Below are positions 1-64,000 of a stretch of DNA of 64,000 nucleotides, in pieces. The position numbers and the translations under genes were made by a program. Positions within the stretch are counted from its first letter, which is position 1, and the number at the start of each line of letters is the position of its first letter. Below the pieces are notes generated by a model, which searched no databases, had not been told where the DNA came from, and saw only the letters and a list, made by a program, of their open reading frames with translations. The DNA comes from a virus. The stretch spans positions 62,001 to 126,000 of IMG/VR virus record IMGVR_UViG_3300045972_000807. The stretch is one strand, 5' to 3'.

Positions 1-3000
1 ATCGACCAGAGAGTTAGCCCAGGCAACGCTGCTATCTTTGTATCCGTTAAGATACACTGACACAACACCGCTTGTCTTAACCACAGCCAAGTGAGTCCAA
101 GCATTCAGGGCAAGGATACCTGTAGTGGTAAGCTTCTGTGCTGTCGTGTCTGCCAAGTAAACTGTGCCGGTTGTGTTAACCGTTATCTGGATACCGGACG
201 TAGACCCGCCCAGCACCATAGCGTACAGCGTACCCACAGTCCGTCCTGTAGGGTAAACCCACATTTCAATCGTGAAGTCACCAGTATTAAATACCAGTGC
301 GGTGTTAGCCGGCATGTAAAAGCCGTCTGTAGTTCCGTTGAACTGCATTGAAGCACTGCCAAACTTAGATACAGCAGTGCTTAGTTTAGCACCACTGGTG
401 GTCAACAGAACGTTCTTGCCCGTGTTGTCTACAATACCCGCGTTGGTTCCGCTCAGCAAAAACGACGTATTGGTAATTGCGGTCAGCGGTGCAGTGCTAG
501 GAACAAAGCTAGTCGTGTAGACAGCAGACTTAACTATCCGAAGGTTGCTAAGGTAACCAGGGTAAAGCTGACCACCGGCACCTTGCGCGCCTACGTACAG
601 TGTACCGCTGAAAGCGTCAGCCGTGTTGTAGCTGATTTGAGTAACGTTAACGCCGTTAACGTAAAGCACGCAGTTGTTAGTGCCAGTGCCTTGACGGACA
701 ATTGCAATATGGTTCCAGGAATTTACAGGCAGGTAAGAGCTTGTAGCCAAAAGCAAGCTACCGTTTATAACAAAGGCTACTCCGGATGTTCCCGTGCCCC
801 GGTTAACCAAAATAGCCCAACCGCTTCCCGAACCTGCGTAAGTGCCGGCGACCTGATACCCGTAAGTCGTGCTAGCACCGCTGGTATTAACCCAGCACTC
901 CAGCGTGAAGTCACCTGCGCCAAGCATAACATTGGTGCTTGCAGGTACGGTCAAGTAGTCGGATGTTCCGTTGAAGTACAGGGAGCCACCGTTGACTGAA
1001 GAGTTGTAGGAACTGCTAACAGGGAACGGTGAACCTTGCTGCACGCTGGGAGAGCCGGTAACAGTGATAGCCAGGTTGTTTGCACTGTTGTCTTTGAAGC
1101 GTGAGCTTTGGAACAACAAAGCACCTGTGCCTGATACTGCGGTTAGCGCAGAAGTAGGAGGTGCAAAGTTGGTTGTGTAAAGCGCAGTGCCTTTCAGGAC
1201 ACGGGCGTTAGACACGCTAATGCCGGTACCGTTGAACGTAGCACCGCCTGAAGTCCAATAGCCAGAGTAAACACCAAAAGTAGTGTCTGATATTGCACCA
1301 GCAGTCGTAGCTGACCCGCCTAGCACTCCGTTGTAGAAGGCTCGAACTGTGTTACCTTGCCGGGTTATAGCAAAATGATTCCAGGTGTTATAGGAAATAG
1401 TACCTATGGTCGTGTTCATTACGTCCCAAGTGCTACCGGTTGTAGAGATATAGACGTTTACGCTTCCGGAGCTTACCGCAATAAGCCAGCTATATCCGTT
1501 CTTGGAAAGGACGGCTACGTTAGCCGGAACTGTTGTGGGCACATAAGCCCAGCACTCAATAGTGAAGTCGCCTGTACCAACCTGGGTAGCTGCTGTGTTG
1601 GCTGTGCTAACGTAGTCCGATGCTGTCGGGAAGTTAACGTTCCAGCCAGAATTGCTAAACGGGCTCTTAGAACCTTGGCTAGGGCTACCGACCTTGGTCA
1701 GCGTAAGGTTGTTGGCACTTGAGTCTACAAACACGTTGTTTTGAGCCGCATTAGCGCCGTCAGCGTGCAGCAACAGGGAGTCGTACTGGAAGTACGGGTC
1801 GGTTGAAGACACGTCTGGGAACTGAGCGTAAGGCACTGACAGTGCAGTGTAGAGGGCACTACGCGACACCCGCACGTTAGCCAAGTAACCGTTAAGATAG
1901 AACGGTGTGGACATTACGCCCATTGAGATACCGTTCTGACCCAAGGTGTAGTTGTTACCGGATGAGCCTCCGGTCATCACTCCGGCAACGCCGTTAACAA
2001 AAAGGCTGGTAACACCAGAGGACCTAACAGCTGCTACGTGGTACCACTGACCGGTTGATGGAGTCCAGGGCATCGAAGCGTTGTACGATCCGCTGCTGTG
2101 CGTACCAAAGTTTAAAGTGCTAGTATGCAGCGCAAGGAACCATTTGTCCACTGAGCTAGAGCCAGGTACATCGCTTTGGCAGATAGGTACATAGGTACCA
2201 GCCACAGAGTTGAAGTAAACCCATGCTTCTACCGTAAAGTCGCCGGTACCGAAGGCAAGTGTGGCCGAGGCTTGTGCTGAAACGTAATCGGTTGTACCGT
2301 TAAAGTACATCGAACCGCCGTTGGTCAAAGGCGCCCAAGCAGCTGAGGGCTCGAAGGGAGACACAGCTTGGACGCTAGGCGTACCGCTTATCGTAATAGC
2401 TTGTGACAGAGTGCTGTTGTCAGCATGCTTGTTGCCTTGGCACATCAGCAAGCTAGTACCAGGCACTGCGGTCAAGGGTACTGTGATAGGCGCAAAGTTT
2501 ACTGAGTACAACGAGATGCCCTTGGTAACACGAGCATTGCTAACGTAACCTGGGAACCATTGTGCTGCAGCCGGAATAGAACCAACGTTGGTCACCGCAA
2601 CGCTGTAGTTGGTTGCATCCATAGAGCTAGCTGTAAGCACACCGTTGATAAAAATCTTGGACACGCCACTAGCTCGGGTAACCACAATGTGGTACCAGGT
2701 GTTTAGTGCAAACGCGTAGGTAGCCGTAACCGTAGCAGCAGAGCCGTACGGGTTAAGAGTAACCGTAGTACCTGTGTTAAGGTTTACTACGGGAGCTCCG
2801 GCTGATACGCCGCCCATAAAGCTGTTGTTGGCTGCAAAGGACACTGGGTTAACCCAGGCTTCCATTGTGAAGTCGCCTGTGCCAAATACCAATGCCTGAG
2901 TAGTAGGAACTGCAAGGGAATCCGTAGTTCCATTGAAGTAGGTGCTCCAGCCTGACTGAGAGAAAGGAGAGAAGGTGCCTTGAGTTGGCGTGCCGGTCTT

Positions 3001-4407
3001 GGCTATTGACAAGTCGCTACCGCTAATGTCCAAGAACCCAGCGTTACCTGCAGGGCCCGAGCCTTGCAGCGTGAGCATCGAGGTATTGGTAACAACCGTA
3101 ATGGGAGAAGTGGGTGGCGTAAAAGCCGTGGTGTACATGGCTGTGCCATTTACCAGCCTAACGTTGCTAAGGTATCCGAAAAAGTAGCCGGCCGTGGCAG
3201 CGTTCACGCCAATTCGGCATGCTGTGTCTGTGTAGTTGGCAGAGGCTACAGCAGCGGCTACGCTAACGCCGTCAAGGTAAGCTGTAATCGTACCGCCCGA
3301 CCGAACATAAGCGAAATGATGCCAGGCATTGAGAGACGGGCTAGTAGATGAGGCAAATATAGCCGCACCGCCCGACCATGCTGACAAACCGCCAGTAGAG
3401 GGGCTAAGGTAGAAGCCGATACCAGTGGCATTGCCGTTTGTAGTTCTTTGATCCAGCAGTGTGCTGGTTGCAGCGCTGGGGTAAGCACTAATGTTGAACC
3501 AGCCTTCAACCGTGAAGTTGCCTGCCAGTTGGAATTGGCTATTTGCTGGGGCCATCATGTAGTCGGTTGTGCCGTTGAAGAACGCCGAGGCCGAGCTAGG
3601 TGTGTAAGAGAACGGGGACTTGGGTTGAACCTTCGGGGTACCGGTAACCGTTACTGCAAAGTTGTTTGTGCTGCTGTCTTTGAACTGAGGTGCTTGGCAT
3701 GTAAGCAGAACAGTATCTGTAGTAGTGGTTAGTGGCGTAGTAGGCGGTGTGAACGTGCTTGTATAGACAGCAGTTCCCTTCACAATTCGGAAGTTGGACA
3801 GGAATCCGGAAAGAAAGTTTCCACCGTAGCTGTTATTACCGATACGCGTTGTGTAGTTTGTAGAGTAGCTTGTAGCGTCAGTACCGCTAGTGTCAAGAAC
3901 TCCGTCTACCCACAACTTTATAGTCCCAGATTGGCGGGTAACCGCGCAGTGGTGCCATAAGTTATTTGCAATAACGGTTGTACCGGAAAGACCGGTGGGG
4001 CCCCAACGAAGAACGGGACTTGAAGTTCCAAGTGCCACGTAAGGATAAGACGAAACCGTACTAGCCCGGTTATCGTAGATAAAAGTATTCAGTTGTGCTG
4101 GAGCATTTAGCCAAAACTCAATCGTAAAATCTCCTGACCCAATAGCCAAGTTTGTATTGGCGGGTAAGGACAGATAGTCTGTACTGCCGTTAAACAGAGT
4201 GCTGTAGTTATTCCCGTCAAAAGGAGAGAACTGGTCATTGTGAACAGAACCAAAAGGTGCAATGTTCAGGTTGTTGGTGCTTGCATCTGCATTGAAAGGC
4301 GTAGCAGATGTTTCACCGTTGAGCAACAGGCTGGTGTAGCCGAAGTAGGAGTCCAGAATGGCTTGGACAGAAGCTGAAGTGCGTGAACGACGGAGGTAAC
4401 GGAACAT
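1..4407 (-). CDS. Giant LamG-repeat adhesin, C-terminal end outside window
   Basis: The minus-strand reading frame is open from an ATG at 4407 to position 1 (1469 codons) with no stop, so the C-terminus lies outside the window. The N-terminus MFRYLRRSRTSASVQAILDS is nearly the same as that of the 3055-aa protein just upstream in transcription. Seven repeats of a LamG/concanavalin A-like lectin domain are visible, each with a core like GTGDFTIEAWVY followed by W.HVAV.R and a YISN(L/A)R..KGTA.Y strand; the seventh is cut by the edge. Such jelly-roll domains commonly bind carbohydrate in phage tail adhesins, so a virion-surface role is likely (inference). The start is supported by the conserved N-terminus and a GTGAGA Shine-Dalgarno-like sequence. 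One repeat (about 1990-2290) closely matches the LamG domain of the 1489-aa protein encoded at 29202-33671. Confidence 0.88.
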   Translation of the reverse strand, partial: MFRYLRRSRTSASVQAILDSYFGYTSLLLNGETSATPFNADASTNNLNIAPFGSVHNDQFSPFDGNNYSTLFNGSTDYLSLPANTNLAIGSGDFTIEFWLNAPAQLNTFIYDNRASTVSSYPYVALGTSSPVLRWGPTGLSGTTVIANNLWHHCAVTRQSGTIKLWVDGVLDTSGTDATSYSTNYTTRIGNNSYGGNFLSGFLSNFRIVKGTAVYTSTFTPPTTPLTTTTDTVLLTCQAPQFKDSSTNNFAVTVTGTPKVQPKSPFSYTPSSASAFFNGTTDYMMAPANSQFQLAGNFTVEGWFNISAYPSAATSTLLDQRTTNGNATGIGFYLSPSTGGLSAWSGGAAIFASSTSPSLNAWHHFAYVRSGGTITAYLDGVSVAAAVASANYTDTACRIGVNAATAGYFFGYLSNVRLVNGTAMYTTAFTPPTSPITVVTNTSMLTLQGSGPAGNAGFLDISGSDLSIAKTGTPTQGTFSPFSQSGWSTYFNGTTDSLAVPTTQALVFGTGDFTMEAWVNPVSFAANNSFMGGVSAGAPVVNLNTGTTVTLNPYGSAATVTATYAFALNTWYHIVVTRASGVSKIFINGVLTASSMDATNYSVAVTNVGSIPAAAQWFPGYVSNARVTKGISLYSVNFAPITVPLTAVPGTSLLMCQGNKHADNSTLSQAITISGTPSVQAVSPFEPSAAWAPLTNGGSMYFNGTTDYVSAQASATLAFGTGDFTVEAWVYFNSVAGTYVPICQSDVPGSSSVDKWFLALHTSTLNFGTHSSGSYNASMPWTPSTGQWYHVAAVRSSGVTSLFVNGVAGVMTGGSSGNNYTLGQNGISMGVMSTPFYLNGYLANVRVSRSALYTALSVPYAQFPDVSSTDPYFQYDSLLLHADGANAAQNNVFVDSSANNLTLTKVGSPSQGSKSPFSNSGWNVNFPTASDYVSTANTAATQVGTGDFTIECWAYVPTTVPANVAVLSKNGYSWLIAVSSGSVNVYISTTGSTWDVMNTTIGTISYNTWNHFAITRQGNTVRAFYNGVLGGSATTAGAISDTTFGVYSGYWTSGGATFNGTGISVSNARVLKGTALYTTNFAPPTSALTAVSGTGALLFQSSRFKDNSANNLAITVTGSPSVQQGSPFPVSSSYNSSVNGGSLYFNGTSDYLTVPASTNVMLGAGDFTLECWVNTSGASTTYGYQVAGTYAGSGSGWAILVNRGTGTSGVAFVINGSLLLATSSYLPVNSWNHIAIVRQGTGTNNCVLYVNGVNVTQISYNTADAFSGTLYVGAQGAGGQLYPGYLSNLRIVKSAVYTTSFVPSTAPLTAITNTSFLLSGTNAGIVDNTGKNVLLTTSGAKLSTAVSKFGSASMQFNGTTDGFYMPANTALVFNTGDFTIEMWVYPTGRTVGTLYAMVLGGSTSGIQITVNTTGTVYLADTTAQKLTTTGILALNAWTHLAVVKTSGVVSVYLNGYKDSSVAWANSLVD

Positions 4408-4469
4408 AGTAATCTCACTTGTGTTGTTAAAGATGGAGAAACGTGCATTGCGGCACGTAATGAAATTGA

Positions 4470-4494
4470 GAAGGGCCCAATTTCTGGGCCCTTC
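4470..4494 (-). terminator. Hairpin terminator after the 3055-aa LamG gene
   Basis: A perfect 10-bp inverted repeat (GAAGGGCCCA / TGGGCCCTTC, 5-nt loop) lies 11 nt after the stop codon of the gene at 4506-13673. The following U-tract is weak (TTCTCAATTTC on the minus strand). A second small hairpin CGTGC...GCACG sits at 4442-4457, just before the ribosome-binding site of the next gene. Confidence 0.65.
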
Positions 4495-4505
4495 ATTGCC
4501 TTTGC

Positions 4506-7500
4506 TTAGTTAGTCGGGAACGCCGCTGTTGGTACAGCGAAGTTACCAGTGTAACGACACACGCCCTTAGTTATACGCAGATCGTCAATGTAGCCATTGA
4601 CAAATCGGCTAGTACCAAGCCAGGCTCCAATGTATCCCTTCCAAGTTGCGGCCCAGTTAACGTAGGCGGTACCTGCGTTTCCGGTAGCTACCAACACGCC
4701 GTTGCGGAACAGTCGAGATGTAGTTCCGTTACGAGTATAAGCCCAATGTATCCAAGCACCTGCAGTAATTGCTACCGGGTCAGTAACCGACCCATAGCTA
4801 GTAGTACCGCTGATGAAGGTGGAAGTCATTACGTTGTTACTAGCTATCTCGATAACAAGACCTTCATCGCCTTGACCAGCAACCGACGTATTGGAGATAC
4901 TGAACACCCGGGTGTAAGCACTTGGTAGTGCATTCAGGTACATCCAGAACTCTATAGTGAAGTCACCTGCACCTAACTGTAGCGTCTGCTGAGGTGGCAG
5001 TACGGCGTAGTCTGTCGAGCCGTTAAGCGCAATAGAACCGCTGCCAACCTTGCTGAAGCTACTGACCTGTGCGTTACCGTAGAGCACCACATCGTTGTTA
5101 CCTGCTGTATCCGAGACACCGCTTGTTTTACCAAGCAGTAACAGCTGAGTATTGGTAACAGCCGTAAGCTGAGCAGTAGGCGGCGTAAACGCCGAGGTGT
5201 AGACCGCAGTGCCCTTAATAACCCGCAGGTTGCTAATATAACCCGGGAAAGTATCTGTAGAAGGAGTTCCGTAGATGGAACCTACTCCAAAGAATGTTCC
5301 CGTATAGTTGGTTCCGTCGGGAGTCGAAAGACCAAGAATACCGTTGATGTAAAGTTTTATTACAGACGAGGCTTTGACAACCGCAAAGTGTATCCACTGA
5401 TTTAGCACCGGTGTCACAGCCGCAATACCGGTAGTGGTGTAGTTCCCGTTATTTGAGTAAATCTGCCATGCCGTAGACCCTGTTGTACCGAAGGCAACGC
5501 TGTTTACTGTAGAACTTGGGAAGTTGGAAGTACCTTGTTGGAATACACCGTTAGCCGTAGAGTTAAAGCTGGTCATGTACACCCAGCCTTCAATCGTAAA
5601 GTCTCCAGTTCCAAATGCGTACGCTGAACTAGCTGCAGACGTAATGTAGTCCGTCGTGCCGTTGAAGTACAAGGACGCGCCATGTGTATCTGCAGAGTAA
5701 ACCGAGTTAACGGCAAACGTAGACTTAGCTTGAACGCTAGGAGCCCCAGATACCGTAAACAAAGCAGCGATCGTACTGTTATCCTTGATCCTGCTATCCT
5801 GGAAGGCCAAAAAGGACGTTCCACTTATTGCGGTAAGCTTAGCAGTAGGCACGCTAAAGTTGGTGGTGTAAACCGCAGTGCCCTTGACGATACGCATGTT
5901 GCTCAGGTTCCAGTTAGGATTACCTGCGTAGGACAAGTTCTGCTGATACACGCCTACAGCCAGAGCGTTGCCTGCCGCTGCCGATACTGCGGTTTGGGCT
6001 CCGCCGTAGTTTATACCGTTGAGGTAGAAGTACAGTGAGGCGCCTGACTTGACCACAGCTACATGGTGCCATACACCCAGTGGCATCTGGGTAGGACTAA
6101 TCCCGGATACAGTAACCGTAGTGCCTGTACCAGCGGTATAGCTAGTGAAAGCTATTCCAGATACGGTATTAACACCGTTGATGGATATTAGCCACCCACC
6201 GCCGCCTGTAAAGGTTCCAACCAGCTGATTGGCTGTGCTTCCCATTGCGTTGTACGCAGTGAAGTTAATCCAGCACTCTACCGTGAAGTCCCCACCAACA
6301 ATGTCGTAGGCCGTATTAGCCGGAGTTGTAACGTACTGGGAGCTATTAAAGTTGGTGCTCCAACCATTGTTGCTGAACGGGCTAAAGGCGCCTTGCGAAG
6401 GTGCACCGCCTGAAGTTATGGCAAAGTTGTTGGCACTGGAGTCCACAAACACGTTGTTCTTGGCTACTGTACGAGTAACGTTCTGAACATTGGTGTTAAG
6501 CAACACAGATACTTGGTTGAAGTACGAGTCAGCATCTGATGCGTTAGGCAATGCTGCGGCAGGCGGAGTGAAAGCTCCAGTGTACCTAGCAACGCCCTTG
6601 GTGAATCGGAAGTCGCTAATGTAACCTTGGAACAGGTTACCGCCTGCGTTGATTGCCCCAATGGCGGGAGCATAGGTAGTCGCACCTGCATTGATAGAGG
6701 CAGAGGCTGGTAAACCGGTAGACCCAACTAAACTTCCGTTCAGATAAGTTTTCCAAGTATTTCCGCTGCGAACATACGCCACATGACTCCACTGGTTAGC
6801 CGGTGGGTTAGGACTTGTAGCTACGTAAGGTGTTGCCCCAATATAGACGTCGCAAGTCGCAGTAGTTGCTGATATGTAGCAGCAGAAGGATGAACCAGCT
6901 GCCGTAGTACCGTCAGCTTGAGATCCATAGATAGCTTGTGTGCCTGACTGTTTAGTTGGGTAGACCCATGCCTCAATCGTGAAGTCTAAGGTACCAACCG
7001 AAAGGTGGGGCTGTCCCGTCTGAAGTCTGAGGAAGTCATTTGTGCCGTTGAAGCTAATAGCCCCAGTGCCATACTTGACCACCGAAGACTGGATAGCCGC
7101 ACCGCTAACAGTAATCACATCGTTCTTACCAGTGCCATCCACAATGCCTGCGCCAACGCCATTCAACAGCCATGCGGTGTTACCCGTTACAGCCAATGGT
7201 GCGGTAGGTGGTGTGAACGCCGCCGTGTAGAGCGCTGTTCCCTTGATTACGCGAACGTTGCTAACGTAGCCCGTTCCAGAAGAGCCGACAATACGGTTGG
7301 TCAGAGCGGTGTGGTTATAGGTATTGTTATTGAAGTCAATCAGGACTCCGTTAATAAACCTATACAGTACACCGTTGCTGCGAGATACAGCTAAGTGTAC
7401 CCACTGGTTGGACGGAACAGACCCAGCTGAGTAGATGTTGGCCCCACCTTCTTGCCAGTAAAACCCATTTAAGTAGGTCAAAAATCCCCAGGTGTTGGTA

Positions 7501-10500
7501 CCAGCCGAAGGCATAACAACGTTTAATGACGCGCTGGTCTGGTAAACCCACGCTTCAATAGTAAAGTTGCCAGTACCAAAAGCAAAATTGTCTAAGCCAG
7601 TTGTTATAGAAACTGAGTCAGTGGTAGCAGGGAAGCACATTGAGCCGCCATTCACAGCCGGGTCATAGGCGCTTACAGCTAACGGAGAGTTAGCTTGGAC
7701 ACTGGGAGTACCAGCTACAGTAAGCGCAAGGTTGTTACCCGAGTTATCCTTAAAGCGGTTGCTTTGCAGAGTCAGCAAAGAGGTACCACCAGCTACAGCC
7801 GTAAGCGGTGCAGTGGTAGGCGTAAACGCCGTAGTATAAACCGCCGTACCGTTAACTATACGAGCATTGCTAATATAGCCAGAGAAGAAGTTGGTAGAAC
7901 TAGAACCGAATCTACCTATAACCAATGCTCTAGAAGCCGTTGTGGAATAGGTTGAGGTACCTGTGGCGCCAGCTACACCGTTAACGTAAACTGTAACTGC
8001 TGTCCCAACCTTACAAACCGCTACGTGCGACCAGGAGTTTAGTGCTACAGTTAAACTGGTAGTAAAATTTGTTGTGCCATCCCAGTAGTTAACCGTGTTA
8101 GCAGGCAGCAACAAAAACTCATCCGTATTACTTGGAAAACTAAATATACGAGACGTTCCAGATGCTGTTGGGAAAACCCAAGCTTCCATTGTGAAGTTAC
8201 TGCTAAAGGCAAACCCAGTGCTGCTAGCCGTAGTTAAATAGTCAGTGCTTCCGTTAAACAAGCCACTCCATCCGTTGTTTCCAAACGGGCTAAACGTGCC
8301 TTGCGTTGGGCTACCAGTGCGAGTAACCGTAAGAGCGTTATACGAGCTGTCCACAATCACGTTGTTGTTTGCTGCTGGAGCTGAATAGCTAGTGCCGTCA
8401 GCGTGGAGCAACAGAGAGACTTGATTGAAGTACGGGTCTGTAGCACTGCTATCAGGCAGAGCCGTAGTGGGCAAAGTAAACCCAGCAAGGCCGTAGCGTG
8501 CGTAACCTTGGGTAACGCGAACGTCATCCAGGTAACCTACGAAAGCATAACCGGAAGAGTAGTAACCACCCACCACGCAGAACTGGCCTGTGTAGTTGGT
8601 TACGTCAGCCAGCATTCCAATGCCAGTGTCCATAACACCGTTGATAAACAGCTTAGTCACACCGCTCTTGCGTTGCACAGCAACGTGGTACCAGCTACCC
8701 ACAGTTATAGTCGCAACACTGGTGTACACCGAACCTGCCACAGCGACTTGAACCTTTCCAGTAACCAGTGCAAGGTCTAAACCGGTGTTGTTGGCTGGGT
8801 AACGAGTTGGTGAGATTTGGATAATTCCATTGTTAGTAACTGACTGGGGATACATCCAGGTCTCAACCGTGAAGTCGCCTGTGCCAAATGCCATTGTCGG
8901 ATTTGCTGGGTACAGAATAGCGTCGCTGGAAGAACCGCCAAAGTACAGCGAGCGACTACCAAATTTCTTTTGCGCCGTAGACGTAGTACCACCCATCGAG
9001 ATGCCGTCGTTTTTACCCGTAGCGTCCTGCGCACCGAGGTTAGTACCCAAGAGCAACAGCGAGGTACTGCTGATAGCCGCTACAGGAGAACTCGGAACTT
9101 GGAAGCTATTTGTATAACGAGACACGCCTTTGGTTATACGGAAGTCGTCGATGTATCCAGCGTAGTTTTGAGAGCCACCACTATAAGAACCCAAGGTTAG
9201 ATCAGTAGCGCCCATTGCTGTGGACTCAGTAACGGAAGCTTTAGCAACACCGTTGTGGAATATACGGGTCACTCCTGAGGTTCTGCTAACAGCCACATGA
9301 CTCCAGGTGTTAACCGCAACGCCACCGGCAGCCGGTATAGCTATGTAGCTGGAGCCGGAGTAGTAATACAGGAGTTGTCCAGTAGCGTCGCCAATCAAGC
9401 TGCCGTTACCGTCGCCCCGAGTAATAATGCGCCAGGTAGCTGGGAACGCTGTAGGGTATATCCAGCACTCTACAGTGTAGTCACCTGTTCCCATGGCATA
9501 GCCTAGAGAAGACGGAATAGTAGCATACGTGCCAACTGCACCGCTAAAGGCCAGGGAAGAAGAACCGTACTTAACTGCGGCAGTGCTAGTCTGAGCTGTA
9601 CCTAAAGTAGTTACAAGGTTCTTACCTGTGCTATCCAGCACAGCCGAGTTGGTGCCATTAAGCAGCATAGCTGTGCCGGACACCGCGGTCAGCGGGGCAG
9701 TAGGCACGGAGAATGCGCTATTGTAGAGCGCGGTGCCCTTAACAAAGCGGAAGTTGGAAATGTAGCCAACAAATCGTTGAACGTTCGTGGTGTCCCCGGT
9801 GTGACCAACAAACGTAGAGAACGCTTGTGTGCCTACCGTAGTGGACGTTGTGACCGTAGCATTCTGCACACCGTTCAACCATAAGGTGAATACGTTACCG
9901 TTACGTGTGGCCGCAACATGGTGCCAAGAGTTAGGAGCAAGCACCACGCCGGTGTTGTAGATGTTAACCGCAGTAGTGCCAGCAACTTCTAATCGCAGGC
10001 TTCCATTCCACAAGAACAAATCCCAGTTAGATCCGCCACTAGACGAAGCGCCTGTTATACCTGCGTAAGCTGGGTATGAAGCGTACTGAGGGTAAATCCA
10101 GCACTCAATCGTGAAGTCACCTGTGATGTTCAACAAAGAAGAGGGTGCAGCGCTAACTGCCTCGCTTCCTGGGAAGTACAGCGAACCGCCATTCACCGAA
10201 GCACTGTAGGAACTGCTAACTGTCAACGGACAGACAGGCACGCACTGTGAACCTCCAGCTGGCGTAACAGCTAGGTTGTACGTAGAGTTATCTTTGAAGC
10301 TGTTTGAGTTGCAGGTCAATAGCACGGTGCCAGCCACCGCCGTAAGCGGTGCTGTAGGAACAGCAAAGTTCTTGGTGTAGAGCGCTGTGCCGCGGATCAT
10401 ACGGAGGTTGCTTACATAGCCGGACATAGGGCTAGCTGATGCGAGCTGACCGATGACCAAAACTGTACCAACACCGAAGTCGGAGTAAGCTGTCTGTACG

Positions 10501-13500
10501 CCTTGCAGAACACCGTCCAGATACACACGGTAGTTGTAATCGCTACCGGAGATTGCAAAGTGGTGCCAGGTGTTCAACGTCACCGTGGTAGTACCCAGTA
10601 TGTTTCCTGAGTTGCCCTGGAATCCAACGTTCAAGAAACCGCTGGTCATTACGGACACGTTCCAGCCTGAGCCAGCACTTGTGTAGTGGTTGACGATAGC
10701 CTGACGAGTAGCGTAGGTTGATATATTGAACCAGCCTTCAATGGTGCAAGGCACGCAGTTACCTGTGGTGTCGTCACCAAAGTCAAACACGCCACCAGTG
10801 TCAGCCACAGAAATCTGTGTACCTGTAACACCTGTAAAGTAGTTGCTCCAGCCGCTATTGCCGAACGGAGAGAATGTGCCCTGGGTTGGCGTACCTGTAC
10901 GTGCTATGGTCAGGGCGTTGCTACTGGAGTCCAGGATTGTGTTGTTCTGGGCACCGTTGGAACCTTCACCGTGCAACAGCAACGAGTTGTATTGAAAATA
11001 CGGATCCGCCACCGACGAGTCAGCGAGCTGCGCGTACGGGGTGGACAAGCCTGTGTAGACGGAAGTACCGTTAACGATACGCAAGTTGGAAATGTATCCA
11101 CCGTTGAACATGCCAGTACCGTTAGCAGATGCGCCAACAGAGAACGGAACTCCAGGAGAGGTGTTAAGAGCCAAAGCACTGGTGACTGTACCTGAGACAG
11201 CGCCGTTAACCCAAAGAGTGAAAACGTTTCCAGACCTTACCAGTGCAACATGGTTCCAAGTGTTGATAGTAGCGGCAATAGTTCCCACACCACTCGCTAT
11301 ATCAAAGGATGTTCCATTGGAGCTAAGTACAGTCTTAACTATGCTAGAAGCGCCAAAGTAGATACTGAATTGCCCGAAAGATGAGGCACTAGCAAGTTTG
11401 CAGAGAATGGTGGCACCTGAAGCCGGAGTTGCTGTAGGATATACCCAGCATTCGGCTGTAAAGTTGTTTGCCCCAAACTGCAAAACCAAGGCATCGGGAA
11501 TGGTAAGGTAGTCTGTAGTACCGTTGAAGTACATTGATCCACCGTTGGTCAATGCTGACCACGCAGCCACAGGCTCAAAGGGAGAGGTCGCCTGAACAGA
11601 CACGGTACCCAACGCAGTGCAGGTAAGCGCATTCACGCTGTTGTCCAGGTAGCGGTTGCTCTGGCAAGTCAGCAGGGCTGTTCCAGGAATAGCTGTGAGA
11701 GGGGCAGTGCTGGGAGTAAAGCTGGCAGTGTAGACAGGGTCACCCTTAACCACGCGAACGTTGCTGATGTATCCGTTGAACGACAGGTTAGACGAATCGC
11801 TGTTGTAACCCACAAAGAGTGCGTTAACGCTGCTAAAGTTAAAAGCGTTGACCACAGAGTTGACAAGCACACCGTTTACAAACAGGCGAATCACGTTTGC
11901 CGAATCACGAGATATAGCTACGTGGGTCCAAACGCCGGTCTGAATAGCCGGGCCTGCTATGATGATAGATACAGCTTGAAGGCTGTAGAGGTTCAGCAGA
12001 CCCGTGGTAATGTCAATTGCGAGTTGCCAAGTGCCAGTGCCAGTGGTGTTGTACGCCCGGCTTTCAATAATCGTATTGGTAGAAGCCAAGGACAATGGGT
12101 TTACGTAGGCTTCAATACAGAACTGACCCAGTCCCATAGCAACGTTAGCTGCAGGGAAGCTAAGAGAGTTGGAAGACCCACCTGGGAAATAGTTGCTCCA
12201 GCCGTCTTGCGAAAACGGGCTAAACGTGCCTTGCGTTGGAATACCTACGCGACTTATAGCCAGATCGTTAAGGCTGGCGTCAAGGAAGCTGATGTTGTTA
12301 GCAGCGCCAGCGTTCTGCAGAGTCAGCAAGCTAGTGCCTGAGATAACGCTGAGCGCGGCCGTGGGGGGAGTGAATGAGCCAGTATAGACAGCAGTGCCTT
12401 TGACCACTCGAAGATTGCTAATGTAGCCAGGGAACGGTGTGTTGGTCAGCCAAGAACCTATGTTACCGTTTATACCCGTGAAGTTACGAGCAACCGTGGT
12501 AGAGCCGCCAGCGTCAACTCCATTAATCCAGAAGTTCCACACTGAGCTAGCGTTACGAGTAACCGCAACGTGTACCCACTGGTTTCGGGGCACCGTTGCC
12601 ACAGACGTTGAAATACCAGTAGTTGAGCCTGAGGCTGCCAGGGTACCGGTAGAGTTGAGGTTAAAGATAAGTCCGTCGTCGCTTGATACAACCGAGCTAA
12701 AGATCGTGCCTGTGCTAGCCCCAGTAGCCTGAAATACCCAGGCTTCAATTGTCAAGGAGCCTGAGCCAAACGCGTAGGCGGCCGCGGACGTAGCTGTAGT
12801 GAGGTAGTCAGTCGTGCCGTTGAAGAACGCAGACGCAGCTACTGGTGTGTAATTAAAGGGAACCTTAGGTTGCACCTTAGGTGTTCCGCTAACGGTCACT
12901 GCAAAGTTGTTGGTGCTGTTGTCTTTGAACTGAGGTGCTTGGCAAGCAAGAATTACCGTACCAGAGACAGCAGTGAGAGGTGTGCTAGACGGTGTAAAGG
13001 TTCCGTTGTAAAGAGCAGTGCCCGACACAAGACGCAGGTTAGAGATGTAACCTTTAAAGTAATAGTAAGCATTGTTGTAGCAACCAATGTTGTTTATTGT
13101 CCAAGCCGGCATTGCTGAAGCGTTGGAGTAGGTACCTATGCTTACACCGTTTACGTAGGCTGTGAATACAGAACCATTGCGAACAACAGCAATGTGCGTC
13201 CATTGGTTGTAGGTAGTCCAGGCAGCTGTGATATTGTTTGTCAGGTTACTGGCCAAGGTAATGCCCAGTTGGTCAGCAGCAGTTATCTGCACGCTAAGGC
13301 CGACGTAGCCATTGTTGAAGCCATCCAGAAAAGCTATCTGGCGTATTGAACCGGCGCCTGTGCTATCAGCATAAACCCAGGTTTCAAACGTGAAGTTGCT
13401 TGTACCCAGGTTAGCAGTAGCTGTAGTGGGAAGCGTTAGAAAGTCTGTTGTGCCGTTGAACTGCGTGCTGTAGTTTCCAGCATCGAACGGAGAAAATGTA

Positions 13501-13673
13501 TCGTTACGCACGCCACCAAATGTGGTAACGAGCAAGTTATTTGAGGACGCGTCTTGCGTGAAGGGTGCTACGGCGGTCTCGCCGTTAAGCAGCAGGCTGG
13601 TATAGCCAAAGTAAGAGTCAAGGATAGCGGCTACAGCGGTAGCAGTACGAGCACGGCGGAGGTATCTAAACAT
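4506..13673 (-). CDS. Giant protein with about 14 LamG-type lectin repeats
   Basis: A 3055-aa protein, counted from MFRYLRRARTATAVAAILDS. The frame is open 25 codons further upstream, but the chosen ATG at 13673 matches the start of its paralogue at 4407 and follows an AAGAGA-type ribosome-binding site. About 14 tandem concanavalin A-like/LamG domains of roughly 215 aa are present, marked by F(T/C)(I/V/M)E(A/C/T/G)W(V/I/M)(Y/F/N), then W.H(V/F/I)A(V/Y/I).R, then a YISN(L/V/A)R or YIDD(F/L)R strand. Linkers repeat an LTA(V/I)(S/P)GT..L motif, sometimes followed by DPYFNQVSLLLHADG-like segments. No enzymatic domain, signal peptide or membrane segment is seen. Its place among fibre genes suggests a very long virion-surface sugar-binding protein. 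The family assignment rests on repeat pattern; ligand and position in the virion are unknown. Confidence 0.9.
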   Translation of the reverse strand: MFRYLRRARTATAVAAILDSYFGYTSLLLNGETAVAPFTQDASSNNLLVTTFGGVRNDTFSPFDAGNYSTQFNGTTDFLTLPTTATANLGTSNFTFETWVYADSTGAGSIRQIAFLDGFNNGYVGLSVQITAADQLGITLASNLTNNITAAWTTYNQWTHIAVVRNGSVFTAYVNGVSIGTYSNASAMPAWTINNIGCYNNAYYYFKGYISNLRLVSGTALYNGTFTPSSTPLTAVSGTVILACQAPQFKDNSTNNFAVTVSGTPKVQPKVPFNYTPVAASAFFNGTTDYLTTATSAAAYAFGSGSLTIEAWVFQATGASTGTIFSSVVSSDDGLIFNLNSTGTLAASGSTTGISTSVATVPRNQWVHVAVTRNASSVWNFWINGVDAGGSTTVARNFTGINGNIGSWLTNTPFPGYISNLRVVKGTAVYTGSFTPPTAALSVISGTSLLTLQNAGAANNISFLDASLNDLAISRVGIPTQGTFSPFSQDGWSNYFPGGSSNSLSFPAANVAMGLGQFCIEAYVNPLSLASTNTIIESRAYNTTGTGTWQLAIDITTGLLNLYSLQAVSIIIAGPAIQTGVWTHVAISRDSANVIRLFVNGVLVNSVVNAFNFSSVNALFVGYNSDSSNLSFNGYISNVRVVKGDPVYTASFTPSTAPLTAIPGTALLTCQSNRYLDNSVNALTCTALGTVSVQATSPFEPVAAWSALTNGGSMYFNGTTDYLTIPDALVLQFGANNFTAECWVYPTATPASGATILCKLASASSFGQFSIYFGASSIVKTVLSSNGTSFDIASGVGTIAATINTWNHVALVRSGNVFTLWVNGAVSGTVTSALALNTSPGVPFSVGASANGTGMFNGGYISNLRIVNGTSVYTGLSTPYAQLADSSVADPYFQYNSLLLHGEGSNGAQNNTILDSSSNALTIARTGTPTQGTFSPFGNSGWSNYFTGVTGTQISVADTGGVFDFGDDTTGNCVPCTIEGWFNISTYATRQAIVNHYTSAGSGWNVSVMTSGFLNVGFQGNSGNILGTTTVTLNTWHHFAISGSDYNYRVYLDGVLQGVQTAYSDFGVGTVLVIGQLASASPMSGYVSNLRMIRGTALYTKNFAVPTAPLTAVAGTVLLTCNSNSFKDNSTYNLAVTPAGGSQCVPVCPLTVSSSYSASVNGGSLYFPGSEAVSAAPSSLLNITGDFTIECWIYPQYASYPAYAGITGASSSGGSNWDLFLWNGSLRLEVAGTTAVNIYNTGVVLAPNSWHHVAATRNGNVFTLWLNGVQNATVTTSTTVGTQAFSTFVGHTGDTTNVQRFVGYISNFRFVKGTALYNSAFSVPTAPLTAVSGTAMLLNGTNSAVLDSTGKNLVTTLGTAQTSTAAVKYGSSSLAFSGAVGTYATIPSSLGYAMGTGDYTVECWIYPTAFPATWRIITRGDGNGSLIGDATGQLLYYYSGSSYIAIPAAGGVAVNTWSHVAVSRTSGVTRIFHNGVAKASVTESTAMGATDLTLGSYSGGSQNYAGYIDDFRITKGVSRYTNSFQVPSSPVAAISSTSLLLLGTNLGAQDATGKNDGISMGGTTSTAQKKFGSRSLYFGGSSSDAILYPANPTMAFGTGDFTVETWMYPQSVTNNGIIQISPTRYPANNTGLDLALVTGKVQVAVAGSVYTSVATITVGSWYHVAVQRKSGVTKLFINGVMDTGIGMLADVTNYTGQFCVVGGYYSSGYAFVGYLDDVRVTQGYARYGLAGFTLPTTALPDSSATDPYFNQVSLLLHADGTSYSAPAANNNVIVDSSYNALTVTRTGSPTQGTFSPFGNNGWSGLFNGSTDYLTTASSTGFAFSSNFTMEAWVFPTASGTSRIFSFPSNTDEFLLLPANTVNYWDGTTNFTTSLTVALNSWSHVAVCKVGTAVTVYVNGVAGATGTSTYSTTASRALVIGRFGSSSTNFFSGYISNARIVNGTAVYTTAFTPTTAPLTAVAGGTSLLTLQSNRFKDNSGNNLALTVAGTPSVQANSPLAVSAYDPAVNGGSMCFPATTDSVSITTGLDNFAFGTGNFTIEAWVYQTSASLNVVMPSAGTNTWGFLTYLNGFYWQEGGANIYSAGSVPSNQWVHLAVSRSNGVLYRFINGVLIDFNNNTYNHTALTNRIVGSSGTGYVSNVRVIKGTALYTAAFTPPTAPLAVTGNTAWLLNGVGAGIVDGTGKNDVITVSGAAIQSSVVKYGTGAISFNGTNDFLRLQTGQPHLSVGTLDFTIEAWVYPTKQSGTQAIYGSQADGTTAAGSSFCCYISATTATCDVYIGATPYVATSPNPPANQWSHVAYVRSGNTWKTYLNGSLVGSTGLPASASINAGATTYAPAIGAINAGGNLFQGYISDFRFTKGVARYTGAFTPPAAALPNASDADSYFNQVSVLLNTNVQNVTRTVAKNNVFVDSSANNFAITSGGAPSQGAFSPFSNNGWSTNFNSSQYVTTPANTAYDIVGGDFTVECWINFTAYNAMGSTANQLVGTFTGGGGWLISINGVNTVSGIAFTSYTAGTGTTVTVSGISPTQMPLGVWHHVAVVKSGASLYFYLNGINYGGAQTAVSAAAGNALAVGVYQQNLSYAGNPNWNLSNMRIVKGTAVYTTNFSVPTAKLTAISGTSFLAFQDSRIKDNSTIAALFTVSGAPSVQAKSTFAVNSVYSADTHGASLYFNGTTDYITSAASSAYAFGTGDFTIEGWVYMTSFNSTANGVFQQGTSNFPSSTVNSVAFGTTGSTAWQIYSNNGNYTTTGIAAVTPVLNQWIHFAVVKASSVIKLYINGILGLSTPDGTNYTGTFFGVGSIYGTPSTDTFPGYISNLRVIKGTAVYTSAFTPPTAQLTAVTNTQLLLLGKTSGVSDTAGNNDVVLYGNAQVSSFSKVGSGSIALNGSTDYAVLPPQQTLQLGAGDFTIEFWMYLNALPSAYTRVFSISNTSVAGQGDEGLVIEIASNNVMTSTFISGTTSYGSVTDPVAITAGAWIHWAYTRNGTTSRLFRNGVLVATGNAGTAYVNWAATWKGYIGAWLGTSRFVNGYIDDLRITKGVCRYTGNFAVPTAAFPTN

Positions 13674-13711
13674 GATGGGGTTCTCTTGTGTTGTTAAATA
13701 TGAGACATGAA

Positions 13712-13761
13712 ACAAAAACGGCGATGGGCCGTACCCTGGGAAGGGCAAAGCACACCGCCGT
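13712..13761 (-). terminator. Rho-independent terminator of the collagen-like gene
   Basis: On the minus strand, ACGGCG (13756-13761) pairs with CGCCGT (13718-13723) and is followed directly by the U-tract TTTTTGTTT (13710-13718). It lies 10 nt after the stop of the gene at 13771-14970 and ahead of the start at 13673. Confidence 0.75.
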
Positions 13762-13770
13762 CTATAGTCC

Positions 13771-14970
13771 TTAGTTCAGGACAGCCAGGATCGTGAAGTC
13801 AACATCAGCCAAGGTAGCGTCAGGCGTAGCGGGAGCCACGATAGACAGCTTATCGCCAACGCTAAACACAATAGCCGCTTGCGTGGACAATGCACCAGTA
13901 GCACCAGCGGCAGCAAACGTAAACGTCGCAACCGTAGAGCCATTCTTTTGCAGGTTCCACACAGCACTGGCGGTTGCAGCAGTCTTTGCAGCCACAATAG
14001 AACCTGCGAGGTTTGCAGGGATTGTGAAGGCCCGGCCAGCTGTAAAGCGCAAATCCACTTGAGACGCTGCAGGCACGCCGAAGCATGAGCCTGTAATGTC
14101 GTTAGGCAGACCAGTCCAGGTTGTAACCGAAGCTGTAGACGTTACCGAAGAGCCGTCAGCGCCAGTAGCACCGGTTGCTCCTGTAGCGCCAGTAGCACCA
14201 TTGGTCCCATTGGTACCGTTGGTTCCCGTAGCGCCGGTGGGTCCAGTTGCGCCGTTGGTTCCATTAGTACCGTTAGTACCGTTAGCTCCTGTAGGTCCGG
14301 TCGGGCCAGCTACGGTTGACGCTGCGCCTGTAGCACCAGTGGGGCCTGTTGGGCCAACAGCAGTAGAGGCGGCACCGGTTGCGCCTGTGGCACCAGTAGC
14401 TCCTGTGGCACCGGTTGAGCCTGTGGCACCCGCCGCGCCGTTAGTACCTGCAGTACCGTTGGTACCTTGGGGACCAATGGGGCCTGCTGCGCCGTCGAAG
14501 CCTTGCAGGCCACGAGCACCTGTAGGACCTGCGGCGCCGTCGGCTCCTGCGGGGCCAGTTGGGCCTGTGGCTCCGTCAGCACCTTGGGGGCCTGTAGGGC
14601 CTTGAGGACCCTGAATACCGGGAACGCCTTGTGCGCCCGCCGCGCCTGTGGGACCAGTGCTCGACTTGGCTGCAACGTCTTGCTGCAAACCATAGATGAT
14701 ACTGTCCAGCTGGAACAATGCAGCTTGTGCTGCATCTATGTCACCCAGCCGAGTGTCATAGACTGTACCCCCTGGTAGAGGAAGGTGCAGGTTCGGGGTT
14801 GAACCTATGCTCATAAATACTCCTAGTAGGAATGTGGATTTCGTTTCCGGCGCATGAGGATCAATTGCCGGGGGTAGGGGATCTGTGGTAACCGTTGGAG
14901 AGCTAACTATTTCTATACCCACATAATTTAGCGTGCTCGCAGTTACCTCGAAGCTTTTAACTTTAACCAT
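13771..14970 (-). CDS. Collagen-like tail fibre protein
   Basis: A 399-aa protein starting [18 protein letters not shown]. The frame extends upstream only through a TTG inside the preceding terminator hairpin, so the ATG at 14970 is preferred, although its Shine-Dalgarno is poor. Order of parts: an N-terminal globular region of about 105 aa ending in a short helical stretch; about 170 aa of Gly-X-Y collagen-like repeats rich in GPTG, GATG and GTNGTN; and a C-terminal beta-rich domain of about 115 aa ([15 protein letters not shown] ... [17 protein letters not shown] ... [12 protein letters not shown]) of a kind common at phage fibre tips. Collagen-like repeats in phage fibres form trimeric stalks. 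It is probably a trimeric fibre with a receptor-binding or structural tip. It has its own terminator on each side. Confidence 0.85.
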
Positions 14971-14992
14971 AATTATGTGGCCCAGAAACAGG

Positions 14993-15026
14993 AAAGGCGC
15001 TGGTTGTTTTAGCAACCAGCGCCTTT
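14993..15026 (-). terminator. 14-bp hairpin terminator
   Basis: A perfect 14-bp inverted repeat (AAAGGCGCTGGTTG / CAACCAGCGCCTTT) with a 6-nt loop lies downstream of the coiled-coil fibre gene and the small ORF at 15057-15128. The U-tract after the stem is poor, so it may also act as an RNA-stabilising or processing hairpin. Confidence 0.65.
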
Positions 15027-15056
15027 GTGCGTCACTTCACTACTGTCCCTCAGCCT

Positions 15057-15128
15057 TTAGGGCCAAGTTTGAGTAGGGCTAGCCCAGGTTTCGGTTGTGG
15101 AACCCCAGTTAGCTTGGATCGAAGCCAT
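15057..15128 (-). CDS. Possible 23-aa Trp-rich microprotein
   Basis: Between the coiled-coil fibre gene and its terminator there is an ORF of 23 codons starting at ATG 15128, 11 nt after the fibre stop codon. The product begins MASIQANWGSTTETWASP and ends QTWP, with three tryptophans spaced 7 residues apart (W8, W15, W22) in W-x-S/T patterns. A TAGGGACA sequence upstream could serve as a weak ribosome-binding site. The regular Trp spacing and placement before the hairpin suggest a real coding sequence or a remnant of a longer fibre C-terminus. It is too short for family assignment, and coding is not proven. Confidence 0.35.
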   Translation of the reverse strand: MASIQANWGSTTETWASPTQTWP

Positions 15129-15138
15129 TGTCCCTACG

Positions 15139-17160
15139 TTAACGAAAATAGCTCACCAAGATCACATCGCCGACGAGCGGCGCTGTGTTCAAGGTGACTC
15201 CTGTTCCAGAAATTGTGTAGTCGTTGTCGCTGCCCATGTTTTGCAACACGCCGTTGACGTACAGTTGTTCTGTACCAGCGTGAGGTGTATTGGCCAGGAC
15301 GAACACAGCGTTGGTGCCATTGACGGTACCTGCTGGGATTTCGCGGACAACAACCTTGTCGTAGGTCAGATCGTTGGGCTGATCTTGTTCCAGCACATAC
15401 ACACGAGCAGCCAAGGCGGCTTCTGCGGCAGTAGCGCGGGCCAGTTCAGCACCTTCAGCAGCTGTAGCACGAGTCACTTCGGCGGCTACTGCATTGGTGT
15501 TCACCAATTCAGCGGCTGTGGCGCGCGAGGCTTCTGCGGCGATGGCTGTAGTCAGAGCGGACTCGGCAGCGGTAGCGCGAGCAGCTTCGTTCGACACCGA
15601 GGTGATGATCGGGCTGGTAGCTGAGGAGATAGCTGTGTCGCGGGCGGCGGCTTCGGCAGCAATCGCAGCTGTGTAGGCTGTGGTGATTGCAGCGTCGGCT
15701 GACGTACGGGCAGAAGCTTCAGCAGTAACGGCAGTGTTCCACAGTGCGTTGTCTGCGGCGATGGCCGTAGTGTAGGCAGTGGTGATCGAACCTTCGGCAG
15801 CGGTTGCACGGGTTGTTTCAGCACCAATGCTGGTACCCAGGGCAGCTTCAGCGGCCAGTGCGCGAGCCAGTTCAGTTGCATCGGCAGCAGCGAAGGCTGT
15901 GGAGATGGAACCTTCAGCGGCTGTAGCACGAGTCACTTCAGCAGCAACGGCTGTAGTCAGTGTGCCTTCGGCGGCAGTAGCACGTGAGGCTTCAGCTGCA
16001 ACAGCCGCGGTGAACGCGGTAGTAACAGCGGCGTCGCCAGCGATGCGTGCTGTAGCTTCGGAGTCGATGTTGCCTTGCAACACGCCTTCGGCGGCAGTTG
16101 CACGAGTCACTTCACCGGCCAGGTTGGTGGTCAGTGTGCCTTCAGCAGCAGTTGCACGGGTAACTTCAGCGGAAACAGCCGAGGTCAGAACGCCTTCAGC
16201 AGCAGTAGCGCGGGATGCTTCAGCAGCAACAGCGGCAATGCGGGCATTGGCTTCGGACGTGTCAGCGTTGGTGCGGGCCAGAACTTCGGCAGCCAGTGCA
16301 TCGGCAGCAGCTGTAACAGCAGCAGCTTCGGCAGCGGTAGCGCGAGTTGTTTCAGCGTCGGTGTAGGCAGCGGCAGCAGCAGCGATGGCCGTTTCAGCAG
16401 CAGTAGCACGTGTGACTTCAGTTGCCAGGTTTGCAGCAGTAGCCGAGGTACCAGCGAGTGCGGTGATGTTGGCTTGCAGCGTAGCTTCAGCAGCTGTAGC
16501 ACGAGTCACTTCGGCGCTGTCAGCGGACTGATAGGCAGAGGTGATGGCGCTTTCAGCGGCTTGGGCACGTGTGGACTCGGTCGTGATGGCCGTGGCGTTG
16601 TTGCCGTTGGCGGTGGACAGCGCAGCTTCAGCGGCCGTAGCGCGTGTAACTTCAGCAGCGATGCTGGTGTTCAGAGCGGATTCGGCAGCAGTTGCACGGG
16701 TGATTTCAGAGGCCAGGGCATCGGCAGATGAAGTGCTTGCAACGATCGCGGAGATCTGTGATTGCAAACCGGCTTCAGCTGTAGACGCACGCGATGCTTC
16801 AGCGGCCAGTGCTGTGTCCAGGGCCACGTCTGCTGTGAACAGAGAAGTAGCTGCGCCCAGGTAGTTGCTGTTGGTGGGGGCAACGTAAGCACCACCGGTG
16901 GTCAGGCCAGCGCCGGTCAGGGTGCCAGTGATCAGGCTTTGGATGGCAGTTGTAATGCTGCTGTCCGATGCTTCCCAAGCTTGGGTAGCGGCGTTGATGG
17001 AAGCTACGGTAGCCTCATCAGTTGCCAAGGTCGTGAAGATGTTCGCAATGTTGGTGCTGAGACCAGACAGGTATGCCTGGAACGCTGCATCAATTGCGGA
17101 CTGTGGAACGGAAGCAGTGCGTATCTGCGAGCCATTGATTGTGGTAGGGGTAGCTGCCAT
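15139..17160 (-). CDS. Alanine-rich coiled-coil tail fibre
   Basis: A 673-aa protein with start MAATPTTINGSQIRTASVPQ behind a strong CGGAGA ribosome-binding site. After about 110 aa of N-terminal sequence, most of the protein is built of imperfect repeats of about 18 aa (AAEVTRATAAEGTL-like), which predict a long trimeric coiled coil. The last 75 aa carry a typical phage fibre C-terminal motif: IPAGTVNGTNAVFVLANTP, a YVNGVLQ turn, DYTISGTGVTL and GDVILVSY. This end closely resembles the C-terminus of the protein at 17229-17918. It is probably an extended rod-like fibre with a small terminal knob. The antisense frames over this repeat are open only because of its biased composition. Confidence 0.85.
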   Translation of the reverse strand: MAATPTTINGSQIRTASVPQSAIDAAFQAYLSGLSTNIANIFTTLATDEATVASINAATQAWEASDSSITTAIQSLITGTLTGAGLTTGGAYVAPTNSNYLGAATSLFTADVALDTALAAEASRASTAEAGLQSQISAIVASTSSADALASEITRATAAESALNTSIAAEVTRATAAEAALSTANGNNATAITTESTRAQAAESAITSAYQSADSAEVTRATAAEATLQANITALAGTSATAANLATEVTRATAAETAIAAAAAAYTDAETTRATAAEAAAVTAAADALAAEVLARTNADTSEANARIAAVAAEASRATAAEGVLTSAVSAEVTRATAAEGTLTTNLAGEVTRATAAEGVLQGNIDSEATARIAGDAAVTTAFTAAVAAEASRATAAEGTLTTAVAAEVTRATAAEGSISTAFAAADATELARALAAEAALGTSIGAETTRATAAEGSITTAYTTAIAADNALWNTAVTAEASARTSADAAITTAYTAAIAAEAAARDTAISSATSPIITSVSNEAARATAAESALTTAIAAEASRATAAELVNTNAVAAEVTRATAAEGAELARATAAEAALAARVYVLEQDQPNDLTYDKVVVREIPAGTVNGTNAVFVLANTPHAGTEQLYVNGVLQNMGSDNDYTISGTGVTLNTAPLVGDVILVSYFR

Positions 17161-17228
17161 GATGGATATTTCTCCGGGGGTTGAATTAAACTAACACACT
17201 AACAAAAAGAGTATCTTTGCAAAGACGT

Positions 17229-17918
17229 TCAATACGTGTACTCCACTATAACATTGTCAAAGGAATCCGGGTTAAAGTAATTATTTTGCCAGCCGATTGT
17301 TGCCCCAGCTATGAGGAAGTCTCCGCCGTAAGTGTACCGTATACCGTTTATCCAGATGACCACGCTAGGTGGGTCCAATGGGGTGTGAAGCAATTGCTTA
17401 TTACTAAGCCCTGTTTCACTTATTGCTATAAGCTCCTGAGTTTTAGTTCCGGTGGCTGGCGTTATTGTGCCAGCCACCGCATCCAAAATGTTACGCTCAT
17501 CAACAGCAAAGGCCTCAGCCGTATTGCCTGTGACAAGCTCGGTGTACACTGCGTCTGAGGGCAGCATACCTAGTTTGAGGTTTGGGGTTACCTGAGCCAA
17601 TAGACAAGCTGTTGAGTTGGTTACCGCGTCAACCTCGTCACCTGGTTCGTCCCATAAAATTGTACCACTTAAGGTACTCTGGTCTATGGGGGTAGCAGCC
17701 GTTAAGACGTATCTATGGAAGATACCTGGTATCTGCATGAACGTATTAACGTCGCTTGCAGGTATGTAAAGAACAAACCCAGGTGTAACGTCGTAGGCAC
17801 CGTTACCGGTAGCATCAGCTTGGTTAGAGAACTGGGCTGATTCAAATGTGTATTCTCCAGCGTTTCCAGTAGGCGTAAAGGCGCTGACTGTTAAAGCTGC
17901 ATTTATTGGACGCGCCAT
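17229..17918 (-). CDS. RPINA-type fibre partner protein (paralogue A)
   Basis: A 229-aa protein starting MARPINAALTVSAFTPTGNA. The ATG at 17918 has a better-spaced AAAGGTTG ribosome-binding site than the ATG 9 nt upstream and matches the start of the paralogue at 21310-22152. The first 150 aa are clearly homologous to that paralogue (GNAGEY.F, NQADATGNGA.D, MHRY/FHRY.LT, LSGT.LWDEP, LLAQ(V/A)TPN). The C-terminal 45 aa instead match the fibre-tip motif of the 673-aa coiled-coil protein (INGIRYTYGGDFLIAGATIG). It begins 12 nt after the stop of the fibre at 17931-19022, so the two are probably co-translated. Its function is unknown: it could be a fibre tip, adaptor or dedicated assembly factor. 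Confidence 0.78.
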   Translation of the reverse strand: MARPINAALTVSAFTPTGNAGEYTFESAQFSNQADATGNGAYDVTPGFVLYIPASDVNTFMQIPGIFHRYVLTAATPIDQSTLSGTILWDEPGDEVDAVTNSTACLLAQVTPNLKLGMLPSDAVYTELVTGNTAEAFAVDERNILDAVAGTITPATGTKTQELIAISETGLSNKQLLHTPLDPPSVVIWINGIRYTYGGDFLIAGATIGWQNNYFNPDSFDNVIVEYTY

Positions 17919-17930
17919 TACATTCAACCT

Positions 17931-19022
17931 TTAGAAGGACATTAGGAATACGATACCTGTCGTGCTTGCGGGCAAGGCGCCATACTGGAACATATTCCAG
18001 CTTGTACCACTTACCACAGCTATCGTGTTGCCCACAGCGCTAAGGCTAACACCATCTTGGCGAACCTGTTGGACTGGAACTATAGCGTTGTCAAAGCTAC
18101 TCCATGCGCCAGTGGGCTGGACTGGTATTGTCAAATTGTACGAGGTACCTGTGCGAGTGCCAGTTGCCAAGTGAATACGCATACCCAGCAACGTTATGTT
18201 GCTAACACCAGCAGGTGCGGTTAAGATACCTGCATTGATGTTGTTAACACCAGAGGCATTATGGGCAAAGGTGTAGCCCATAGAGTACGCTGCAGCTGTA
18301 CCCGAAGAACCACCAGTACCGCTGGAAGTAATTGTGAAAGTATTGGTAGTTACCGCGGTGATTAGACCGTTCTGAAACTCCACGTTAGCGTTGTGGACGA
18401 TAACCATCTCGCCGACAGAGTGACCGTGACCGTTGTCAGTGATAACCAGGTTTGTGCTGGTTTGTGCCCACGAAAGGCCGGTGGTAACGGGGGCGCTAGT
18501 GGCAACCCACACGGATTGACCTGTTGTGGTGTTGACTGGATAGCGGCAGGTTGTATCGTAAACCTTAGATACGCCACCGCCAGTGCCGCCAGATGCGCTA
18601 ATAGTGCCGTCACCTGCGATAGTAACGCCGGTACCCTGCTTTACGCCGCCCAGTACAGATGAGCTTGCAACAGGCAAGGTGTACGCTGAGGGGATAGAGG
18701 GTGTACCTGACAGATCGCTATAGGCGCCGGATAAGGCAACCGCAGCCAGGCTGGAGGTATTGGCTTTACCAGAAATTGCCGTAGCAACCTGCGCGGCTGT
18801 CTGGTAGCCAGCGTCATTGGTAAAGCCTGAGATAACAGTCGGTACTACGACCGCTGTAGTTTGAACGGAGTTGTCAGAAAACTTAACGCCTGAAGAGCCA
18901 GCAATTAGCTGTGCAGCTTTGAACGAGCCGGGCGTTGACAGCGCATTGGCACCTTCGCGCAATAGCTCTGTGTCAGTGCCAAAGTGTATGTGATTTCTCG
19001 CGTTGTCAATTATTATGGACAT
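17931..19022 (-). CDS. Short tail fibre with FTNDAGY repeat and swappable C-terminal domain
   Basis: A 363-aa protein starting MSIIIDNARNHIHFGTDTEL, chosen because AAGGGCG lies at proper spacing; the longer frame lacks a good site. Parts in order: an N-terminal piece with HFGTDTELLREGANALS and FSDNSVQTTA; one VISGFTNDAGYQTAAQVATA repeat and YSDLSGTPSIP, as in the 727-aa fibre; a VLGGVKQGTGVTIAGDGTIS segment typical of fibre necks; and a C-terminal domain of about 195 aa nearly the same as that of the 1246-aa collagen-like fibre ([50 protein letters not shown].(S/T)LSAVGNTIA). It is followed immediately by the RPINA-type partner gene. Confidence 0.82.
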   Translation of the reverse strand: MSIIIDNARNHIHFGTDTELLREGANALSTPGSFKAAQLIAGSSGVKFSDNSVQTTAVVVPTVISGFTNDAGYQTAAQVATAISGKANTSSLAAVALSGAYSDLSGTPSIPSAYTLPVASSSVLGGVKQGTGVTIAGDGTISASGGTGGGVSKVYDTTCRYPVNTTTGQSVWVATSAPVTTGLSWAQTSTNLVITDNGHGHSVGEMVIVHNANVEFQNGLITAVTTNTFTITSSGTGGSSGTAAAYSMGYTFAHNASGVNNINAGILTAPAGVSNITLLGMRIHLATGTRTGTSYNLTIPVQPTGAWSSFDNAIVPVQQVRQDGVSLSAVGNTIAVVSGTSWNMFQYGALPASTTGIVFLMSF

Positions 19023-19053
19023 TGCTTGGTCGCCCTTCAAATCTTTAATAGAA

Positions 19054-19082
19054 GGGCCGGTGAATAAAATAAACACCGGCCC
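19054..19082 (-). terminator. Hairpin terminator of the 727-aa fibre gene
   Basis: A perfect 9-bp stem GGGCCGGTG / CACCGGCCC with an 11-nt A/T loop, 22 nt after the stop codon of the gene at 19105-21288 and followed by TTCTATTAAAG on the minus strand. Confidence 0.65.
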
Positions 19083-19104
19083 CGACGTAACCCACTAGCG
19101 TTGA

Positions 19105-21288
19105 TTAGACGATAGTGGTAGTTTTGATGCCAACAACCCAGGTGATCGAAGTTGCAGCAGCGCCTTGCACAGTGATGGCCAGACCGCTACCATCGGTAGA
19201 CGCATTTGCATCCCACGAGGTGTCTTCCAGGGCGATGATGTCTTTCAACACACTGCCGCCGACGATGCTGATAGTGCCTGCAACGTTCTTGATAGCGCCT
19301 TCGAGTGTGAAAGCACCAACCAATGCGCCGCCAGCTGTCTTGCCAACTACGTCAGCAGTGAACTGCACCACGGCGCCTGAGGCCACGGCCACGGTCAGAG
19401 CAGAAGTTGCAGTAGCGTCGGTTGTAGGCACTGTAGCCACGGCAGTACGAGTACCAGAGCCGCCGGCCAGCAGAGTTGCACCAGTCACGCTCAGGACACC
19501 AGCACCGTCAACAGCCAGACCAGAACCTACCTTCACACCGCCCAGCACCGAGGCAGTAGCCACGGGCACAGCAGTCAGGTAACCTGCGTCGTTGGTGAAC
19601 GCTGACACCACGGTAGGTACGGTCGGAATGGTGGGAGCACCAGACAGATCAGCGTATGCACCAGTGGTTGCCACAGTAGCCAGTGAGGCTGTAGTAGCGT
19701 AGGCGGCCAGGGCGGAGGTCAGGACGTAGCTGGACAGCGAAGCGGTCGTGGCGTACGAAGACAGAGCCGAGGTCAGAGCGTAGGGAGCCAGTGCGGTAGC
19801 AACGTTGCCAGCAGTTTGATAACCAGCGTCGTTGGTGAACGAAGACACGGTTGTGGGGACTGTCGGGATCGTTGGGGTACCGGTCAGGTCAGCGTATGAG
19901 CCTGACAGAGCAACAGCAGCCAAGCTGGAAGTGTCAGCCTTGCCAGCGATTGCGGTAGACACATTGGCAGCGGTCTGGTAGCCAGCGTCGTTGGTGAACA
20001 CGGACACCAGAGTCGGGATCGTCGGGATCGTCGGTGCGCCAATCAAAGCACTGTAAGCGCCGGAGAACGCAACAGCAGCCAGGTCAGCAGTGTTTGCCTT
20101 GAAGGCAACAGCAGTGGTCAGCGCAGCAGCTGCAGACTCGTCAGCAGCCAGGGCCGTTGCGATTTCAGCCAGTGTATCCAGTGCCGTAGGAGCAGCGCCT
20201 ACAACAGCAGCGATTGCGGCGGTGACTTGAGCAGCAGTCTGGTAGGTGGAGTCATTGGTGAACGCGCTAACGTTGGTAGGCACGGTCGGGATTGTGGGCT
20301 TGTTAATCAGGTCAGAGTACGAACCTGAAGTAGCCACGGTAGCCAGGGCGGTAGCGTCCACCTTGCCAGCGATTGCTGTAGCAACGTTTGCTGCGGTTTG
20401 GTAACCGGAGTCATTGGTGAAAGCAGAAACCACGGTAGGAACCGTGGGGATTGTGGGCAGGCCCAACAGGTCGGAGTACTGGCCAGATGTAGCCACTGTA
20501 GCCAGTGACGACGTTGTAGCGTAAGCGCCCAGGGACACCACAGTAGCGTAGGCGGCCAACGAAGCGTTGGTAGCGTATGCCGACAGGGAAGACGTTGTGG
20601 CGTAAGCCGACAGGGAAGCGATCGTTGCGTAGTCACCCAGAGCAGTAACCACTTGAGCGCTGGTCTGATAGCCGGCGTCGTTGGTGAATGCGCTCACCAC
20701 TGTAGGTACGGTCGGGATCGAAGGCTTGTTGCTCAGGTCGGTGTAGGAACCTGTAGTTGCCACTGTAGCCAATGCCGAGCTGAGAGCGTATCCAGCGTCA
20801 TTGGTGAAAGCAGAAACCACGGTAGGAACCGTGGGGATCGAAGGCTTGCCGGTCAGGTCAGAGTACACGCCGGAGAACGCAACAGGTGCCAGAGCAGAGG
20901 CGTCAACCTTGCCAGCAACAGACGTTGTCAGCGCAGCAGCAGCGGATTCATCGGCAGCCAGGGCAGCAGCGATTTCAGCCAGAGTGTCCAGTGCTGTAGG
21001 AGCAGCGCCTACAACAGCAGCAATCGCTGCGTCCACAGTGCTTGTCACATTGGCAGCAGTTTGGTAGCCAACGTCATTGGCGAAGTCACTGACCTTGGTC
21101 GGCACAGTAACGACGGTGGGAGTAACGAGATCCAAGCCACCCGAAGATGTATTGAACGCGAGCACTTGGCCGTTTTGCGCGGACGTGGTGTCCGGAAAAA
21201 CGATAGTACCAACGCCAGATGCGGGGCCACGCAGTACCAAGCCACCGGCTGTGCCAGCATTGTCAAGAACGATACCTTTGATTGTCAT
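19105..21288 (-). CDS. Long tail fibre with FTNDAGY/YSDLTGKP repeats
   Basis: A 727-aa protein starting MTIKGIVLDNAGTAGGLVLR after a CGGAGTC ribosome-binding site. At least eight repeats centre on (V/T)VSAFTND(A/S)GYQT followed by A..VA.A..GK(V/A)D, alternating with YSDL.(G/N)KP(S/T)IPTVPT segments. There is also a duplicated AIAAVVGAAPTALDTLAEIA block and a run of ASL.AYATT repeats. Such repeats are widespread in long tail fibres. The C-terminus has a VLGGVKVGSGLAVDGAGVLS neck and a beta-rich tip (EDTSWDANAS ... AATSITW) whose motif also ends the RPINA-type protein at 21310-22152. No chaperone or protease domain is visible. Confidence 0.85.
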   Translation of the reverse strand: MTIKGIVLDNAGTAGGLVLRGPASGVGTIVFPDTTSAQNGQVLAFNTSSGGLDLVTPTVVTVPTKVSDFANDVGYQTAANVTSTVDAAIAAVVGAAPTALDTLAEIAAALAADESAAAALTTSVAGKVDASALAPVAFSGVYSDLTGKPSIPTVPTVVSAFTNDAGYALSSALATVATTGSYTDLSNKPSIPTVPTVVSAFTNDAGYQTSAQVVTALGDYATIASLSAYATTSSLSAYATNASLAAYATVVSLGAYATTSSLATVATSGQYSDLLGLPTIPTVPTVVSAFTNDSGYQTAANVATAIAGKVDATALATVATSGSYSDLINKPTIPTVPTNVSAFTNDSTYQTAAQVTAAIAAVVGAAPTALDTLAEIATALAADESAAAALTTAVAFKANTADLAAVAFSGAYSALIGAPTIPTIPTLVSVFTNDAGYQTAANVSTAIAGKADTSSLAAVALSGSYADLTGTPTIPTVPTTVSSFTNDAGYQTAGNVATALAPYALTSALSSYATTASLSSYVLTSALAAYATTASLATVATTGAYADLSGAPTIPTVPTVVSAFTNDAGYLTAVPVATASVLGGVKVGSGLAVDGAGVLSVTGATLLAGGSGTRTAVATVPTTDATATSALTVAVASGAVVQFTADVVGKTAGGALVGAFTLEGAIKNVAGTISIVGGSVLKDIIALEDTSWDANASTDGSGLAITVQGAAATSITWVVGIKTTTIV

Positions 21289-21309
21289 ATAGACTCCGAG
21301 TTAAGGCAG

Positions 21310-22152
21310 TTAAGCCGTGAAAATTGTCAGCGTAGTTGATGCTGACCAGTTGAGGGAAGTTGCGGAAGATCCAGTTACCTGAATATCGAGAGCGCCTGTA
21401 GCTGCATTGGCTGAGGCCTGCGCGTCCCAGCTCGTATTAGAGCGCGCCACTATAGTTGTTAGGGTGTTGCCCATAAGGGCTAGTGTATTCAAATTGTCAT
21501 CCATGTAGAGCGTACCTTCGATGATAAAGATACAACGCTGATTAGGCGCGCCTGCTCTGTGGCCTACTACTATGGTGCGGAAAACAGCAGTGCTCAAACT
21601 GGGCAAAGTCAAATCTTGAACGGGACCCAGGGTAAGCGGTGTTGCGTTGGTTGTGGAACCTGAGACGTCTATAGTCGTAGTTACAAGACCCCCGCCCCCG
21701 CCACCCAGGCCAATGTTGTCAGTAACATCCCTAGAGTCCAACACCATAGCCTGGATGTCGGAACCGCTAGGCAAGTTGGCATACACAGCGTTGCTGGGAA
21801 CAAGGCTAAGCCCATGGTTGGGCGTAGCCTGCGCTAGCATTACATAGGCGCCACTAGACGGAATGTCTACCTCAGCAGTAGGCTCATCCCACAGCATAGT
21901 TCCGCTCAAGAGACTGGCACCTGTTGGGCTTACTGAGGTAAGCTTGTATCGGTGCATGGCTCCTGATACAGGACTGCCAGTGTTAACGTCTGTGGGCTGG
22001 ACATAGACTTTGCAGCCTATGGTAATGTCCGCCGCGCCGTTGCCTGTGGCATCCGCTTGGTTGTCAAAGTTAGCGTCAGTGAAGGAATACTCGCCTGCGT
22101 TCCCAGTACCTACGAACGAACTAACGAATAGGGTTGCGTTTATTGGCCGCAT
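21310..22152 (-). CDS. RPINA-type fibre partner protein (paralogue B)
   Basis: A 280-aa protein starting MRPINATLFVSSFVGTGNAG behind AAGGATG. The N-terminal 150 aa are homologous to the protein at 17229-17918, but the C-terminal 100 aa (GTLYMDDNLNTLALMGNTL, SNTSWDAQAS, SATSLNW) match the tip of the 727-aa fibre encoded next. It begins 18 nt after the stop of the 1246-aa collagen-like fibre. The same order of a fibre with the HGHSVG C-terminal domain followed by an RPINA-type gene occurs at 17229-19022. The family is not recognised; the module pattern argues for a structural partner of the preceding fibre rather than an enzyme. Confidence 0.8.
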   Translation of the reverse strand: MRPINATLFVSSFVGTGNAGEYSFTDANFDNQADATGNGAADITIGCKVYVQPTDVNTGSPVSGAMHRYKLTSVSPTGASLLSGTMLWDEPTAEVDIPSSGAYVMLAQATPNHGLSLVPSNAVYANLPSGSDIQAMVLDSRDVTDNIGLGGGGGGLVTTTIDVSGSTTNATPLTLGPVQDLTLPSLSTAVFRTIVVGHRAGAPNQRCIFIIEGTLYMDDNLNTLALMGNTLTTIVARSNTSWDAQASANAATGALDIQVTGSSATSLNWSASTTLTIFTA

Positions 22153-22170
22153 TTATAGCATCCTTACTGA

Positions 22171-25100
22171 TTAGAAGTTAGCCAGGATAACGATGCCAGT
22201 TGCGGACGCTGGAAGCGCCCCAAACTGGAACGCCGCGAAGCTACCACTGATTGATGTTGCAATGGTGTTACCCACTGCGCTGAGAGTAGTACCGTCCTGC
22301 CGAATTTGCTGGACTGGAATCCATACGTCATCCATGCTTGTGTCTCCACCAGCACCGTTAAGGATGCCAGCCGGGACATTCAGCGTGTAGGTTGTACCTG
22401 TCCGTGTGCCTGTTGCCAGGTGAATACGGACACCCATGAGCTGAATGTCTGCACCTGCAGTAGCTGGGGCGCTTATTGTGCCTCCGCTAATAGAACCAGA
22501 AGGTCCGTTATGTGCAAACGTGAAGCCCATCGTGTAGTTACAGCTAAAGCCCATTGCGGCTCCTGCACCGCTACTGGTAACCGTAAACGTATTTGCAGTA
22601 ACCGAGGTAATCAACGCTACTTGGTAATCCACATTGGCATTACGGATGATAGCCAGATCGCCTACCGAGTGACCGTGAGCGTTGTAGGTCAGAGTAAGTG
22701 CTGTACCTACCTGAGCCCACTGCACACCCACACGAATCTGAGAAGCACTGGTAACTGAGACAGCAAGTCCCGTAGTGGTCAGAACCTGATAGCGCGACAC
22801 AGTATTGTGGATAACGCCGATCATTGCTCCGCCAGGTCCCTGTGCTCCGTCTGCTCCAGTAGCACCGGTTGCACCTGTGGGGCCTGCTACGGTTGAGGCC
22901 GCACCAGTAGCACCGGTTGGTCCTGCTGGGCCAGTAGAGCCTGTTGGACCTGCTGGACCTGCTGGTCCAGGTACTGTAGACGCCGCGCCTGTTGGGCCGT
23001 TTGCACCAGTAGGCCCAACAGGACCTGCTACGGTTGAAGCGGCACCTTGGGGTCCTGTAGCACCTGTGGGTCCTGCTACACCTTGAGGTCCAGGTACTGT
23101 AGAGTTTGCACCTTGGGGTCCAGTAGGACCTGCAGGGCCGGGTACTGTTGAGGTTGGGCCTGTGGCTCCCGTTGGACCTACGGTACCTTGGGCTCCCGTA
23201 GGACCTGTGGGACCTGCTGACCCTTGAAGACCTGCGGGTCCAGTGGGTCCAACGATAGCGCCTACGTCTACCCAGGCTGAGCCACTCCAAGTGTACAGGT
23301 TACCGTCAGCTGCAACCACGTATGAGTCGTTAGTTGCCTGTCCGGTAGAAGGCAAACTAGCTACAGTAGCTACAGTTCCCTTCATGTTTATGCCCACACC
23401 CGCAGGGCCTTGGGCGCCAGTGGGTCCTGCTACGCCAGTTGTACCTGTTGCTCCGTTTGCGCCTGTGGGTCCAGCGGGGCCCGCAGAACCAGTATTGCCA
23501 GTTGGGCCTGTAGGTCCTGCGACACCAGTAGTTCCCTGGATACCCTGAGAACCTGTGGGGCCAACCGCTCCAGTGCTACCGGTTGCACCTGTAGGACCAG
23601 CTACGCCAGCTGAGCCTTGGGCACCGGTGGGGCCTGCAGGGCCAGCTGGGCCGGCAGAACCTGTAGGGCCAGCAACCAAGCTAGCAGCACCTGTCGCGCC
23701 TGTTGGTCCAGCGGGGCCAGTAGCACCGGAGGGACCTGCGACACCAGTAGTACCCTGGATACCTTGGGCGCCAGTAGCACCCGTCGGGCCTACAATAGCG
23801 CCTACGTCTGTCCAAGCTGAGCCTGTCCACGAGTACAGGTGTCCGTTAGCCGACACCACGTAGGCGTCGTTAACAGCTGAGCCTGTTGCTGGAAGAGCAC
23901 CAACCGTCGCTACAGTACCTTTCAGGTTTATGCCAATGCCAGCTATACCTTGTGAGCCTGTGGCACCAGTGGGGCCAGCAACGCCGGACACACCTTGTGA
24001 GCCTGTAGCACCAGTAGGTCCGGTTGAGCCTGTGGGTCCTGCTACAGTGGACGCCGCGCCAGTAGCACCTGTGGGGCCGGTCGGGCCAGTGTTACCAATA
24101 GGTCCTTGAGCACCTTGAGCTCCAGCAGGTCCTTGCGAACCAGACGTGCCTGTTGCACCTGTAGCACCGTTTGCACCTGTGAAGCCGATAGGGCCTACAG
24201 CGCCTTGAGGACCTGTTGCGCCTACAGAGCCTGTAGCGCCTGTTGGTCCAGCAACGCCAGTGGTTCCCTGCGCGCCAGTAGCTCCCGTTGGGCCGGCTAT
24301 ACCTTGTGCGCCAGTAGCTCCAGCAACGCCTTGAATACCTTGGGCGCCGCCGTTACCTTGCAGACCCTGAATGCCTTGTGAGCCGGCAGGGCCTGTAGAA
24401 CCTGTGGGGCCTGCAACGCCTTGCGAACCAGCAGGTCCCTGAGCGCCAGTAGGGCCAACCGAACCTTGGGGACCCTGGATTAGGCCAACGTCAATCCAGC
24501 CAGCTCCATTCCACGAGTACAGGTGTCCGTTAGCGTTAACGACATACGCATCGCTTTGGGTAGCCGTTGTGGGCAGGTTAGCTGTTGTGGCTACGTTACC
24601 CTTCAGGTTGATACCAATACCTGCAGAACCTTGGATACCTTGTGCTCCAGTAGCGCCTGTTGGTCCAGCAACGCCAGTGGTTCCCTGCGCGCCAGTAGCG
24701 CCAGTAGGCCCAACGTTACCTTGGATACCTTGGATACCTTGAGTACCTTGTGTACCCATAGGGCCCAGGCCACCAACAGGTCCAGTTGCGCCAGTGGGGC
24801 CTGTAGGTCCCTGAGAGCCAGTGTTTCCTTGAATACCTTGGAGGCCTTGCAAGCCTTGTGGGCCTTGATTACCCTGAGGTCCAACCACAGTAGACGCCGC
24901 GCCGGTTGCACCAGTAGCTCCCTTAGGACCTGTGGCACCTGCAACTCCAGGCACACCTTGAGGACCTTCAACGGTACTGTCAGCGCCTTGAGGACCTTGA
25001 GGACCTGTTGGTCCCATTAGGCCTTCGCTGCCTGGAGCACCAGTGGGTCCAACAGTACCGGGCTGCATTGGCACCACGAGCGACTCAGCAAAGAACGTCG

Positions 25101-25911
25101 CAATGTCGCCGTTCTCGAACAGGTTGTTCCACGGTGCTGTGGTCTTGAAGTGGTAGCAGTCAGTAACCACGCCGTCAACACGATACAGGACGGTACCAAC
25201 CATCGAGCATGTGCGAGCGATACCGGCATTTGCACCGGTACGTGGAGTGACAAAGAATGAGATTGTGCGATCTACCTTGGACAGCGCGCCTAGGCTAGCA
25301 CTGTTTACAGGTATGTAGATGCTGGTGAAGTCTGACGCTGCGATAGTCAAATCGCCCAGGTTGTAGGAACCTGCGAGACGCCAAGAGCTACCGTCGGACA
25401 CTGCGATCAGGGACTTGCCTGAGATCACATAGGTATTTGTAATACCTGTTTCCTGAGTGTACGTCGTAGAGTCCGCCGCGTTAGGCAGTGCGTCAACAGA
25501 CGGCAGGACGTTCAGGTTACCGGCCGCAGCTGAGAGGGCCACCGGGGAGAACGGTGCGCGACCGCCTGCCTGCATAGGCAAGATACAAGCAACAGAAACG
25601 TTGTCTGTAATAGGAATGTCGGAATCGGACGAACCCAGTGCGACGCAGACGCCGTTAAAGTACAGTCCGATCTCGCCCATTACGATAGCTGGGCTACCGA
25701 GGCCGTGAGAGATTGAAACGGAAAAGGACGGAGAGCCTCCGTCCATTCCTGTCAAGGGCGCTTGTCCGTAATAGACTTTAGCTCCGTGAATGTCAGTGTC
25801 GTTACTTGTGGCTATATAGCCACTGGCATTGCCGACCGCGAAGTCCAGGCTGCTTGGCACGCCCGTAGTAGCGAACAACTGATAGCCGTAATTGGTTAGT
25901 GCGAAAAGCAT
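22171..25911 (-). CDS. Very long collagen-like tail fibre with tail-collar N-terminus
   Basis: A 1246-aa protein. The N-terminal 290 aa resemble phage tail-collar fibre N-termini ([48 protein letters not shown]) and are paralogous to the proteins at 35564-38017, 38357-40093 and 61081-63045; this end probably docks to the virion. About 700 aa of Gly-X-Y repeats follow, interrupted three times by a beta-rich insert of about 45 aa (GINLKG.VAT, a DAYVV..(N/D)G.LY(S/T)W core and W.DVG). The C-terminal 200 aa are the [20 protein letters not shown] domain shared with the 363-aa fibre at 17931-19022. It is likely a trimeric rod with a receptor-binding tip. Start at 25911 follows AAAGGCACG. Confidence 0.88.
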
Positions 25912-25943
25912 AGTAGGGCGTGCCTTTGTCGAAGATGAATTAA

Positions 25944-25961
25944 GGGCGCCCTAAGGCGCTC
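25944..25961 (-). terminator. Weak hairpin terminator
   Basis: GAGCGCC and GGCGCCC form a 7-bp stem with one mismatch and a 4-nt loop, followed by TTAATTC on the minus strand, between the stop of the propeller gene and the start of the 1246-aa fibre gene. The U-tract is poor. Confidence 0.4.
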
Positions 25962-25982
25962 AAGATAAAATTGTTTAGAGTT

Positions 25983-28799
25983 TCAGAACTCTATTGGTGG
26001 AGGTGGAGTTAGATAACTTATTGTTCCGTTAGTTTTATAGGCATAGATTGAAGTACCGTCCCAGTAACAGGGTCCTGCAGGTGGAGAATCCGAACCGTGG
26101 GACATAGGGAACCAAGATAGACCGTCATCATAGGAATAGGCTCCCAAGGTTAGGCCGGTAACAACAAAGCACTTATTCCCAAATCCCAGTCCATTGTAGG
26201 TTGTAAGAGCCTTGGTTTGCGACCAGGTGTTAGACGGGGTATAGTAGGTGTGAATACCTGCACTGCTAACAGCTACGCCGTTAACTTCTCCTAGACAGAA
26301 GTCAAACGTTGTTCCGCCCTGTACCGTATTCGGACCCGAAGTCCAGTTTGCACCGTCGTCAAAAGAAATTATGCAAGAGTCATAAGCATAGATGTAGTTG
26401 TAATCCATGAACCAGGTGTTGTTACCCAGGTACCGTGTGTTACCGCTTCCACCCCAGACGCCGTTACCTAATGGGCTATTAGCTGGAACAGGAAGAAGGT
26501 TCCAGGTTACACCGCCGTCGGTCGACCTATGGGCACCCATAGTGTTTATTACCTGGCGGCCCCAGCTGTCTCCCGAAACCAACACGTTAGTAGTAGGATT
26601 ATAGTCTATGGAGTTACGCAATGGCGTAGAGTAGTTAGACCCAAGGACCTTGCTGGTCCAGATAAAGCCATCTGTGGAGTAGTACATCGTGCCTTGGGAC
26701 TTTACGTTGTACTGCCCAGAGTTGGTGATAGCCCAGCTTGTTACCTCATAGCCGAAATATCTTGGCTCCCATGTTTTACCGTCGTCAGTAGACTTTAAGG
26801 CGCATATAGCGTTACCAGAGTACATAACCCCGGCAGCGTCCCTACGCATACCAACCATGTGAACAGGTTGAAGCATAGCGTCGGTGTGCCAAGTTACGGC
26901 GTCATCTGACCAAACTCTAAAGCTTGTAGCAACTTGAAAAGAAAGATGGAACCTGCCTTGCGGAGTACAGGTTATGAAGTAGGGAATGCCTGAGCAAGGT
27001 ACCTTAACGGTTGTCCAGGTTACACCCATGTCGTCGGTGTACGCTATGCTTGTCCCAAGCTGAGCCGCACCGGCTGCGACTAAACCTACTACTCGGCTCC
27101 CATTGCTGGCAAAATCTGAAAATATAGCCAATGGGGTTACACGCTTTGTCCACGTTAAGCCGTCAGGAGAGACAATGACCTCCTTGGTGTTAGTGGTCAT
27201 TATGTAATAGGTACCTGTCCAGATGTGGTACCCGCCAGCCGCGCCTACCCCGGTTGGGAACGTAACTTTATTCCAGTTAACTCCGTCTGCGGAATACACA
27301 ATATGGCCAGCACCGGTGGCAAGGAACTGGCTACCGTTCCAGGATAGTCCCCGGAAGTTAGCTGCGGCTGCGGGAGTCTTGGCTACGTTCTTTATCCAGG
27401 TAAACCCACCGTCTTGTGAACAGTCAATAAACCCGGAGTTTCCGCCCAAAACTACCGTACCACCCACACCTGCACCACAGTAAACCTGGACCGCCGTAAA
27501 GCTACTGCCAGTAAGAGTTGGCGATGATACCGTAGTCTGAACATCGTAGTACCAGTCCAGACCGTTATAGGTCATGAATAGCTTGGTAGCAGTGGTAAAC
27601 AAGGCAGTGAAGGCTCCACAATCCCAAAGCTTATATGTCGCAGGAGCACTGAATACTGTGGTACCGCAATTCCACCAGGTGTCTCCTCCATTATTGGAGT
27701 AGAACATTTTGTTGGATATGTTGTAGGCAAATAGACCTAGACTTGTTGCCGTTACGCTGTGCAGATTAGAGCAGGACCCTGTAGTTAGGTCAAGTGCTGG
27801 AGTGGACTTGGTTATTTCCCAGTTTAGACCTTGGTCGGGAGAACGGCCAAAATAATAAGACTTGGCGTGACCAAAAATCCAGTTTCCGTCTGAGCAGTAC
27901 ATGGTGTATGCTTCAGGATACTTGGATAAGTCTCTTGTCCAGTTTGCACCGTCAGGAGAAGTGAATCGCTTCCCGCCGAAGTTAACTACAAACTGCGAAC
28001 CTGTCCAGCAGCCTGGCGTAGGCTGTGAAGGACCTGTGCCATCGCCACCCGCCGCTACGAGACCGGTAGAGGCCCCGGTCCAAGTAACTCCGCCGTCCTG
28101 AGTTGAAAACCAGTACCCACCGGAGATGGTCATAAATACGGCTTGCCCAGCATTGTTGGTAAGAAATCCAGCTACGGCATTCCCAACGTTAAAGATACCT
28201 GCGTAGGCAAAGTTCTTTAGGACCCATGTCGTCCCATTAAAGGTCAAGGTGTCCAGTATGTACGAGGTACCTGACCTGCCGTAGCCGTAAAAGGCAAATA
28301 CTGAACCAGCGCCGCACCAAGCCACGCCGGTATAGGTTCGAGTGCCGTACTGGTTATTTATACCAGTGAAGCCAATAAAGTCTGTGGTTGCGTACGACTT
28401 GAAATAACCCATAAACATATAGGTATTACCATCGTAGGCCACACCCAACAATTGGGTATTGGCTGTGTCCGGCATAACTATTCTTTTCCATGTAACCGTA
28501 TCTGTGGAGTACATGGCAAACTGGGTTGTAGTAGTGCCGTCGCTTTCGCTACCTACAACTATCCAACCCCAACCCACCCAGAGAACCTGAGTTAGCATAG
28601 AACCCAAGGTGGCTATTGTGGGTATAGCGTCCCAGGTTAATCCGTCGGAGGACAAGCGCACGGTACCATGGTTACCCACAGCTAAGCCGTACCCGGGTCC
28701 CCAAGCCATGCTCTTTATTAACTCTAGAGAATGCTTTTGGTACCACACCGGGGGATTACGAGATTTGCCGTAGTAAGGTTCTACAAGTAGCTTGGACAT
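25983..28799 (-). CDS. Asp-box (BNR-like) beta-propeller virion protein
   Basis: A 938-aa protein starting MSKLLVEPYYGKSRNPPVWY. The chosen ATG at 28799 overlaps the preceding stop (TAATG) behind GAGAAC. At least 13 Asp-box signatures of S-x-D-x-G-x-T/N-W type run through it: LSSDGLTW, TSPDGANW, YSNNGGDTWW, CSQDGGFTW, YSADGVNW, VSPDGLTW, YTDDMGVTW, KSTDDGKTW, STDGGVTW, SFDDGANW, YSYDDGLSW. Asp boxes are the structural turns of sialidase/BNR-type propellers. I see no convincing sialidase catalytic Arg triad or Tyr, so a non-enzymatic, glycan-binding or structural propeller is more likely. It probably forms one or two large propellers and is co-transcribed with the 132-aa and 1489-aa genes upstream. 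Confidence 0.82.
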   Translation of the reverse strand: MSKLLVEPYYGKSRNPPVWYQKHSLELIKSMAWGPGYGLAVGNHGTVRLSSDGLTWDAIPTIATLGSMLTQVLWVGWGWIVVGSESDGTTTTQFAMYSTDTVTWKRIVMPDTANTQLLGVAYDGNTYMFMGYFKSYATTDFIGFTGINNQYGTRTYTGVAWCGAGSVFAFYGYGRSGTSYILDTLTFNGTTWVLKNFAYAGIFNVGNAVAGFLTNNAGQAVFMTISGGYWFSTQDGGVTWTGASTGLVAAGGDGTGPSQPTPGCWTGSQFVVNFGGKRFTSPDGANWTRDLSKYPEAYTMYCSDGNWIFGHAKSYYFGRSPDQGLNWEITKSTPALDLTTGSCSNLHSVTATSLGLFAYNISNKMFYSNNGGDTWWNCGTTVFSAPATYKLWDCGAFTALFTTATKLFMTYNGLDWYYDVQTTVSSPTLTGSSFTAVQVYCGAGVGGTVVLGGNSGFIDCSQDGGFTWIKNVAKTPAAAANFRGLSWNGSQFLATGAGHIVYSADGVNWNKVTFPTGVGAAGGYHIWTGTYYIMTTNTKEVIVSPDGLTWTKRVTPLAIFSDFASNGSRVVGLVAAGAAQLGTSIAYTDDMGVTWTTVKVPCSGIPYFITCTPQGRFHLSFQVATSFRVWSDDAVTWHTDAMLQPVHMVGMRRDAAGVMYSGNAICALKSTDDGKTWEPRYFGYEVTSWAITNSGQYNVKSQGTMYYSTDGFIWTSKVLGSNYSTPLRNSIDYNPTTNVLVSGDSWGRQVINTMGAHRSTDGGVTWNLLPVPANSPLGNGVWGGSGNTRYLGNNTWFMDYNYIYAYDSCIISFDDGANWTSGPNTVQGGTTFDFCLGEVNGVAVSSAGIHTYYTPSNTWSQTKALTTYNGLGFGNKCFVVTGLTLGAYSYDDGLSWFPMSHGSDSPPAGPCYWDGTSIYAYKTNGTISYLTPPPPIEF

Positions 28800-29197
28800 T
28801 AGGTTCTCACATAAAGGGTAACGCAATAGGCGTCGGACGGTTGCCCCATAACGTTTACAATCCGGTACCCGAAGGCGTCAGGTCCCCGGTAAGTTATCTT
28901 AGGCGTGTATGCCAACCCTAACTGATTTTCTGAGATAGTAGCAATGCCGTTGGCTGGCTGGGACAGAATCTCGATTGTACACCGGTACCCTCCCTGAAAC
29001 TGCCAAGCCGTATGATTGTCTGCCTTTGATATTAGCTTAGGGTCTATGGGGTAAGCCCCTTGAATAAGCCATTTGCTAAGGTCTATTACGAAAGGCCTTA
29101 AAACCTGGGTTGCTGGCGTGTGGACCAAAATGTCCTCGGCCACTGGTATGAAGTGCCTAAAGAAAGGCTGGGTAAGTTTTATGGAATGTCCTGCCAT
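28799..29197 (-). CDS. Small Ig-like virion protein
   Basis: A 132-aa protein, start MAGHSIKLTQPFFRHFIPVA behind AAGGCGG, 4 nt after the stop of the 1489-aa gene. Its last 60 aa read like a single bacterial Ig-like beta sandwich (IEILSQPANGIATI ... YTPKITYRGPDAFGYRIVN ... YCVTLYV), the P.GPD.F.Y pattern being typical of cadherin/Big-type domains. The first 70 aa are not recognised. Its stop overlaps the start of the propeller gene by one base, pointing to translational coupling. It may be a connector between the large adhesins. Confidence 0.7.
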   Translation of the reverse strand: MAGHSIKLTQPFFRHFIPVAEDILVHTPATQVLRPFVIDLSKWLIQGAYPIDPKLISKADNHTAWQFQGGYRCTIEILSQPANGIATISENQLGLAYTPKITYRGPDAFGYRIVNVMGQPSDAYCVTLYVRT

Positions 29198-29201
29198 GAT
29201 G

Positions 29202-32200
29202 TTAACCGCCTTGCACGTACCACTTAAGCGGTATTACGTTGTTGCTAATGGGCATGTCTATCAGACAATTGCGGCTAGTTACTCCCACGGGAACCACGTA
29301 CATATACGCCTTAGTAGGAACCGCAATACCGTTCTTATAGACCACTGTGTTGAAACCGTACGCCCGGACGTTAACGTATCCAGCTTTTGTGCCTGCCGCT
29401 ATAGCTAGAGCAGCCGTAGTGTACAGGTGTTGCTGGGTGTCTACGGGACCGCCGCCTGAATCTCCGATAACATACGTCAGCATGGGGTTAGGCGTATTGG
29501 CCAAGACTTCAGAGTGTCTTGTGTTCCTAACGAATCCCATACTAAAGGTTTTCTGGAAACGCTTTACTGTGAACCCCTTGTCCATAGTCGGGGTAAAGTA
29601 CATAGCGTTACCGCGTACTTTGGGTATCGGGGGTACCCAGTCAGCCAGCTTCTCACCCATGTTATTATAGGGAATGTACTCGTAATCTCCAAAGTGCTGG
29701 TTAGACAGAACAGACAGAACTGGGTCAATGTGCTCAGCAAGTGCTGTAGCTAGGTTCTGGCCCTGTTCATAGAACCTTTCTCCTTCAACCATCTTTCTTC
29801 CAGGGACGTACTCATACGAAACGTCTATTTCAAGGAAGCTTAGTAGTGACCCAGCGCTGTATTCCCTTTCGCCTACTTCTCTGAAGCTACTTAGGACTGG
29901 TTTATCGAATTCAAAGTCTACAAAGTTAGGGAAGTTTTCTCTAGCTTTAGCGTAGGCAGACAGATGTCCGCCCTCAGTGAAGTCGGTGCTTAAACCTTTC
30001 TCAAAGCTGTTGGTGACTTGTGGAGCCTTTAGCCCAATTCTTGTACCGTACTGGAATTCTTTAAGAACGTAGAAGTCAACAAGAGTCTGCTGCCTAATCT
30101 CGGCGGCAAACCAGTCAGCGTAGGCGGGGCTATTGGCCTTTCCTAGCTCGGCTTCAAACCAATCTGCATACGCAGGGCTATTGGCTTTACCTAGCTCTGC
30201 GTCGAACCAGTCAGCGTAGGCTGGACTAGTAGACAAGCCAACTTCAGCAGTATAAGCATCTACTAAGCTAGGAAAGTTTCGGCGAGTAAAGCTTTCAAAC
30301 TCTTGTGTGGCTTCCGACAGGGACAGGTGTGGTTTCTTAACGGCCTGTTCGTAGTACATGTCTACAAACCGGCCAGGTGCTTTCTGTATGTTAGGCGCCT
30401 GACCATCGACGTACAGTGAATAAACGGTAAAGTTCCCGAATACCGTAGGCGTTACAACCGGCAAAGAGTTAACTACCGTTGTTATGTCTACAAGGACATT
30501 TACAGACTTATACGCCAAGGAGGCTATGGTAGCGCTAAGGGACCCCACAATCTGGATTGTGTCTCCAAGCCCCGCCGTCGTGGGTCCCCCGTACACAGGA
30601 GAGCCACCGTTAACCGCAATTCCCCAGGTAGGGTCATCCAGGGTGAGGGTAATGCTAACCCCGGGACTGATACCTGTTATGGGCACGGACGCTGAATTGC
30701 AGTAGGCACCGGCAGGTACGTCGTAAACGTTGTCAAAATAAACAGGATCGGGAATCGCATCGCCTATAGTACGCGTTACCCAGGGAGTCTTAGACCGGCT
30801 ACCCGCTTGCAGCAAGGGAAGAGCGTTGGTAGTGTAATACTTTGAACTTACGGGGTTCTCAGTCAGCGTTACCGTGGCTCCGTTGTTAACTACTGCGCTA
30901 GTAGAGGTAACGTTAAATGCCGAGCCGGTAACAGCTATAGAAAGATTAAGATTTGAGGGTACGCTTACCGTTATAGATTTTGCTAAGCCAGACACGGTAA
31001 CAGCGTTAGACACAGCTGCCGTAGACACGGGCACGTCTAAACTTGAGGTAAACGAGACTGCGTCTATAGGTGTTATAGCGTTTAGCCTATTCTGCTGCGT
31101 AGCAAGATCAGAGTACAAGCACTGAGCCCATATGCCTCCAGCGCCGTCATAGCTTAGTGCTGAGACAGGGTGCGGCATAGAAATCTGGCGGAGCAAAGCC
31201 AGAGTATTGGGATCAAAAATATCTATGAGGTTTGAGCCGTAGTGACCTACCCACACGTTACCGTTAGTTTTGTCTACAGCAACACAGCTAGGCACACCCG
31301 AACACTGGATGTAGGTAACTGCGTACGAGTACGAAATTCTAGCCAAGGCATTGCTGAAAGAGCAGGCTACCCAAGAGTTCATTCCGTTGTCTACACAGAT
31401 GTCCCAAGGGTCGCAGTTAGGCAAAGATATGTTTGCTACAATAGTGTCCGCGCTATTCACGACTACGACTCTGCTATTGTAGACGTCAACTACCCAAACT
31501 TTGTTAGCGTTATCTACCACCACTTGCCGCAGACCGCCTAAGGTAGACCCGCCTAGACTTATGTACTTGGACAGAACATACGTCGAACCAGATAGGACTA
31601 TCTTGGCAAGCGTGTTATTAGACATCGAAACATAGACAGCTGAGCCTGTTATGTCGCTATCTGTTCCGTAAGGCGCGAGTGCCCCAAAAGATATGTCAGC
31701 GTTAGTCCCGCTAGTGTCCCGCAGGAGCCCCAGAGCTCCGTTATACAAGGTTACGAACCGTCGAGTAGCAATCTGTGCTGTACTCATAACGTACTTGGGT
31801 GCGTAGCACTCGTCGTACACGGTGTAGCCTGCGGGATTCGCAGATGACCCAACCACAGCACCGGCCAGGTTCAGCTTGTAGGTAATTCCCTCATAGTAAG
31901 ACATCGAGTGGATGAACGTGCTTAAACTAGCGTCCGTTCCAACCGATGGGTTATACAAAGAAGTGGCCGAGGTTATCCCGTAAGTGCTAACGTCTATCTT
32001 GTAGATAGAGTTGTTCTGGTTTAGTGCTGCCTTTGCAGGATTAAACGGGGAATCTATTGACAGGGCGGGGTTGCCTGTAGGCGTAACCGTTATGGCAAGT
32101 CCGGAGTAGTCTGTCTTAGTACCGTCCAAAACAGTAAGAAGCGATGTGCCCGGAACAGCTGTCAAAAAGGTTGGGCTAGGCGTAAAGTTAGAAACATAGA

Positions 32201-33671
32201 GGGCAGTGCCCTTAATTATTCTAAAGTTAGAGAGCTTACCGCTTAGGAAAAACGGAGTTGACATTGTGCCAAGCACAACACCCGCTTGGGATAATGTGTA
32301 CCCGTTACCTGTTGCTGCCCCTGTGGCTACGCTAGCTATGCCGTTAACAAAAAGGCTTGTAACGCCAGAGGACCTAACCGCCGCTACGTGATACCAGGTT
32401 CCCGTAACAGGGACCCAGGGTACGGATACGTTGTAGGCTCCGCTGTTGTGCGTACCAAAGTTTAAGGTGTTGCCGTGAACAGCAAAGAACCATTTATTGG
32501 TTGAACTAGATCCTAAGACGTCGCTCTGACAAATAGGAACGTAGGCTCCCGCCAGCGAGTTAAAGTAGACCCAGGTCTCTACGGTGAAGTCACCTGTACC
32601 AAGTGCTAAGGCAGCATTGGCGGACACCGTAAGGTAGTCTGTTGTACCGTTGAAGGACGTGCTGAAGGCGTTTAGCCCGCCTGCGCCCAAGTCGTAGAGA
32701 GCCTTACCCTGCAGGGAATTTTTTACCCATAGGTCTGTAGAACTCTTTGTGGTAACAGACCAGTAGGTTTTAAAGGTAGCCCCTACGGAAACGCTGACGT
32801 AGGTTGTAGTGTCGTAGTTAGGGTCTGAAGCTGAGGTTACGGAGACTCTTATTAGGTCTCCATTTAGCACAGTAGCGGTCTGGCTTACCAGGGCTACGCC
32901 GTTCTTAAACAGGGTAGCGCCTGCACTAACGGTAACGCTAACTGTGGCGTTAGTGTCTAACCCTGCTACGATAACGTTGTTTGACGCTACCGGAGTGTTA
33001 AAGGCTGCGCCAACCACATTGGTGAACGTAAAACCCGTAGGTATGTCTTTAGGCGCGTTAGTTACGGCAAAGAATGTGTCGTAGGTATTGCCAATGAACA
33101 GAGGAATCTGGATACTAGCGCTATACTGCGACGGCGCAGTTAGCACCACGGCTATCTGGTCTCCCAAAACAGCTGTGGTTACTGTAGTACCTAAGGCAAC
33201 TCCGTTCTTTATCAGCTTAGCACCAAAAAGATTAGGTACGCTGACGGGAATTGCCAGGGCAGCCGTGGTGGCTATTACTGCTACAGCGTTTGTCGTATGC
33301 GCTGTGTTTCTTGTTATTGTGTTCGCGTCAGTAAGAGAGAACTGTAAGGGGTTCTGAGAACCTGTTACGGTAAAGTCTGCGGCTGTTACTGCGGAAAAGG
33401 AATACTGGAAACCGTTAACGGTTATTATCGCATGGACTGCGGTATTGTAGGCACTGCTTGTGGTTACCTGGACTTGAACCGCGGTTGTACCTCCGTAGCT
33501 AGCAGCCTGACCACGGTTTGCCCCGTTAGCATAGAAAGATACGCCAGCCTGCGTGGTGGAAACGCTTATAGGTCCTACTACTGAGAGAGGAGCAGACAGC
33601 ACTACTGTGTTAGTAGGCTGGTTTGTGAGGGGCGGTACTATACTGCTGTAGTTAAGCAGGGAAGCGGTCAT
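29202..33671 (-). CDS. Multidomain adhesin: Ig-like repeats, LamG domain, propeller, repeat tail
   Basis: A 1489-aa protein. Parts in order: three Ig-like repeats (about 25-308) with (L/F)(Y/I/F)(A/K)NG.A.G turns and GDxI.V.(V/L)T strands; a LamG/concanavalin A-like domain (about 335-540; GTGDFTVETWVYF, WYHVAAVRSSGVTSLFVNG); an NHL/SMP-30-like beta-propeller region (about 590-850; VVVDNANKVWVVDVYNSRV, DPWDICVDNG, VPSCVAVDKTNGNVWVG); further Ig-like sequence; three tandem copies of SPAYADWF.AELGKAN; and a C-terminal region of about 350 aa with no match I recognise. The LamG domain is very close to one of the repeats of the partial giant protein at the left edge. It is probably a virion-surface adhesin, and is upstream of and coupled with the Ig-like and Asp-box genes. 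Start supported by AAGG with a 7-nt spacer. Confidence 0.82.
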   Translation of the reverse strand: MTASLLNYSSIVPPLTNQPTNTVVLSAPLSVVGPISVSTTQAGVSFYANGANRGQAASYGGTTAVQVQVTTSSAYNTAVHAIITVNGFQYSFSAVTAADFTVTGSQNPLQFSLTDANTITRNTAHTTNAVAVIATTAALAIPVSVPNLFGAKLIKNGVALGTTVTTAVLGDQIAVVLTAPSQYSASIQIPLFIGNTYDTFFAVTNAPKDIPTGFTFTNVVGAAFNTPVASNNVIVAGLDTNATVSVTVSAGATLFKNGVALVSQTATVLNGDLIRVSVTSASDPNYDTTTYVSVSVGATFKTYWSVTTKSSTDLWVKNSLQGKALYDLGAGGLNAFSTSFNGTTDYLTVSANAALALGTGDFTVETWVYFNSLAGAYVPICQSDVLGSSSTNKWFFAVHGNTLNFGTHNSGAYNVSVPWVPVTGTWYHVAAVRSSGVTSLFVNGIASVATGAATGNGYTLSQAGVVLGTMSTPFFLSGKLSNFRIIKGTALYVSNFTPSPTFLTAVPGTSLLTVLDGTKTDYSGLAITVTPTGNPALSIDSPFNPAKAALNQNNSIYKIDVSTYGITSATSLYNPSVGTDASLSTFIHSMSYYEGITYKLNLAGAVVGSSANPAGYTVYDECYAPKYVMSTAQIATRRFVTLYNGALGLLRDTSGTNADISFGALAPYGTDSDITGSAVYVSMSNNTLAKIVLSGSTYVLSKYISLGGSTLGGLRQVVVDNANKVWVVDVYNSRVVVVNSADTIVANISLPNCDPWDICVDNGMNSWVACSFSNALARISYSYAVTYIQCSGVPSCVAVDKTNGNVWVGHYGSNLIDIFDPNTLALLRQISMPHPVSALSYDGAGGIWAQCLYSDLATQQNRLNAITPIDAVSFTSSLDVPVSTAAVSNAVTVSGLAKSITVSVPSNLNLSIAVTGSAFNVTSTSAVVNNGATVTLTENPVSSKYYTTNALPLLQAGSRSKTPWVTRTIGDAIPDPVYFDNVYDVPAGAYCNSASVPITGISPGVSITLTLDDPTWGIAVNGGSPVYGGPTTAGLGDTIQIVGSLSATIASLAYKSVNVLVDITTVVNSLPVVTPTVFGNFTVYSLYVDGQAPNIQKAPGRFVDMYYEQAVKKPHLSLSEATQEFESFTRRNFPSLVDAYTAEVGLSTSPAYADWFDAELGKANSPAYADWFEAELGKANSPAYADWFAAEIRQQTLVDFYVLKEFQYGTRIGLKAPQVTNSFEKGLSTDFTEGGHLSAYAKARENFPNFVDFEFDKPVLSSFREVGEREYSAGSLLSFLEIDVSYEYVPGRKMVEGERFYEQGQNLATALAEHIDPVLSVLSNQHFGDYEYIPYNNMGEKLADWVPPIPKVRGNAMYFTPTMDKGFTVKRFQKTFSMGFVRNTRHSEVLANTPNPMLTYVIGDSGGGPVDTQQHLYTTAALAIAAGTKAGYVNVRAYGFNTVVYKNGIAVPTKAYMYVVPVGVTSRNCLIDMPISNNVIPLKWYVQGG
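30108..30231 (-). repeat. Three tandem 48-bp coding repeats
   Basis: Three copies of a 16-residue unit (SPAYADWFDAELGKAN and close variants) are encoded in tandem inside the 1489-aa gene. The third copy diverges after AYADWFAAE. Their near identity suggests recent expansion by slippage or recombination. Confidence 0.7.
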
Positions 33672-33691
33672 TTAGGAGCCTTAAATAGATT

Positions 33692-33715
33692 ACGGGGTAG
33701 CACACGCTACCCCGT
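33692..33715 (-). terminator. Hairpin terminator
   Basis: A perfect 10-bp stem ACGGGGTAGC / GCTACCCCGT with a 4-nt loop, 20 nt downstream of the stop of the gene at 33736-34779. The minus strand continues AATCTATTTAAGG, a modest U-rich tail. Confidence 0.68.
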
Positions 33716-33735
33716 CATTTTACCTAAGCTAGGTT

Positions 33736-34779
33736 TTAGGCCATCGGGCCGCCAGCAGTCAGCATCAACAGACGCATACCGGTGTTGTTAGCGTCAGTTG
33801 CGCTCATCGCCTTGTAGGTGCGAGGAGTGGACTCGCCGTACACTGTCAAAGGTACGTCCGTGTAACCGGCAACCACGTTGGCACTGGTGTACGCGATCAT
33901 GTCCAGTTCGCTGGTGTACGCGTAACGCTGCGTATTCAAGCCGTTCGGGAAAGTGATAACGTACTTGTTATTTTCCGAGATGGCCACTTGCGGCTGGACG
34001 TTGATGATAGCTGCGCTGTTGATGGTGTCCTTGGAGGCAGACACGCCGACGGTAGGTTTCAGGATGTCGTTCTCGCGAACAACCAGCTTGAAAACGTCGC
34101 CGTTCATTCCAAACGTAGCAAACAAAGGCGCGTGACCTGTGATTACTGGGGCGCCAGTGAGGTGGTCCACCGGACGCTGGATGGAAATCCAGGAGAACAT
34201 GCCGCCGATATTGTCCGAAGCATCTTCCCACACGAACAGCGTAAAGCCGTTAGCGCCAACCGACAGACGGTAGGTCATCGGGTAGTTACCTGCTGCGTTG
34301 GTGCCGTTCAGCACAGAGGCTATGATACGCTGCTTGCGCGTAATGAAGCTCATAGCAACGTTGTCTACCGTTGTTGTGGTAACCACGTGACCCAGGCCGT
34401 TGATGTGGCCGGAAGGCAGCGGATACTGTGTCGAGCCACCGTCTTGAACGTCCACGGGAGTAACGCCGCCGGTCGATGGCAACTGAAGCGAAGTACCTAC
34501 AAAAATGTCTCCAACCTGCGGAGTGCTACCCGACTGCAGAGTTTGGTGGCCTGTGCAATCGAACATGATGTTCCAGGGCTGCTGGGTGTAGGCTGGGTCA
34601 ACCGTAGCCGAGGCAGTCAAGGTAACTGCAAACGGGGTGTACGGGGTTGAACCGGAGGGTGCGGGAAGCGGCGAGGTGGGGTACACCAAGGTGAAGCCGT
34701 TAGCCAAAAGGTCAGTTACGACTTGGTAAAACAGGCCAGGTACGTCGGTATAGCCAGAGCGTTGAACGGTAAAAGACAT
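33736..34779 (-). CDS. Virion structural protein of unknown role
   Basis: A 347-aa protein, start MSFTVQRSGYTDVPGLFYQV behind a strong TTGGAGAT ribosome-binding site. It is a soluble, beta-rich sequence with no signal peptide or membrane helix. Notable stretches are GFTLVYPTSPLPAPSGSTPY, RYAYTSELDMIAYTSANVVA and a C-terminal TGMRLLMLTAGGPMA. The composition and neighbours fit a structural protein of the tail or baseplate, possibly a hub to which fibres attach, but no named family is recognised. It has its own terminator, separating it from the 1489-aa gene, and may be expressed at a different level from the adhesins. Confidence 0.72.
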   Translation of the reverse strand: MSFTVQRSGYTDVPGLFYQVVTDLLANGFTLVYPTSPLPAPSGSTPYTPFAVTLTASATVDPAYTQQPWNIMFDCTGHQTLQSGSTPQVGDIFVGTSLQLPSTGGVTPVDVQDGGSTQYPLPSGHINGLGHVVTTTTVDNVAMSFITRKQRIIASVLNGTNAAGNYPMTYRLSVGANGFTLFVWEDASDNIGGMFSWISIQRPVDHLTGAPVITGHAPLFATFGMNGDVFKLVVRENDILKPTVGVSASKDTINSAAIINVQPQVAISENNKYVITFPNGLNTQRYAYTSELDMIAYTSANVVAGYTDVPLTVYGESTPRTYKAMSATDANNTGMRLLMLTAGGPMA

Positions 34780-34835
34780 AAAGTATCTCCAATGAAAAGA
34801 AAGGTTGGTTGAGGTGAACTATGAAATTAGAGTGG

Positions 34836-35564
34836 TTACTCTATCGGGAGGAAATCAATGGTAAGCGTAACGTCGATAGGCGTAGTGCCCGTATTTACGA
34901 TACGGAAGTACTGGTCAATTACGGGTGGATTGTCCATGTTGGAAAGAATTGTGTAGCGTCTCCCACGAAGAATTGTCCCATCTGACATCAACATCGTGCC
35001 GTCGTCTGACAAGTGATCTGATGTAGCTATAAAGGTGAAGGGGTTGGTATCGTATCGACTTGCCGTCTCAAAGGCCATTACCTGGCAAGCAACATCAACG
35101 GATAGAAGGTGGATGATTACCGTCTTGGACATAGGGATTTGAAAGTCCCTAGGTGCCGAAGGAAGAATCGCAGTTTCTGTGTGCGTTATTGCCTTACGCT
35201 TACCTCCTACCGATCCTTTGAAGTTAAAGATGACCGAGTACGTCCCGGTCTGCTTGAAATACATATCGTAAGCAACGTCGTCGATGTAGTAATCGCCGTC
35301 GCTGCCCAAAGTATCCTGCGGAGGTCCGCTGCCGTTGTACAGCGTTGAGCCCAAGCCTGTTGGGCCAGGTGGACCTGCGGGACCTGTAGGTCCTTGGGGA
35401 CCTAGTCCTCCGCCACCCGAGCCGCCTACACCGTCAGCCCACACTAGCTCACGAGGAGCCAATGGGTTGTTGCTTCTGACTAGGGTTTGCCCAGCTGTGC
35501 CGTCAGTAGCTACGAATGGGCGTAGCGGAAGTTCCGTTTGTACAAAATCGTTAAAGGTAGCCAT
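34836..35564 (-). CDS. Small fibre protein with short collagen-like segment
   Basis: A 242-aa protein starting MATFNDFVQTELPLRPFVAT; the ATG overlaps the preceding stop by one base (TAATG) behind GGAGA. The N-terminal 50 aa contain GTAGQTLVRSNNPLAPRELV, a pattern seen in fibre N-terminal anchors. A Gly-rich hinge and a short Gly-X-Y run ([16 protein letters not shown], about 55-70) follow, then LYNGSGPPQDTLGSDGDYYI, a common phage fibre motif, and a C-terminal beta domain of about 130 aa. It is probably a minor trimeric fibre or a fibre-attachment protein translated with the 817-aa fibre. Confidence 0.75.
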   Translation of the reverse strand: MATFNDFVQTELPLRPFVATDGTAGQTLVRSNNPLAPRELVWADGVGGSGGGGLGPQGPTGPAGPPGPTGLGSTLYNGSGPPQDTLGSDGDYYIDDVAYDMYFKQTGTYSVIFNFKGSVGGKRKAITHTETAILPSAPRDFQIPMSKTVIIHLLSVDVACQVMAFETASRYDTNPFTFIATSDHLSDDGTMLMSDGTILRGRRYTILSNMDNPPVIDQYFRIVNTGTTPIDVTLTIDFLPIE

Positions 35565-38017
35565 TATGCGGTCTCCGCCAAAGTAACTTGAAGTGTGCCG
35601 CTGGTATTTGATCCTGCAAAGGCAGAGTCAGACAATGCTACATAGGCGCCTTGGGCATTGTAAGTGCCGTCAGCATTCGCAATGTAGTACCCGTTGCTAT
35701 GTACGGTATTGTCTGAATACCTAGTTAGCACGTTACCTGCCACAATCTGGCAGGAAGTTTTGGTTTGGTCTGTAACCGTTGTACCTATCGCAGCAACCCG
35801 GGAGAACGAAGGGAACGTAATGGTCCGGGAACTAAATCCGCCCACCGTGTACGTGCTACCTGAGCTTATGACCGAGCCGTTTATGAGGGCTTGGTTGGTA
35901 ATAGCTAGGGCGCTAAACAACGCGCTACCTTTAGGCGTAGAGTCGGTTATGTTCAGAGCTCTTGTCCAAACCTTTCCTGAGCCAGCCCATGCCCCAGCCC
36001 ACGCGCCTGCGCTGGCTGTTAACGATGGAGCCGAGGTTAGGTTTTGGGTACTTGTAACAGTGACGGTGTAGCTGATACCAGTGGGGCTGCCAACCATTCG
36101 GCCAGCTGGGCTAGTGGTTATTGCCGCCGCCGGTGCCACGGTAGCTAGGTTAACAAGTCCAGTCTTTACGGCACTCGAACCGTTAGAAGCCTTCTGTGCC
36201 GTAATAGTATAGTTGGTTCCCGAGTCTACGTAGCCTGTTGACGACAGGGTTACCTGTTTAGACACACCGTACACCGAAGGCGTATCAACGGTAAGGCCAA
36301 CAGCCGTGTATGCCACGGAGGTTTGATCGCTAACCGTACAAGATACCGTAGCCGTTTCGCTGGTGTTTAGCGCGCCTTGCCCAACTGGGTAGGAGACTGT
36401 GATCGCCCCAAAAGTAGGAACAGCTTGATCAAGCGTAAGCGGGACTGTGGGGTAGGTGTTGCCGTAAGTACCGAAAGAGTTCTTTGCCTTAAAGGTCAGA
36501 ACCTGAGGTCCCTGGGCGTTCCCTATGGTTACTAAGCAGGTTGCTGTAGTCCCAGTTACTGGGTACGGAACAGAAGCCCCTGCGGCGCCTGTGGCAAGAA
36601 GTTGGACTTCTGTAGCCCCAGCTTCGGTAGTAACCGTAACAGTGATCTGATCTCCGGCCTTGAGAGTCGTCTGAGAATTGGGATACGCACCTAGTAGGGC
36701 ACTAAGGATATTTGGCCCGGCGCCTGCCAGGGTAACGTCTACAGAAGTCCTGGACCCGGTGTTACTCACTACCTCAACGGTAGTTGTGCCTGTGCCTACC
36801 GTAACATCAGCAACGGCTGTAAACCAACGCGTAGTTGCACTCTCCGTTATCGTAGCTTGTGTCATTCCGATAAGCACGGTAGGTGAGTACGAAGCAGCGT
36901 TCCCGTTTATGCCAACAGTAATGCGTACATGGGCGTTGTCCGTTGTGCAACTGCTAACCACCCGGTTAGCCGGCACAGAGGGTGGGTATACCTTGCTACC
37001 AACAATTCCTCCAGCAACAATCGGAGTAACGTCTAGTACGAATAGCCCGTCCATTAGTGCTGCGCCAGTAGGCCCAGCTGGGCCAGTAGCACCGGTTGGG
37101 CCAGTCGGACCCACGACAAAGCTATCTAGTCCTGGTGGGCCAGGTGGGCCAAGTCCGCCTTGGTTAACCTTGATTATGGCAGGTGACGCCACGTAAGCAT
37201 TAAGCGTATCGCCTACTTGGAACAATCCAGTCCAAGGCGCTACGGTCAAGAACTTGTAGCTTATTGCTGGACCTGTGCTGTACGAGTACCGTTCAAGGCC
37301 AGTGAAGGTTACCTTACGAGCTAGACCGGCATTCAAGCCAGAAGTTACCGTAAGGTACATTGTGGTTGGTACAGGTATCTGCGACAGAAACTCGTCAGCA
37401 GAGCCACCCACCTGAACGTAGACGCTAGTGAAGTCAGCAGCATCGGCTGAGAGCTCGGTTAGGAAAAGTCCACCAACCAAGTCCCAATGTACACCAGTGG
37501 ATACGGCTAGAAGGCCTGTCTCCGCAATAATGTAGCTATTGGAGATGCCCGTTGCTTGTGTGTATGTGGTTGCCGTGTTAGCGTTAGGCAAGACGTCCAC
37601 CGAAGGTAGGACGTTGATATTGCCTGCATTAGCAGCAAGTGCAACGGGAGAGAACGGGCCAAGCACGCCTGAGGTTAGAGGCAACACGCACTCTAAGCTA
37701 ACGTTTTTGCCCAGCAACGGAATGGAGGAAACGCCTGAGCCTAGTGCTATCAAAACGCCTGAGAAGAAAAGACCAAGCTCTCCAAAGGCCACAGCATCTG
37801 GAAAATCTACCGAGGAGATCGTAACGTTAAAGACTGGCTGTGATCCAGTCGTGTTGACCATCAAAGCAATTCCGGAAGCAATTATGCTTCCGTGAATAGC
37901 AGTATCAGTGTCTACTGGAGCATACCCAAAAGCACTACCCGCAACAAACGTCAAGCTTTTCGGTATGCCAGTGGTAGTGAACAGGTTTGCGCCGTAGGGC
38001 GTTAGAACGAATTGCAT
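35564..38017 (-). CDS. Tail-collar-type fibre with Ig-like repeats
   Basis: An 817-aa protein with the collar-like N-terminal domain (LTPYGANLFTTTGIPKSLTF, DTAIHGSIIASG, GELGLFFSGVLIALGSG), clearly homologous to the first 290 aa of the 1246-aa fibre, including the NVLPSVD.LPNA..(A/S)TTYTQ linker. A short collagen-like stretch ([20 protein letters not shown], about 290-325) separates it from roughly 480 aa of beta-rich sequence that reads as several Ig-like domains (GDQITVTVTTEAGATEV, SETATVSCTVSD, SYTVTVTSTQN). Unlike its paralogues it has no long collagen rod. Start at 38017 follows GAGGAC. It is probably a receptor-binding fibre whose tip differs from the others. Confidence 0.83.
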   Translation of the reverse strand: MQFVLTPYGANLFTTTGIPKSLTFVAGSAFGYAPVDTDTAIHGSIIASGIALMVNTTGSQPVFNVTISSVDFPDAVAFGELGLFFSGVLIALGSGVSSIPLLGKNVSLECVLPLTSGVLGPFSPVALAANAGNINVLPSVDVLPNANTATTYTQATGISNSYIIAETGLLAVSTGVHWDLVGGLFLTELSADAADFTSVYVQVGGSADEFLSQIPVPTTMYLTVTSGLNAGLARKVTFTGLERYSYSTGPAISYKFLTVAPWTGLFQVGDTLNAYVASPAIIKVNQGGLGPPGPPGLDSFVVGPTGPTGATGPAGPTGAALMDGLFVLDVTPIVAGGIVGSKVYPPSVPANRVVSSCTTDNAHVRITVGINGNAASYSPTVLIGMTQATITESATTRWFTAVADVTVGTGTTTVEVVSNTGSRTSVDVTLAGAGPNILSALLGAYPNSQTTLKAGDQITVTVTTEAGATEVQLLATGAAGASVPYPVTGTTATCLVTIGNAQGPQVLTFKAKNSFGTYGNTYPTVPLTLDQAVPTFGAITVSYPVGQGALNTSETATVSCTVSDQTSVAYTAVGLTVDTPSVYGVSKQVTLSSTGYVDSGTNYTITAQKASNGSSAVKTGLVNLATVAPAAAITTSPAGRMVGSPTGISYTVTVTSTQNLTSAPSLTASAGAWAGAWAGSGKVWTRALNITDSTPKGSALFSALAITNQALINGSVISSGSTYTVGGFSSRTITFPSFSRVAAIGTTVTDQTKTSCQIVAGNVLTRYSDNTVHSNGYYIANADGTYNAQGAYVALSDSAFAGSNTSGTLQVTLAETA

Positions 38018-38027
38018 GTGTTAGTCC

Positions 38028-38351
38028 TCAGGGGCTTGTAGGCCAGACAACGCTTTCCGGAAACGTCTTTTGGGCTGTAATGTCTCGCAATGCTTGCCGG
38101 TACGCCTTCCATTTGTCTTTGGTTGCTGCGGGAACATCCGGAAGTTGTGTCCAGTCAGACTGAGAAAGAAGAGAGTCCCTGACAAACTTTGTCTGGCTTA
38201 TCTTAACTTCCACAGGAGTGTAGGCAGCTATGTGAGCAGACACATCCTTTTCGTCAATGGGAACCAGGCTATCCGCAATGAGCTGGTCTTGAGAACCATC
38301 TTCCTCATAGGCATAGACACTGTTGGTTTTTGGATCGATAAAGTGTTTCAT
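38028..38351 (-). CDS. Tail fibre assembly chaperone-like protein
   Basis: A 107-aa protein. The C-terminal half carries the signature of the phage tail assembly chaperone family (Phage_tail_APC): RDSLLSQSDWTQLPDVPAAT, followed by WKAYRQALRDI and FPESVVWP. The N-terminal half (MKHFIDPKTNSVYAYEEDGS) is also typical, resembling the start of small fibre-assembly proteins. Such proteins are encoded beside tail fibre genes and are thought to assist fibre folding or attachment. Here it lies between two collar-type fibres, 5 nt downstream of one and 10 nt upstream of the other, consistent with serving several related fibres. Confidence 0.85.
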   Translation of the reverse strand: MKHFIDPKTNSVYAYEEDGSQDQLIADSLVPIDEKDVSAHIAAYTPVEVKISQTKFVRDSLLSQSDWTQLPDVPAATKDKWKAYRQALRDITAQKTFPESVVWPTSP

Positions 38352-38356
38352 AATTC

Positions 38357-40093
38357 TTACCTAAGCTCCCACCATGAACTCAAACCCATAACCGCGTTAT
38401 TCCAGGACGTTGCGCCGTACACCTGGTAGACCGCTCCGTTTGGTATGATGTGCGTTACGTTAGCTGCTACTGAGCCAGACGCTATCGCCCCTGCACCTTG
38501 TGCGCCGATGTTTACCCCGTTTATGTAAACGTAGAGGAATGACCCGTTAGGCGCGTTGGTTCCCGTAACGCTAAGCTGAATAGCATTACCTGAAGAGTTG
38601 GTATAGTTAACGTTAAGCGACCGCTGCCCAGCCATGTTATACCAAGCTTGGCCTGCTATGCCCACGCCTGACACACCGTTAGAACCACCGGGTCCCTGAG
38701 GTCCTTGGGGGCCCTGAGGTCCCTGTGCGCCTTGAGGGCCGGTCGGGCCAGCTACGGTACTTGCGGGACCCACTGGTCCTTGGATACCCTGAGGTCCCGG
38801 AGGTCCGCCTGGACCTACAATACCAATGTTTGGCCCGGGAGGCCCAGGTACCGTTGAAGCTGGACCTCTAGGTCCCGCAGGACCTGTGGGTCCCGTTGGG
38901 CCAGTAACTGTTTGAATAGTTCCGCCGGCTTGCGATCCTCCAGCCCCCTGAAGCATCCAAGCCATTAACAGGTTAACCGAAGCCTGAACGCTCTCAATGT
39001 CAGCCGCTACCGTAGCTAGTTCGTTAAGCGTTGCGTTAGCAGTCAAGTTAGCAGAACCTGTAGACTGAGCAACAAAAGCGTCAGTAGCCAAATCTTGAGG
39101 CTGTGTAGGATCACCAACGTTGACGCCCTTGAATGTAGCGAAGTTCAGGTTTGATGCCAACGGAACGCTACCGTCGGACAGCAAAACCTTTGTTGGGTCT
39201 ACAACTGCTATGGCGTTTAGCTGTTCCGGAGTTACCGTGATGCGGTTAACAAACGAAGCAGCCCCACTGCTTAATGAGCTGTACTCCAGCAGTTTGTAGC
39301 TCGTGCCAGCGGGAGCCAAAGTCAACTGGTAGTTAGACAGGGTAACGTAAATGCTGTTACCTGCAGGAGACGGCGTAACGCTGGTGCAAATCGCAATGTA
39401 GTTGGCTGTCTGGAACAGATACTGCCCAGTCGTGAAGGCGCCTCCGGTCTGTGGCAGCACGGGAAGTTCTAGCTGAGAACCCAGGACTTGTGTTACCGAA
39501 CCGAGCGACACCTGAGCATAGTCTTCAATGCTCCAGCTTGTGAAGTCGCCCACGACGTTAGGGTTGGCGTAAGACACAGCCGCAATCAAGCTACCTGTTG
39601 GGTTGGTTGGGTCACCCACTACAGCCAAGATGTTGGGCACGCCTGCCGCAGGAGGAAGGAGGCTAAGGGCGCTGTAGTATGGGGTTGCGGGCATCGACTG
39701 AAGGCTTGTGGTGCTACCAAAGCCAGCCGAGTGACTACCTCGCATATCGAAGTATATCAAGCACTCAATGTCCTCACCGATGGAACGACCCACGGGAGAA
39801 TCAAGGACACCCACTGCGTAAATTATTCCGCCGCTTGCGTCCGTAAAGAGTAGCTCCCCGAAGGTGAACGCTAGGTTCACCGACGTAGGTATGCTAAAGG
39901 AGTATTGGATAACGCCAGGCATTGCGTAGACGGGCGCAACCATAGTCGGAGAAGTCCACAGAGTTTGTCCGTGCATCCCCGTCTGAGTTCCACTTGGAAC
40001 GTAACCGAAACCTGAACCAAAGGCTACCTTCATTGCAGGTGTTGCCGTTACAGGAAAGTCCGTGGTTGAGGTGGCTAATGTTATGTTTGCCAT
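38357..40093 (-). CDS. Tail-collar-type fibre with collagen-like segment
   Basis: A 578-aa protein and the first gene of the minus-strand fibre block. The N-terminal domain (FGSGFGYVPSGTQTGMHGQT ... FTFGELLFTDASGGIIYAVG) is a divergent copy of the collar-like domain of the 1246- and 817-aa fibres. A region with SVPLASNLNFATFKGVNVGD-type fibre repeats and a short helix leads into about 90 aa of Gly-X-Y repeats (about 395-490), then a C-terminal beta domain of about 95 aa (NVNYTNSSGNAIQLSVTGTN ... YVYINGVNIG) that reads as a small jelly-roll tip. Start at 40093 behind GGAAGC. It is probably a trimeric host-binding fibre. Confidence 0.84.
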   Translation of the reverse strand: MANITLATSTTDFPVTATPAMKVAFGSGFGYVPSGTQTGMHGQTLWTSPTMVAPVYAMPGVIQYSFSIPTSVNLAFTFGELLFTDASGGIIYAVGVLDSPVGRSIGEDIECLIYFDMRGSHSAGFGSTTSLQSMPATPYYSALSLLPPAAGVPNILAVVGDPTNPTGSLIAAVSYANPNVVGDFTSWSIEDYAQVSLGSVTQVLGSQLELPVLPQTGGAFTTGQYLFQTANYIAICTSVTPSPAGNSIYVTLSNYQLTLAPAGTSYKLLEYSSLSSGAASFVNRITVTPEQLNAIAVVDPTKVLLSDGSVPLASNLNFATFKGVNVGDPTQPQDLATDAFVAQSTGSANLTANATLNELATVAADIESVQASVNLLMAWMLQGAGGSQAGGTIQTVTGPTGPTGPAGPRGPASTVPGPPGPNIGIVGPGGPPGPQGIQGPVGPASTVAGPTGPQGAQGPQGPQGPQGPGGSNGVSGVGIAGQAWYNMAGQRSLNVNYTNSSGNAIQLSVTGTNAPNGSFLYVYINGVNIGAQGAGAIASGSVAANVTHIIPNGAVYQVYGATSWNNAVMGLSSWWELR

Positions 40094-40186
40094 GCTTTGT
40101 GCTTCCTTCTATGTGCTTAAAATTGTACAGAATACTTTTAATACCACATTGTTTAACCCACCCGAATACTAACAGGAGGATACGAT
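40094..40186. promoter_or_regulatory. Divergent control region
   Basis: These 93 bp separate the minus-strand fibre block from the plus-strand genes, so promoters for both directions are expected here. On the minus strand CTGTACAAT resembles a -10 element but has no good -35. On the plus strand GTTTAACCCACCCG (40151-40164) closely resembles GTTTACCCACCCG at 42371-42383 and may be a phage-specific element. AGGAGG at 40173-40178 is the ribosome-binding site of the next gene. Confidence 0.45.
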
Positions 40187-40681
40187 ATGACTAAAGAAAT
40201 ACATGTTCCTGAGATGACCGATCCACATGAGCCCAAGATTCGTACGCTAAAAGACGGAACCCACAAATACTACGCCGGTGGCTTCTTGCACCGTGATCCC
40301 TACGAAGGCCCTGCGATAGAGAAGCCCGGGTACGGTGAGATCAGCGACTGCTATGTGCGGGGCATAATGGTAGATCAGAAATGGTACAAGAACAAACTCT
40401 ACCAGAACCTGGACGAAGTTCTGAAGGCGCAAAAAGAAGAAGAGGGCACCAAGCCTATCTTGAACGGTCACGGCGCGGCGCACAGCAACAAACCCAGCTT
40501 GGGGGTCAAGCCAGATCGCCCCAAGGTTAACTACATGCCCGACCCAGTGCAGCTTGCCAAGCCCAAGAAGCGCGACAGGTTCGATCAGTTAGCCGGTCGG
40601 GTTAGGAGTGACTCCATGCAGGACCTCCAGAAACTCTACGCCGAGCTAGCGGCACAAAATAGCGAACACCAACATGGCTAA
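40187..40681 (+). CDS. Unknown charged protein
   Basis: A 164-aa hydrophilic protein behind a full AGGAGG ribosome-binding site. It is rich in Lys, Asp, Glu and Pro, with no membrane segment and no recognised domain. The N-terminal part (KDGTHKYYAGGFLHRDPYEG, then EKPGYGEISDCYVRG) resembles a small beta-barrel with a Tyr/Gly-rich face; the C-terminal part is basic and probably helical (KPKKRDRFDQLAGRV). Its last 8 nt overlap the start of the 5'-3' exonuclease gene, so the two are translated together and may act in the same DNA-processing step. No function can be assigned. Confidence 0.75.
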   Translation: MTKEIHVPEMTDPHEPKIRTLKDGTHKYYAGGFLHRDPYEGPAIEKPGYGEISDCYVRGIMVDQKWYKNKLYQNLDEVLKAQKEEEGTKPILNGHGAAHSNKPSLGVKPDRPKVNYMPDPVQLAKPKKRDRFDQLAGRVRSDSMQDLQKLYAELAAQNSEHQHG

Positions 40682-41504
40682 AGAAGAAATCTTGGTTATT
40701 GTGGACGGCACTTGGCACATCCATAGGGCCTTCCACATACGTCCCAGTTCTATCCAGTACATGGTCTTAGGCTGGGTGTGCCAGTACATCGTAGAAACAA
40801 AAGCCACGCACGTGCTTGTGGCGTTTGACTCAGGTCGGTCTTTCCGGCACGACATCCTAGACACCTATAAGGGTAACAGGCCGGTTAAGCAGCCCGGGGA
40901 AGTAGGTCCCTCTGATTATCTTTTGCCTGTATCAAGGTACTTGGAAAGCCTGGGATTTTACTGCGAGTTCGGAGAGTGCTTTGAGGCAGACGATTTGCTA
41001 CACACGGGCTCGGTTCAATGGCAACACCACACCAGGGGTAAGAGCAAGGTCATACTGGCTACGCCAGATAAAGACAACCACCAAGGTTTAAGCAAGGTTT
41101 GCCACATCCTGAAACCTGGAAGCAAAGCCAAAGGCGGTAACGTCCTGTTCACGGCGGCTGACCTGCTACGCACAACTGGGTTTACGCCTCAACAGTATCT
41201 GGATTACCAAACTCTAATTGGGGATGGCACTGACAACATTCCTAAGATCATGACCCCTGCGGTAGCAAAGGGAATTATCTTACGGTACAAGACTCTTAAG
41301 GCGTACCTGGAGAAGAATCGCATCTGGGCCAACGAAAACGCTAGGGAGTTAAACCGTAATAGGCGCCTAGTCAAGCTCTTGGATAACTGCTTCGAGTTGC
41401 AGCCCAATCTCTACAGCGTAGACCGGATAAAGAAAAACCGCCAAAACATCAAGAGTGCTTATTACAAGCAACTCTCTATTAAGGCGCCCAGGAGCCTGTT
41501 CTAA
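40674..41504 (+). CDS. 5'-3' exonuclease (FEN/T5 D15-like)
   Basis: A 276-aa protein with the ordered motifs of the PIN-like 5'-nuclease family: IVDGTWHIHRAFH with D11 near the N-terminus; VAFDSG (D52) followed by FRHDI and TYKGNR, which line the DNA arch; FEADDLL (E104, D106, D107); ATPDKDN (D132, D134); and the helix-3-turn-helix region LIGDGTDNIP (D184, D187). These acidic residues bind two metal ions, and the set looks complete. The length is normal for a stand-alone phage 5'-nuclease such as T5 D15 or T4 RNase H. The expected role is removal of RNA primers and flaps during replication, or exonucleolytic processing in recombination. It overlaps the preceding gene by 8 nt. Confidence 0.92.
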   Translation: MAKEEILVIVDGTWHIHRAFHIRPSSIQYMVLGWVCQYIVETKATHVLVAFDSGRSFRHDILDTYKGNRPVKQPGEVGPSDYLLPVSRYLESLGFYCEFGECFEADDLLHTGSVQWQHHTRGKSKVILATPDKDNHQGLSKVCHILKPGSKAKGGNVLFTAADLLRTTGFTPQQYLDYQTLIGDGTDNIPKIMTPAVAKGIILRYKTLKAYLEKNRIWANENARELNRNRRLVKLLDNCFELQPNLYSVDRIKKNRQNIKSAYYKQLSIKAPRSLF

Positions 41505-41506
41505 TT

Positions 41507-42049
41507 ATGTCACCAACTTCAGATGAACCAACCGACAACATAAAGCTCAGAAGAGAGCTAAACGATAAGCTACTGCTAAAGTGCTTCCCTTCTAAAGGCT
41601 TTGTGCAGTTCGAGGAAGTAAGAGGTAAGGTAGACTTTTTGAGTGAAAGGCACCTGCGCCTACGCCTGTACGAGTGCGCAGATAAAGGCTACCTTGTGCA
41701 GATAGCTAAGCGTGGCTTAGACAAAGAACACCCTTTGAAGAAGTTAAATGGCCTTTACCTTTACGAGATAACAGCACTTGGATTGGCCTACAGAGAAACA
41801 CAGACTGAGAAGCAGGTAAAACGTCGTAAGCTCAAGACCTCAAAAGTCTACAACCCTGAGACAGACGAGACGGACGACCCTTCTAAGCGAGGAACCTTCA
41901 TTGAGGAACTTAGCCCAGGAGTTAAACGGGTTACCAATATGTATATGATGGAATCCAAGACAAGAGTTCCTCGGGTTGACGCGCACGATGTCCGTGATCT
42001 TGTAAACAGCGTATTCGCCCTAGGCGAGGTAAAACACAGGAAAGCATGA
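41507..42049 (+). CDS. Unknown basic protein
   Basis: A 180-aa basic protein starting 3 nt after the exonuclease stop; its ribosome-binding site is poor, so it probably depends on translational coupling. The first 95 aa (CFPSKGFVQFEEVRGKVDFL, RLRLYECADKGYLVQ, YLYEITALGLAYRETQ) have the helix pattern and a terminal hairpin suggestive of a winged-helix DNA-binding domain; this is inference from the pattern, not a family match. The rest is Lys/Arg-rich and polar. It could be a regulator or an accessory replication protein. It is the last gene before the structured noncoding locus. Confidence 0.72.
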   Translation: MSPTSDEPTDNIKLRRELNDKLLLKCFPSKGFVQFEEVRGKVDFLSERHLRLRLYECADKGYLVQIAKRGLDKEHPLKKLNGLYLYEITALGLAYRETQTEKQVKRRKLKTSKVYNPETDETDDPSKRGTFIEELSPGVKRVTNMYMMESKTRVPRVDAHDVRDLVNSVFALGEVKHRKA

Positions 42050-42072
42050 GGGAAAGACACTTGGTTGGACTA

Positions 42073-42097
42073 CCTACGCTAGGTATGCTAGCGTAGG
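42073..42097. repeat. 9-bp inverted repeat
   Basis: CCTACGCTA and TAGCGTAGG form a perfect inverted repeat with a 7-nt loop, 24 nt after the stop of the preceding gene. It lacks a U-tract, so it may be an operator or replication-associated hairpin rather than a terminator. A smaller hairpin GCTAC/GTAGC lies at 42345-42359. Confidence 0.55.
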
Positions 42098-42148
42098 CTA
42101 GAACAGGGGTAGATTGCGTTTCCTGATAACTAACCCACACGGGATAAA

Positions 42149-42178
42149 AACCCCTTAGAATAGACGTTCTAAGGGGTT
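42149..42178. terminator. 12-bp terminator hairpin, U-tract on minus strand
   Basis: AACCCCTTAGAA and TTCTAAGGGGTT pair perfectly around a 6-nt loop. Read on the minus strand the stem is followed by TTTTTATC, a good intrinsic terminator tail; on the plus strand it is followed only by CTGTGCTTG. It could insulate the exonuclease operon from the iteron locus in both directions, or stop a minus-strand transcript coming from the noncoding region. Confidence 0.65.
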
Positions 42179-42208
42179 CTGTGCTTGTGGTTGGAAGTCA
42201 GGGCTATT

Positions 42209-42284
42209 AACATATAGCAAGTAAGCAAACATATAGCAAGTAAGCAAACATATAGCAAGTAAGCAAACATATAGCAAGTAAGCA
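42209..42284. repeat. Four perfect 19-bp iterons
   Basis: Four exact head-to-tail copies of AACATATAGCAAGTAAGCA fill 76 bp with no spacer. Direct repeats of this size and spacing (near two helical turns) are typical of replication-initiator or partition-protein binding sites. They sit about 200 bp upstream of an unrecognised 532-aa gene, in a 433-bp region without coding potential. No spacers are present, so this is not a CRISPR array. Confidence 0.9.
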
Positions 42285-42384
42285 GTAGTGTGTACGTTAA
42301 CTGTGGCAATAGTCTGTAGTAGCAATGGCATAGTGTGTACGTGTGCTACGCCAGGTAGCGTTTCTACTGTGTTTACCCACCCGT

Positions 42385-42438
42385 GTTATGAATAACAGAA
42401 AAAAGTCCTACTATTCATAACATCTACTATTCATAACA
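42385..42438. promoter_or_regulatory. Direct and inverted repeat cluster before the 532-aa gene
   Basis: Two exact 15-bp copies of CTACTATTCATAACA (42408-42422 and 42424-42438) are separated by one base, and GTTATGAATA (42385-42394) is the inverted form of their core. A GTTTACCCACCCG element lies just upstream (42371-42383). The arrangement suits a protein-binding operator controlling the downstream gene 45 bp away. TACTAT within the repeats could be a -10 element, but no clear -35 is seen. Confidence 0.6.
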
Positions 42439-42482
42439 ATTTGAATCCGCAATGTTTTAATGAGAACTAGAAAGGGATTACG

Positions 42483-44081
42483 ATGATATACGATGATTGC
42501 AGCGCATCAGTTGAGACAGACAACACGGTACAGGTAACTACGACTGAGGTCGAGCGTGGAGTTAGACTAGATCCAAAAGAGTGGCACAAGAAAAAGGACA
42601 TGCTCCAAGAGCTGTGTGACCTAAACAAAGGTAAACTAAGCAAAGGGCCGTTCACGTTAGTTAAAAGGGAAAAGAACAGTGCCGCTAACAAGATAGTGTT
42701 CTGTTTCTTTACGCGTGACTTTGCGTCTCTTAACGTGGCACTGGTTAGGTATTCGGATGGCTCCTGTTTCCTTTGTACGCGAGGTTCGCCTACTAAAGTC
42801 CTTAGCGGGCAGAACATTGAGAGTGTAAAGGATCACGAAGCCGTTACTGAGACGCGTAAGAATCTAAAGTGTACAGCCTTTGAAGCTATGTCCGTTATAG
42901 GCTTCTACCTAGTGAATGAGTGCTGTGAGTTATCGCTGGGCAGGAGGTTCTTTACGGCGAAAGAGTGCAATAGGCTAGATAACCTGGACATTGGAATCTA
43001 TAGCCTTACGTTTGCCTCAGAGGTCCCTTTCGGAAAGACTATTGAGGAGCGCAACTTCAATCTTAACCTACTAGGCGAGCTTGTTACTAGCACCGTTAAG
43101 ATGCACGGTACGTCTTTCAGCCTATTAGACTACCTGAAGGTTACAGGCAAATCCTGGAACATAATAACTGAGGAGATCGCCGAACAAGTTAACGAGAGCG
43201 GCGAACAGTCGCTAGAGTCTTCTATCATTAGGGGTCCCAATACAGGGGTGTTACTGAAGAAGGTTCGAAGCAATGGTTTGCTGTTGGTTAAGCAGATGTA
43301 TTACCTCAAGGAAGAGCAAGCTGTTGCTATGGGCCCCAGCGGCCTAAAGAACTTGGAAGTAATTAAGGGTATGTCAGCCCAGGCTAGGTCAGAGAAGTCT
43401 TTGAAGATTCGCGTAGACAATACCTTCGGCAAAGAGTACATTCGAGAGTGGTTGGGTGTCCTTAATGCCAAGGACAGTAGCGAAGACATAACGATACGGG
43501 ATGCTAATCCCTTGTGCGATTCTTTAGAGTACCTTACCAGTATGGCCCTCTGTGCTACAAACGATTTAGGGTTAAGGACCCTAATGCTTGGCCCTACGAT
43601 AGCTGACATACGACAGATAGAAGCTAACGAGGACGGGTTCCTTAATTATGCTGAATTGGACATCCTTGGCAGGTGGCTACTTGAACCGACGGGCGTTAAA
43701 GAGGTGGGCAAGAAAGGCTTGAAGCTGGACTGGGTAAACATAACCGCTTCTGATATGGCAGCATGGAGGCTAAATCAAAAGCTAATGATGCGTAACTACC
43801 TTGACCTGCGCCTACCTTTTGGGTTCTATCAGTCGCTTAATGTGGCTAGAGCAGATCACTTTATCCAAGGTAAAGGCAGGCAGGCACTAGACGCTGCCCG
43901 TAACCGAGACACGGGCAAAGGATCTTTCTCAGAAGAACTTGAGATGCACTCAATTGAGAGCATACAGAAAGCCCGAGCCCTCATATCTCGCATACGTGGT
44001 TCGGTTTACCTCCCTGTGCCTAGATCAAAAGAGTCTTTTGTGGCAGAGATAGCCAACCACCCGATCTCTAAAAACCTATAG
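42483..44081 (+). CDS. Unknown 532-aa protein, candidate iteron-binding or replication protein
   Basis: A 532-aa soluble, mixed-charge protein behind AAAGGGA. I do not recognise a family: there is no Walker A motif, no HUH or polymerase motif, and no clear zinc site. Visible landmarks are an N-terminal region with KNSAANKIVFCFFTRDFASL, a KMHGTSFSLLDYLKVTGKSW helix-turn-helix-like stretch, MGPSGLKNLEVIKGMSAQAR, TNDLGLRTLMLGPTIADIR, and a C-terminal helical part with several Arg/Lys clusters. It is the first gene after the iteron and operator-like locus. That position invites the hypothesis of a replication initiator, partition or regulatory protein, but this is inference from context alone. 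Confidence 0.75.
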   Translation: MIYDDCSASVETDNTVQVTTTEVERGVRLDPKEWHKKKDMLQELCDLNKGKLSKGPFTLVKREKNSAANKIVFCFFTRDFASLNVALVRYSDGSCFLCTRGSPTKVLSGQNIESVKDHEAVTETRKNLKCTAFEAMSVIGFYLVNECCELSLGRRFFTAKECNRLDNLDIGIYSLTFASEVPFGKTIEERNFNLNLLGELVTSTVKMHGTSFSLLDYLKVTGKSWNIITEEIAEQVNESGEQSLESSIIRGPNTGVLLKKVRSNGLLLVKQMYYLKEEQAVAMGPSGLKNLEVIKGMSAQARSEKSLKIRVDNTFGKEYIREWLGVLNAKDSSEDITIRDANPLCDSLEYLTSMALCATNDLGLRTLMLGPTIADIRQIEANEDGFLNYAELDILGRWLLEPTGVKEVGKKGLKLDWVNITASDMAAWRLNQKLMMRNYLDLRLPFGFYQSLNVARADHFIQGKGRQALDAARNRDTGKGSFSEELEMHSIESIQKARALISRIRGSVYLPVPRSKESFVAEIANHPISKNL

Positions 44082-44097
44082 TCTAAAAGGAAAAATA

Positions 44098-44388
44098 ATG
44101 AACAAAAAACAAGTAATAACGCTTTCAGAAGAGCTATCTGCAGCTATGGACTCTATGGCAAACGTGCTTGCCAAGATAGAGATTGCGGCAGAAAAGAAGG
44201 AGATTTACTCTCCCGATCTTGAATCTCATATAAAAGAGATAATAGACGTTCGCACAAACTTAGCCAAGTACAGGTTGACCGAGCCCAAAGAAGATCAATC
44301 CTTCGAGGGCGAGATGGAAATACTTGTAGGTGAAACTTGGCACACGGATAAGGTTGGTGCGTATCTACAAAAGTTAGAAACAAAATGA
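44098..44388 (+). CDS. Small helical protein of unknown function
   Basis: A 96-aa acidic protein behind AAAGGAAAA, 16 nt after the 532-aa gene. Residues about 5-65 predict two long amphipathic helices (LSEELSAAMDSMANVLAKIE, then LESHIKEIIDVRTNLAKYRL), suggesting a coiled-coil dimer. The C-terminal segment contains GETWHTDKVGAYLQKLE. No domain is recognised. Its stop overlaps the next start in an ATGA arrangement, so it belongs to a translationally coupled chain running to about 48103. Confidence 0.7.
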   Translation: MNKKQVITLSEELSAAMDSMANVLAKIEIAAEKKEIYSPDLESHIKEIIDVRTNLAKYRLTEPKEDQSFEGEMEILVGETWHTDKVGAYLQKLETK

Positions 44389-44756
44389 TTACTACTCTCA
44401 AAATCAAAAAGGCTTTTGACCTTATAGACGCATACGCCCTAACTGCGGTAGCGTTGAAGGGTCAAGAAAATACAATCTATCATCAGCAGGAGCCTTTAGA
44501 GAAAGCACACGCTGAAGCCCAGGCGAGCATGGAAGCCTACCTGGGTTCGTTTGTTGTTCCCACGGGTCGGCGTAAGAGCGCCTACGTGTGCAACGGCTGC
44601 GGTGGCTTATACTGGGATAACAACATAAATTGCGACTGCAATATCCCCTACATGAATGAGCACAAAATGACCCGGGTTACGGTTGTGGCACAAAAACCTT
44701 TTAATGCTTTTGTGAAAAAGGTTAACCAAGATAAAAAGAAAGCGAAAAAGAAATGA
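44385..44756 (+). CDS. Small Cys4 zinc-binding protein (paralogue 1)
   Basis: A 123-aa protein. After an N-terminal helical part it holds YVCNGCGGLYWDNNINCDC, a C-x2-C-x10-C-x-C motif (C69, C72, C83, C85) likely to bind one zinc ion, followed by a very basic tail (KKVNQDKKKAKKK). The same motif recurs in the protein at 45283-45522, two genes on. A zinc knuckle plus a Lys-rich tail suits nucleic-acid or ribosome binding, but this is inference. It overlaps both neighbours by 4 nt (ATGA). Confidence 0.75.
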   Translation: MITTLKIKKAFDLIDAYALTAVALKGQENTIYHQQEPLEKAHAEAQASMEAYLGSFVVPTGRRKSAYVCNGCGGLYWDNNINCDCNIPYMNEHKMTRVTVVAQKPFNAFVKKVNQDKKKAKKK

Positions 44757-45286
44757 CTGACTCTGACAAAGAACTGGGTGAATTCCACAAGGTAATCTTC
44801 TTGGACATTGAGGGTGTTATCGTAACCCACAAGAGCATTCTCTACAACCACACCCCTGATAGGCCCTATAGAGGCGCCCGTACGCCAGTGTGGAACTCCT
44901 ACATTGACCAACTCTGCCTTGGTTTGGTCTACAAACTTGCCATGGACTTTGCCGCACAAATCGTGGTGACCAGTACGCTGCGTAACGACAAGTATTGCCA
45001 CACTGGGCTCCTAGCCAGTTCTCCTCCGTGGCTTGGGGACAACGCGGGTGACTACCTTAGTACCCAGGTAACAGAGCACCGAGGTAGCCGCGAAGAAGAG
45101 ATAGCTCTGTTTGTAGAAAAATTCAAGGTAACCCAGTACGTGGTTTTCGATGACCGTGATCTGGAGTGCCCTAATTTTATCCGTGTAGACCAATACGACG
45201 GCCTCTCACTGCACAACTACAACAAAGCCAAGCAGTTTTTGGCCGACGAAGGCGCCGAGATAAAGTACGAAGGTATTTACCTGTGA
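44753..45286 (+). CDS. HAD-family hydrolase, RNA-repair-associated type
   Basis: A 177-aa protein with the HAD fold motifs: VIFLDIEGVI at 14-23 (motif I, nucleophile candidate D18; the second acidic residue is Glu20 instead of the usual Asp), VVTSTLR at 71-77 (motif II Thr/Ser) and VVFDDRD at 130-136 (motif IV, D133/D134). The short cap and STLRND sequence resemble HAD domains found in Swiss-army-knife RNA-repair proteins and phage nucleotide phosphatases. The reaction is probably phosphate-monoester hydrolysis on a nucleotide or nucleic-acid end; the substrate is unknown. It lies between two related Cys4 proteins with 4-nt overlaps. Confidence 0.8.
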   Translation: MTDSDKELGEFHKVIFLDIEGVIVTHKSILYNHTPDRPYRGARTPVWNSYIDQLCLGLVYKLAMDFAAQIVVTSTLRNDKYCHTGLLASSPPWLGDNAGDYLSTQVTEHRGSREEEIALFVEKFKVTQYVVFDDRDLECPNFIRVDQYDGLSLHNYNKAKQFLADEGAEIKYEGIYL

Positions 45287-45522
45287 ATTTTATGCGCCCT
45301 AAAAGTCTAAACAGAATGAATATCTTTAGGGCGGTCCGAGAAGGCACAAAGTCTGGTCTTCTCTTGGACTCACAGTTCGTGAGCGTTTACGTCTGCTGTA
45401 AATGCCAAACTATCTACCGCATGAATAACATAATCTGCGACTGCTACGGCCCGGGTGAAGTAAACCTTCCCGCGCCTAGCAAGCGTTTCAACCAAGCAAC
45501 TTTGGTACTACACAATGAATAA
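45283..45522 (+). CDS. Small Cys4 zinc-binding protein (paralogue 2)
   Basis: A 79-aa protein starting at a GTG that overlaps the preceding TGA (GTGA) with AAGGT upstream; an ATG three codons later is the alternative start. YVCCKCQTIYRMNNIICDC repeats the C-x2-C-x10-C-x-C motif of the protein at 44385-44756 (here C38, C41, C52, C54), including the NN and CDC positions. The rest has no recognised domain. The pair probably arose by duplication around the HAD gene. Its end overlaps the next gene by 8 nt. Confidence 0.7.
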   Translation: MNFMRPKSLNRMNIFRAVREGTKSGLLLDSQFVSVYVCCKCQTIYRMNNIICDCYGPGEVNLPAPSKRFNQATLVLHNE

Positions 45523-46150
45523 TCCTAAACTGGCTTACGTCATCGACGGTAAGACTGTCTACCTTACAGATAATATTACAGGTTCCGATGTGGGTTTCAT
45601 AGGCCCAAACGGAAGCAGTAACAGCACGTTGACCCTCGGCCTTGTCTCCCGAGATAAGATAGAGCCCTTAGTGCCCCCAAAGGTAATCCCAGAACCACCC
45701 CTTACGCTTGACCAGCAGGTAGCCCGTGCCCAGTCTATTGTAAGGGTTATTATCGAGGCGCAGTACGAGTGGGATAAAATCCAGATTGCCAAAGGCTTTG
45801 CCGAGGCCCGCAACAAGCTGTTACGCATTCCCTTATACCGGGATGCCCTGTGGGAAGCACCTCGTTTTAGGGGTAACCTTAAGAGTCTCTTGGACGAAAT
45901 ACGCTCTCCGGTATCCTCAGCTAGGGGAGCTACGATAAGTGCCGTTGTGGGTGGTACCGGCGGAGGCGGTGGTGGTGCCGCACAAAAGCTACCAATGGGC
46001 CAACTTCCCACAAAGTACATGCGCCGAAGTGCGACACAAGCGGAGAGGCCTGAGCTTACACCTACTCAAGTTTGGGAACTGTCAGTGGACAATCCTAACT
46101 CTTCGGTATCAAAATTCCTCAGAGTGTTCGGTAAACATCATGGCACTTGA
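45515..46150 (+). CDS. Unknown protein preceding the helicase
   Basis: A 211-aa protein. The N-terminal 45 aa form a probable small beta domain (YVIDGKTVYLTDNITGSDVG), then a Pro-rich linker, an Arg-rich helical region (about 65-130), a Gly-rich hinge (GGTGGGGGGAAQ) and a basic C-terminus. No family is recognised. It overlaps the helicase start by 11 nt and is therefore a candidate helicase partner or loader by position only. Confidence 0.7.
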   Translation: MNNPKLAYVIDGKTVYLTDNITGSDVGFIGPNGSSNSTLTLGLVSRDKIEPLVPPKVIPEPPLTLDQQVARAQSIVRVIIEAQYEWDKIQIAKGFAEARNKLLRIPLYRDALWEAPRFRGNLKSLLDEIRSPVSSARGATISAVVGGTGGGGGGAAQKLPMGQLPTKYMRRSATQAERPELTPTQVWELSVDNPNSSVSKFLRVFGKHHGT

Positions 46151-47831
46151 TCTAGATGACGTAGTACCTCCGGTTAACAAGGCAAAGAAGAAACCGGAGG
46201 GAGTCTCATTTAACTTTGATTTGCCTGCAGCACCAACAGCAGCTTCTATAATCGCAGGTACCAATACGCAAGGTCTGCCCAAGATCATTCAGGCTCTCTA
46301 CTCAGGCACATCTGTAAACCCCTTGCCCAAGAAGCTTACCGAGGATGCTTGGGCTGACCTAATAGACGCCTTTAGTCACCCTAAGGAAAACCTTAGTGTC
46401 ATTCAGAAAGTTCTGAGTGCTAACCTTACCAAGGGTCAAAGAGCCGCGTTTAACTACATGGCTGACTTTGTGCTGGACAGAAGCCCCAACAGGTTCTTTA
46501 GTCTTCAAGGTTACGCGGGTACAGGTAAGAGCTACATCGTACGCAGGTTAGTTATGTTCTGCGACTTGGTAGGCGTTGAATGGCTATTGACTGCCCCGAC
46601 CAATAAAGCCACAAAAGTCCTAACCTCGTCTATTCCTGGGATAGATAAAGGCAAGTGCAAGACGATCTACTCAGCACTCAAGCTGACAATGAGCACGGAC
46701 GAGGATCAACAGGTCCTCGTAGACATGGCTCAGGACAACTACTCCTCTCTGGACATTCGCAGCGGTTCACTGCTGTGTATTGACGAGGCCAGCATGCTTA
46801 ACGGCATGGTAACCCAGAAGGTTAAGCAGTGTGCACAAGACTTGAACCTACGCGTTCTTTTGATTGGTGACCCCGACCAGTTGAGGCCTGTCGGCGAGGC
46901 TAGAAGTTCAGCGTGGGACCTCTCAATTGTCGAGACACGCATCGACAATGCCCAACAGAACCTTGTTAGGCACGTTAAGCTCCTTGAGGTTAAGCGTTTT
47001 GAGAACGAGCTACTAGACTTAAGCGTCCGTATTCGTGCTTGTATCCGGAAAGGCAAACTTCCTCCAGGTGGGCCATCTGACTTGTTCCTGCATGTACCTG
47101 AAGAGGTCGAGGTATTCAAAGACAAAGCCACATTTGAGGCGCACATCCTACAATTGAAGACCCCTGAGGACTTCAAGGACGTTAAGGTAATTGCTTGGCG
47201 AAACCGAACGGTAGAACACTACAACGATATAATCCGTAAGAACATTGGGTTCAACGATGAGTATAACGTGGGTGACCTTCTTATGCTTGCCCAGCCTAAG
47301 CTCCAGAAGGTTAACTACCGAAGGAGCGTAATCATTGCCAACATCGACGAAGAGGTTGTGGTGCAGGTAGTGGCACAAAAGAGCATGAAGCCTCAGTCCA
47401 TGTTCTTCCCCAACCTGCCTATGATCGACTATTGGGAACTGACTACACAGACAACGGACTTTCAAGACAAGCCTACCCAGATAGTTGTCAACATGCCTCT
47501 ATTGGAAGATCATGGCCTTGAAGATGCTTTACAGCAAATGGCTACAGCGGCCAAGCGGGTTAAGCAGCAGAGCTTCAGCGACAAGGCCAACTCAAGGCGC
47601 TTAAGGGAAGAAGCGTCTCAACGGTGGAAAGAGTATTGGTCTCTCCGTGAGGAGTTTACGCTAGTACGGTTCGCCTATGCTTTCACGGCGCACAGGGCGC
47701 AAGGTAGCAGTATCAACAAGGTTTACGTTGACGTTAGAGACATCTTGGCTAACCCTGACCCAGACGAAAAGTTGGAATGCCTTTACGTTGCGGATACCCG
47801 GGCAAGAACCACTATGAGGGTGCTGATATGA
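46140..47831 (+). CDS. SF1B DNA helicase (Dda/RecD2-like)
   Basis: A 563-aa protein, start MALDLDDVVPPVNKAKKKPE; the frame is open further upstream but only through the preceding gene's sequence. Motifs: Walker A GYAGTGKS (124-131), motif Ia LLTAPTNKA, Walker B LLCIDEAS (211-218), motif III IGDPDQLRPVG (242-252), and motif V/VI in FTAHRAQGSS (515-524) and YVADTRA (549-555). The AHRAQGSS.. and GDPDQL patterns place it with Dda/RecD-like 5'-3' helicases. The first 90 aa are a non-conserved extension. The expected role is fork progression, recombination or origin opening in phage replication, consistent with the exonuclease and iteron locus nearby. Confidence 0.92.
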   Translation: MALDLDDVVPPVNKAKKKPEGVSFNFDLPAAPTAASIIAGTNTQGLPKIIQALYSGTSVNPLPKKLTEDAWADLIDAFSHPKENLSVIQKVLSANLTKGQRAAFNYMADFVLDRSPNRFFSLQGYAGTGKSYIVRRLVMFCDLVGVEWLLTAPTNKATKVLTSSIPGIDKGKCKTIYSALKLTMSTDEDQQVLVDMAQDNYSSLDIRSGSLLCIDEASMLNGMVTQKVKQCAQDLNLRVLLIGDPDQLRPVGEARSSAWDLSIVETRIDNAQQNLVRHVKLLEVKRFENELLDLSVRIRACIRKGKLPPGGPSDLFLHVPEEVEVFKDKATFEAHILQLKTPEDFKDVKVIAWRNRTVEHYNDIIRKNIGFNDEYNVGDLLMLAQPKLQKVNYRRSVIIANIDEEVVVQVVAQKSMKPQSMFFPNLPMIDYWELTTQTTDFQDKPTQIVVNMPLLEDHGLEDALQQMATAAKRVKQQSFSDKANSRRLREEASQRWKEYWSLREEFTLVRFAYAFTAHRAQGSSINKVYVDVRDILANPDPDEKLECLYVADTRARTTMRVLI

Positions 47832-48103
47832 TGTTCGCAAACCCAATGCAAGCGGCCTATGAAAATATGGGCTGCAAGATCATCGTAACCCAAGATCAAC
47901 CAAAAATGGTTCTGTCGGATGACTGTCCGGTTACACCAGAGTTCAGAGCGGAGATAAACTTATGGATGCTTGGGTTCTTTGGTATGTCTAATCTCATAGA
48001 AGACGGTCAGGCAAAGAAGGTCGGGAATACTCTTATGATGAATCCTCGAACATACCTAGCGTTTAAAGAGTCGGTTAAAGCCAGGCTACCAAAGCATTAC
48101 TAG
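47828..48103 (+). CDS. Small protein of unknown function
   Basis: A 91-aa protein starting at the ATG that overlaps the helicase stop (ATGA) behind GAGGGTG. It contains IIVTQDQPKMVLSDDCPVTP and MLGFFGMSNLIEDG, with a basic helical C-terminus. No domain is recognised. It is translationally coupled to the helicase and may be an accessory factor. Confidence 0.7.
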   Translation: MMFANPMQAAYENMGCKIIVTQDQPKMVLSDDCPVTPEFRAEINLWMLGFFGMSNLIEDGQAKKVGNTLMMNPRTYLAFKESVKARLPKHY

Positions 48104-48112
48104 GAAACGGCC

Positions 48113-48340
48113 ATGATGAAACCAAGCATGCTAATGAACATGACCGACTCTGAGCTACTGGTGGAGCTCGACAACATCAAGCACAAGAGTCCAGTGATCT
48201 TTGAACTGTACCTGCGATTAAAGAGTTTTGAGGAACACTTTGACAATGGTGAAGAGGTTGATTTAACTCCTAAACCAAAAAAGATACGGCACACGCAATG
48301 TCCTGTGTGCTTGGCGCATATCGAAATGGAGGAGCAATAA
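48113..48340 (+). CDS. Small protein with a C-terminal CxxC motif
   Basis: A 75-aa protein behind AGGAAAC. It has a helical N-terminal two-thirds (LLVELDNIKHKSPVIFELYL), an acidic stretch, and a basic region leading to a single CPVC knuckle near the end (about residues 63-66). A lone CxxC would need dimerisation or a partner to bind zinc. Function unknown. Confidence 0.65.
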   Translation: MMKPSMLMNMTDSELLVELDNIKHKSPVIFELYLRLKSFEEHFDNGEEVDLTPKPKKIRHTQCPVCLAHIEMEEQ

Positions 48341-48341
48341 A

Positions 48342-48485
48342 ATGCTAGTTGAGATACTTTCACATCGGCCTTGGTGGGCTCCCTACGCTGTTATGGTCTC
48401 AGGATTTGTCTACCTGTTCTGCGTCGTACACCTAGTAATTGACTACTGTAAGGACAGAAAGGAACAAGCAGATGGCCAATCCTAA
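48342..48485 (+). CDS. 47-aa single-pass membrane protein
   Basis: A 47-aa ORF with a strong GGAGGAG ribosome-binding site. MLVEILSHRPWWAPYAVMVS is followed by a hydrophobic helix (about 13-34) and a charged cytoplasmic-type tail (YCKDRKEQADGQS). It overlaps the next start by 14 nt. Small inner-membrane proteins of this kind are common in phage early regions; the target is unknown. Confidence 0.65.
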   Translation: MLVEILSHRPWWAPYAVMVSGFVYLFCVVHLVIDYCKDRKEQADGQS

Positions 48486-48693
48486 ATGGATACACGTTAC
48501 TGAAGATAACCTTCACATCATAGCTAGTAGATGCGACTTCACCTACCCTCACAGTACCGAGGACTCGGCTGGCAAAAAGGATGAAAAGCGGTCTGAAGCT
48601 ATCGGACACCGTGACGGCGACATCGTGATTACTAGCAAGATGGGTTGGCTTGACATGGCTGACTTCCGAGTTATGCTGGATTGGAAAGACTAG
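48472..48693 (+). CDS. Small unknown protein
   Basis: A 73-aa protein starting MANPKWIHVTEDNLHIIASR after AAAGGAAC; the ATG inside the end of the preceding ORF is preferred over an upstream in-frame codon without a ribosome-binding site. The sequence is polar and mixed alpha/beta with no recognised domain. It lies between two small membrane proteins. Confidence 0.65.
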   Translation: MANPKWIHVTEDNLHIIASRCDFTYPHSTEDSAGKKDEKRSEAIGHRDGDIVITSKMGWLDMADFRVMLDWKD

Positions 48694-48696
48694 AAC

Positions 48697-48834
48697 ATGC
48701 TTGAATTTATTCTAACTTTACCTGCCTGGGCTTTCGGTGTAAGTATCTCAGTCGTATCCTTTTGGGTTCTCTCAATTGGGATCCTTATCTACAGTGTGCT
48801 AACGGCACCCGATGCGCCCAACGATCAGGAATGA
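48697..48834 (+). CDS. 45-aa membrane protein
   Basis: A 45-aa ORF behind GGAAAG, starting 3 nt after the preceding TAG. It is almost wholly hydrophobic (LPAWAFGVSISVVSFWVLSI onward, about 8-35) with a short polar C-terminus (APDAPNDQE), predicting one membrane helix. Function unknown. Confidence 0.6.
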   Translation: MLEFILTLPAWAFGVSISVVSFWVLSIGILIYSVLTAPDAPNDQE

Positions 48835-48840
48835 CCTTGT

Positions 48841-49317
48841 ATGCCTAACTTAGCCAGCCGAATAAAGGGTCCAGTAGACTGGGCATTTGGTTTAGTTCCT
48901 GCTGAAGGATATCCCAGCGACATACTAAAAGACAATACTATCTTTAGGTGCTGTAACTGCTGCGGAGAGATTCAAAAAAAGACAGTTTGGTTCTCCTACA
49001 GTGGAGTCCGTAAAGACTACTCGCACACCTGCAGAAGTTGCTGTAGTTTTATATCTCTGCTTAGCCACGAGATGGCTAAAGACGAGGAGGTTAGACCAAA
49101 GCGAATCCGAGGGCCCAACAAACTCAAACCTGCTGAAACCTTATGGGAAGCATGGAACACCACTTGGTGCCTATACAAGAAAAGAAAACTTAAAGAGGAC
49201 AACCTAACATGGCTGAAAACACAGAGCAGAAAAAAGAACCTGTCGATGCAGCAGAACGCTACGCCAAGCTTGCCGCAGACAATCGGTACCTCACCTTCCT
49301 GCTCAAATGCTACGTAG
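48841..49317 (+). CDS. Cys-rich zinc-binding protein, possible frameshift donor
   Basis: Up to 158 aa. The core has two Cys pairs, FRCCNCCGEIQKKTVWF and HTCRSCC, probably one zinc-binding treble-clef or ribbon of about 30 aa, followed by a basic segment (RPKRIRGPNKLKPAETLWEA). The last 36 codons overlap the next gene and read as low-complexity (SRKKNLSMQQNATPSLPQ), unlike the rest. A canonical A_AAA_AAG heptamer occurs in this frame at 49230-49236; a -1 slip there would join this protein to the next one. Either a long overlap or programmed frameshifting is possible. No function is assigned. Confidence 0.65.
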   Translation: MPNLASRIKGPVDWAFGLVPAEGYPSDILKDNTIFRCCNCCGEIQKKTVWFSYSGVRKDYSHTCRSCCSFISLLSHEMAKDEEVRPKRIRGPNKLKPAETLWEAWNTTWCLYKKRKLKEDNLTWLKTQSRKKNLSMQQNATPSLPQTIGTSPSCSNAT

Positions 49318-49508
49318 AGCATCATACGGGCGAAATAAAACTTAACAACGATCTTTTGGGGAGCTTAACGATTAATGCTAAGCACATGGTTGATCTAGGC
49401 AAACCAAAAAGCCCTGAATGCCGCCATCAAAAGACTAAGTGGAATATTCAGTTTACATCGGGTACATGCCAAGACTGCGGTAAACATCTTGAAGCCTCTG
49501 ATTACTAG
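49209..49508 (+). CDS. Small protein with C-terminal Cys/His motif
   Basis: A 99-aa protein behind AGAGGAC. The N-terminal half is helical (EPVDAAERYAKLAADNRYLT). The C-terminus contains CRHQKTKWNIQ and GTCQDCGKH, a C-x-H / C-x2-C-x2-H arrangement likely to bind zinc. It overlaps the previous gene by 109 nt in the -1 frame and may be made both separately and as a fusion. Confidence 0.72.
   Translation: MAENTEQKKEPVDAAERYAKLAADNRYLTFLLKCYVEHHTGEIKLNNDLLGSLTINAKHMVDLGKPKSPECRHQKTKWNIQFTSGTCQDCGKHLEASDY
49230..49236 (+). other. Candidate -1 frameshift site A_AAA_AAG
   Basis: In the frame of the gene starting at 48841 the codons read AGA AAA AAG, giving the heptamer A AAA AAG that drives -1 frameshifting in E. 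coli dnaX. After slippage, reading continues GAA CCT GTC in the frame of the gene at 49209. I see no strong downstream stem, so the effect is unproven. Confidence 0.4.
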
Positions 49509-49521
49509 GGCCTAACCGTAG

Positions 49522-49547
49522 ATAGCAAACAATTTGAATGTTGCTAT
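49522..49547. repeat. Intergenic hairpin related to the iteron
   Basis: ATAGCAA (49522-49528) and TTGCTAT (49541-49547) form a 7-bp inverted repeat. ATAGCAA is also the core of the 19-bp iteron, and the loop contains AATTTGAAT as found near 42440. A CACCCACC element follows. It may be an additional regulatory site before the gene at 49572. Confidence 0.4.
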
Positions 49548-49571
49548 TCACCCACCAACCTTAGGAATTTT

Positions 49572-49940
49572 ATGACACAGCAAGGCATTAAGCTAGGAAA
49601 CAAGTCCATTGAGACTTACGCCAGTAAGCACGGCGCGGTAGACCAAAATGGCAAGGTTGTGTTTCCCAGCTGGGAAAACCTACGTTCGCTTTACAAAAAT
49701 CTGGTAACAGACATCGTTAACGATTTCGTCGCTATGTCTGACCAGCAAGACGAGGCAGCCGATCCCAGTGTCGTAACTGACATCGAACCCAAGCCTTCTA
49801 CGCCTAGCGACCAATACTACGGCCCTGCAATGGACGCAGCTATCGGTATCCTTCACTCGCAGGGATACGAATACCAGATGACCGAAAATGGTCTGGCTTG
49901 GGTTGTTACGACGCCCAAAGAAAACACCTTGGTGCAATAG
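49572..49940 (+). CDS. Unknown acidic protein
   Basis: A 122-aa protein starting MTQQGIKLGNKSIETYASKH. A polar N-terminal domain with an amphipathic helix (NLRSLYKNLVTDIVNDFVAM) is joined by an acidic/Pro-rich linker to a C-terminal part (YGPAMDAAIGILHSQGYEYQ). No family is recognised. It is preceded by a small hairpin and a CACCCACC motif and may begin a new transcript. Its TAG overlaps the GTG start of the next gene by one base. Confidence 0.68.
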   Translation: MTQQGIKLGNKSIETYASKHGAVDQNGKVVFPSWENLRSLYKNLVTDIVNDFVAMSDQQDEAADPSVVTDIEPKPSTPSDQYYGPAMDAAIGILHSQGYEYQMTENGLAWVVTTPKENTLVQ

Positions 49941-50158
49941 TGCTTACTGAGCAAGACTCAGATGACTTAGAGGAACCTCGCATAGATTGGCAAGGCGCTC
50001 TAGGTCCAACGTTGATATTCAGCAAAGGTCGTAGGCAAGTGCTTAGTCGAGCAGAACAGTTACATATAAAGCTGGGACTAATCGACATTGGGACGCTCGA
50101 GGCAAAGTACCGCATGTCTTTATTTGAGCGCGCTAAACTTTTTAATAAGGGTAGTTAA
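49940..50158 (+). CDS. Small unknown protein with GTG start
   Basis: A 72-aa protein. The frame is open upstream to a TTG within the previous gene, but the GTG at 49940 (TAGTG overlap) gives a compact start at LTEQDSDDLEEPRIDWQGAL. It is an acidic N-terminus followed by a helical part (SRAEQLHIKLGLIDIGTLEA). The domain is unknown; a similar TAGTG junction occurs at 55131-55135. Confidence 0.6.
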   Translation: MLTEQDSDDLEEPRIDWQGALGPTLIFSKGRRQVLSRAEQLHIKLGLIDIGTLEAKYRMSLFERAKLFNKGS

Positions 50159-50164
50159 CCTATT

Positions 50165-50350
50165 ATGACTGAAGATTTCCGTAATAGCAAGAAATTTGTT
50201 AAATGGGAAGAGTTGCAGGAAGAATACGCCAAGCGACAGGAAAGCAAAGAAGCCTTAAGGAAAAAAGCTATTACCTACATATCGGCGGTATTAGTTTCTA
50301 CCCTTGTCGCCTTGACCGCAGTTCTTATCTACAACTACACCCTACACTAA
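50165..50350 (+). CDS. C-tail-anchored small membrane protein
   Basis: A 61-aa protein with a highly charged helical N-terminus (residues 1-35, rich in Glu, Lys, Arg) and a C-terminal hydrophobic helix (ITYISAVLVSTLVALTAVLI) ending just before the stop. The topology is a tail-anchored protein with its charged part in the cytoplasm. Function unknown; a holin or regulatory microprotein cannot be judged from sequence. Confidence 0.65.
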   Translation: MTEDFRNSKKFVKWEELQEEYAKRQESKEALRKKAITYISAVLVSTLVALTAVLIYNYTLH

Positions 50351-50368
50351 CACAACATAGGAACATAA

Positions 50369-50809
50369 ATGTTAGAAGCAGTACAAACTACCGAAGAAGA
50401 CTTTGGTAACTCGCTTACCTTCCTTAACGCAACAGGCGACGTTACCATTACCTGGGACGCAGAGAACGACGAGAAGATTAAAGCACTTGTCCGAGACAAG
50501 ATGGCTAAGGGATACGTCTTCTTTACTCTCCGCAAGGTTGTTATCGAAGCCGTAAAGGTAAAGCGCAAGATCGGCGAAAAAGGCGTAGACACGATTACTA
50601 GCCTGGTAATCGAAGACGCCGAGTTTGATAAGCTGGTAAAGGACATGGACGACCGTGACCTTGCTACGCTTATGAAAGACCGTACGGCCCAGTTAGCCAA
50701 GCGTACAGGCAAGTCAAAAGAGTTCACCTCGATTGGCCGTGCCAAAGACGCCGACGAGGTTGTTAAGGGTAAGCAGGCACTAGCCGTAAGGCCAGTCGTC
50801 GGGGGCTAG
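50369..50809 (+). CDS. Unknown protein, possible virion-associated
   Basis: A 146-aa soluble protein behind AGGAAC. The N-terminus has a beta-rich part (SLTFLNATGDVTITWDAEND), then a region with VRDKMAKGYVFFTLRKVVIE and a helical, Asp/Lys-rich C-terminal half (EFDKLVKDMDDRDLATLMKD). The family is not recognised. It is followed after 1 nt by the 262-aa gene, with which it is likely co-expressed. Confidence 0.68.
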   Translation: MLEAVQTTEEDFGNSLTFLNATGDVTITWDAENDEKIKALVRDKMAKGYVFFTLRKVVIEAVKVKRKIGEKGVDTITSLVIEDAEFDKLVKDMDDRDLATLMKDRTAQLAKRTGKSKEFTSIGRAKDADEVVKGKQALAVRPVVGG

Positions 50810-50810
50810 T

Positions 50811-51599
50811 ATGCCCATAGTGGTGTCGCCTCCGCCTGTACAAGGTACGGGGGCAATCTACTGGCCTACTACTGCTACTGCTAACAATACAGGCATGTGG
50901 TACACAGGTAGCGGAACTGTGTACACCACACCCTCAACGGTTGGCACATTTTACATCCCGCCTCAAATAATAACTACAACCGCGGCGACATCCACGCAGT
51001 TCATAAGCCTATGTACGCCAACCGGCACATCGCTTACTAGCTGGATTTACTATCCCGTAAGCTCAGATTGGACGCCTACACCTGAGCAGTTAGCGTCCGA
51101 AGCCAGGTACAAAAGAGAGCAAAAAAGACTTCATGCGATCAAGGTGGAACGTGCCAAAGGTTCCATCAAGAGAGCACTGAAGCTAATGGACAACGTGGGC
51201 TTTGGCAACGAGGTTAAAGTGTTCCTTGGTGGAAGTGCTGTTGAGGTATCACACCCCGATAGCATGTTCAAATTCCTTTTGTCCAAGAGCCGTTACTCAG
51301 GCTTGATTGACAAGACGATAAACATCAGCGGGCACATGATACCGTACAAGCTAGAGCTCTACACAAAGACAGACGTGCATGTGGCCGACCTTTGCGTCTA
51401 CATGCAGGACACGCCTATCCTGGATCAGATACTCGCCCTCAGCATGTTTATCAAGTCTGGCGACGAGGATTATATCCTGGAAAAAGCAAACTGGACAATT
51501 AAAGACAAAGACCCCGTGCTAAGGCAGGCGATTCTCTTGGAGAAGCCCTGTCTTAGCAACAAACTAAAACGAATTCCCTACAACCACCACCGACCTTAA
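50811..51599 (+). CDS. Unknown protein with Thr/Pro-rich N-terminus
   Basis: A 262-aa protein starting right after the previous TAG. The first 90 aa are rich in Thr, Ser, Tyr and Pro with low complexity (YWPTTATANNTGMWYTGSGT). The C-terminal 165 aa form a folded domain with a basic helix (QKRLHAIKVERAKGSIKRAL) and a mixed alpha/beta part (VKVFLGGSAVEVSHPDSMFK, LCVYMQDTPILDQILALSMF). It resembles a structural protein with a flexible extension, but no family is recognised. Confidence 0.68.
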   Translation: MPIVVSPPPVQGTGAIYWPTTATANNTGMWYTGSGTVYTTPSTVGTFYIPPQIITTTAATSTQFISLCTPTGTSLTSWIYYPVSSDWTPTPEQLASEARYKREQKRLHAIKVERAKGSIKRALKLMDNVGFGNEVKVFLGGSAVEVSHPDSMFKFLLSKSRYSGLIDKTINISGHMIPYKLELYTKTDVHVADLCVYMQDTPILDQILALSMFIKSGDEDYILEKANWTIKDKDPVLRQAILLEKPCLSNKLKRIPYNHHRP

Positions 51600-51619
51600 C
51601 TTTTCACTAGGAGCCTCCC

Positions 51620-52111
51620 ATGAACGATACCAACAGCGCAGCAAACTATACGCCCATCCATAGCCTGGATTCCACCCCAGCCACTCTGGACGATTTCAAA
51701 GCCATCCCGTTGGCCGAGTACAACCAGTTCGTAAACGGCTACGCTCAGCAAGTTCTGGCCTTCATGGCCCTGGCCGACCAAGTGTCTGACAGCCAGTTCT
51801 CTGACAGCAACATTCCATCGCACGTCCGCATCGTTGTTCCTTCCCTCAACATCGACCTGCACCTGCCGCTCAAGCTGGAAATCAATACCGTTGCAGACAC
51901 CATCACCAGCTCCATTATGACCGCCAAGGTGTCGGCCGCCACGGTGCGCCTTTCCACCGCAATCTCAGCGGCTATTCAAGCTGCCAAATCCGCAATTGAC
52001 GCGGCCAATGACGCTGCGGCTTCTGAAGCGCGAAGCGTTGCCGAAGCCCAAGAAGCCGCGCCGTTACCCACGATTGCCGAGCAAATCTCGGACACAACTT
52101 CCGCAGTATAA
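51620..52111 (+). CDS. Alanine-rich helical protein
   Basis: A 163-aa protein behind AGGAG. The N-terminal 90 aa are mixed (DDFKAIPLAEYNQFVNGYAQ, SHVRIVVPSLNIDLHLPLKL); the C-terminal 70 aa are strongly Ala-rich and helical (SAAIQAAKSAIDAANDAAAS), predicting a coiled coil. Codon use is more C-rich at third positions than in its neighbours, which may mean high expression or separate origin. Function unknown. Confidence 0.68.
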   Translation: MNDTNSAANYTPIHSLDSTPATLDDFKAIPLAEYNQFVNGYAQQVLAFMALADQVSDSQFSDSNIPSHVRIVVPSLNIDLHLPLKLEINTVADTITSSIMTAKVSAATVRLSTAISAAIQAAKSAIDAANDAAASEARSVAEAQEAAPLPTIAEQISDTTSAV

Positions 52112-52118
52112 CTAAAGG

Positions 52119-52143
52119 ACAGGGTGGTCAGGAGCCACCCTGT
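52119..52143 (+). promoter_or_regulatory. Hairpin with Shine-Dalgarno in its loop, before the ACP gene
   Basis: ACAGGGTGG and CCACCCTGT form a perfect 9-bp stem whose loop (TCAGGAG) contains AGGAG. The loop sequence is 14 nt from the ACP start at 52149, too far unless the stem folds, in which case spacing may change. It may be a terminator, with a TTTA tail, or a translational control element. Confidence 0.5.
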
Positions 52144-52148
52144 TTACT

Positions 52149-52406
52149 ATGACCACAACACGCACACCCAAAACACAAGCTGAGATCCAAGAGTATCTTT
52201 TCAAATACGTTAAGGACAACATAGGTTTCTCTGGCGAGATCGACATTAACGCCCCGCTGGCAGACCAAGGCTTCGATAGCCTCGACAGCATCGAGCTGGT
52301 CATGGACCTTGAGGACGTGTACCTGATTGAAATAGCCGACGAGGTAGCCGAGAAATGGACTACCTTGGCCGACGTTATTCTGTCTGTAGTAGCCTTGACA
52401 AAATAA
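52149..52406 (+). CDS. Acyl carrier protein
   Basis: An 85-aa acidic helical protein with the ACP signature around the phosphopantetheine-attachment serine: QGFDSLDSIELVMDLEDVYL, with Ser44 in the DSL motif, followed by IEIADEVAEKWTTLADVI, matching helices II-III of bacterial AcpP. Host ACP carries acyl chains for fatty-acid and lipid A synthesis in the cytoplasm. A phage copy might redirect acyl transfer or modify a virion or host component; this is inference. No acyltransferase, ACP synthase or ketosynthase is visible nearby, so it must rely on host enzymes for its 4'-phosphopantetheine. Similarity in length and motif to AcpP makes the assignment firm. Confidence 0.88.
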   Translation: MTTTRTPKTQAEIQEYLFKYVKDNIGFSGEIDINAPLADQGFDSLDSIELVMDLEDVYLIEIADEVAEKWTTLADVILSVVALTK

Positions 52407-52415
52407 GGAACAACA

Positions 52416-52826
52416 ATGTCTGACGAATCCTCCCAAGAACAAGAAGTTCTTTCTGAAGAACAGGAAAGTTCAAACGTGCTACCTACAGCTACGCCTTTTG
52501 CATCTGTCCGTGTGGACATGCTGGCCGATAGCCGAAGGCTGGAGAAGATTGCCAAGGTTGGCGAACAAACTGTATTCCCGCAGGACGTTGTCCGCATAGG
52601 TGAGTGGAAAGACTTGCCTAGCGAGTGGCCTGTCATACCGCATATCGTTCGAGGCCCAGCCCACTTCTGCGGCCCTAACCTCGTGGCTGTGCGCTTTGAG
52701 GACTCGGAAGGCTTTGTCTACTTCCCAATCCCTTCGGTAGTGGCAAACCTCTTGGGCGCAGCTTACGAAAAAGGCTCACGCACCGCGTTAGCTAACGCGC
52801 GTAAAGCGCTCGGACTCCGCCACTAG
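52416..52826 (+). CDS. Unknown protein downstream of ACP
   Basis: A 136-aa protein behind AAGGAAC. The first 30 residues are acidic and Ser/Gln-rich (EQEVLSEEQESSNVLPTATP); the remainder is a compact alpha/beta sequence with PSEWPVIPHIVRGPAHFCGP and a basic C-terminal helix (RTALANARKALGLRH). No family is recognised. Being 9 nt after the ACP gene, it is a possible ACP partner by position only. Confidence 0.66.
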   Translation: MSDESSQEQEVLSEEQESSNVLPTATPFASVRVDMLADSRRLEKIAKVGEQTVFPQDVVRIGEWKDLPSEWPVIPHIVRGPAHFCGPNLVAVRFEDSEGFVYFPIPSVVANLLGAAYEKGSRTALANARKALGLRH

Positions 52827-52836
52827 GACTTGAATC

Positions 52837-53244
52837 ATGCTTATCCACGGATACACAGTCACACCTACTAACTGGAAACTGATATGGCCAGAGCCTGAAG
52901 TTACTCCGGAAGTCAATAAGGTTGAAGCCACCCCGGTTGCTACTGGGTTTTTATCCACGTTCCTAAACCTGTTCCGTACCACACGAATGGGTGAAGTAGT
53001 TCCAGAGCAACCGCCTATACTACCTCAATTGGACTTGAACTCTGTGACCATCCAATGCAGCGGTCTAGAGTTTGACACCATTGGAAAGCTGTACGACGTT
53101 ATCGTCGAGGGTCACGCCTTCATCGGCATTTGGGCTATGTCTAAGAGTCCTGTGGATTGGACTACCGGCCTTATGACCGTGGTGTGCAAGTGCTCTGACT
53201 ACTTTGAGCTGTCTGAAGAAGAGCTGGAGCGAGTTTTGCCATGA
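52837..53244 (+). CDS. Unknown protein
   Basis: A 135-aa protein with no membrane helix of clear length; ATGFLSTFLNLF is a short hydrophobic patch. The C-terminal half (LEFDTIGKLYDVIVEGHAFI) has a beta-strand pattern. It overlaps the next gene by 4 nt (ATGA). Function unknown. Confidence 0.64.
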   Translation: MLIHGYTVTPTNWKLIWPEPEVTPEVNKVEATPVATGFLSTFLNLFRTTRMGEVVPEQPPILPQLDLNSVTIQCSGLEFDTIGKLYDVIVEGHAFIGIWAMSKSPVDWTTGLMTVVCKCSDYFELSEEELERVLP

Positions 53245-53582
53245 ACACTGAACTCTTAGTATCCGTAGTCACCGCAGTGTCCATAATCTGTAGCTCACTG
53301 TTAACGGTTCTTGTGACCGTGTGGGCTACGCGCAGAGCCCGAAAAGACCACGCGCTCAAGATGTCCTTGATCCAAGCCTACAAGGACATACAAGCGTTTT
53401 ACGCACTGGAGCAAGCGTACTGCGTAAGCATTGGTAACTCTCGAAACATAACGCCCGACGCCGTTAAACGTTACACTCGAAAGAAGTTACGCTTCAGCGG
53501 TAAGCCGAGTCCTTCCGAATCATCCACCCCTTCCCGCTTAGAACAAGCACTCTCCCGCCTCCTGCAAGAAACCAAGGACTAA
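53241..53582 (+). CDS. Membrane-anchored small protein
   Basis: A 113-aa protein with one N-terminal membrane helix (about 5-28, LLVSVVTAVSIICSSLLTVL), a positive ATRRARKDH stop-transfer segment, a helical middle and a polar Ser/Pro-rich C-terminus. Orientation is probably N-out, C-in by the positive-inside rule. The architecture would fit a spanin or superinfection-exclusion factor, but there is no sequence support for either. Confidence 0.68.
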   Translation: MNTELLVSVVTAVSIICSSLLTVLVTVWATRRARKDHALKMSLIQAYKDIQAFYALEQAYCVSIGNSRNITPDAVKRYTRKKLRFSGKPSPSESSTPSRLEQALSRLLQETKD

Positions 53583-53586
53583 CTAA

Positions 53587-54036
53587 ATGCCCACAATCAA
53601 AAGTGTTGAACTCCGTACCAACGGTTCCCTTCAACTTATCACCGACGGTGAAGCCCTTATCGACATCGCTCCCCGTATTTTGCTGGATGAGGCTCTCACC
53701 TATATCCCGCCCGTCGAAGTGGCTGGTGGACCCAACAACGCGGACCTCACCAACGCAGCACTTCTCAACTTTTGCGCTGATCTGACCGACCGTATCACTC
53801 ACCAAGAAGCCCGCCTGGCTGAACTGGTGAACTTCATTCGGCAATTGGCTTCTGCATTGCCCAAGCCTGAGACCGCTTCCTCAGCTACTCAACCAGACCC
53901 GGCTGCGGTGTCGCCCACCGAAGTGTCTACTGCGGTCAAGCCGGAGCCTGAGGCGGTCAATCCGGAACAGGTCAACTCCGAACCGGACTACAGCGCGCCG
54001 CGTATCGTGCAGGTAACAAGCCTGACTCCTAAGTGA
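53587..54036 (+). CDS. Unknown protein with Pro/Glu-rich tail
   Basis: A 149-aa protein. The N-terminal 95 aa look folded (VELRTNGSLQLITDGEALID, helical LTNAALLNFCADLTDRITHQ), and the C-terminal 50 aa are low-complexity Pro/Glu/Val (VKPEPEAVNPEQVNSEPDYS). It is the last gene before a strong terminator, closing the plus-strand block. Third-position C is higher than in most neighbours. Confidence 0.66.
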   Translation: MPTIKSVELRTNGSLQLITDGEALIDIAPRILLDEALTYIPPVEVAGGPNNADLTNAALLNFCADLTDRITHQEARLAELVNFIRQLASALPKPETASSATQPDPAAVSPTEVSTAVKPEPEAVNPEQVNSEPDYSAPRIVQVTSLTPK

Positions 54037-54056
54037 CCTGAAAAACCACCCCAAAA

Positions 54057-54092
54057 AGCCCCGTAGTGCTCACTGTACTACGGGGCTTTTTT
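54057..54092 (+). terminator. Strong intrinsic terminator
   Basis: An 11-bp stem AGCCCCGTAGT / ACTACGGGGCT with a 9-nt loop is followed by TTTTTT. An A-tract precedes the stem, so it may also work on the minus strand. It lies 21 nt after the stop at 54036. Confidence 0.9.
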
Positions 54093-54157
54093 ACGGCCAT
54101 CTTTGTCAGAAACGTGTTAAATCCACTGCTTTTCCTGTGCTTTTCCTGATTATTCTG

Positions 54158-54186
54158 TTGTTTTTTCACACTAGACGTGTTATAAT
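54158..54186 (+). promoter_or_regulatory. Extended -10 sigma70-type promoter
   Basis: TGTTATAAT provides a consensus extended -10 (TATAAT at 54181-54186 with TGn before it), and TTGTTT at 54158-54163 is 17 bp upstream as a partial -35. The transcript would begin near 54193 with a short hairpin CAGGC...GCCTG and run through the small-gene operon from 54243. This is the clearest host-type promoter in the window. Confidence 0.75.
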
Positions 54187-54242
54187 AAGGTGCAGGCACA
54201 CGCCTGTGGCAGTAAACGATATACACAGTTTAGGAGTATGAG

Positions 54243-54557
54243 ATGAAGAAAACGATACAAACAGTTTTACCGTACGTTACGGAGTACAACGCTGAGCACT
54301 ACAATGCTCAGACGCCGATGACAAAGAAAGAGTTCCTGAAGTTGCAACCCGGAACATGGCTTGAAATTAGGTGGTTGGACGGGCCTAACAGCGTTGTCCT
54401 GCTTCTTGAAAAGCCTAAGCGCAACGCAGGTGACATTACGTTTACTTGCTGGTCGCCTACACCGACAATTCAAGGCACTACGCTTGAGTCCTCGCAGGTT
54501 ATCAGGGTACAGGGCAAAGTTAAAGTGCCTGAGATTATTTGTGGGAACTGCGGCTAG
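54243..54557 (+). CDS. Small protein ending in a truncated Cys motif
   Basis: A 104-aa protein with TTTAGGAGT upstream, first gene after the promoter. A beta-rich core (PGTWLEIRWLDGPNSVVLLL, ITFTCWSPTPTIQGTTL, SSQVIRVQGKVKVPEI) suggests a small barrel. It ends at IICGNCG followed by TAG; the same frame then codes SYCECEEE before TAA at 54582-54584. Read through, the end would be C-x2-C-x4-C-x-C, a complete zinc-binding set, which the annotated stop splits. It could be a recent nonsense mutation or a functional leaky stop. Function otherwise unknown; expression early in infection is likely from the promoter. Confidence 0.72.
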   Translation: MKKTIQTVLPYVTEYNAEHYNAQTPMTKKEFLKLQPGTWLEIRWLDGPNSVVLLLEKPKRNAGDITFTCWSPTPTIQGTTLESSQVIRVQGKVKVPEIICGNCG

Positions 54558-54592
54558 TCCTACTGCGAGTGCGAAGAAGAGTAAGTGATAGA

Positions 54593-54626
54593 CGGTGGGT
54601 AAGGAATTCAAGAGCTTTACCCACCG
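54593..54626 (+). promoter_or_regulatory. 10-bp hairpin without U-tract
   Basis: CGGTGGGTAA and TTACCCACCG pair around a 14-nt loop between two genes of the operon. There is no U-run, so an RNA-processing or protein-binding site is more likely than a terminator. The right arm contains the TTTACCCACC sequence that recurs in other intergenic regions here. Confidence 0.5.
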
Positions 54627-54653
54627 GTTAACAAACCTAATTGGAGAATGAAA

Positions 54654-55133
54654 ATGGCAAAGATTGAACACAACAAAATAGTTTATGCAGACCACTCTGT
54701 AGTTTGTGATCTGGAAGTTTACACACCAGATTACATGCAGGCAGTGCTCGAGCTGCTTTCAGAAGATGGTTCTGCGGAAGACCATACGGACGAGCTGGAC
54801 GCAAATAACAACGATGGGTCCTGGACCATCGAAGTGTCAGTTTTAACTAAAAATCAGATCAAGCTGATAAAACAAAAAGCTATAGCAGCTTCAGGAATGG
54901 TGGGTACCAACGTAGCCATTCAGCCAGTAGATTGGGGTGCTTACAACTGCTTCAAAGCCCCTGCGTATTCCATTCATTTTTGCGCTGACTTGGGTGAAAC
55001 AGCCGGCGAGGTATTCGCTAACTATTTGACTAAGTATCAAATAGAGTTTACCCTTATTCATCAGTATCACGCACTGTTGGTACTGCCCATAGATAGCTGG
55101 ATTAAGTTTCTGGCTTTCACTGACGGCCTATAG
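54654..55133 (+). CDS. Unknown acidic protein
   Basis: A 159-aa protein starting MAKIEHNKIVYADHSVVCDL. An ATG 6 nt upstream is too close to the GGAG ribosome-binding site, so this start is preferred. The sequence is a mixed alpha/beta soluble protein with an acidic middle (LELLSEDGSAEDHTDELDAN) and repeated ferredoxin-like strand-helix patterns. No family is recognised. Its TAG overlaps the GTG of the next gene by one base. Confidence 0.68.
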   Translation: MAKIEHNKIVYADHSVVCDLEVYTPDYMQAVLELLSEDGSAEDHTDELDANNNDGSWTIEVSVLTKNQIKLIKQKAIAASGMVGTNVAIQPVDWGAYNCFKAPAYSIHFCADLGETAGEVFANYLTKYQIEFTLIHQYHALLVLPIDSWIKFLAFTDGL

Positions 55134-55318
55134 TGAACAAAAAGGTTTACTTTAGCTTTATGGATGTCTTCTGGTCTTGTACCGAAGAGCAAATGCAGAA
55201 GCTTGAGGACGAGCTCTACAAGGGTGAAGGTGTTGACCCTGAAGAGCTCGGATGCAGGCAACTAAAAGGTCGGCCGCCAGTGCCGATCTACCAGGTTCGT
55301 CAGATCAATGATCGTTAA
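55133..55318 (+). CDS. Small unknown protein with GTG start
   Basis: A 61-aa protein starting at a GTG that shares its G with the preceding TAG. It is helical and acidic in the middle (TEEQMQKLEDELYKGEGVDP) with a Pro-rich C-terminus (GRPPVPIYQV). No domain is recognised. Confidence 0.6.
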   Translation: MNKKVYFSFMDVFWSCTEEQMQKLEDELYKGEGVDPEELGCRQLKGRPPVPIYQVRQINDR

Positions 55319-55333
55319 AACGGGAGTAACAAA

Positions 55334-55621
55334 ATGAGCACAGAGAAACTTATTGAGGCCCTAAAGGCTGTAGAGGTTGACGCTTCGGTTGAAGCAAAAA
55401 CATGGCTGACTGACGATGAAGGCGGGACACTTCCCAAGTCTATTGCAACTGCTTTGCAACTGGCTGACGAAGAGCTTATCGACAGTAAAGGCGGCTGCAA
55501 CTTTCCCGCTCACCGCACTCTTGAAGCAGCAGGTTTTCCTGTTAGCTGCGGTGAGCGTGATTCGTTCGGCTGGCTTACCGGCGTTATTCGTACCCGCAAG
55601 GGCAACATTGTTTACGGTTAA
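55334..55621 (+). CDS. Small unknown protein
   Basis: A 95-aa protein behind GGGAG. The N-terminal helix (TEKLIEALKAVEVDASVEAK) is followed by KSIATALQLADEELIDSKGG and a C-terminal part with CGERDSFGWLTGVIRTRKGN. Cys occurs only twice, so zinc binding is unlikely. No family is recognised. Confidence 0.66.
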   Translation: MSTEKLIEALKAVEVDASVEAKTWLTDDEGGTLPKSIATALQLADEELIDSKGGCNFPAHRTLEAAGFPVSCGERDSFGWLTGVIRTRKGNIVYG

Positions 55622-55634
55622 AAGGAGAACAGAC

Positions 55635-55820
55635 ATGCTCTACACAAAACGCAATCTGGTTATTCTTATTTCAGCAATCGTGCTTCTGATGCTTAACGTG
55701 GCTATCACGTTTGGGCTTTTCGAGCTGGGCGTTCCGGTTGTCGTAACAAGCCTCATACTGGTTGTGCTGGACATAGCGGCAGCCAAGTTCCTTTCATTCA
55801 AACTTAACGGGAGAGCCTAA
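55635..55820 (+). CDS. Small two-helix membrane protein
   Basis: A 61-aa protein with a strong AAAGGAGA ribosome-binding site. Two hydrophobic helices (about 8-28 and 33-53) are separated by a short GELGVP-like turn, with basic residues at both ends (MLYTKR, KFLSFKLNGRA), predicting both termini in the cytoplasm. Size and topology would fit a class II holin, but there is no lysin gene beside it and no family match. The longer upstream frame overlaps the previous gene and is not used. Confidence 0.66.
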   Translation: MLYTKRNLVILISAIVLLMLNVAITFGLFELGVPVVVTSLILVVLDIAAAKFLSFKLNGRA

Positions 55821-55821
55821 C

Positions 55822-56118
55822 ATGGGCGCACGTATCATTATAGAGTTGCAGGGACTCTTGAATAACCCTGATGTGCATATCACCTTTGCCTGCGAGGTCC
55901 TTAAAGGCCAAGACGATACCGAAAAGGATTCGGTTAACCAACGCGCTAAAGTTAACTTCTTGTCCAACGAGAAAATTCACTGGTTCGATGTTGTGAGCTA
56001 CAACAGTAAGGTCAGCCTGGAAGCTGACTTCAACTTCTTCCGTAACGAAGACGGCCACAAGTGGCTCATGCGCTGCCTGTTTGAGGCAAGCGTTCCCTTC
56101 ACAGTTATCCCAGGCTAA
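55822..56118 (+). CDS. Small unknown protein
   Basis: A 98-aa soluble protein starting 1 nt after the preceding stop, behind GGGAGAG. It is a beta-rich sequence (ARIIIELQGLLNNPDVHITF, VSLEADFNFFRNEDGHKWLM) ending in VPFTVIPG. No domain is recognised. Confidence 0.66.
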   Translation: MGARIIIELQGLLNNPDVHITFACEVLKGQDDTEKDSVNQRAKVNFLSNEKIHWFDVVSYNSKVSLEADFNFFRNEDGHKWLMRCLFEASVPFTVIPG

Positions 56119-56129
56119 GGGTGAGTCCA

Positions 56130-56297
56130 ATGAAAAGAAGATTACTTTTTGCAGCCGGGTTCTTAGCCATATTCTGGGTAGGCTTTTCAGCAGGGCTAAC
56201 CTTCGGTGAAGATAGAACTGTTAAGAACTGCGAAAGACACGGTGAAGCTACTTTTGCCAATGGCAGTATTCGGTGCCTACCTACTTCAAGGGACTAG
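56130..56297 (+). CDS. 55-aa exported or anchored protein
   Basis: A 55-aa ORF with GGTGAG upstream. MKRRLLFAAGFLAIFWVGFS and the residues just after form a signal-anchor sequence; the mature part is about 28 aa with two cysteines (C34, C49) that could form a disulphide in the periplasm. The compact secreted form is seen in superinfection-exclusion and lysis-inhibition microproteins, but no homology is claimed. Confidence 0.6.
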   Translation: MKRRLLFAAGFLAIFWVGFSAGLTFGEDRTVKNCERHGEATFANGSIRCLPTSRD

Positions 56298-56300
56298 ATC

Positions 56301-56882
56301 ATGCGAAGCCATAAACGACTTATGATGGACGCGGCGAAGATTCGCCCCATTCAGAAAAGGCTCCTAGAGCATTCAGACAACGGCTGGGTGTTTGAAGCTG
56401 TTAGCGACTCTAAGGGTTTTGCAACTTACAAGAACCGCGAGGTTGCCTACGCCTTGTGGGTAGACGATAACTTAGAGGTCCATGTCCTTGTTAACGGCAA
56501 GGACCTGGGCGTTGTCACAAGCCGCAGCACAGTGTCGCACCTTATCTGGTGCTACATGAAGGACACTCAAATGTCTAAAAATGTGCCTAAGGTCATACGC
56601 GGAAAAGACTATGGGCTGTGCCCCAAGCTCAAGACGATGGTCCTGAAACGCTTGCATCACGATCTCTGCGAGGTGCGTTTTGTAAAGGCCGATGACACTA
56701 TACGGATTATGCTTTGCACGCTGTTGCCCACGTTTATGCCTGACGAAGACTACGACGGCATCAGCTATGAGACAATGAAGAAGCGTGAAAACAACCCATA
56801 CCTTGTTACGGTGTGGGACGTGGAAAAGATGGCGTTCCGTTCCTTCACGCTGGAACGCTTTTTGAGACTGACGGTTATTTAA
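56301..56882 (+). CDS. Unknown basic protein
   Basis: A 193-aa protein. A helical basic N-terminus (RPIQKRLLEHS) precedes strand-rich sequence (EVAYALWVDDNLEVHVLVNG, LCEVRFVKADDTIRIMLCTL), with scattered Lys/Arg along the surface pattern. No motif is recognised. Start at the ATG 3 nt after the preceding stop, with AAGGGA upstream. Confidence 0.68.
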   Translation: MRSHKRLMMDAAKIRPIQKRLLEHSDNGWVFEAVSDSKGFATYKNREVAYALWVDDNLEVHVLVNGKDLGVVTSRSTVSHLIWCYMKDTQMSKNVPKVIRGKDYGLCPKLKTMVLKRLHHDLCEVRFVKADDTIRIMLCTLLPTFMPDEDYDGISYETMKKRENNPYLVTVWDVEKMAFRSFTLERFLRLTVI

Positions 56883-56896
56883 CGAAAGGAAAACTT

Positions 56897-57190
56897 ATGG
56901 AAGAAATTCCCTTTAAAGAGGTTACAGTTACCCTGCAACTCAAGCAATGGGTTCTGTTGCTGAATCAGCTTGAGAGCGCTACAACGCTTAGAAAGCTGAC
57001 ATTGGACACTAGCAACCTGGCATCCAGGTCTCCAGAGGACTTGGAAGACTTAGCTGCTGAGGTCAAGTGTCTAGCTGACATTAGCTACTGCCTTGTCCTG
57101 ATAGATCAGCAAGGCGACCTAGGTAAATCCAGACGTCAATATCTGGAAGAAGCGTTTCCTGGAATCAACAAACTCACTAACGGAGAATAG
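56897..57190 (+). CDS. Small helical protein
   Basis: A 97-aa protein starting MEEIPFKEVTVTLQLKQWVL behind GAAAGGA. It is largely helical (QWVLLLNQLESATTLRKLTL, DLEDLAAEVKCLADISYCLV) and acidic in the middle. No family is recognised. Upstream in-frame sequence belongs to the previous gene. Confidence 0.66.
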   Translation: MEEIPFKEVTVTLQLKQWVLLLNQLESATTLRKLTLDTSNLASRSPEDLEDLAAEVKCLADISYCLVLIDQQGDLGKSRRQYLEEAFPGINKLTNGE

Positions 57191-57191
57191 C

Positions 57192-57341
57192 ATGAAAATT
57201 AAGATATACGACGTTACCGTTTCCTACGGTTCTTGGGTTCACAAGTACCCCATGTGCGCCTGCAGCAGTTGTGGCGCCATTATCAAAGCAATGGACTTTT
57301 ATGGAGAGCATGTGCGGATTAGCGCAAAGCCCCGTAAGTAA
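57192..57341 (+). CDS. 49-aa protein with CxCxxC motif
   Basis: A 49-aa ORF one base after the preceding stop, behind CGGAGA. PMCACSSCGAIIKAMDF contains C22, C24 and C27, a C-x-C-x2-C cluster that may bind a metal ion, with His17 and His40 possible further ligands. It is the last gene of the operon, 12 nt before the terminator stem. Confidence 0.62.
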   Translation: MKIKIYDVTVSYGSWVHKYPMCACSSCGAIIKAMDFYGEHVRISAKPRK

Positions 57342-57353
57342 GCACCAGCGAAA

Positions 57354-57392
57354 AGCCCGCGTAGCACAAGATGCTACGCGGGCTTTTTTTTT
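57354..57392. terminator. Bidirectional terminator between convergent operons
   Basis: A perfect 12-bp stem AGCCCGCGTAGC / GCTACGCGGGCT with a 7-nt loop is followed by nine T on the plus strand and by TTTTC on the minus strand. It separates the small-gene operon from the topoisomerase gene (stop at 57406). Confidence 0.93.
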
Positions 57393-57405
57393 GCTTCAGC
57401 GTTTA

Positions 57406-59238
57406 CTAGAACGCTTGCCCACTGTTCTGGGCATAGCCGTCTAGAAACTTTTCAGCCAGGCGCTTTGTAACCGGCCCACCTTCACGGTCAATATGGTTAC
57501 CCTCATCGTCAATGAGGTCGTCTTTGTCTCTGGGCTTAACGGTGTCCGGAGCCTTTGTAGGATCAGTGGGCGTATGCTCGCTTTCCGCGACTATAACGGC
57601 GCTCTGAATAGAGTTGTCCGTCCGCATCATCTTCTCTAAGTATGCAGGCACAGGCAAACCAAAGAACTCAAAGAACTGAACCTGTGAGGCAAAGTCGATG
57701 TAGTTCTTCAGAGAGGTCATAGGCTGCGTAGAGATGTTGCCTTGTGCATCAGTCTTTATGTGACCCAGCTTTTTGCCCACCATCGTGGCAATCTTCAAAA
57801 CCATCTCAACGGCCTTCTTCTCGTCTACCTTCTTCCCAGCCATAGTCTCTTGGATTTTCTGGGCTTCGATGTTAAACAAGCCGGTGCCGGCCACGGTACG
57901 GAGTTTGTGGATGTTAGCCCCACCGGTCAAACTCTTGAAGTAAGACGTTACTGCCCCGTAGCGAACAGGCTTCCAGGTACCGTTTAGCTTTTCAATAGAG
58001 AACACAGGGTCTTTAGGACCTTTGCCCTCTACTAACTTTGCCATTACTTCGCAGATGATCTTGTCTTTGGCGTTGCCAGGCTTCAATACAAACTTGAATT
58101 GGACAGCGTCCTTGCCTCGATAAGAGATCAGTACGCTGTGGTCAGGTCGCACAGTAACGTGCTTGGCCAAGATGGAGCACATCCCGAAGCCTTGAGAACC
58201 CTCATTACCACCAGCAACGGAACCAGCACGGTCACTGCTAAGATACAGCAGTTCAATAACAACCGAAGCGACCGCATTAACGTCACCATACTGAAACGGG
58301 CTCTTGACGTTCTGGAGCCACTTCTTGCGGTACTTTTCAATATTCTTGATAAGAGCATTAGCTACCTCGTATTTGTGATTCCAGCTATTTTCAGAATGCT
58401 CTTTGGAATAGACGTAGGCGTATTCACCGTTAGGCTTATTGGCCTTGCAAATCCAGTCTGCGGTTCCGTCAGCTTTGGTCTTCATCGTAACCGTGGTGTA
58501 CACGGGATACTTAGGAACGTTACCAAGCATTTTGCCGTCGTTGGTGTACCAGTTGCCTTCAGCATCAATAAGGCCAGTGAAGCCAGTAGGGATAGAGTGC
58601 TGAATGCCTAACTGGGCCAAATGGTCCAGCGCCTGCTGGCAAGGAACTGTTTTCTTTCCCGACTCTTTGACGTAGTTGCTAAGCTCATTCTTCCAGGACA
58701 TGGAGTGAGCACGGCGCAACGCAAGGTACTGCTTATACAGATCAGGATCCTGCGTCTTAGCTTCCATTGCTTCATCCGGTGTTAGCACCGTCTTGCCTTT
58801 GAAGCCCATCTTGGCACAAAGGCTCTTAAGGTCTTTCTGGACCAACGTTTGGTCCGGAGCATCTTCCGTTATCATAGAACGGATGTAGGAAGACTCGCAA
58901 CGGCTTGATATTTTTGCCAAGTATTTGTGGGAGCTACTGCTTTGATTCTTAAACCACTTAGCAAACTGCTCAACCACATCAGCGAAAGAAGCCTTCGCAT
59001 GAGGCTTCTTAGCGTACTCGTCAATCATCTCCTTCAGGGAGATAGACAGTGCCAACAGGTCAACGCTTTCACCGCGGCTCATTGCCTGGATAACATCGTC
59101 CAGGTATGGCGTCATTGTGAGGAGCTCAGCTGACTTTGTGTGGGCTTCTTTGATGATCGTAATACCCTCTTTAGAGGGCCTAGCGTTTCCTGAGATATGG
59201 TAAATCAGGATTACGTAGAGTAGTTCGACAAAATTCAT
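57406..59238 (-). CDS. Type IB DNA topoisomerase-like protein
   Basis: A 610-aa protein. The middle reads like the catalytic core of bacterial and poxvirus topoisomerase IB: AYVYSKEHSENSWNHKYE (274-291, the YrYH..w...K stretch), VVIELLYLSSDRAGS (326-340, candidate R337), GSQGFGMCSILAKHVTV (347-363, like N.S.GLTTLr..HV), SYRGKDAV (372-379, K376), IHKLRTVAGTGLF (443-455, like KDFRTw.GT, R447), KKLGHIKTDA (489-498, H493) and SLKNYIDFA (509-517, nucleophile candidate Y513). The core relaxes supercoils through a 3'-phosphotyrosine. An N-terminal helical region of about 200 aa and an acidic C-terminal tail of about 80 aa are not typical. Start overlaps the preceding stop (ATGA) behind AAGGA. A tyrosine recombinase is the main alternative; the LAKHVTV and GKD spacing favours topo IB. 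Confidence 0.8.
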   Translation of the reverse strand: MNFVELLYVILIYHISGNARPSKEGITIIKEAHTKSAELLTMTPYLDDVIQAMSRGESVDLLALSISLKEMIDEYAKKPHAKASFADVVEQFAKWFKNQSSSSHKYLAKISSRCESSYIRSMITEDAPDQTLVQKDLKSLCAKMGFKGKTVLTPDEAMEAKTQDPDLYKQYLALRRAHSMSWKNELSNYVKESGKKTVPCQQALDHLAQLGIQHSIPTGFTGLIDAEGNWYTNDGKMLGNVPKYPVYTTVTMKTKADGTADWICKANKPNGEYAYVYSKEHSENSWNHKYEVANALIKNIEKYRKKWLQNVKSPFQYGDVNAVASVVIELLYLSSDRAGSVAGGNEGSQGFGMCSILAKHVTVRPDHSVLISYRGKDAVQFKFVLKPGNAKDKIICEVMAKLVEGKGPKDPVFSIEKLNGTWKPVRYGAVTSYFKSLTGGANIHKLRTVAGTGLFNIEAQKIQETMAGKKVDEKKAVEMVLKIATMVGKKLGHIKTDAQGNISTQPMTSLKNYIDFASQVQFFEFFGLPVPAYLEKMMRTDNSIQSAVIVAESEHTPTDPTKAPDTVKPRDKDDLIDDEGNHIDREGGPVTKRLAEKFLDGYAQNSGQAF

Positions 59239-59582
59239 AGCTCAATATCCTTCTGCACTGTGGTGCCTATAGTCAGCACGCCCACTGCTGCGTTGTAATT
59301 GACAAACGTCTTTTCGCCCGTAGGCTCAATCAGCATACCGCCGGCACAAAAGGCAACGGGACGATCTACGGTGACGAAGTCGATGTTACCTAGCAGCTTA
59401 ACTACTTCCTTATGCTTTCCGATCTTGCAGCCCACAACCGAAAAGGCCCACTTACCTGAGGAAGGGTGCTTCAAAGGCGCTCCGAAAGGTCCCAGCACAG
59501 CCTTGAGTTCAGAGATAAGCTGCGCCACTAAAGCACGAGGATCTAGTGGCGCATTTTTGGAAGTTAGGCGTTTTATGGACAT
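59235..59582 (-). CDS. Unknown protein coupled to the topoisomerase
   Basis: A 115-aa protein whose TGA overlaps the topoisomerase ATG by 3 nt (ATGA). It is a soluble alpha/beta sequence: helical LVAQLISELKAVLGPFGAPL, then SGKWAFSVVGCKIGKHKEVV and a beta-rich C-terminus (TFVNYNAAVGVLTIGTTVQK). The family is not recognised. The coupling suggests an accessory role in the same process. Confidence 0.7.
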   Translation of the reverse strand: MSIKRLTSKNAPLDPRALVAQLISELKAVLGPFGAPLKHPSSGKWAFSVVGCKIGKHKEVVKLLGNIDFVTVDRPVAFCAGGMLIEPTGEKTFVNYNAAVGVLTIGTTVQKDIEL

Positions 59583-59599
59583 GATGCTATTAAATTGAT

Positions 59600-60625
59600 C
59601 TATCCAAAGAACTTCTTGTACTTGTTAGAACGCACGGTCATTACGCTGTAGACGTGCTCTCGGTTTATGTCGCAGGCACTACGGTTGCCGTAGATAGGTT
59701 GGGTAGACTTGCTGCACGACTTCTCTACATTGCCGAACCACACCTTAGGGTTGCACGTAGAAATCAGCTGGCACTTGCGTCTATCTTGTGACAGCCCACC
59801 GTAGCCACCGTTGTAGGAAGCGTCCGTGAAGGCCAGTTTGTCTTTGTCAAGAGCATCAGGTACTACACGAAGGACACTGGTATAGCTATCGTGTTCCTGA
59901 AGTACCATAGCACGCAGCTGTAGATCAGGGCGGGTATAAACGGTATCCCAGGTAAGGCCTGAAAGCTGTACCGGGTACTTGGAAGTCATTCCCTTGAGTG
60001 CGTCCATCCGTGTGTTGCCATTGGCATCATAGGCCCGCGTGATCTGTCCCAGACCTGCACCTTCCTCGCGAGAAGTCTTGAGTTGCGATTTTGGATTCCA
60101 GCACGACTTGTACGTTAAAGAGACACACGACTCCTGCTCTACAAGGCCACCCAGCAAATACGGCATGGTATGATCCGCCCAGTAGAGCTTTTGTTGCTTC
60201 ACAAGGGTGGGCGCGTACACGTTAGCATTCTCGGGTATGTACGTCTGAACGTCTATCCTAACCGCTGCATGTGCTTTACTGCCAAACATCAGCAGCAAAG
60301 CTGCCATCACTATAGCAATAGCTATCAAAGCCATGCCTGAGCCTTCAGGAGACTCTTGAGACTTTCGGAACATACGCTGAAGGTTCATCTCAGGGAAGTC
60401 AAACATAGACTTCCAGATCAGGTGGGTAACGCCTACTGCAAGCATACCGCTTGCAATACCCAGCACGATCATCAGAGTGCTGGCACCTTTGTCGGGGTCT
60501 GTGAAGTACAGCACTGCGATGAGGATGAGGATGAGAACAAACAGCGCAACCGTATGGTGCTTGCGGTACTTCTTTTCCACTTCTTTGATCTCGTCATCGA
60601 GGCCGTCTTTAAGATTAATGTTCAT
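59600..60625 (-). CDS. Membrane-anchored SLT transglycosylase
   Basis: A 341-aa protein behind AGGAGC. Three hydrophobic helices lie at about 26-41, 50-71 and 98-114, the last possibly ending at a cleavage-like SKAHA. The domain at about 150-290 is a lysozyme-like SLT transglycosylase: GLVEQESC (catalytic Glu probably E165), EEGAGLGQITRAYD (188-200, GAGLGQ motif) and FTDASYNGGYGG near the end. Such enzymes cut the MurNAc-GlcNAc bond of peptidoglycan with 1,6-anhydro formation. In virions they help wall penetration; with membrane anchors the enzyme might instead act at the inner membrane face. The N-terminal anchor set is unusual for a simple endolysin. Confidence 0.85.
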   Translation of the reverse strand: MNINLKDGLDDEIKEVEKKYRKHHTVALFVLILILIAVLYFTDPDKGASTLMIVLGIASGMLAVGVTHLIWKSMFDFPEMNLQRMFRKSQESPEGSGMALIAIAIVMAALLLMFGSKAHAAVRIDVQTYIPENANVYAPTLVKQQKLYWADHTMPYLLGGLVEQESCVSLTYKSCWNPKSQLKTSREEGAGLGQITRAYDANGNTRMDALKGMTSKYPVQLSGLTWDTVYTRPDLQLRAMVLQEHDSYTSVLRVVPDALDKDKLAFTDASYNGGYGGLSQDRRKCQLISTCNPKVWFGNVEKSCSKSTQPIYGNRSACDINREHVYSVMTVRSNKYKKFFG

Positions 60626-60644
60626 AGCTATATGCTCCTGTGGT

Positions 60645-61061
60645 TTAGGCCGTTGTATTAGGTGGAGGGGGAGTTCCCGAAGGTAAATCCCTAGCAGGTA
60701 GGTCGTCAGGAATGCTCCACTTATTCAGGGGGCAATCTGAACCCTTAAAGGACGCTTTAAACAATACAAAGCACTTGCACTTTCCGCATTGATCGAAACC
60801 CGCAAAGGTGGTTAGCTCGGGGCACGCTTTACATATAGCCAAGCGCTCCTTTTTTGTAAGAGCATCTGTTCTGCGCTCCGGGGGAGTTTGCTCAACCCGT
60901 TCGTCCATGTGTGCCTGGGTCAGTTCCATGTCTGGGGCGTAACCAACTCGTTCAACGATAACAGCTTCAGGAACAAACAAGGTAGCCTCAATTGTGTTAA
61001 CCCTGTTGGGTATAACGTGGACTAAGTCCGTACTCGATACGTTTACAATTTCTTCAGTCAT
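60645..61061 (-). CDS. Cys-rich zinc-binding protein
   Basis: A 138-aa protein behind GAAGGAGC. The C-terminal third has ICKACPELTTFAGFDQCGKC and KCFVLFKASFKGSDCPLNKW, a C-x2-C ... C-x2-C-x-C ... C-P arrangement seen in small phage and bacterial proteins with C.aCp....f..CgkCgC..  ..K......CP..kW, probably one zinc ion per motif. The N-terminal 65 aa are acidic and unrecognised, and the end is Pro-rich. It lies between a fibre gene and the transglycosylase gene and may be a structural or assembly factor. Confidence 0.75.
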   Translation of the reverse strand: MTEEIVNVSSTDLVHVIPNRVNTIEATLFVPEAVIVERVGYAPDMELTQAHMDERVEQTPPERRTDALTKKERLAICKACPELTTFAGFDQCGKCKCFVLFKASFKGSDCPLNKWSIPDDLPARDLPSGTPPPPNTTA

Positions 61062-61080
61062 TTATTTTGCTCCTTCAGTT

Positions 61081-63045
61081 TTACCATTGAAGCTGTACGA
61101 ATCCAGCTCCACCATACCCGTTAGGGTCATCTCGGCGTTCGTCACCAGCACCGCCACCGCCACCTCCAAGTGTACCTGGGTATCCGTCATGCGGCTGGTA
61201 AGGAGAGCCTACCCCTCCTTGACCACCTGCACCGTACGACGCGCCACCGCCGCCACCACCACCCGAGTAGTATCCAGAAGCACCTCCCGGACCGCCCAGT
61301 GCGTATCTAGTATTGCTTCCAGCATGACCTGGGCCACAGCCGTAGTCGTTACCGCCACCACCCGCGGCACCTGCAGTAAGTATAGGTAACAACAGTCCTA
61401 AGCTAGACACTATACCACCTCCGGCTCCGCCGGCTGTATTTCCTTGCGCGCCACCGCCACCGCCGCCCAGGTACACGTCAACAGTTCCATACCCGTTAGT
61501 AATGCGAGTAGCACCACCCGCACCACCCGCACCACCGTTGCTGCCAGATGGACATCCACCGCCACCTCCACCAACAACTATAGTAAGAGTATCACCGGGG
61601 ACAACCTTAAATCCACCCGAAGCTACTGCACCGCCACCGCCACCGCCTCCTCCCCAACCAGAGCACGAAGTGTCGCAACAGTTTCCAGCACCACCCCCTC
61701 CGCCCCCACCGGAGGCAAGCAGAACTACGTTACGCATTTCTACAGGAACAGTTATGTAGTAGGTACCCGGAGTGTTTTGGTACCAGTATCCGCTAAGCTG
61801 TGTGCTGATCGTGTAGTCACCAGTTCTAGGGACTACAAGCACACCGTAAGGGTCAATTGTGAGGCATGCTCTGCCTTGGTACCTGAATACAAGGTTGGCC
61901 CCTTCCTGAGTAACTGTCCAGTCTACGGTTCCTAGTGTCTTTAATGCTTGCTGAACCGCAGTAACTGCGGCTTGAGCAGCAGCAATCTGATTAGTTACCT
62001 GCAAGTTCATGTCAGCCAGCGCTCTGTTCATATCGAACTTGGCCTGAGCCAACTGCTGATTGATTAAAGCCTCTTCATCGGTTAAGCTTTGATTCAAAAG
62101 ATTCATCTCGTCAGCCAACGTCTGCGTCAACAAACTAATAGCCGAATTTAGCGCGTCTGTTTGCGCCTTATCTTTTTGTTCTATGACTGTCTCAAGGAAC
62201 ACATAGTCTGACAATGTGGTCTCACGAGCTAGCAACATCACCGTGGCACCTGCCGCCAAGCCTGTTATGGGGTACGTAAGGTTAGCCACACCTGGGCTGC
62301 CTGAAGCTATAACGCGAACGTTACCCAGCATATCCTGCATCAGGAAGTCACCTGGTAAGAACGCCGCGTCCATAAGATTAAACGCTGGGCCGTTAAGGGT
62401 AACGCCGTCATTTTCTACAGAAGCCAAGATTCCAGAGTCAACTTGAAGGTAGTTGGCTACGTTCCACTGCATTCCGTTAGACGCGGTAAGGAACAAGCTG
62501 TTGTTACCGTTAACCGCTTCCATAACGATAAGGGCGTCAGGCTGGCCTGGGAGAAATCGCTGACCAGTTACGTTGTTGGTTGAGCCCACAACCTCAATTA
62601 CGCCGGGTGTTCCCGTGATAACCTGAATAACCGAAGGCGACATTCCGATGTTCAGAACACAATGAAAGGTAAGGGCGTTAGCAACACCCGAGGCAGCACT
62701 CGCCTTTGTCTGGAGTGCTCCGAAAGCTGCCAAGGCGAATAGTGTGCCGTCGCTGAGGTACAGTGCTATCTCACCAAACGTAAACGGGCCAGCGGTAGCC
62801 GGGACAATACAGACAATGTCCCTAGTTATTTCGCTAAGCATGTTCCAGCTTGAAGGAGCATCCGAGTATACCTCAGTGCCGTGAATGATCGTGTCATTCA
62901 ACCCCGGAGTATAGTTGTACCCAGTACCCAAGGTGAACCTAGTAATGGATATAGATAAGCCTTGACCTTGTGCCAGCATGGCTGCGTTGAGGCCAGCCTG
63001 CGTTATCGTAAACGCTGACGGTGCTATTGTGCTTGATGTAGCCAT
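61081..63045 (-). CDS. Tail-collar-type fibre with glycine-rich tip
   Basis: A 654-aa protein behind CAGGAAAC. The N-terminal domain (TRFTLGTGYNYTPGLNDTII, EVYSDAPSSW, FTFGEIALYLSDGTLFALAA) is the most typical of the four collar-like domains here. A predicted coiled coil (about 295-385, AQTDALNSAISLLTQTLADE) leads to a beta segment and a C-terminal region of about 220 aa packed with Gly runs, Asn, Ser and Tyr (SGGYSGGGG-like and CDTSCSGWGG). Gly-rich tips of phage adhesins fold as polyglycine-II helices and bind receptors. It is likely a receptor-binding fibre working with the gp38-like adhesin encoded next to it. Confidence 0.86.
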   Translation of the reverse strand: MATSSTIAPSAFTITQAGLNAAMLAQGQGLSISITRFTLGTGYNYTPGLNDTIIHGTEVYSDAPSSWNMLSEITRDIVCIVPATAGPFTFGEIALYLSDGTLFALAAFGALQTKASAASGVANALTFHCVLNIGMSPSVIQVITGTPGVIEVVGSTNNVTGQRFLPGQPDALIVMEAVNGNNSLFLTASNGMQWNVANYLQVDSGILASVENDGVTLNGPAFNLMDAAFLPGDFLMQDMLGNVRVIASGSPGVANLTYPITGLAAGATVMLLARETTLSDYVFLETVIEQKDKAQTDALNSAISLLTQTLADEMNLLNQSLTDEEALINQQLAQAKFDMNRALADMNLQVTNQIAAAQAAVTAVQQALKTLGTVDWTVTQEGANLVFRYQGRACLTIDPYGVLVVPRTGDYTISTQLSGYWYQNTPGTYYITVPVEMRNVVLLASGGGGGGGAGNCCDTSCSGWGGGGGGGGAVASGGFKVVPGDTLTIVVGGGGGGCPSGSNGGAGGAGGATRITNGYGTVDVYLGGGGGGAQGNTAGGAGGGIVSSLGLLLPILTAGAAGGGGNDYGCGPGHAGSNTRYALGGPGGASGYYSGGGGGGGASYGAGGQGGVGSPYQPHDGYPGTLGGGGGGAGDERRDDPNGYGGAGFVQLQW

Positions 63046-63072
63046 TTTATGTTTCCTGTTGTTCCACTTAAA

Positions 63073-64000
63073 TTAACTGATAGTGCATACGCCGTACACG
63101 CGGGAGGTATCGTTATTAACAAACGTAACGCCTACTCCCGGTGAGGACTTCCATGTTACTGCACCGCCACCGCCACCGCCGTGGACTGTGGTGTTACCGC
63201 CGGGTTTACCCCAGCCGCCTCCGCCGCCTCCGCCGCCACCTGAGGTAGACGAAGGATCACCGCCGGCGGTGTTACCGGTTCCGCCAGCTCCAGCTGTAAT
63301 GGTTTGACCCGACCAGGCTATGTAAAGAGCCCCCGGTGTTCCGCCAGAGCCTGGGAATTGCCGTCCACCACCGCCCCCGCCTGCACCGTATATCCCGCCG
63401 CCTCCGCCTGCTCCACCACCCTTACCGGGTGACGCTAGTGCTCCTGAGGTCATGCCGGTTCCGCCCGGGCTGCCTATTGATCCACCTGCACCACCCTTTT
63501 GCTGTACCTTGATAATGGCATTGCTAATATCGTAGCTACCAGTCCCGCCAAGTCCTCCGCCTGCTCCGCCACCGCCACCGCCTTGGTCAGCCCAGACGAT
63601 AGCTGCGCCGCCCCCACCACCCCCACCGATATACGCATTTGGATCGGTGTTGTCGATAACCAGAGCTACGTTTGTGAATATAGCTGTGCCGCCGTTCTGC
63701 CCGATACCGTACCCGTTAAGGGCAAAGCCTAGCTGAGTGTTGCTTCCTCCTTGCCCACCCTTTCCAGCTATAAAGCCGTGGTTGATAAGCTTTACCGTAG
63801 ACCCGGGTGCAAACCTGTCTATGTATAGAGCAAATAGTTGAGGATTCTCTGAGTACACCCAAATACCAGGGGCCACGGTTACCGTAACAGAGCAAGCCGC
63901 AGTACCTACGCCTGTGCCATACTTTATAGCTAAGTTCTGGACTACACTGTAGTTCATAGAGTGCTGAGAGATCGTTATCTCGTAAGCTGGCGCTGTTACT
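63073..64000 (-). CDS. Glycine-rich gp38-like adhesin, N-terminus outside window
   Basis: The frame is open to the right edge (VTAPAYEITISQHS precedes the first Met at 63957) and that Met lacks a ribosome-binding site, so the 294-aa call is only the C-terminal part of a longer protein. After VAPGIWVYSENPQLFALYID and PGSTVKLINHGFIAGKGGQG come long Gly-rich segments with Ser, Ala, Thr and aromatic insertions. The order resembles T2/S16-type gp38 adhesins, in which glycine-rich motifs make a polyglycine-II sandwich that recognises outer-membrane proteins. It probably sits at the distal end of a fibre. Its stop is 27 nt before the 654-aa fibre start. Confidence 0.8.
   Translation of the reverse strand, partial: VTAPAYEITISQHSMNYSVVQNLAIKYGTGVGTAACSVTVTVAPGIWVYSENPQLFALYIDRFAPGSTVKLINHGFIAGKGGQGGSNTQLGFALNGYGIGQNGGTAIFTNVALVIDNTDPNAYIGGGGGGGAAIVWADQGGGGGGAGGGLGGTGSYDISNAIIKVQQKGGAGGSIGSPGGTGMTSGALASPGKGGGAGGGGGIYGAGGGGGGRQFPGSGGTPGALYIAWSGQTITAGAGGTGNTAGGDPSSTSGGGGGGGGGWGKPGGNTTVHGGGGGGAVTWKSSPGVGVTFVNNDTSRVYGVCTIS

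Follow-up and report, generated by a model that had tools for sequence, protein, structure and literature searches.

Organization of the two fibre cassettes

The window, a 64,000-nt stretch of DNA corresponding to positions 62001–126000 of the 171,756-bp virus record IMGVR_UViG_3300045972_000807, carries two cassettes, R1 and R2, each composed of a fibre gene (A1 or A2) and, directly downstream, a gene coding for an RPINA-type protein (B1 or B2). All four open reading frames are open on the minus strand (Table 1), and the whole record contains exactly two copies of each of the two domains that define the cassettes. The first of these, called HGHSVG, ends the fibres and is 53% identical in A1 and A2 over ca. 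200 amino acids (BLASTP, E 3e-50), while the second, the RPINA domain, begins B1 and B2 and is 52% identical over 147 amino acids (BLASTP, E 2e-49). The first-pass annotation described both fibres as sharing a C-terminal domain and being followed by an RPINA-type gene at a distance below 20 nt, and this is confirmed, the gaps being of 18 nt in A1–B1 (22153–22170) and 12 nt in A2–B2 (17919–17930). The former holds a Shine–Dalgarno-like AAGGA stretch, which gives B1 a ribosome-binding-like sequence of its own; this and the gaps argue that A and B are separate polypeptides. The stalks of the two fibres are unrelated, as had also been proposed, with collagen-like Gly-X-Y repeats in A1 and SGAYSDLSG-type repeats in A2.

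Table 1. Features of the R1 and R2 cassettes and of the neighbouring fibre genes (window coordinates)
Feature	Coordinates	Strand	Basis or remark
Fibre A1, 1246 aa, putative proximal segment, with an N-terminal domain and a collagen-like stalk before the terminal HGHSVG domain	22171..25911	-	PF01391 collagen, E 1e-67
A1 N-terminal ca. 285 aa, proposed virion-anchoring domain	25057..25911	-	homology to N-terminus of 35564-38017 (46%, E 6e-71); anchoring presumed
A1 HGHSVG C-terminal domain, ca. 200 aa, proposed socket	22171..22785	-	SH3-like phage beta-barrel likeness in first half
B1, 280 aa, protein of RPINA type, putative distal segment/adhesin	21310..22152	-	
B1 RPINA N-terminal domain, proposed plug	21712..22152	-	
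B1 C-terminal module, ca. 130 aa	21310..21702	-	homologous to tip of 727-aa fibre (E 5e-10)
727-aa fibre between the cassettes	19105..21288	-	C-terminus (19105-19503) related to B1 C-module; stalk repeats related to the short stalk of A2
Fibre A2, 363 aa, putative proximal segment, non-collagen stalk	17931..19022	-	
A2 HGHSVG C-terminal domain	17931..18536	-	
B2, 229 aa, RPINA protein	17229..17918	-	
B2 RPINA N-terminal domain	17475..17918	-	
B2 C-terminal module, ca. 80 aa	17229..17474	-	homologous to C-module of the L037/L041 RPINA protein (E 8e-10)
673-aa fibre, downstream of B2	15139..17160	-	relative follows RPINA gene in L041

The C-terminal modules of B1 and B2 differ from each other, and the homology between the B1 module and the 727-aa fibre's tip indicates that the RPINA proteins, too, are fibre proteins of modular build. 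The 673-aa fibre downstream of B2 has a relative (52% over 121 aa, E 3e-29) which also follows the RPINA gene of contig L041, so that a three-gene order is shared by the window and that contig. A kinship of the B2 C-module with the tip of the 673-aa fibre was considered but found no support, the match comprising 13 residues only.

Elsewhere in the window, a tail-collar-type fibre gene (PF12571; 61081–63045) lies directly upstream of a gene with a weak GP38-adhesin match (PF05268, below cut-off; 63073–63957), and the two are a possible gp37–gp38-like pair of the same phage. A giant protein of ca. 3,055 aa (4506–13673) contains many 'FNGTTDYLT...FTIEAWVY...' units, LamG/concanavalin-like by eye. 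The C-terminal ca. 120 aa of the product of 13771–14970 are also present in two fibre genes from Burkholderia phage BcepSaruman, and a 939-aa protein (25983–28802) has weak BNR repeats, of a type similar to those found downstream of the L041 pair. A eukaryotic-type topoisomerase I catalytic core (PF01028, E 7e-17) is encoded by 57406–59238, adjoining fibre/lysis genes.

Relatives of the cassettes in other phages

RPINA scans with single sequences and with a two-row profile gave no match, nor did a DNA pattern on HRY...LWDE, and these early null results, taken alone, would have suggested a private gene family. The family was opened by contig L017, retrieved with a looser degenerate DNA pattern (LWDE...EVD), in which 15 nt separate the end of the HGHSVG domain from an RPINA open reading frame coding for a protein of 1,743 aa with a collagen-like stalk. 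A three-row RPINA profile found in IMG/VR the near-identical L034 and L035 as well as L036 and L037, each with HGHSVG directly upstream, and a seven-row HGHSVG profile found 22 loci there. The profile scans of IMG/VR gave 15 non-redundant HGHSVG copies, the window's two included; most RPINA loci sit on incomplete contigs. RPINA membership of L056 and L060 was assigned by profile–profile comparison (prob 91, E 1e-6) and through their relative L059, which is HMM-detected. An RPINA match in L061, a Clostridiales genome, was discarded as spurious, being an internal 28-residue match within an unrelated protein. In 50,697 phage records (INPHARED), tblastn gave no match to representatives of every RPINA subfamily or to a divergent HGHSVG domain, and A2 matched phage records via its stalk only. 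The predicted structures of both domains, made from three-row alignments, have pLDDT values of 37 and 48, too low for the models to be of use.

An RPINA-family domain opens the gene directly downstream in 14 of the 15 non-redundant HGHSVG copies, at a distance of 8–21 nt or, in the L049–L053 group, ca. 57 nt. As some of the loci had been found through RPINA, the two search directions were counted separately: RPINA adjoins HGHSVG in eight of the nine loci found by HGHSVG alone (L003, L039, L040, L042, L049, L055, L056, L058, and L059), and HGHSVG lies directly upstream in each of the four new loci to which RPINA alone had led (L017, L034, L036, and L037). In whole contigs the HGHSVG to RPINA ratio is 1:1 for 14 records and 1:0 for one, while the record of the window has 2:2; a second RPINA row listed for one record (G011) is the same gene. 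The positions of the domains are fixed as well, HGHSVG always terminating A (usually ...F-stop) and RPINA always beginning B. The exception is L003/L047, where HGHSVG has no adjoining RPINA gene and is followed by a terminator-like sequence. In L003 the domain (8001–8591) lies at the end of a collagen-like fibre, the next gene is of another kind, and a search of the whole 292-kb contig revealed no RPINA gene; HGHSVG can therefore end a fibre without a partner. No RPINA gene without an HGHSVG partner was found among the loci and contigs searched. The HGHSVG and RPINA domains thus form a conserved two-gene fibre module, in agreement with the earlier proposal that they work as a pair.

The RPINA proteins

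The B proteins vary in size from 224 to at least 2,599 aa, the short ones being those of R1, R2, L040, and L041. RPINA makes up the N-terminal module in a second fibre protein and is often followed by a stalk of collagen-like type and then by a C-terminal module that is exchangeable; the stalk is absent in B1 and B2 and exceeds 1,000 residues by far elsewhere. The C-modules of the B proteins from R1, L039, L040, L056, and L060 match the C-termini of other virion proteins. Such an architecture, with RPINA heading long collagen-stalked fibres that bear C-modules of their own, fits a joint between fibre segments better than a cap or chaperone, and it would make the HGHSVG domain the end of a proximal segment and not the true tip. 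Of the first-pass proposal that RPINA contributes to a tip complex, a trimer cap or a dedicated assembly partner, the pairing is retained, while the picture of a small cap does not agree with the length of these fibres. The remark that no family of this kind has been described stands for RPINA, as searches of Pfam, PDB sequences and a phage GenBank collection gave no match, and the sole match in PHROGs, phrog_17105, of unknown function, was marginal (E 3e-4, two of 15 members).

The HGHSVG domain and the upstream fibres

The A proteins have various N-termini. That of A1 is common to the protein encoded by 35564–38017, and the A protein of L058 begins with Mtd_N (E 3e-11), while the stalks are collagen-like in most loci. 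In PHROG, the products of both 33736–34779 and 35564–38017 are labelled 'tail sheath'; owing to the N-terminus that the latter has in common with the 1246-aa fibre, this label looks like a misannotation of fibre or baseplate proteins.

In the L056/L059/L060 group, the first half of HGHSVG resembles the endosialidase beta-barrel PF12195 (E 2e-6 to 8e-5), with a best score of 28.1 bits against the Pfam cut-off of 35 (three of 16 members); the core members, including A1 and A2, gave no match to PF12195. The same comparison also gave a weak E1_FCCH match. Small barrels of this sort are common in phage structural proteins, and the likeness is therefore not diagnostic.

Genomic surroundings and covariation

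No further protein similarity was detected in 45 of the 78 locus pairs. The other 33 include collagen shadow reading frames and a few real shared neighbours (L056–L059, L048–L054, and L041–window); since shadow frames of collagen repeats inflate the flanking similarity, only the 45 similarity-free pairs were counted. The carriers are diverse, as indicated by the presence of T4-type portals in three of the 14 records and by GC contents from 36 to 57%. With the surroundings largely unshared and T4-type portals confined to these three records, general synteny does not explain the pairing of the two domains.

The subfamilies match, in that a divergent HGHSVG domain has a divergent RPINA domain as its partner (hhalign, E 9e-16 and 1e-6). 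Moreover, the divergence of HGHSVG is correlated with that of RPINA (Mantel r 0.84, p 1e-4), also within the core group (r 0.54, p 0.006). Such a correlation is expected of partners, yet shared ancestry alone could yield the same.

A proposed joint between fibre segments

Across the loci the two genes are adjacent and keep their order, the domains hold fixed terminal positions in variable surroundings, and the B products belong to the fibre proteins. Conservation is found at the facing ends, with the A N-termini, the stalks and the B C-termini all varying, and for this reason A and B are probably successive segments of one multi-part tail fibre, the C-terminus of A docking end to end with the N-terminus of B. 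Gene A would give rise to the proximal segment, made up of a virion anchor at the N-terminus, a stalk that is collagen-like in most cases, and HGHSVG at the extreme C-terminus; the collagen repeats suggest that this segment is a trimer. Gene B would code for the distal segment or adhesin, with RPINA at its very beginning, a stalk that varies greatly in length and an exchangeable C-module, which probably meets the host and may bind its receptor. HGHSVG and RPINA would then be in physical contact at the junction of the two segments, A being the presumed proximal and B the presumed distal part.

The same arrangement could be produced by a pair of independent fibres that attach to the virion separately, through the N-terminus of each, and are co-inherited as an adjacent cassette without contact. 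Neighbouring phage fibre genes are often swapped in blocks, and L003 retains A without B; nevertheless, such a cassette would not keep specifically the C-terminus of A conserved, and conservation restricted to the facing ends makes this explanation unlikely. Another reading takes HGHSVG for a receptor (carbohydrate)-binding tip and B for an accessory adhesin of the same or another fibre. It would agree with the L003 fibre ending in HGHSVG without a partner and with the resemblance of divergent members to PF12195 (E 2e-6, below the Pfam cut-off), but a likeness to so common a type of barrel is not diagnostic, and the RPINA N-terminus that follows all but one of the 15 copies would be left unexplained, so that we regard this reading as improbable. 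The role of an assembly chaperone or cap, TFA-like and aiding the trimerization and register of the upstream fibre, seems improbable for RPINA as well. The downstream position and short gap are typical of fibre/chaperone pairs, e.g., gp24–gp25 of Pam3 (PMC9608196), and the B proteins of R1, R2, L040, and L041 are short, but many others, unlike chaperones, are fibres of great length that bear a collagen-like stalk and a C-module of fibre type, and RPINA has no Pfam match.

Going beyond the end-to-end docking of A and B, we propose tentatively, and with less than even confidence, that HGHSVG and RPINA may constitute an undescribed, horizontally spread plug-and-socket joint by which unrelated large phages extend or re-tip their fibres, anchors and tips being freely swapped provided that the joint halves are kept. 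The two cassettes of one virion might be kept apart by subfamily-specific matching. Detailed knowledge of how multi-part phage fibres are joined comes from very few phages. A matched pair of end domains that is recognizable in sequence and occurs in diverse uncultivated large phages, while being absent from the annotated phage records searched, would allow distal fibre segments and likely receptor-binding modules to be spotted in metagenomic phages, and the pair offers a compact model of how fibres are joined that lends itself to direct testing.

Comparison with known fibre systems

In T4, the C-terminus of gp34 joins the gp35/gp36 distal half-fibre (PMC3004832, PMC5537660). The HGHSVG/RPINA module resembles this system in that the fibre genes adjoin and the C-terminus of the proximal trimer would face the proximal end of the distal segment, contact being presumed here. 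The two differ in that A and B have no gp35-like hinge gene between them and the stalks are mostly collagen-like instead of beta-helical. Profiles of 16 and 9 sequences compared with PDB sequences gave no match to gp34 or another fibre at E ≤ 10; the PDB chains should include the gp34 C-terminal crystal structure, while gp36 may be without a solved chain, in which case the comparison of RPINA with gp36 rests on Pfam.

In T2, the N-terminus of gp38 docks on gp37, and a swap of the first 113 gp38 residues restored compatibility (PMC12892980). Like the gp37–gp38 pairs of T2, S16, and PP01 (PMC12892980), the module combines an N-terminal domain of the downstream protein with the C-terminal end of the upstream one and a variable distal part, and similar docking is presumed. 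These pairs are the closest analogue of the short forms in R1 and R2, and the gp38-like position, directly downstream of a fibre gene, is common to all RPINA loci. Nevertheless, the RPINA proteins P0001 and P0002 gave no match to the GP38 family PF05268, glycine-rich PGII repeats are a feature of gp38, and B, unlike gp38, is in some loci a fibre that exceeds 1,000 aa by far.

With the TFA-type chaperones (Pam3 gp25 and Mu TFA; PMC9608196) the short B proteins share the location of a small gene directly after a fibre gene, but in most loci B bears a fibre stalk and a C-terminal module, and RPINA has no Pfam match to TFA/chaperone families, its marginal PHROG match being of unknown function. Likeness to the endosialidase beta-barrel concerns the first half of HGHSVG in the L056/L059/L060 group only, the second ca. 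120 aa being unrelated. Although neither domain is a sequence relative of the T4 and T2/S16 joints, the HGHSVG/RPINA pair most likely works in the way they do.
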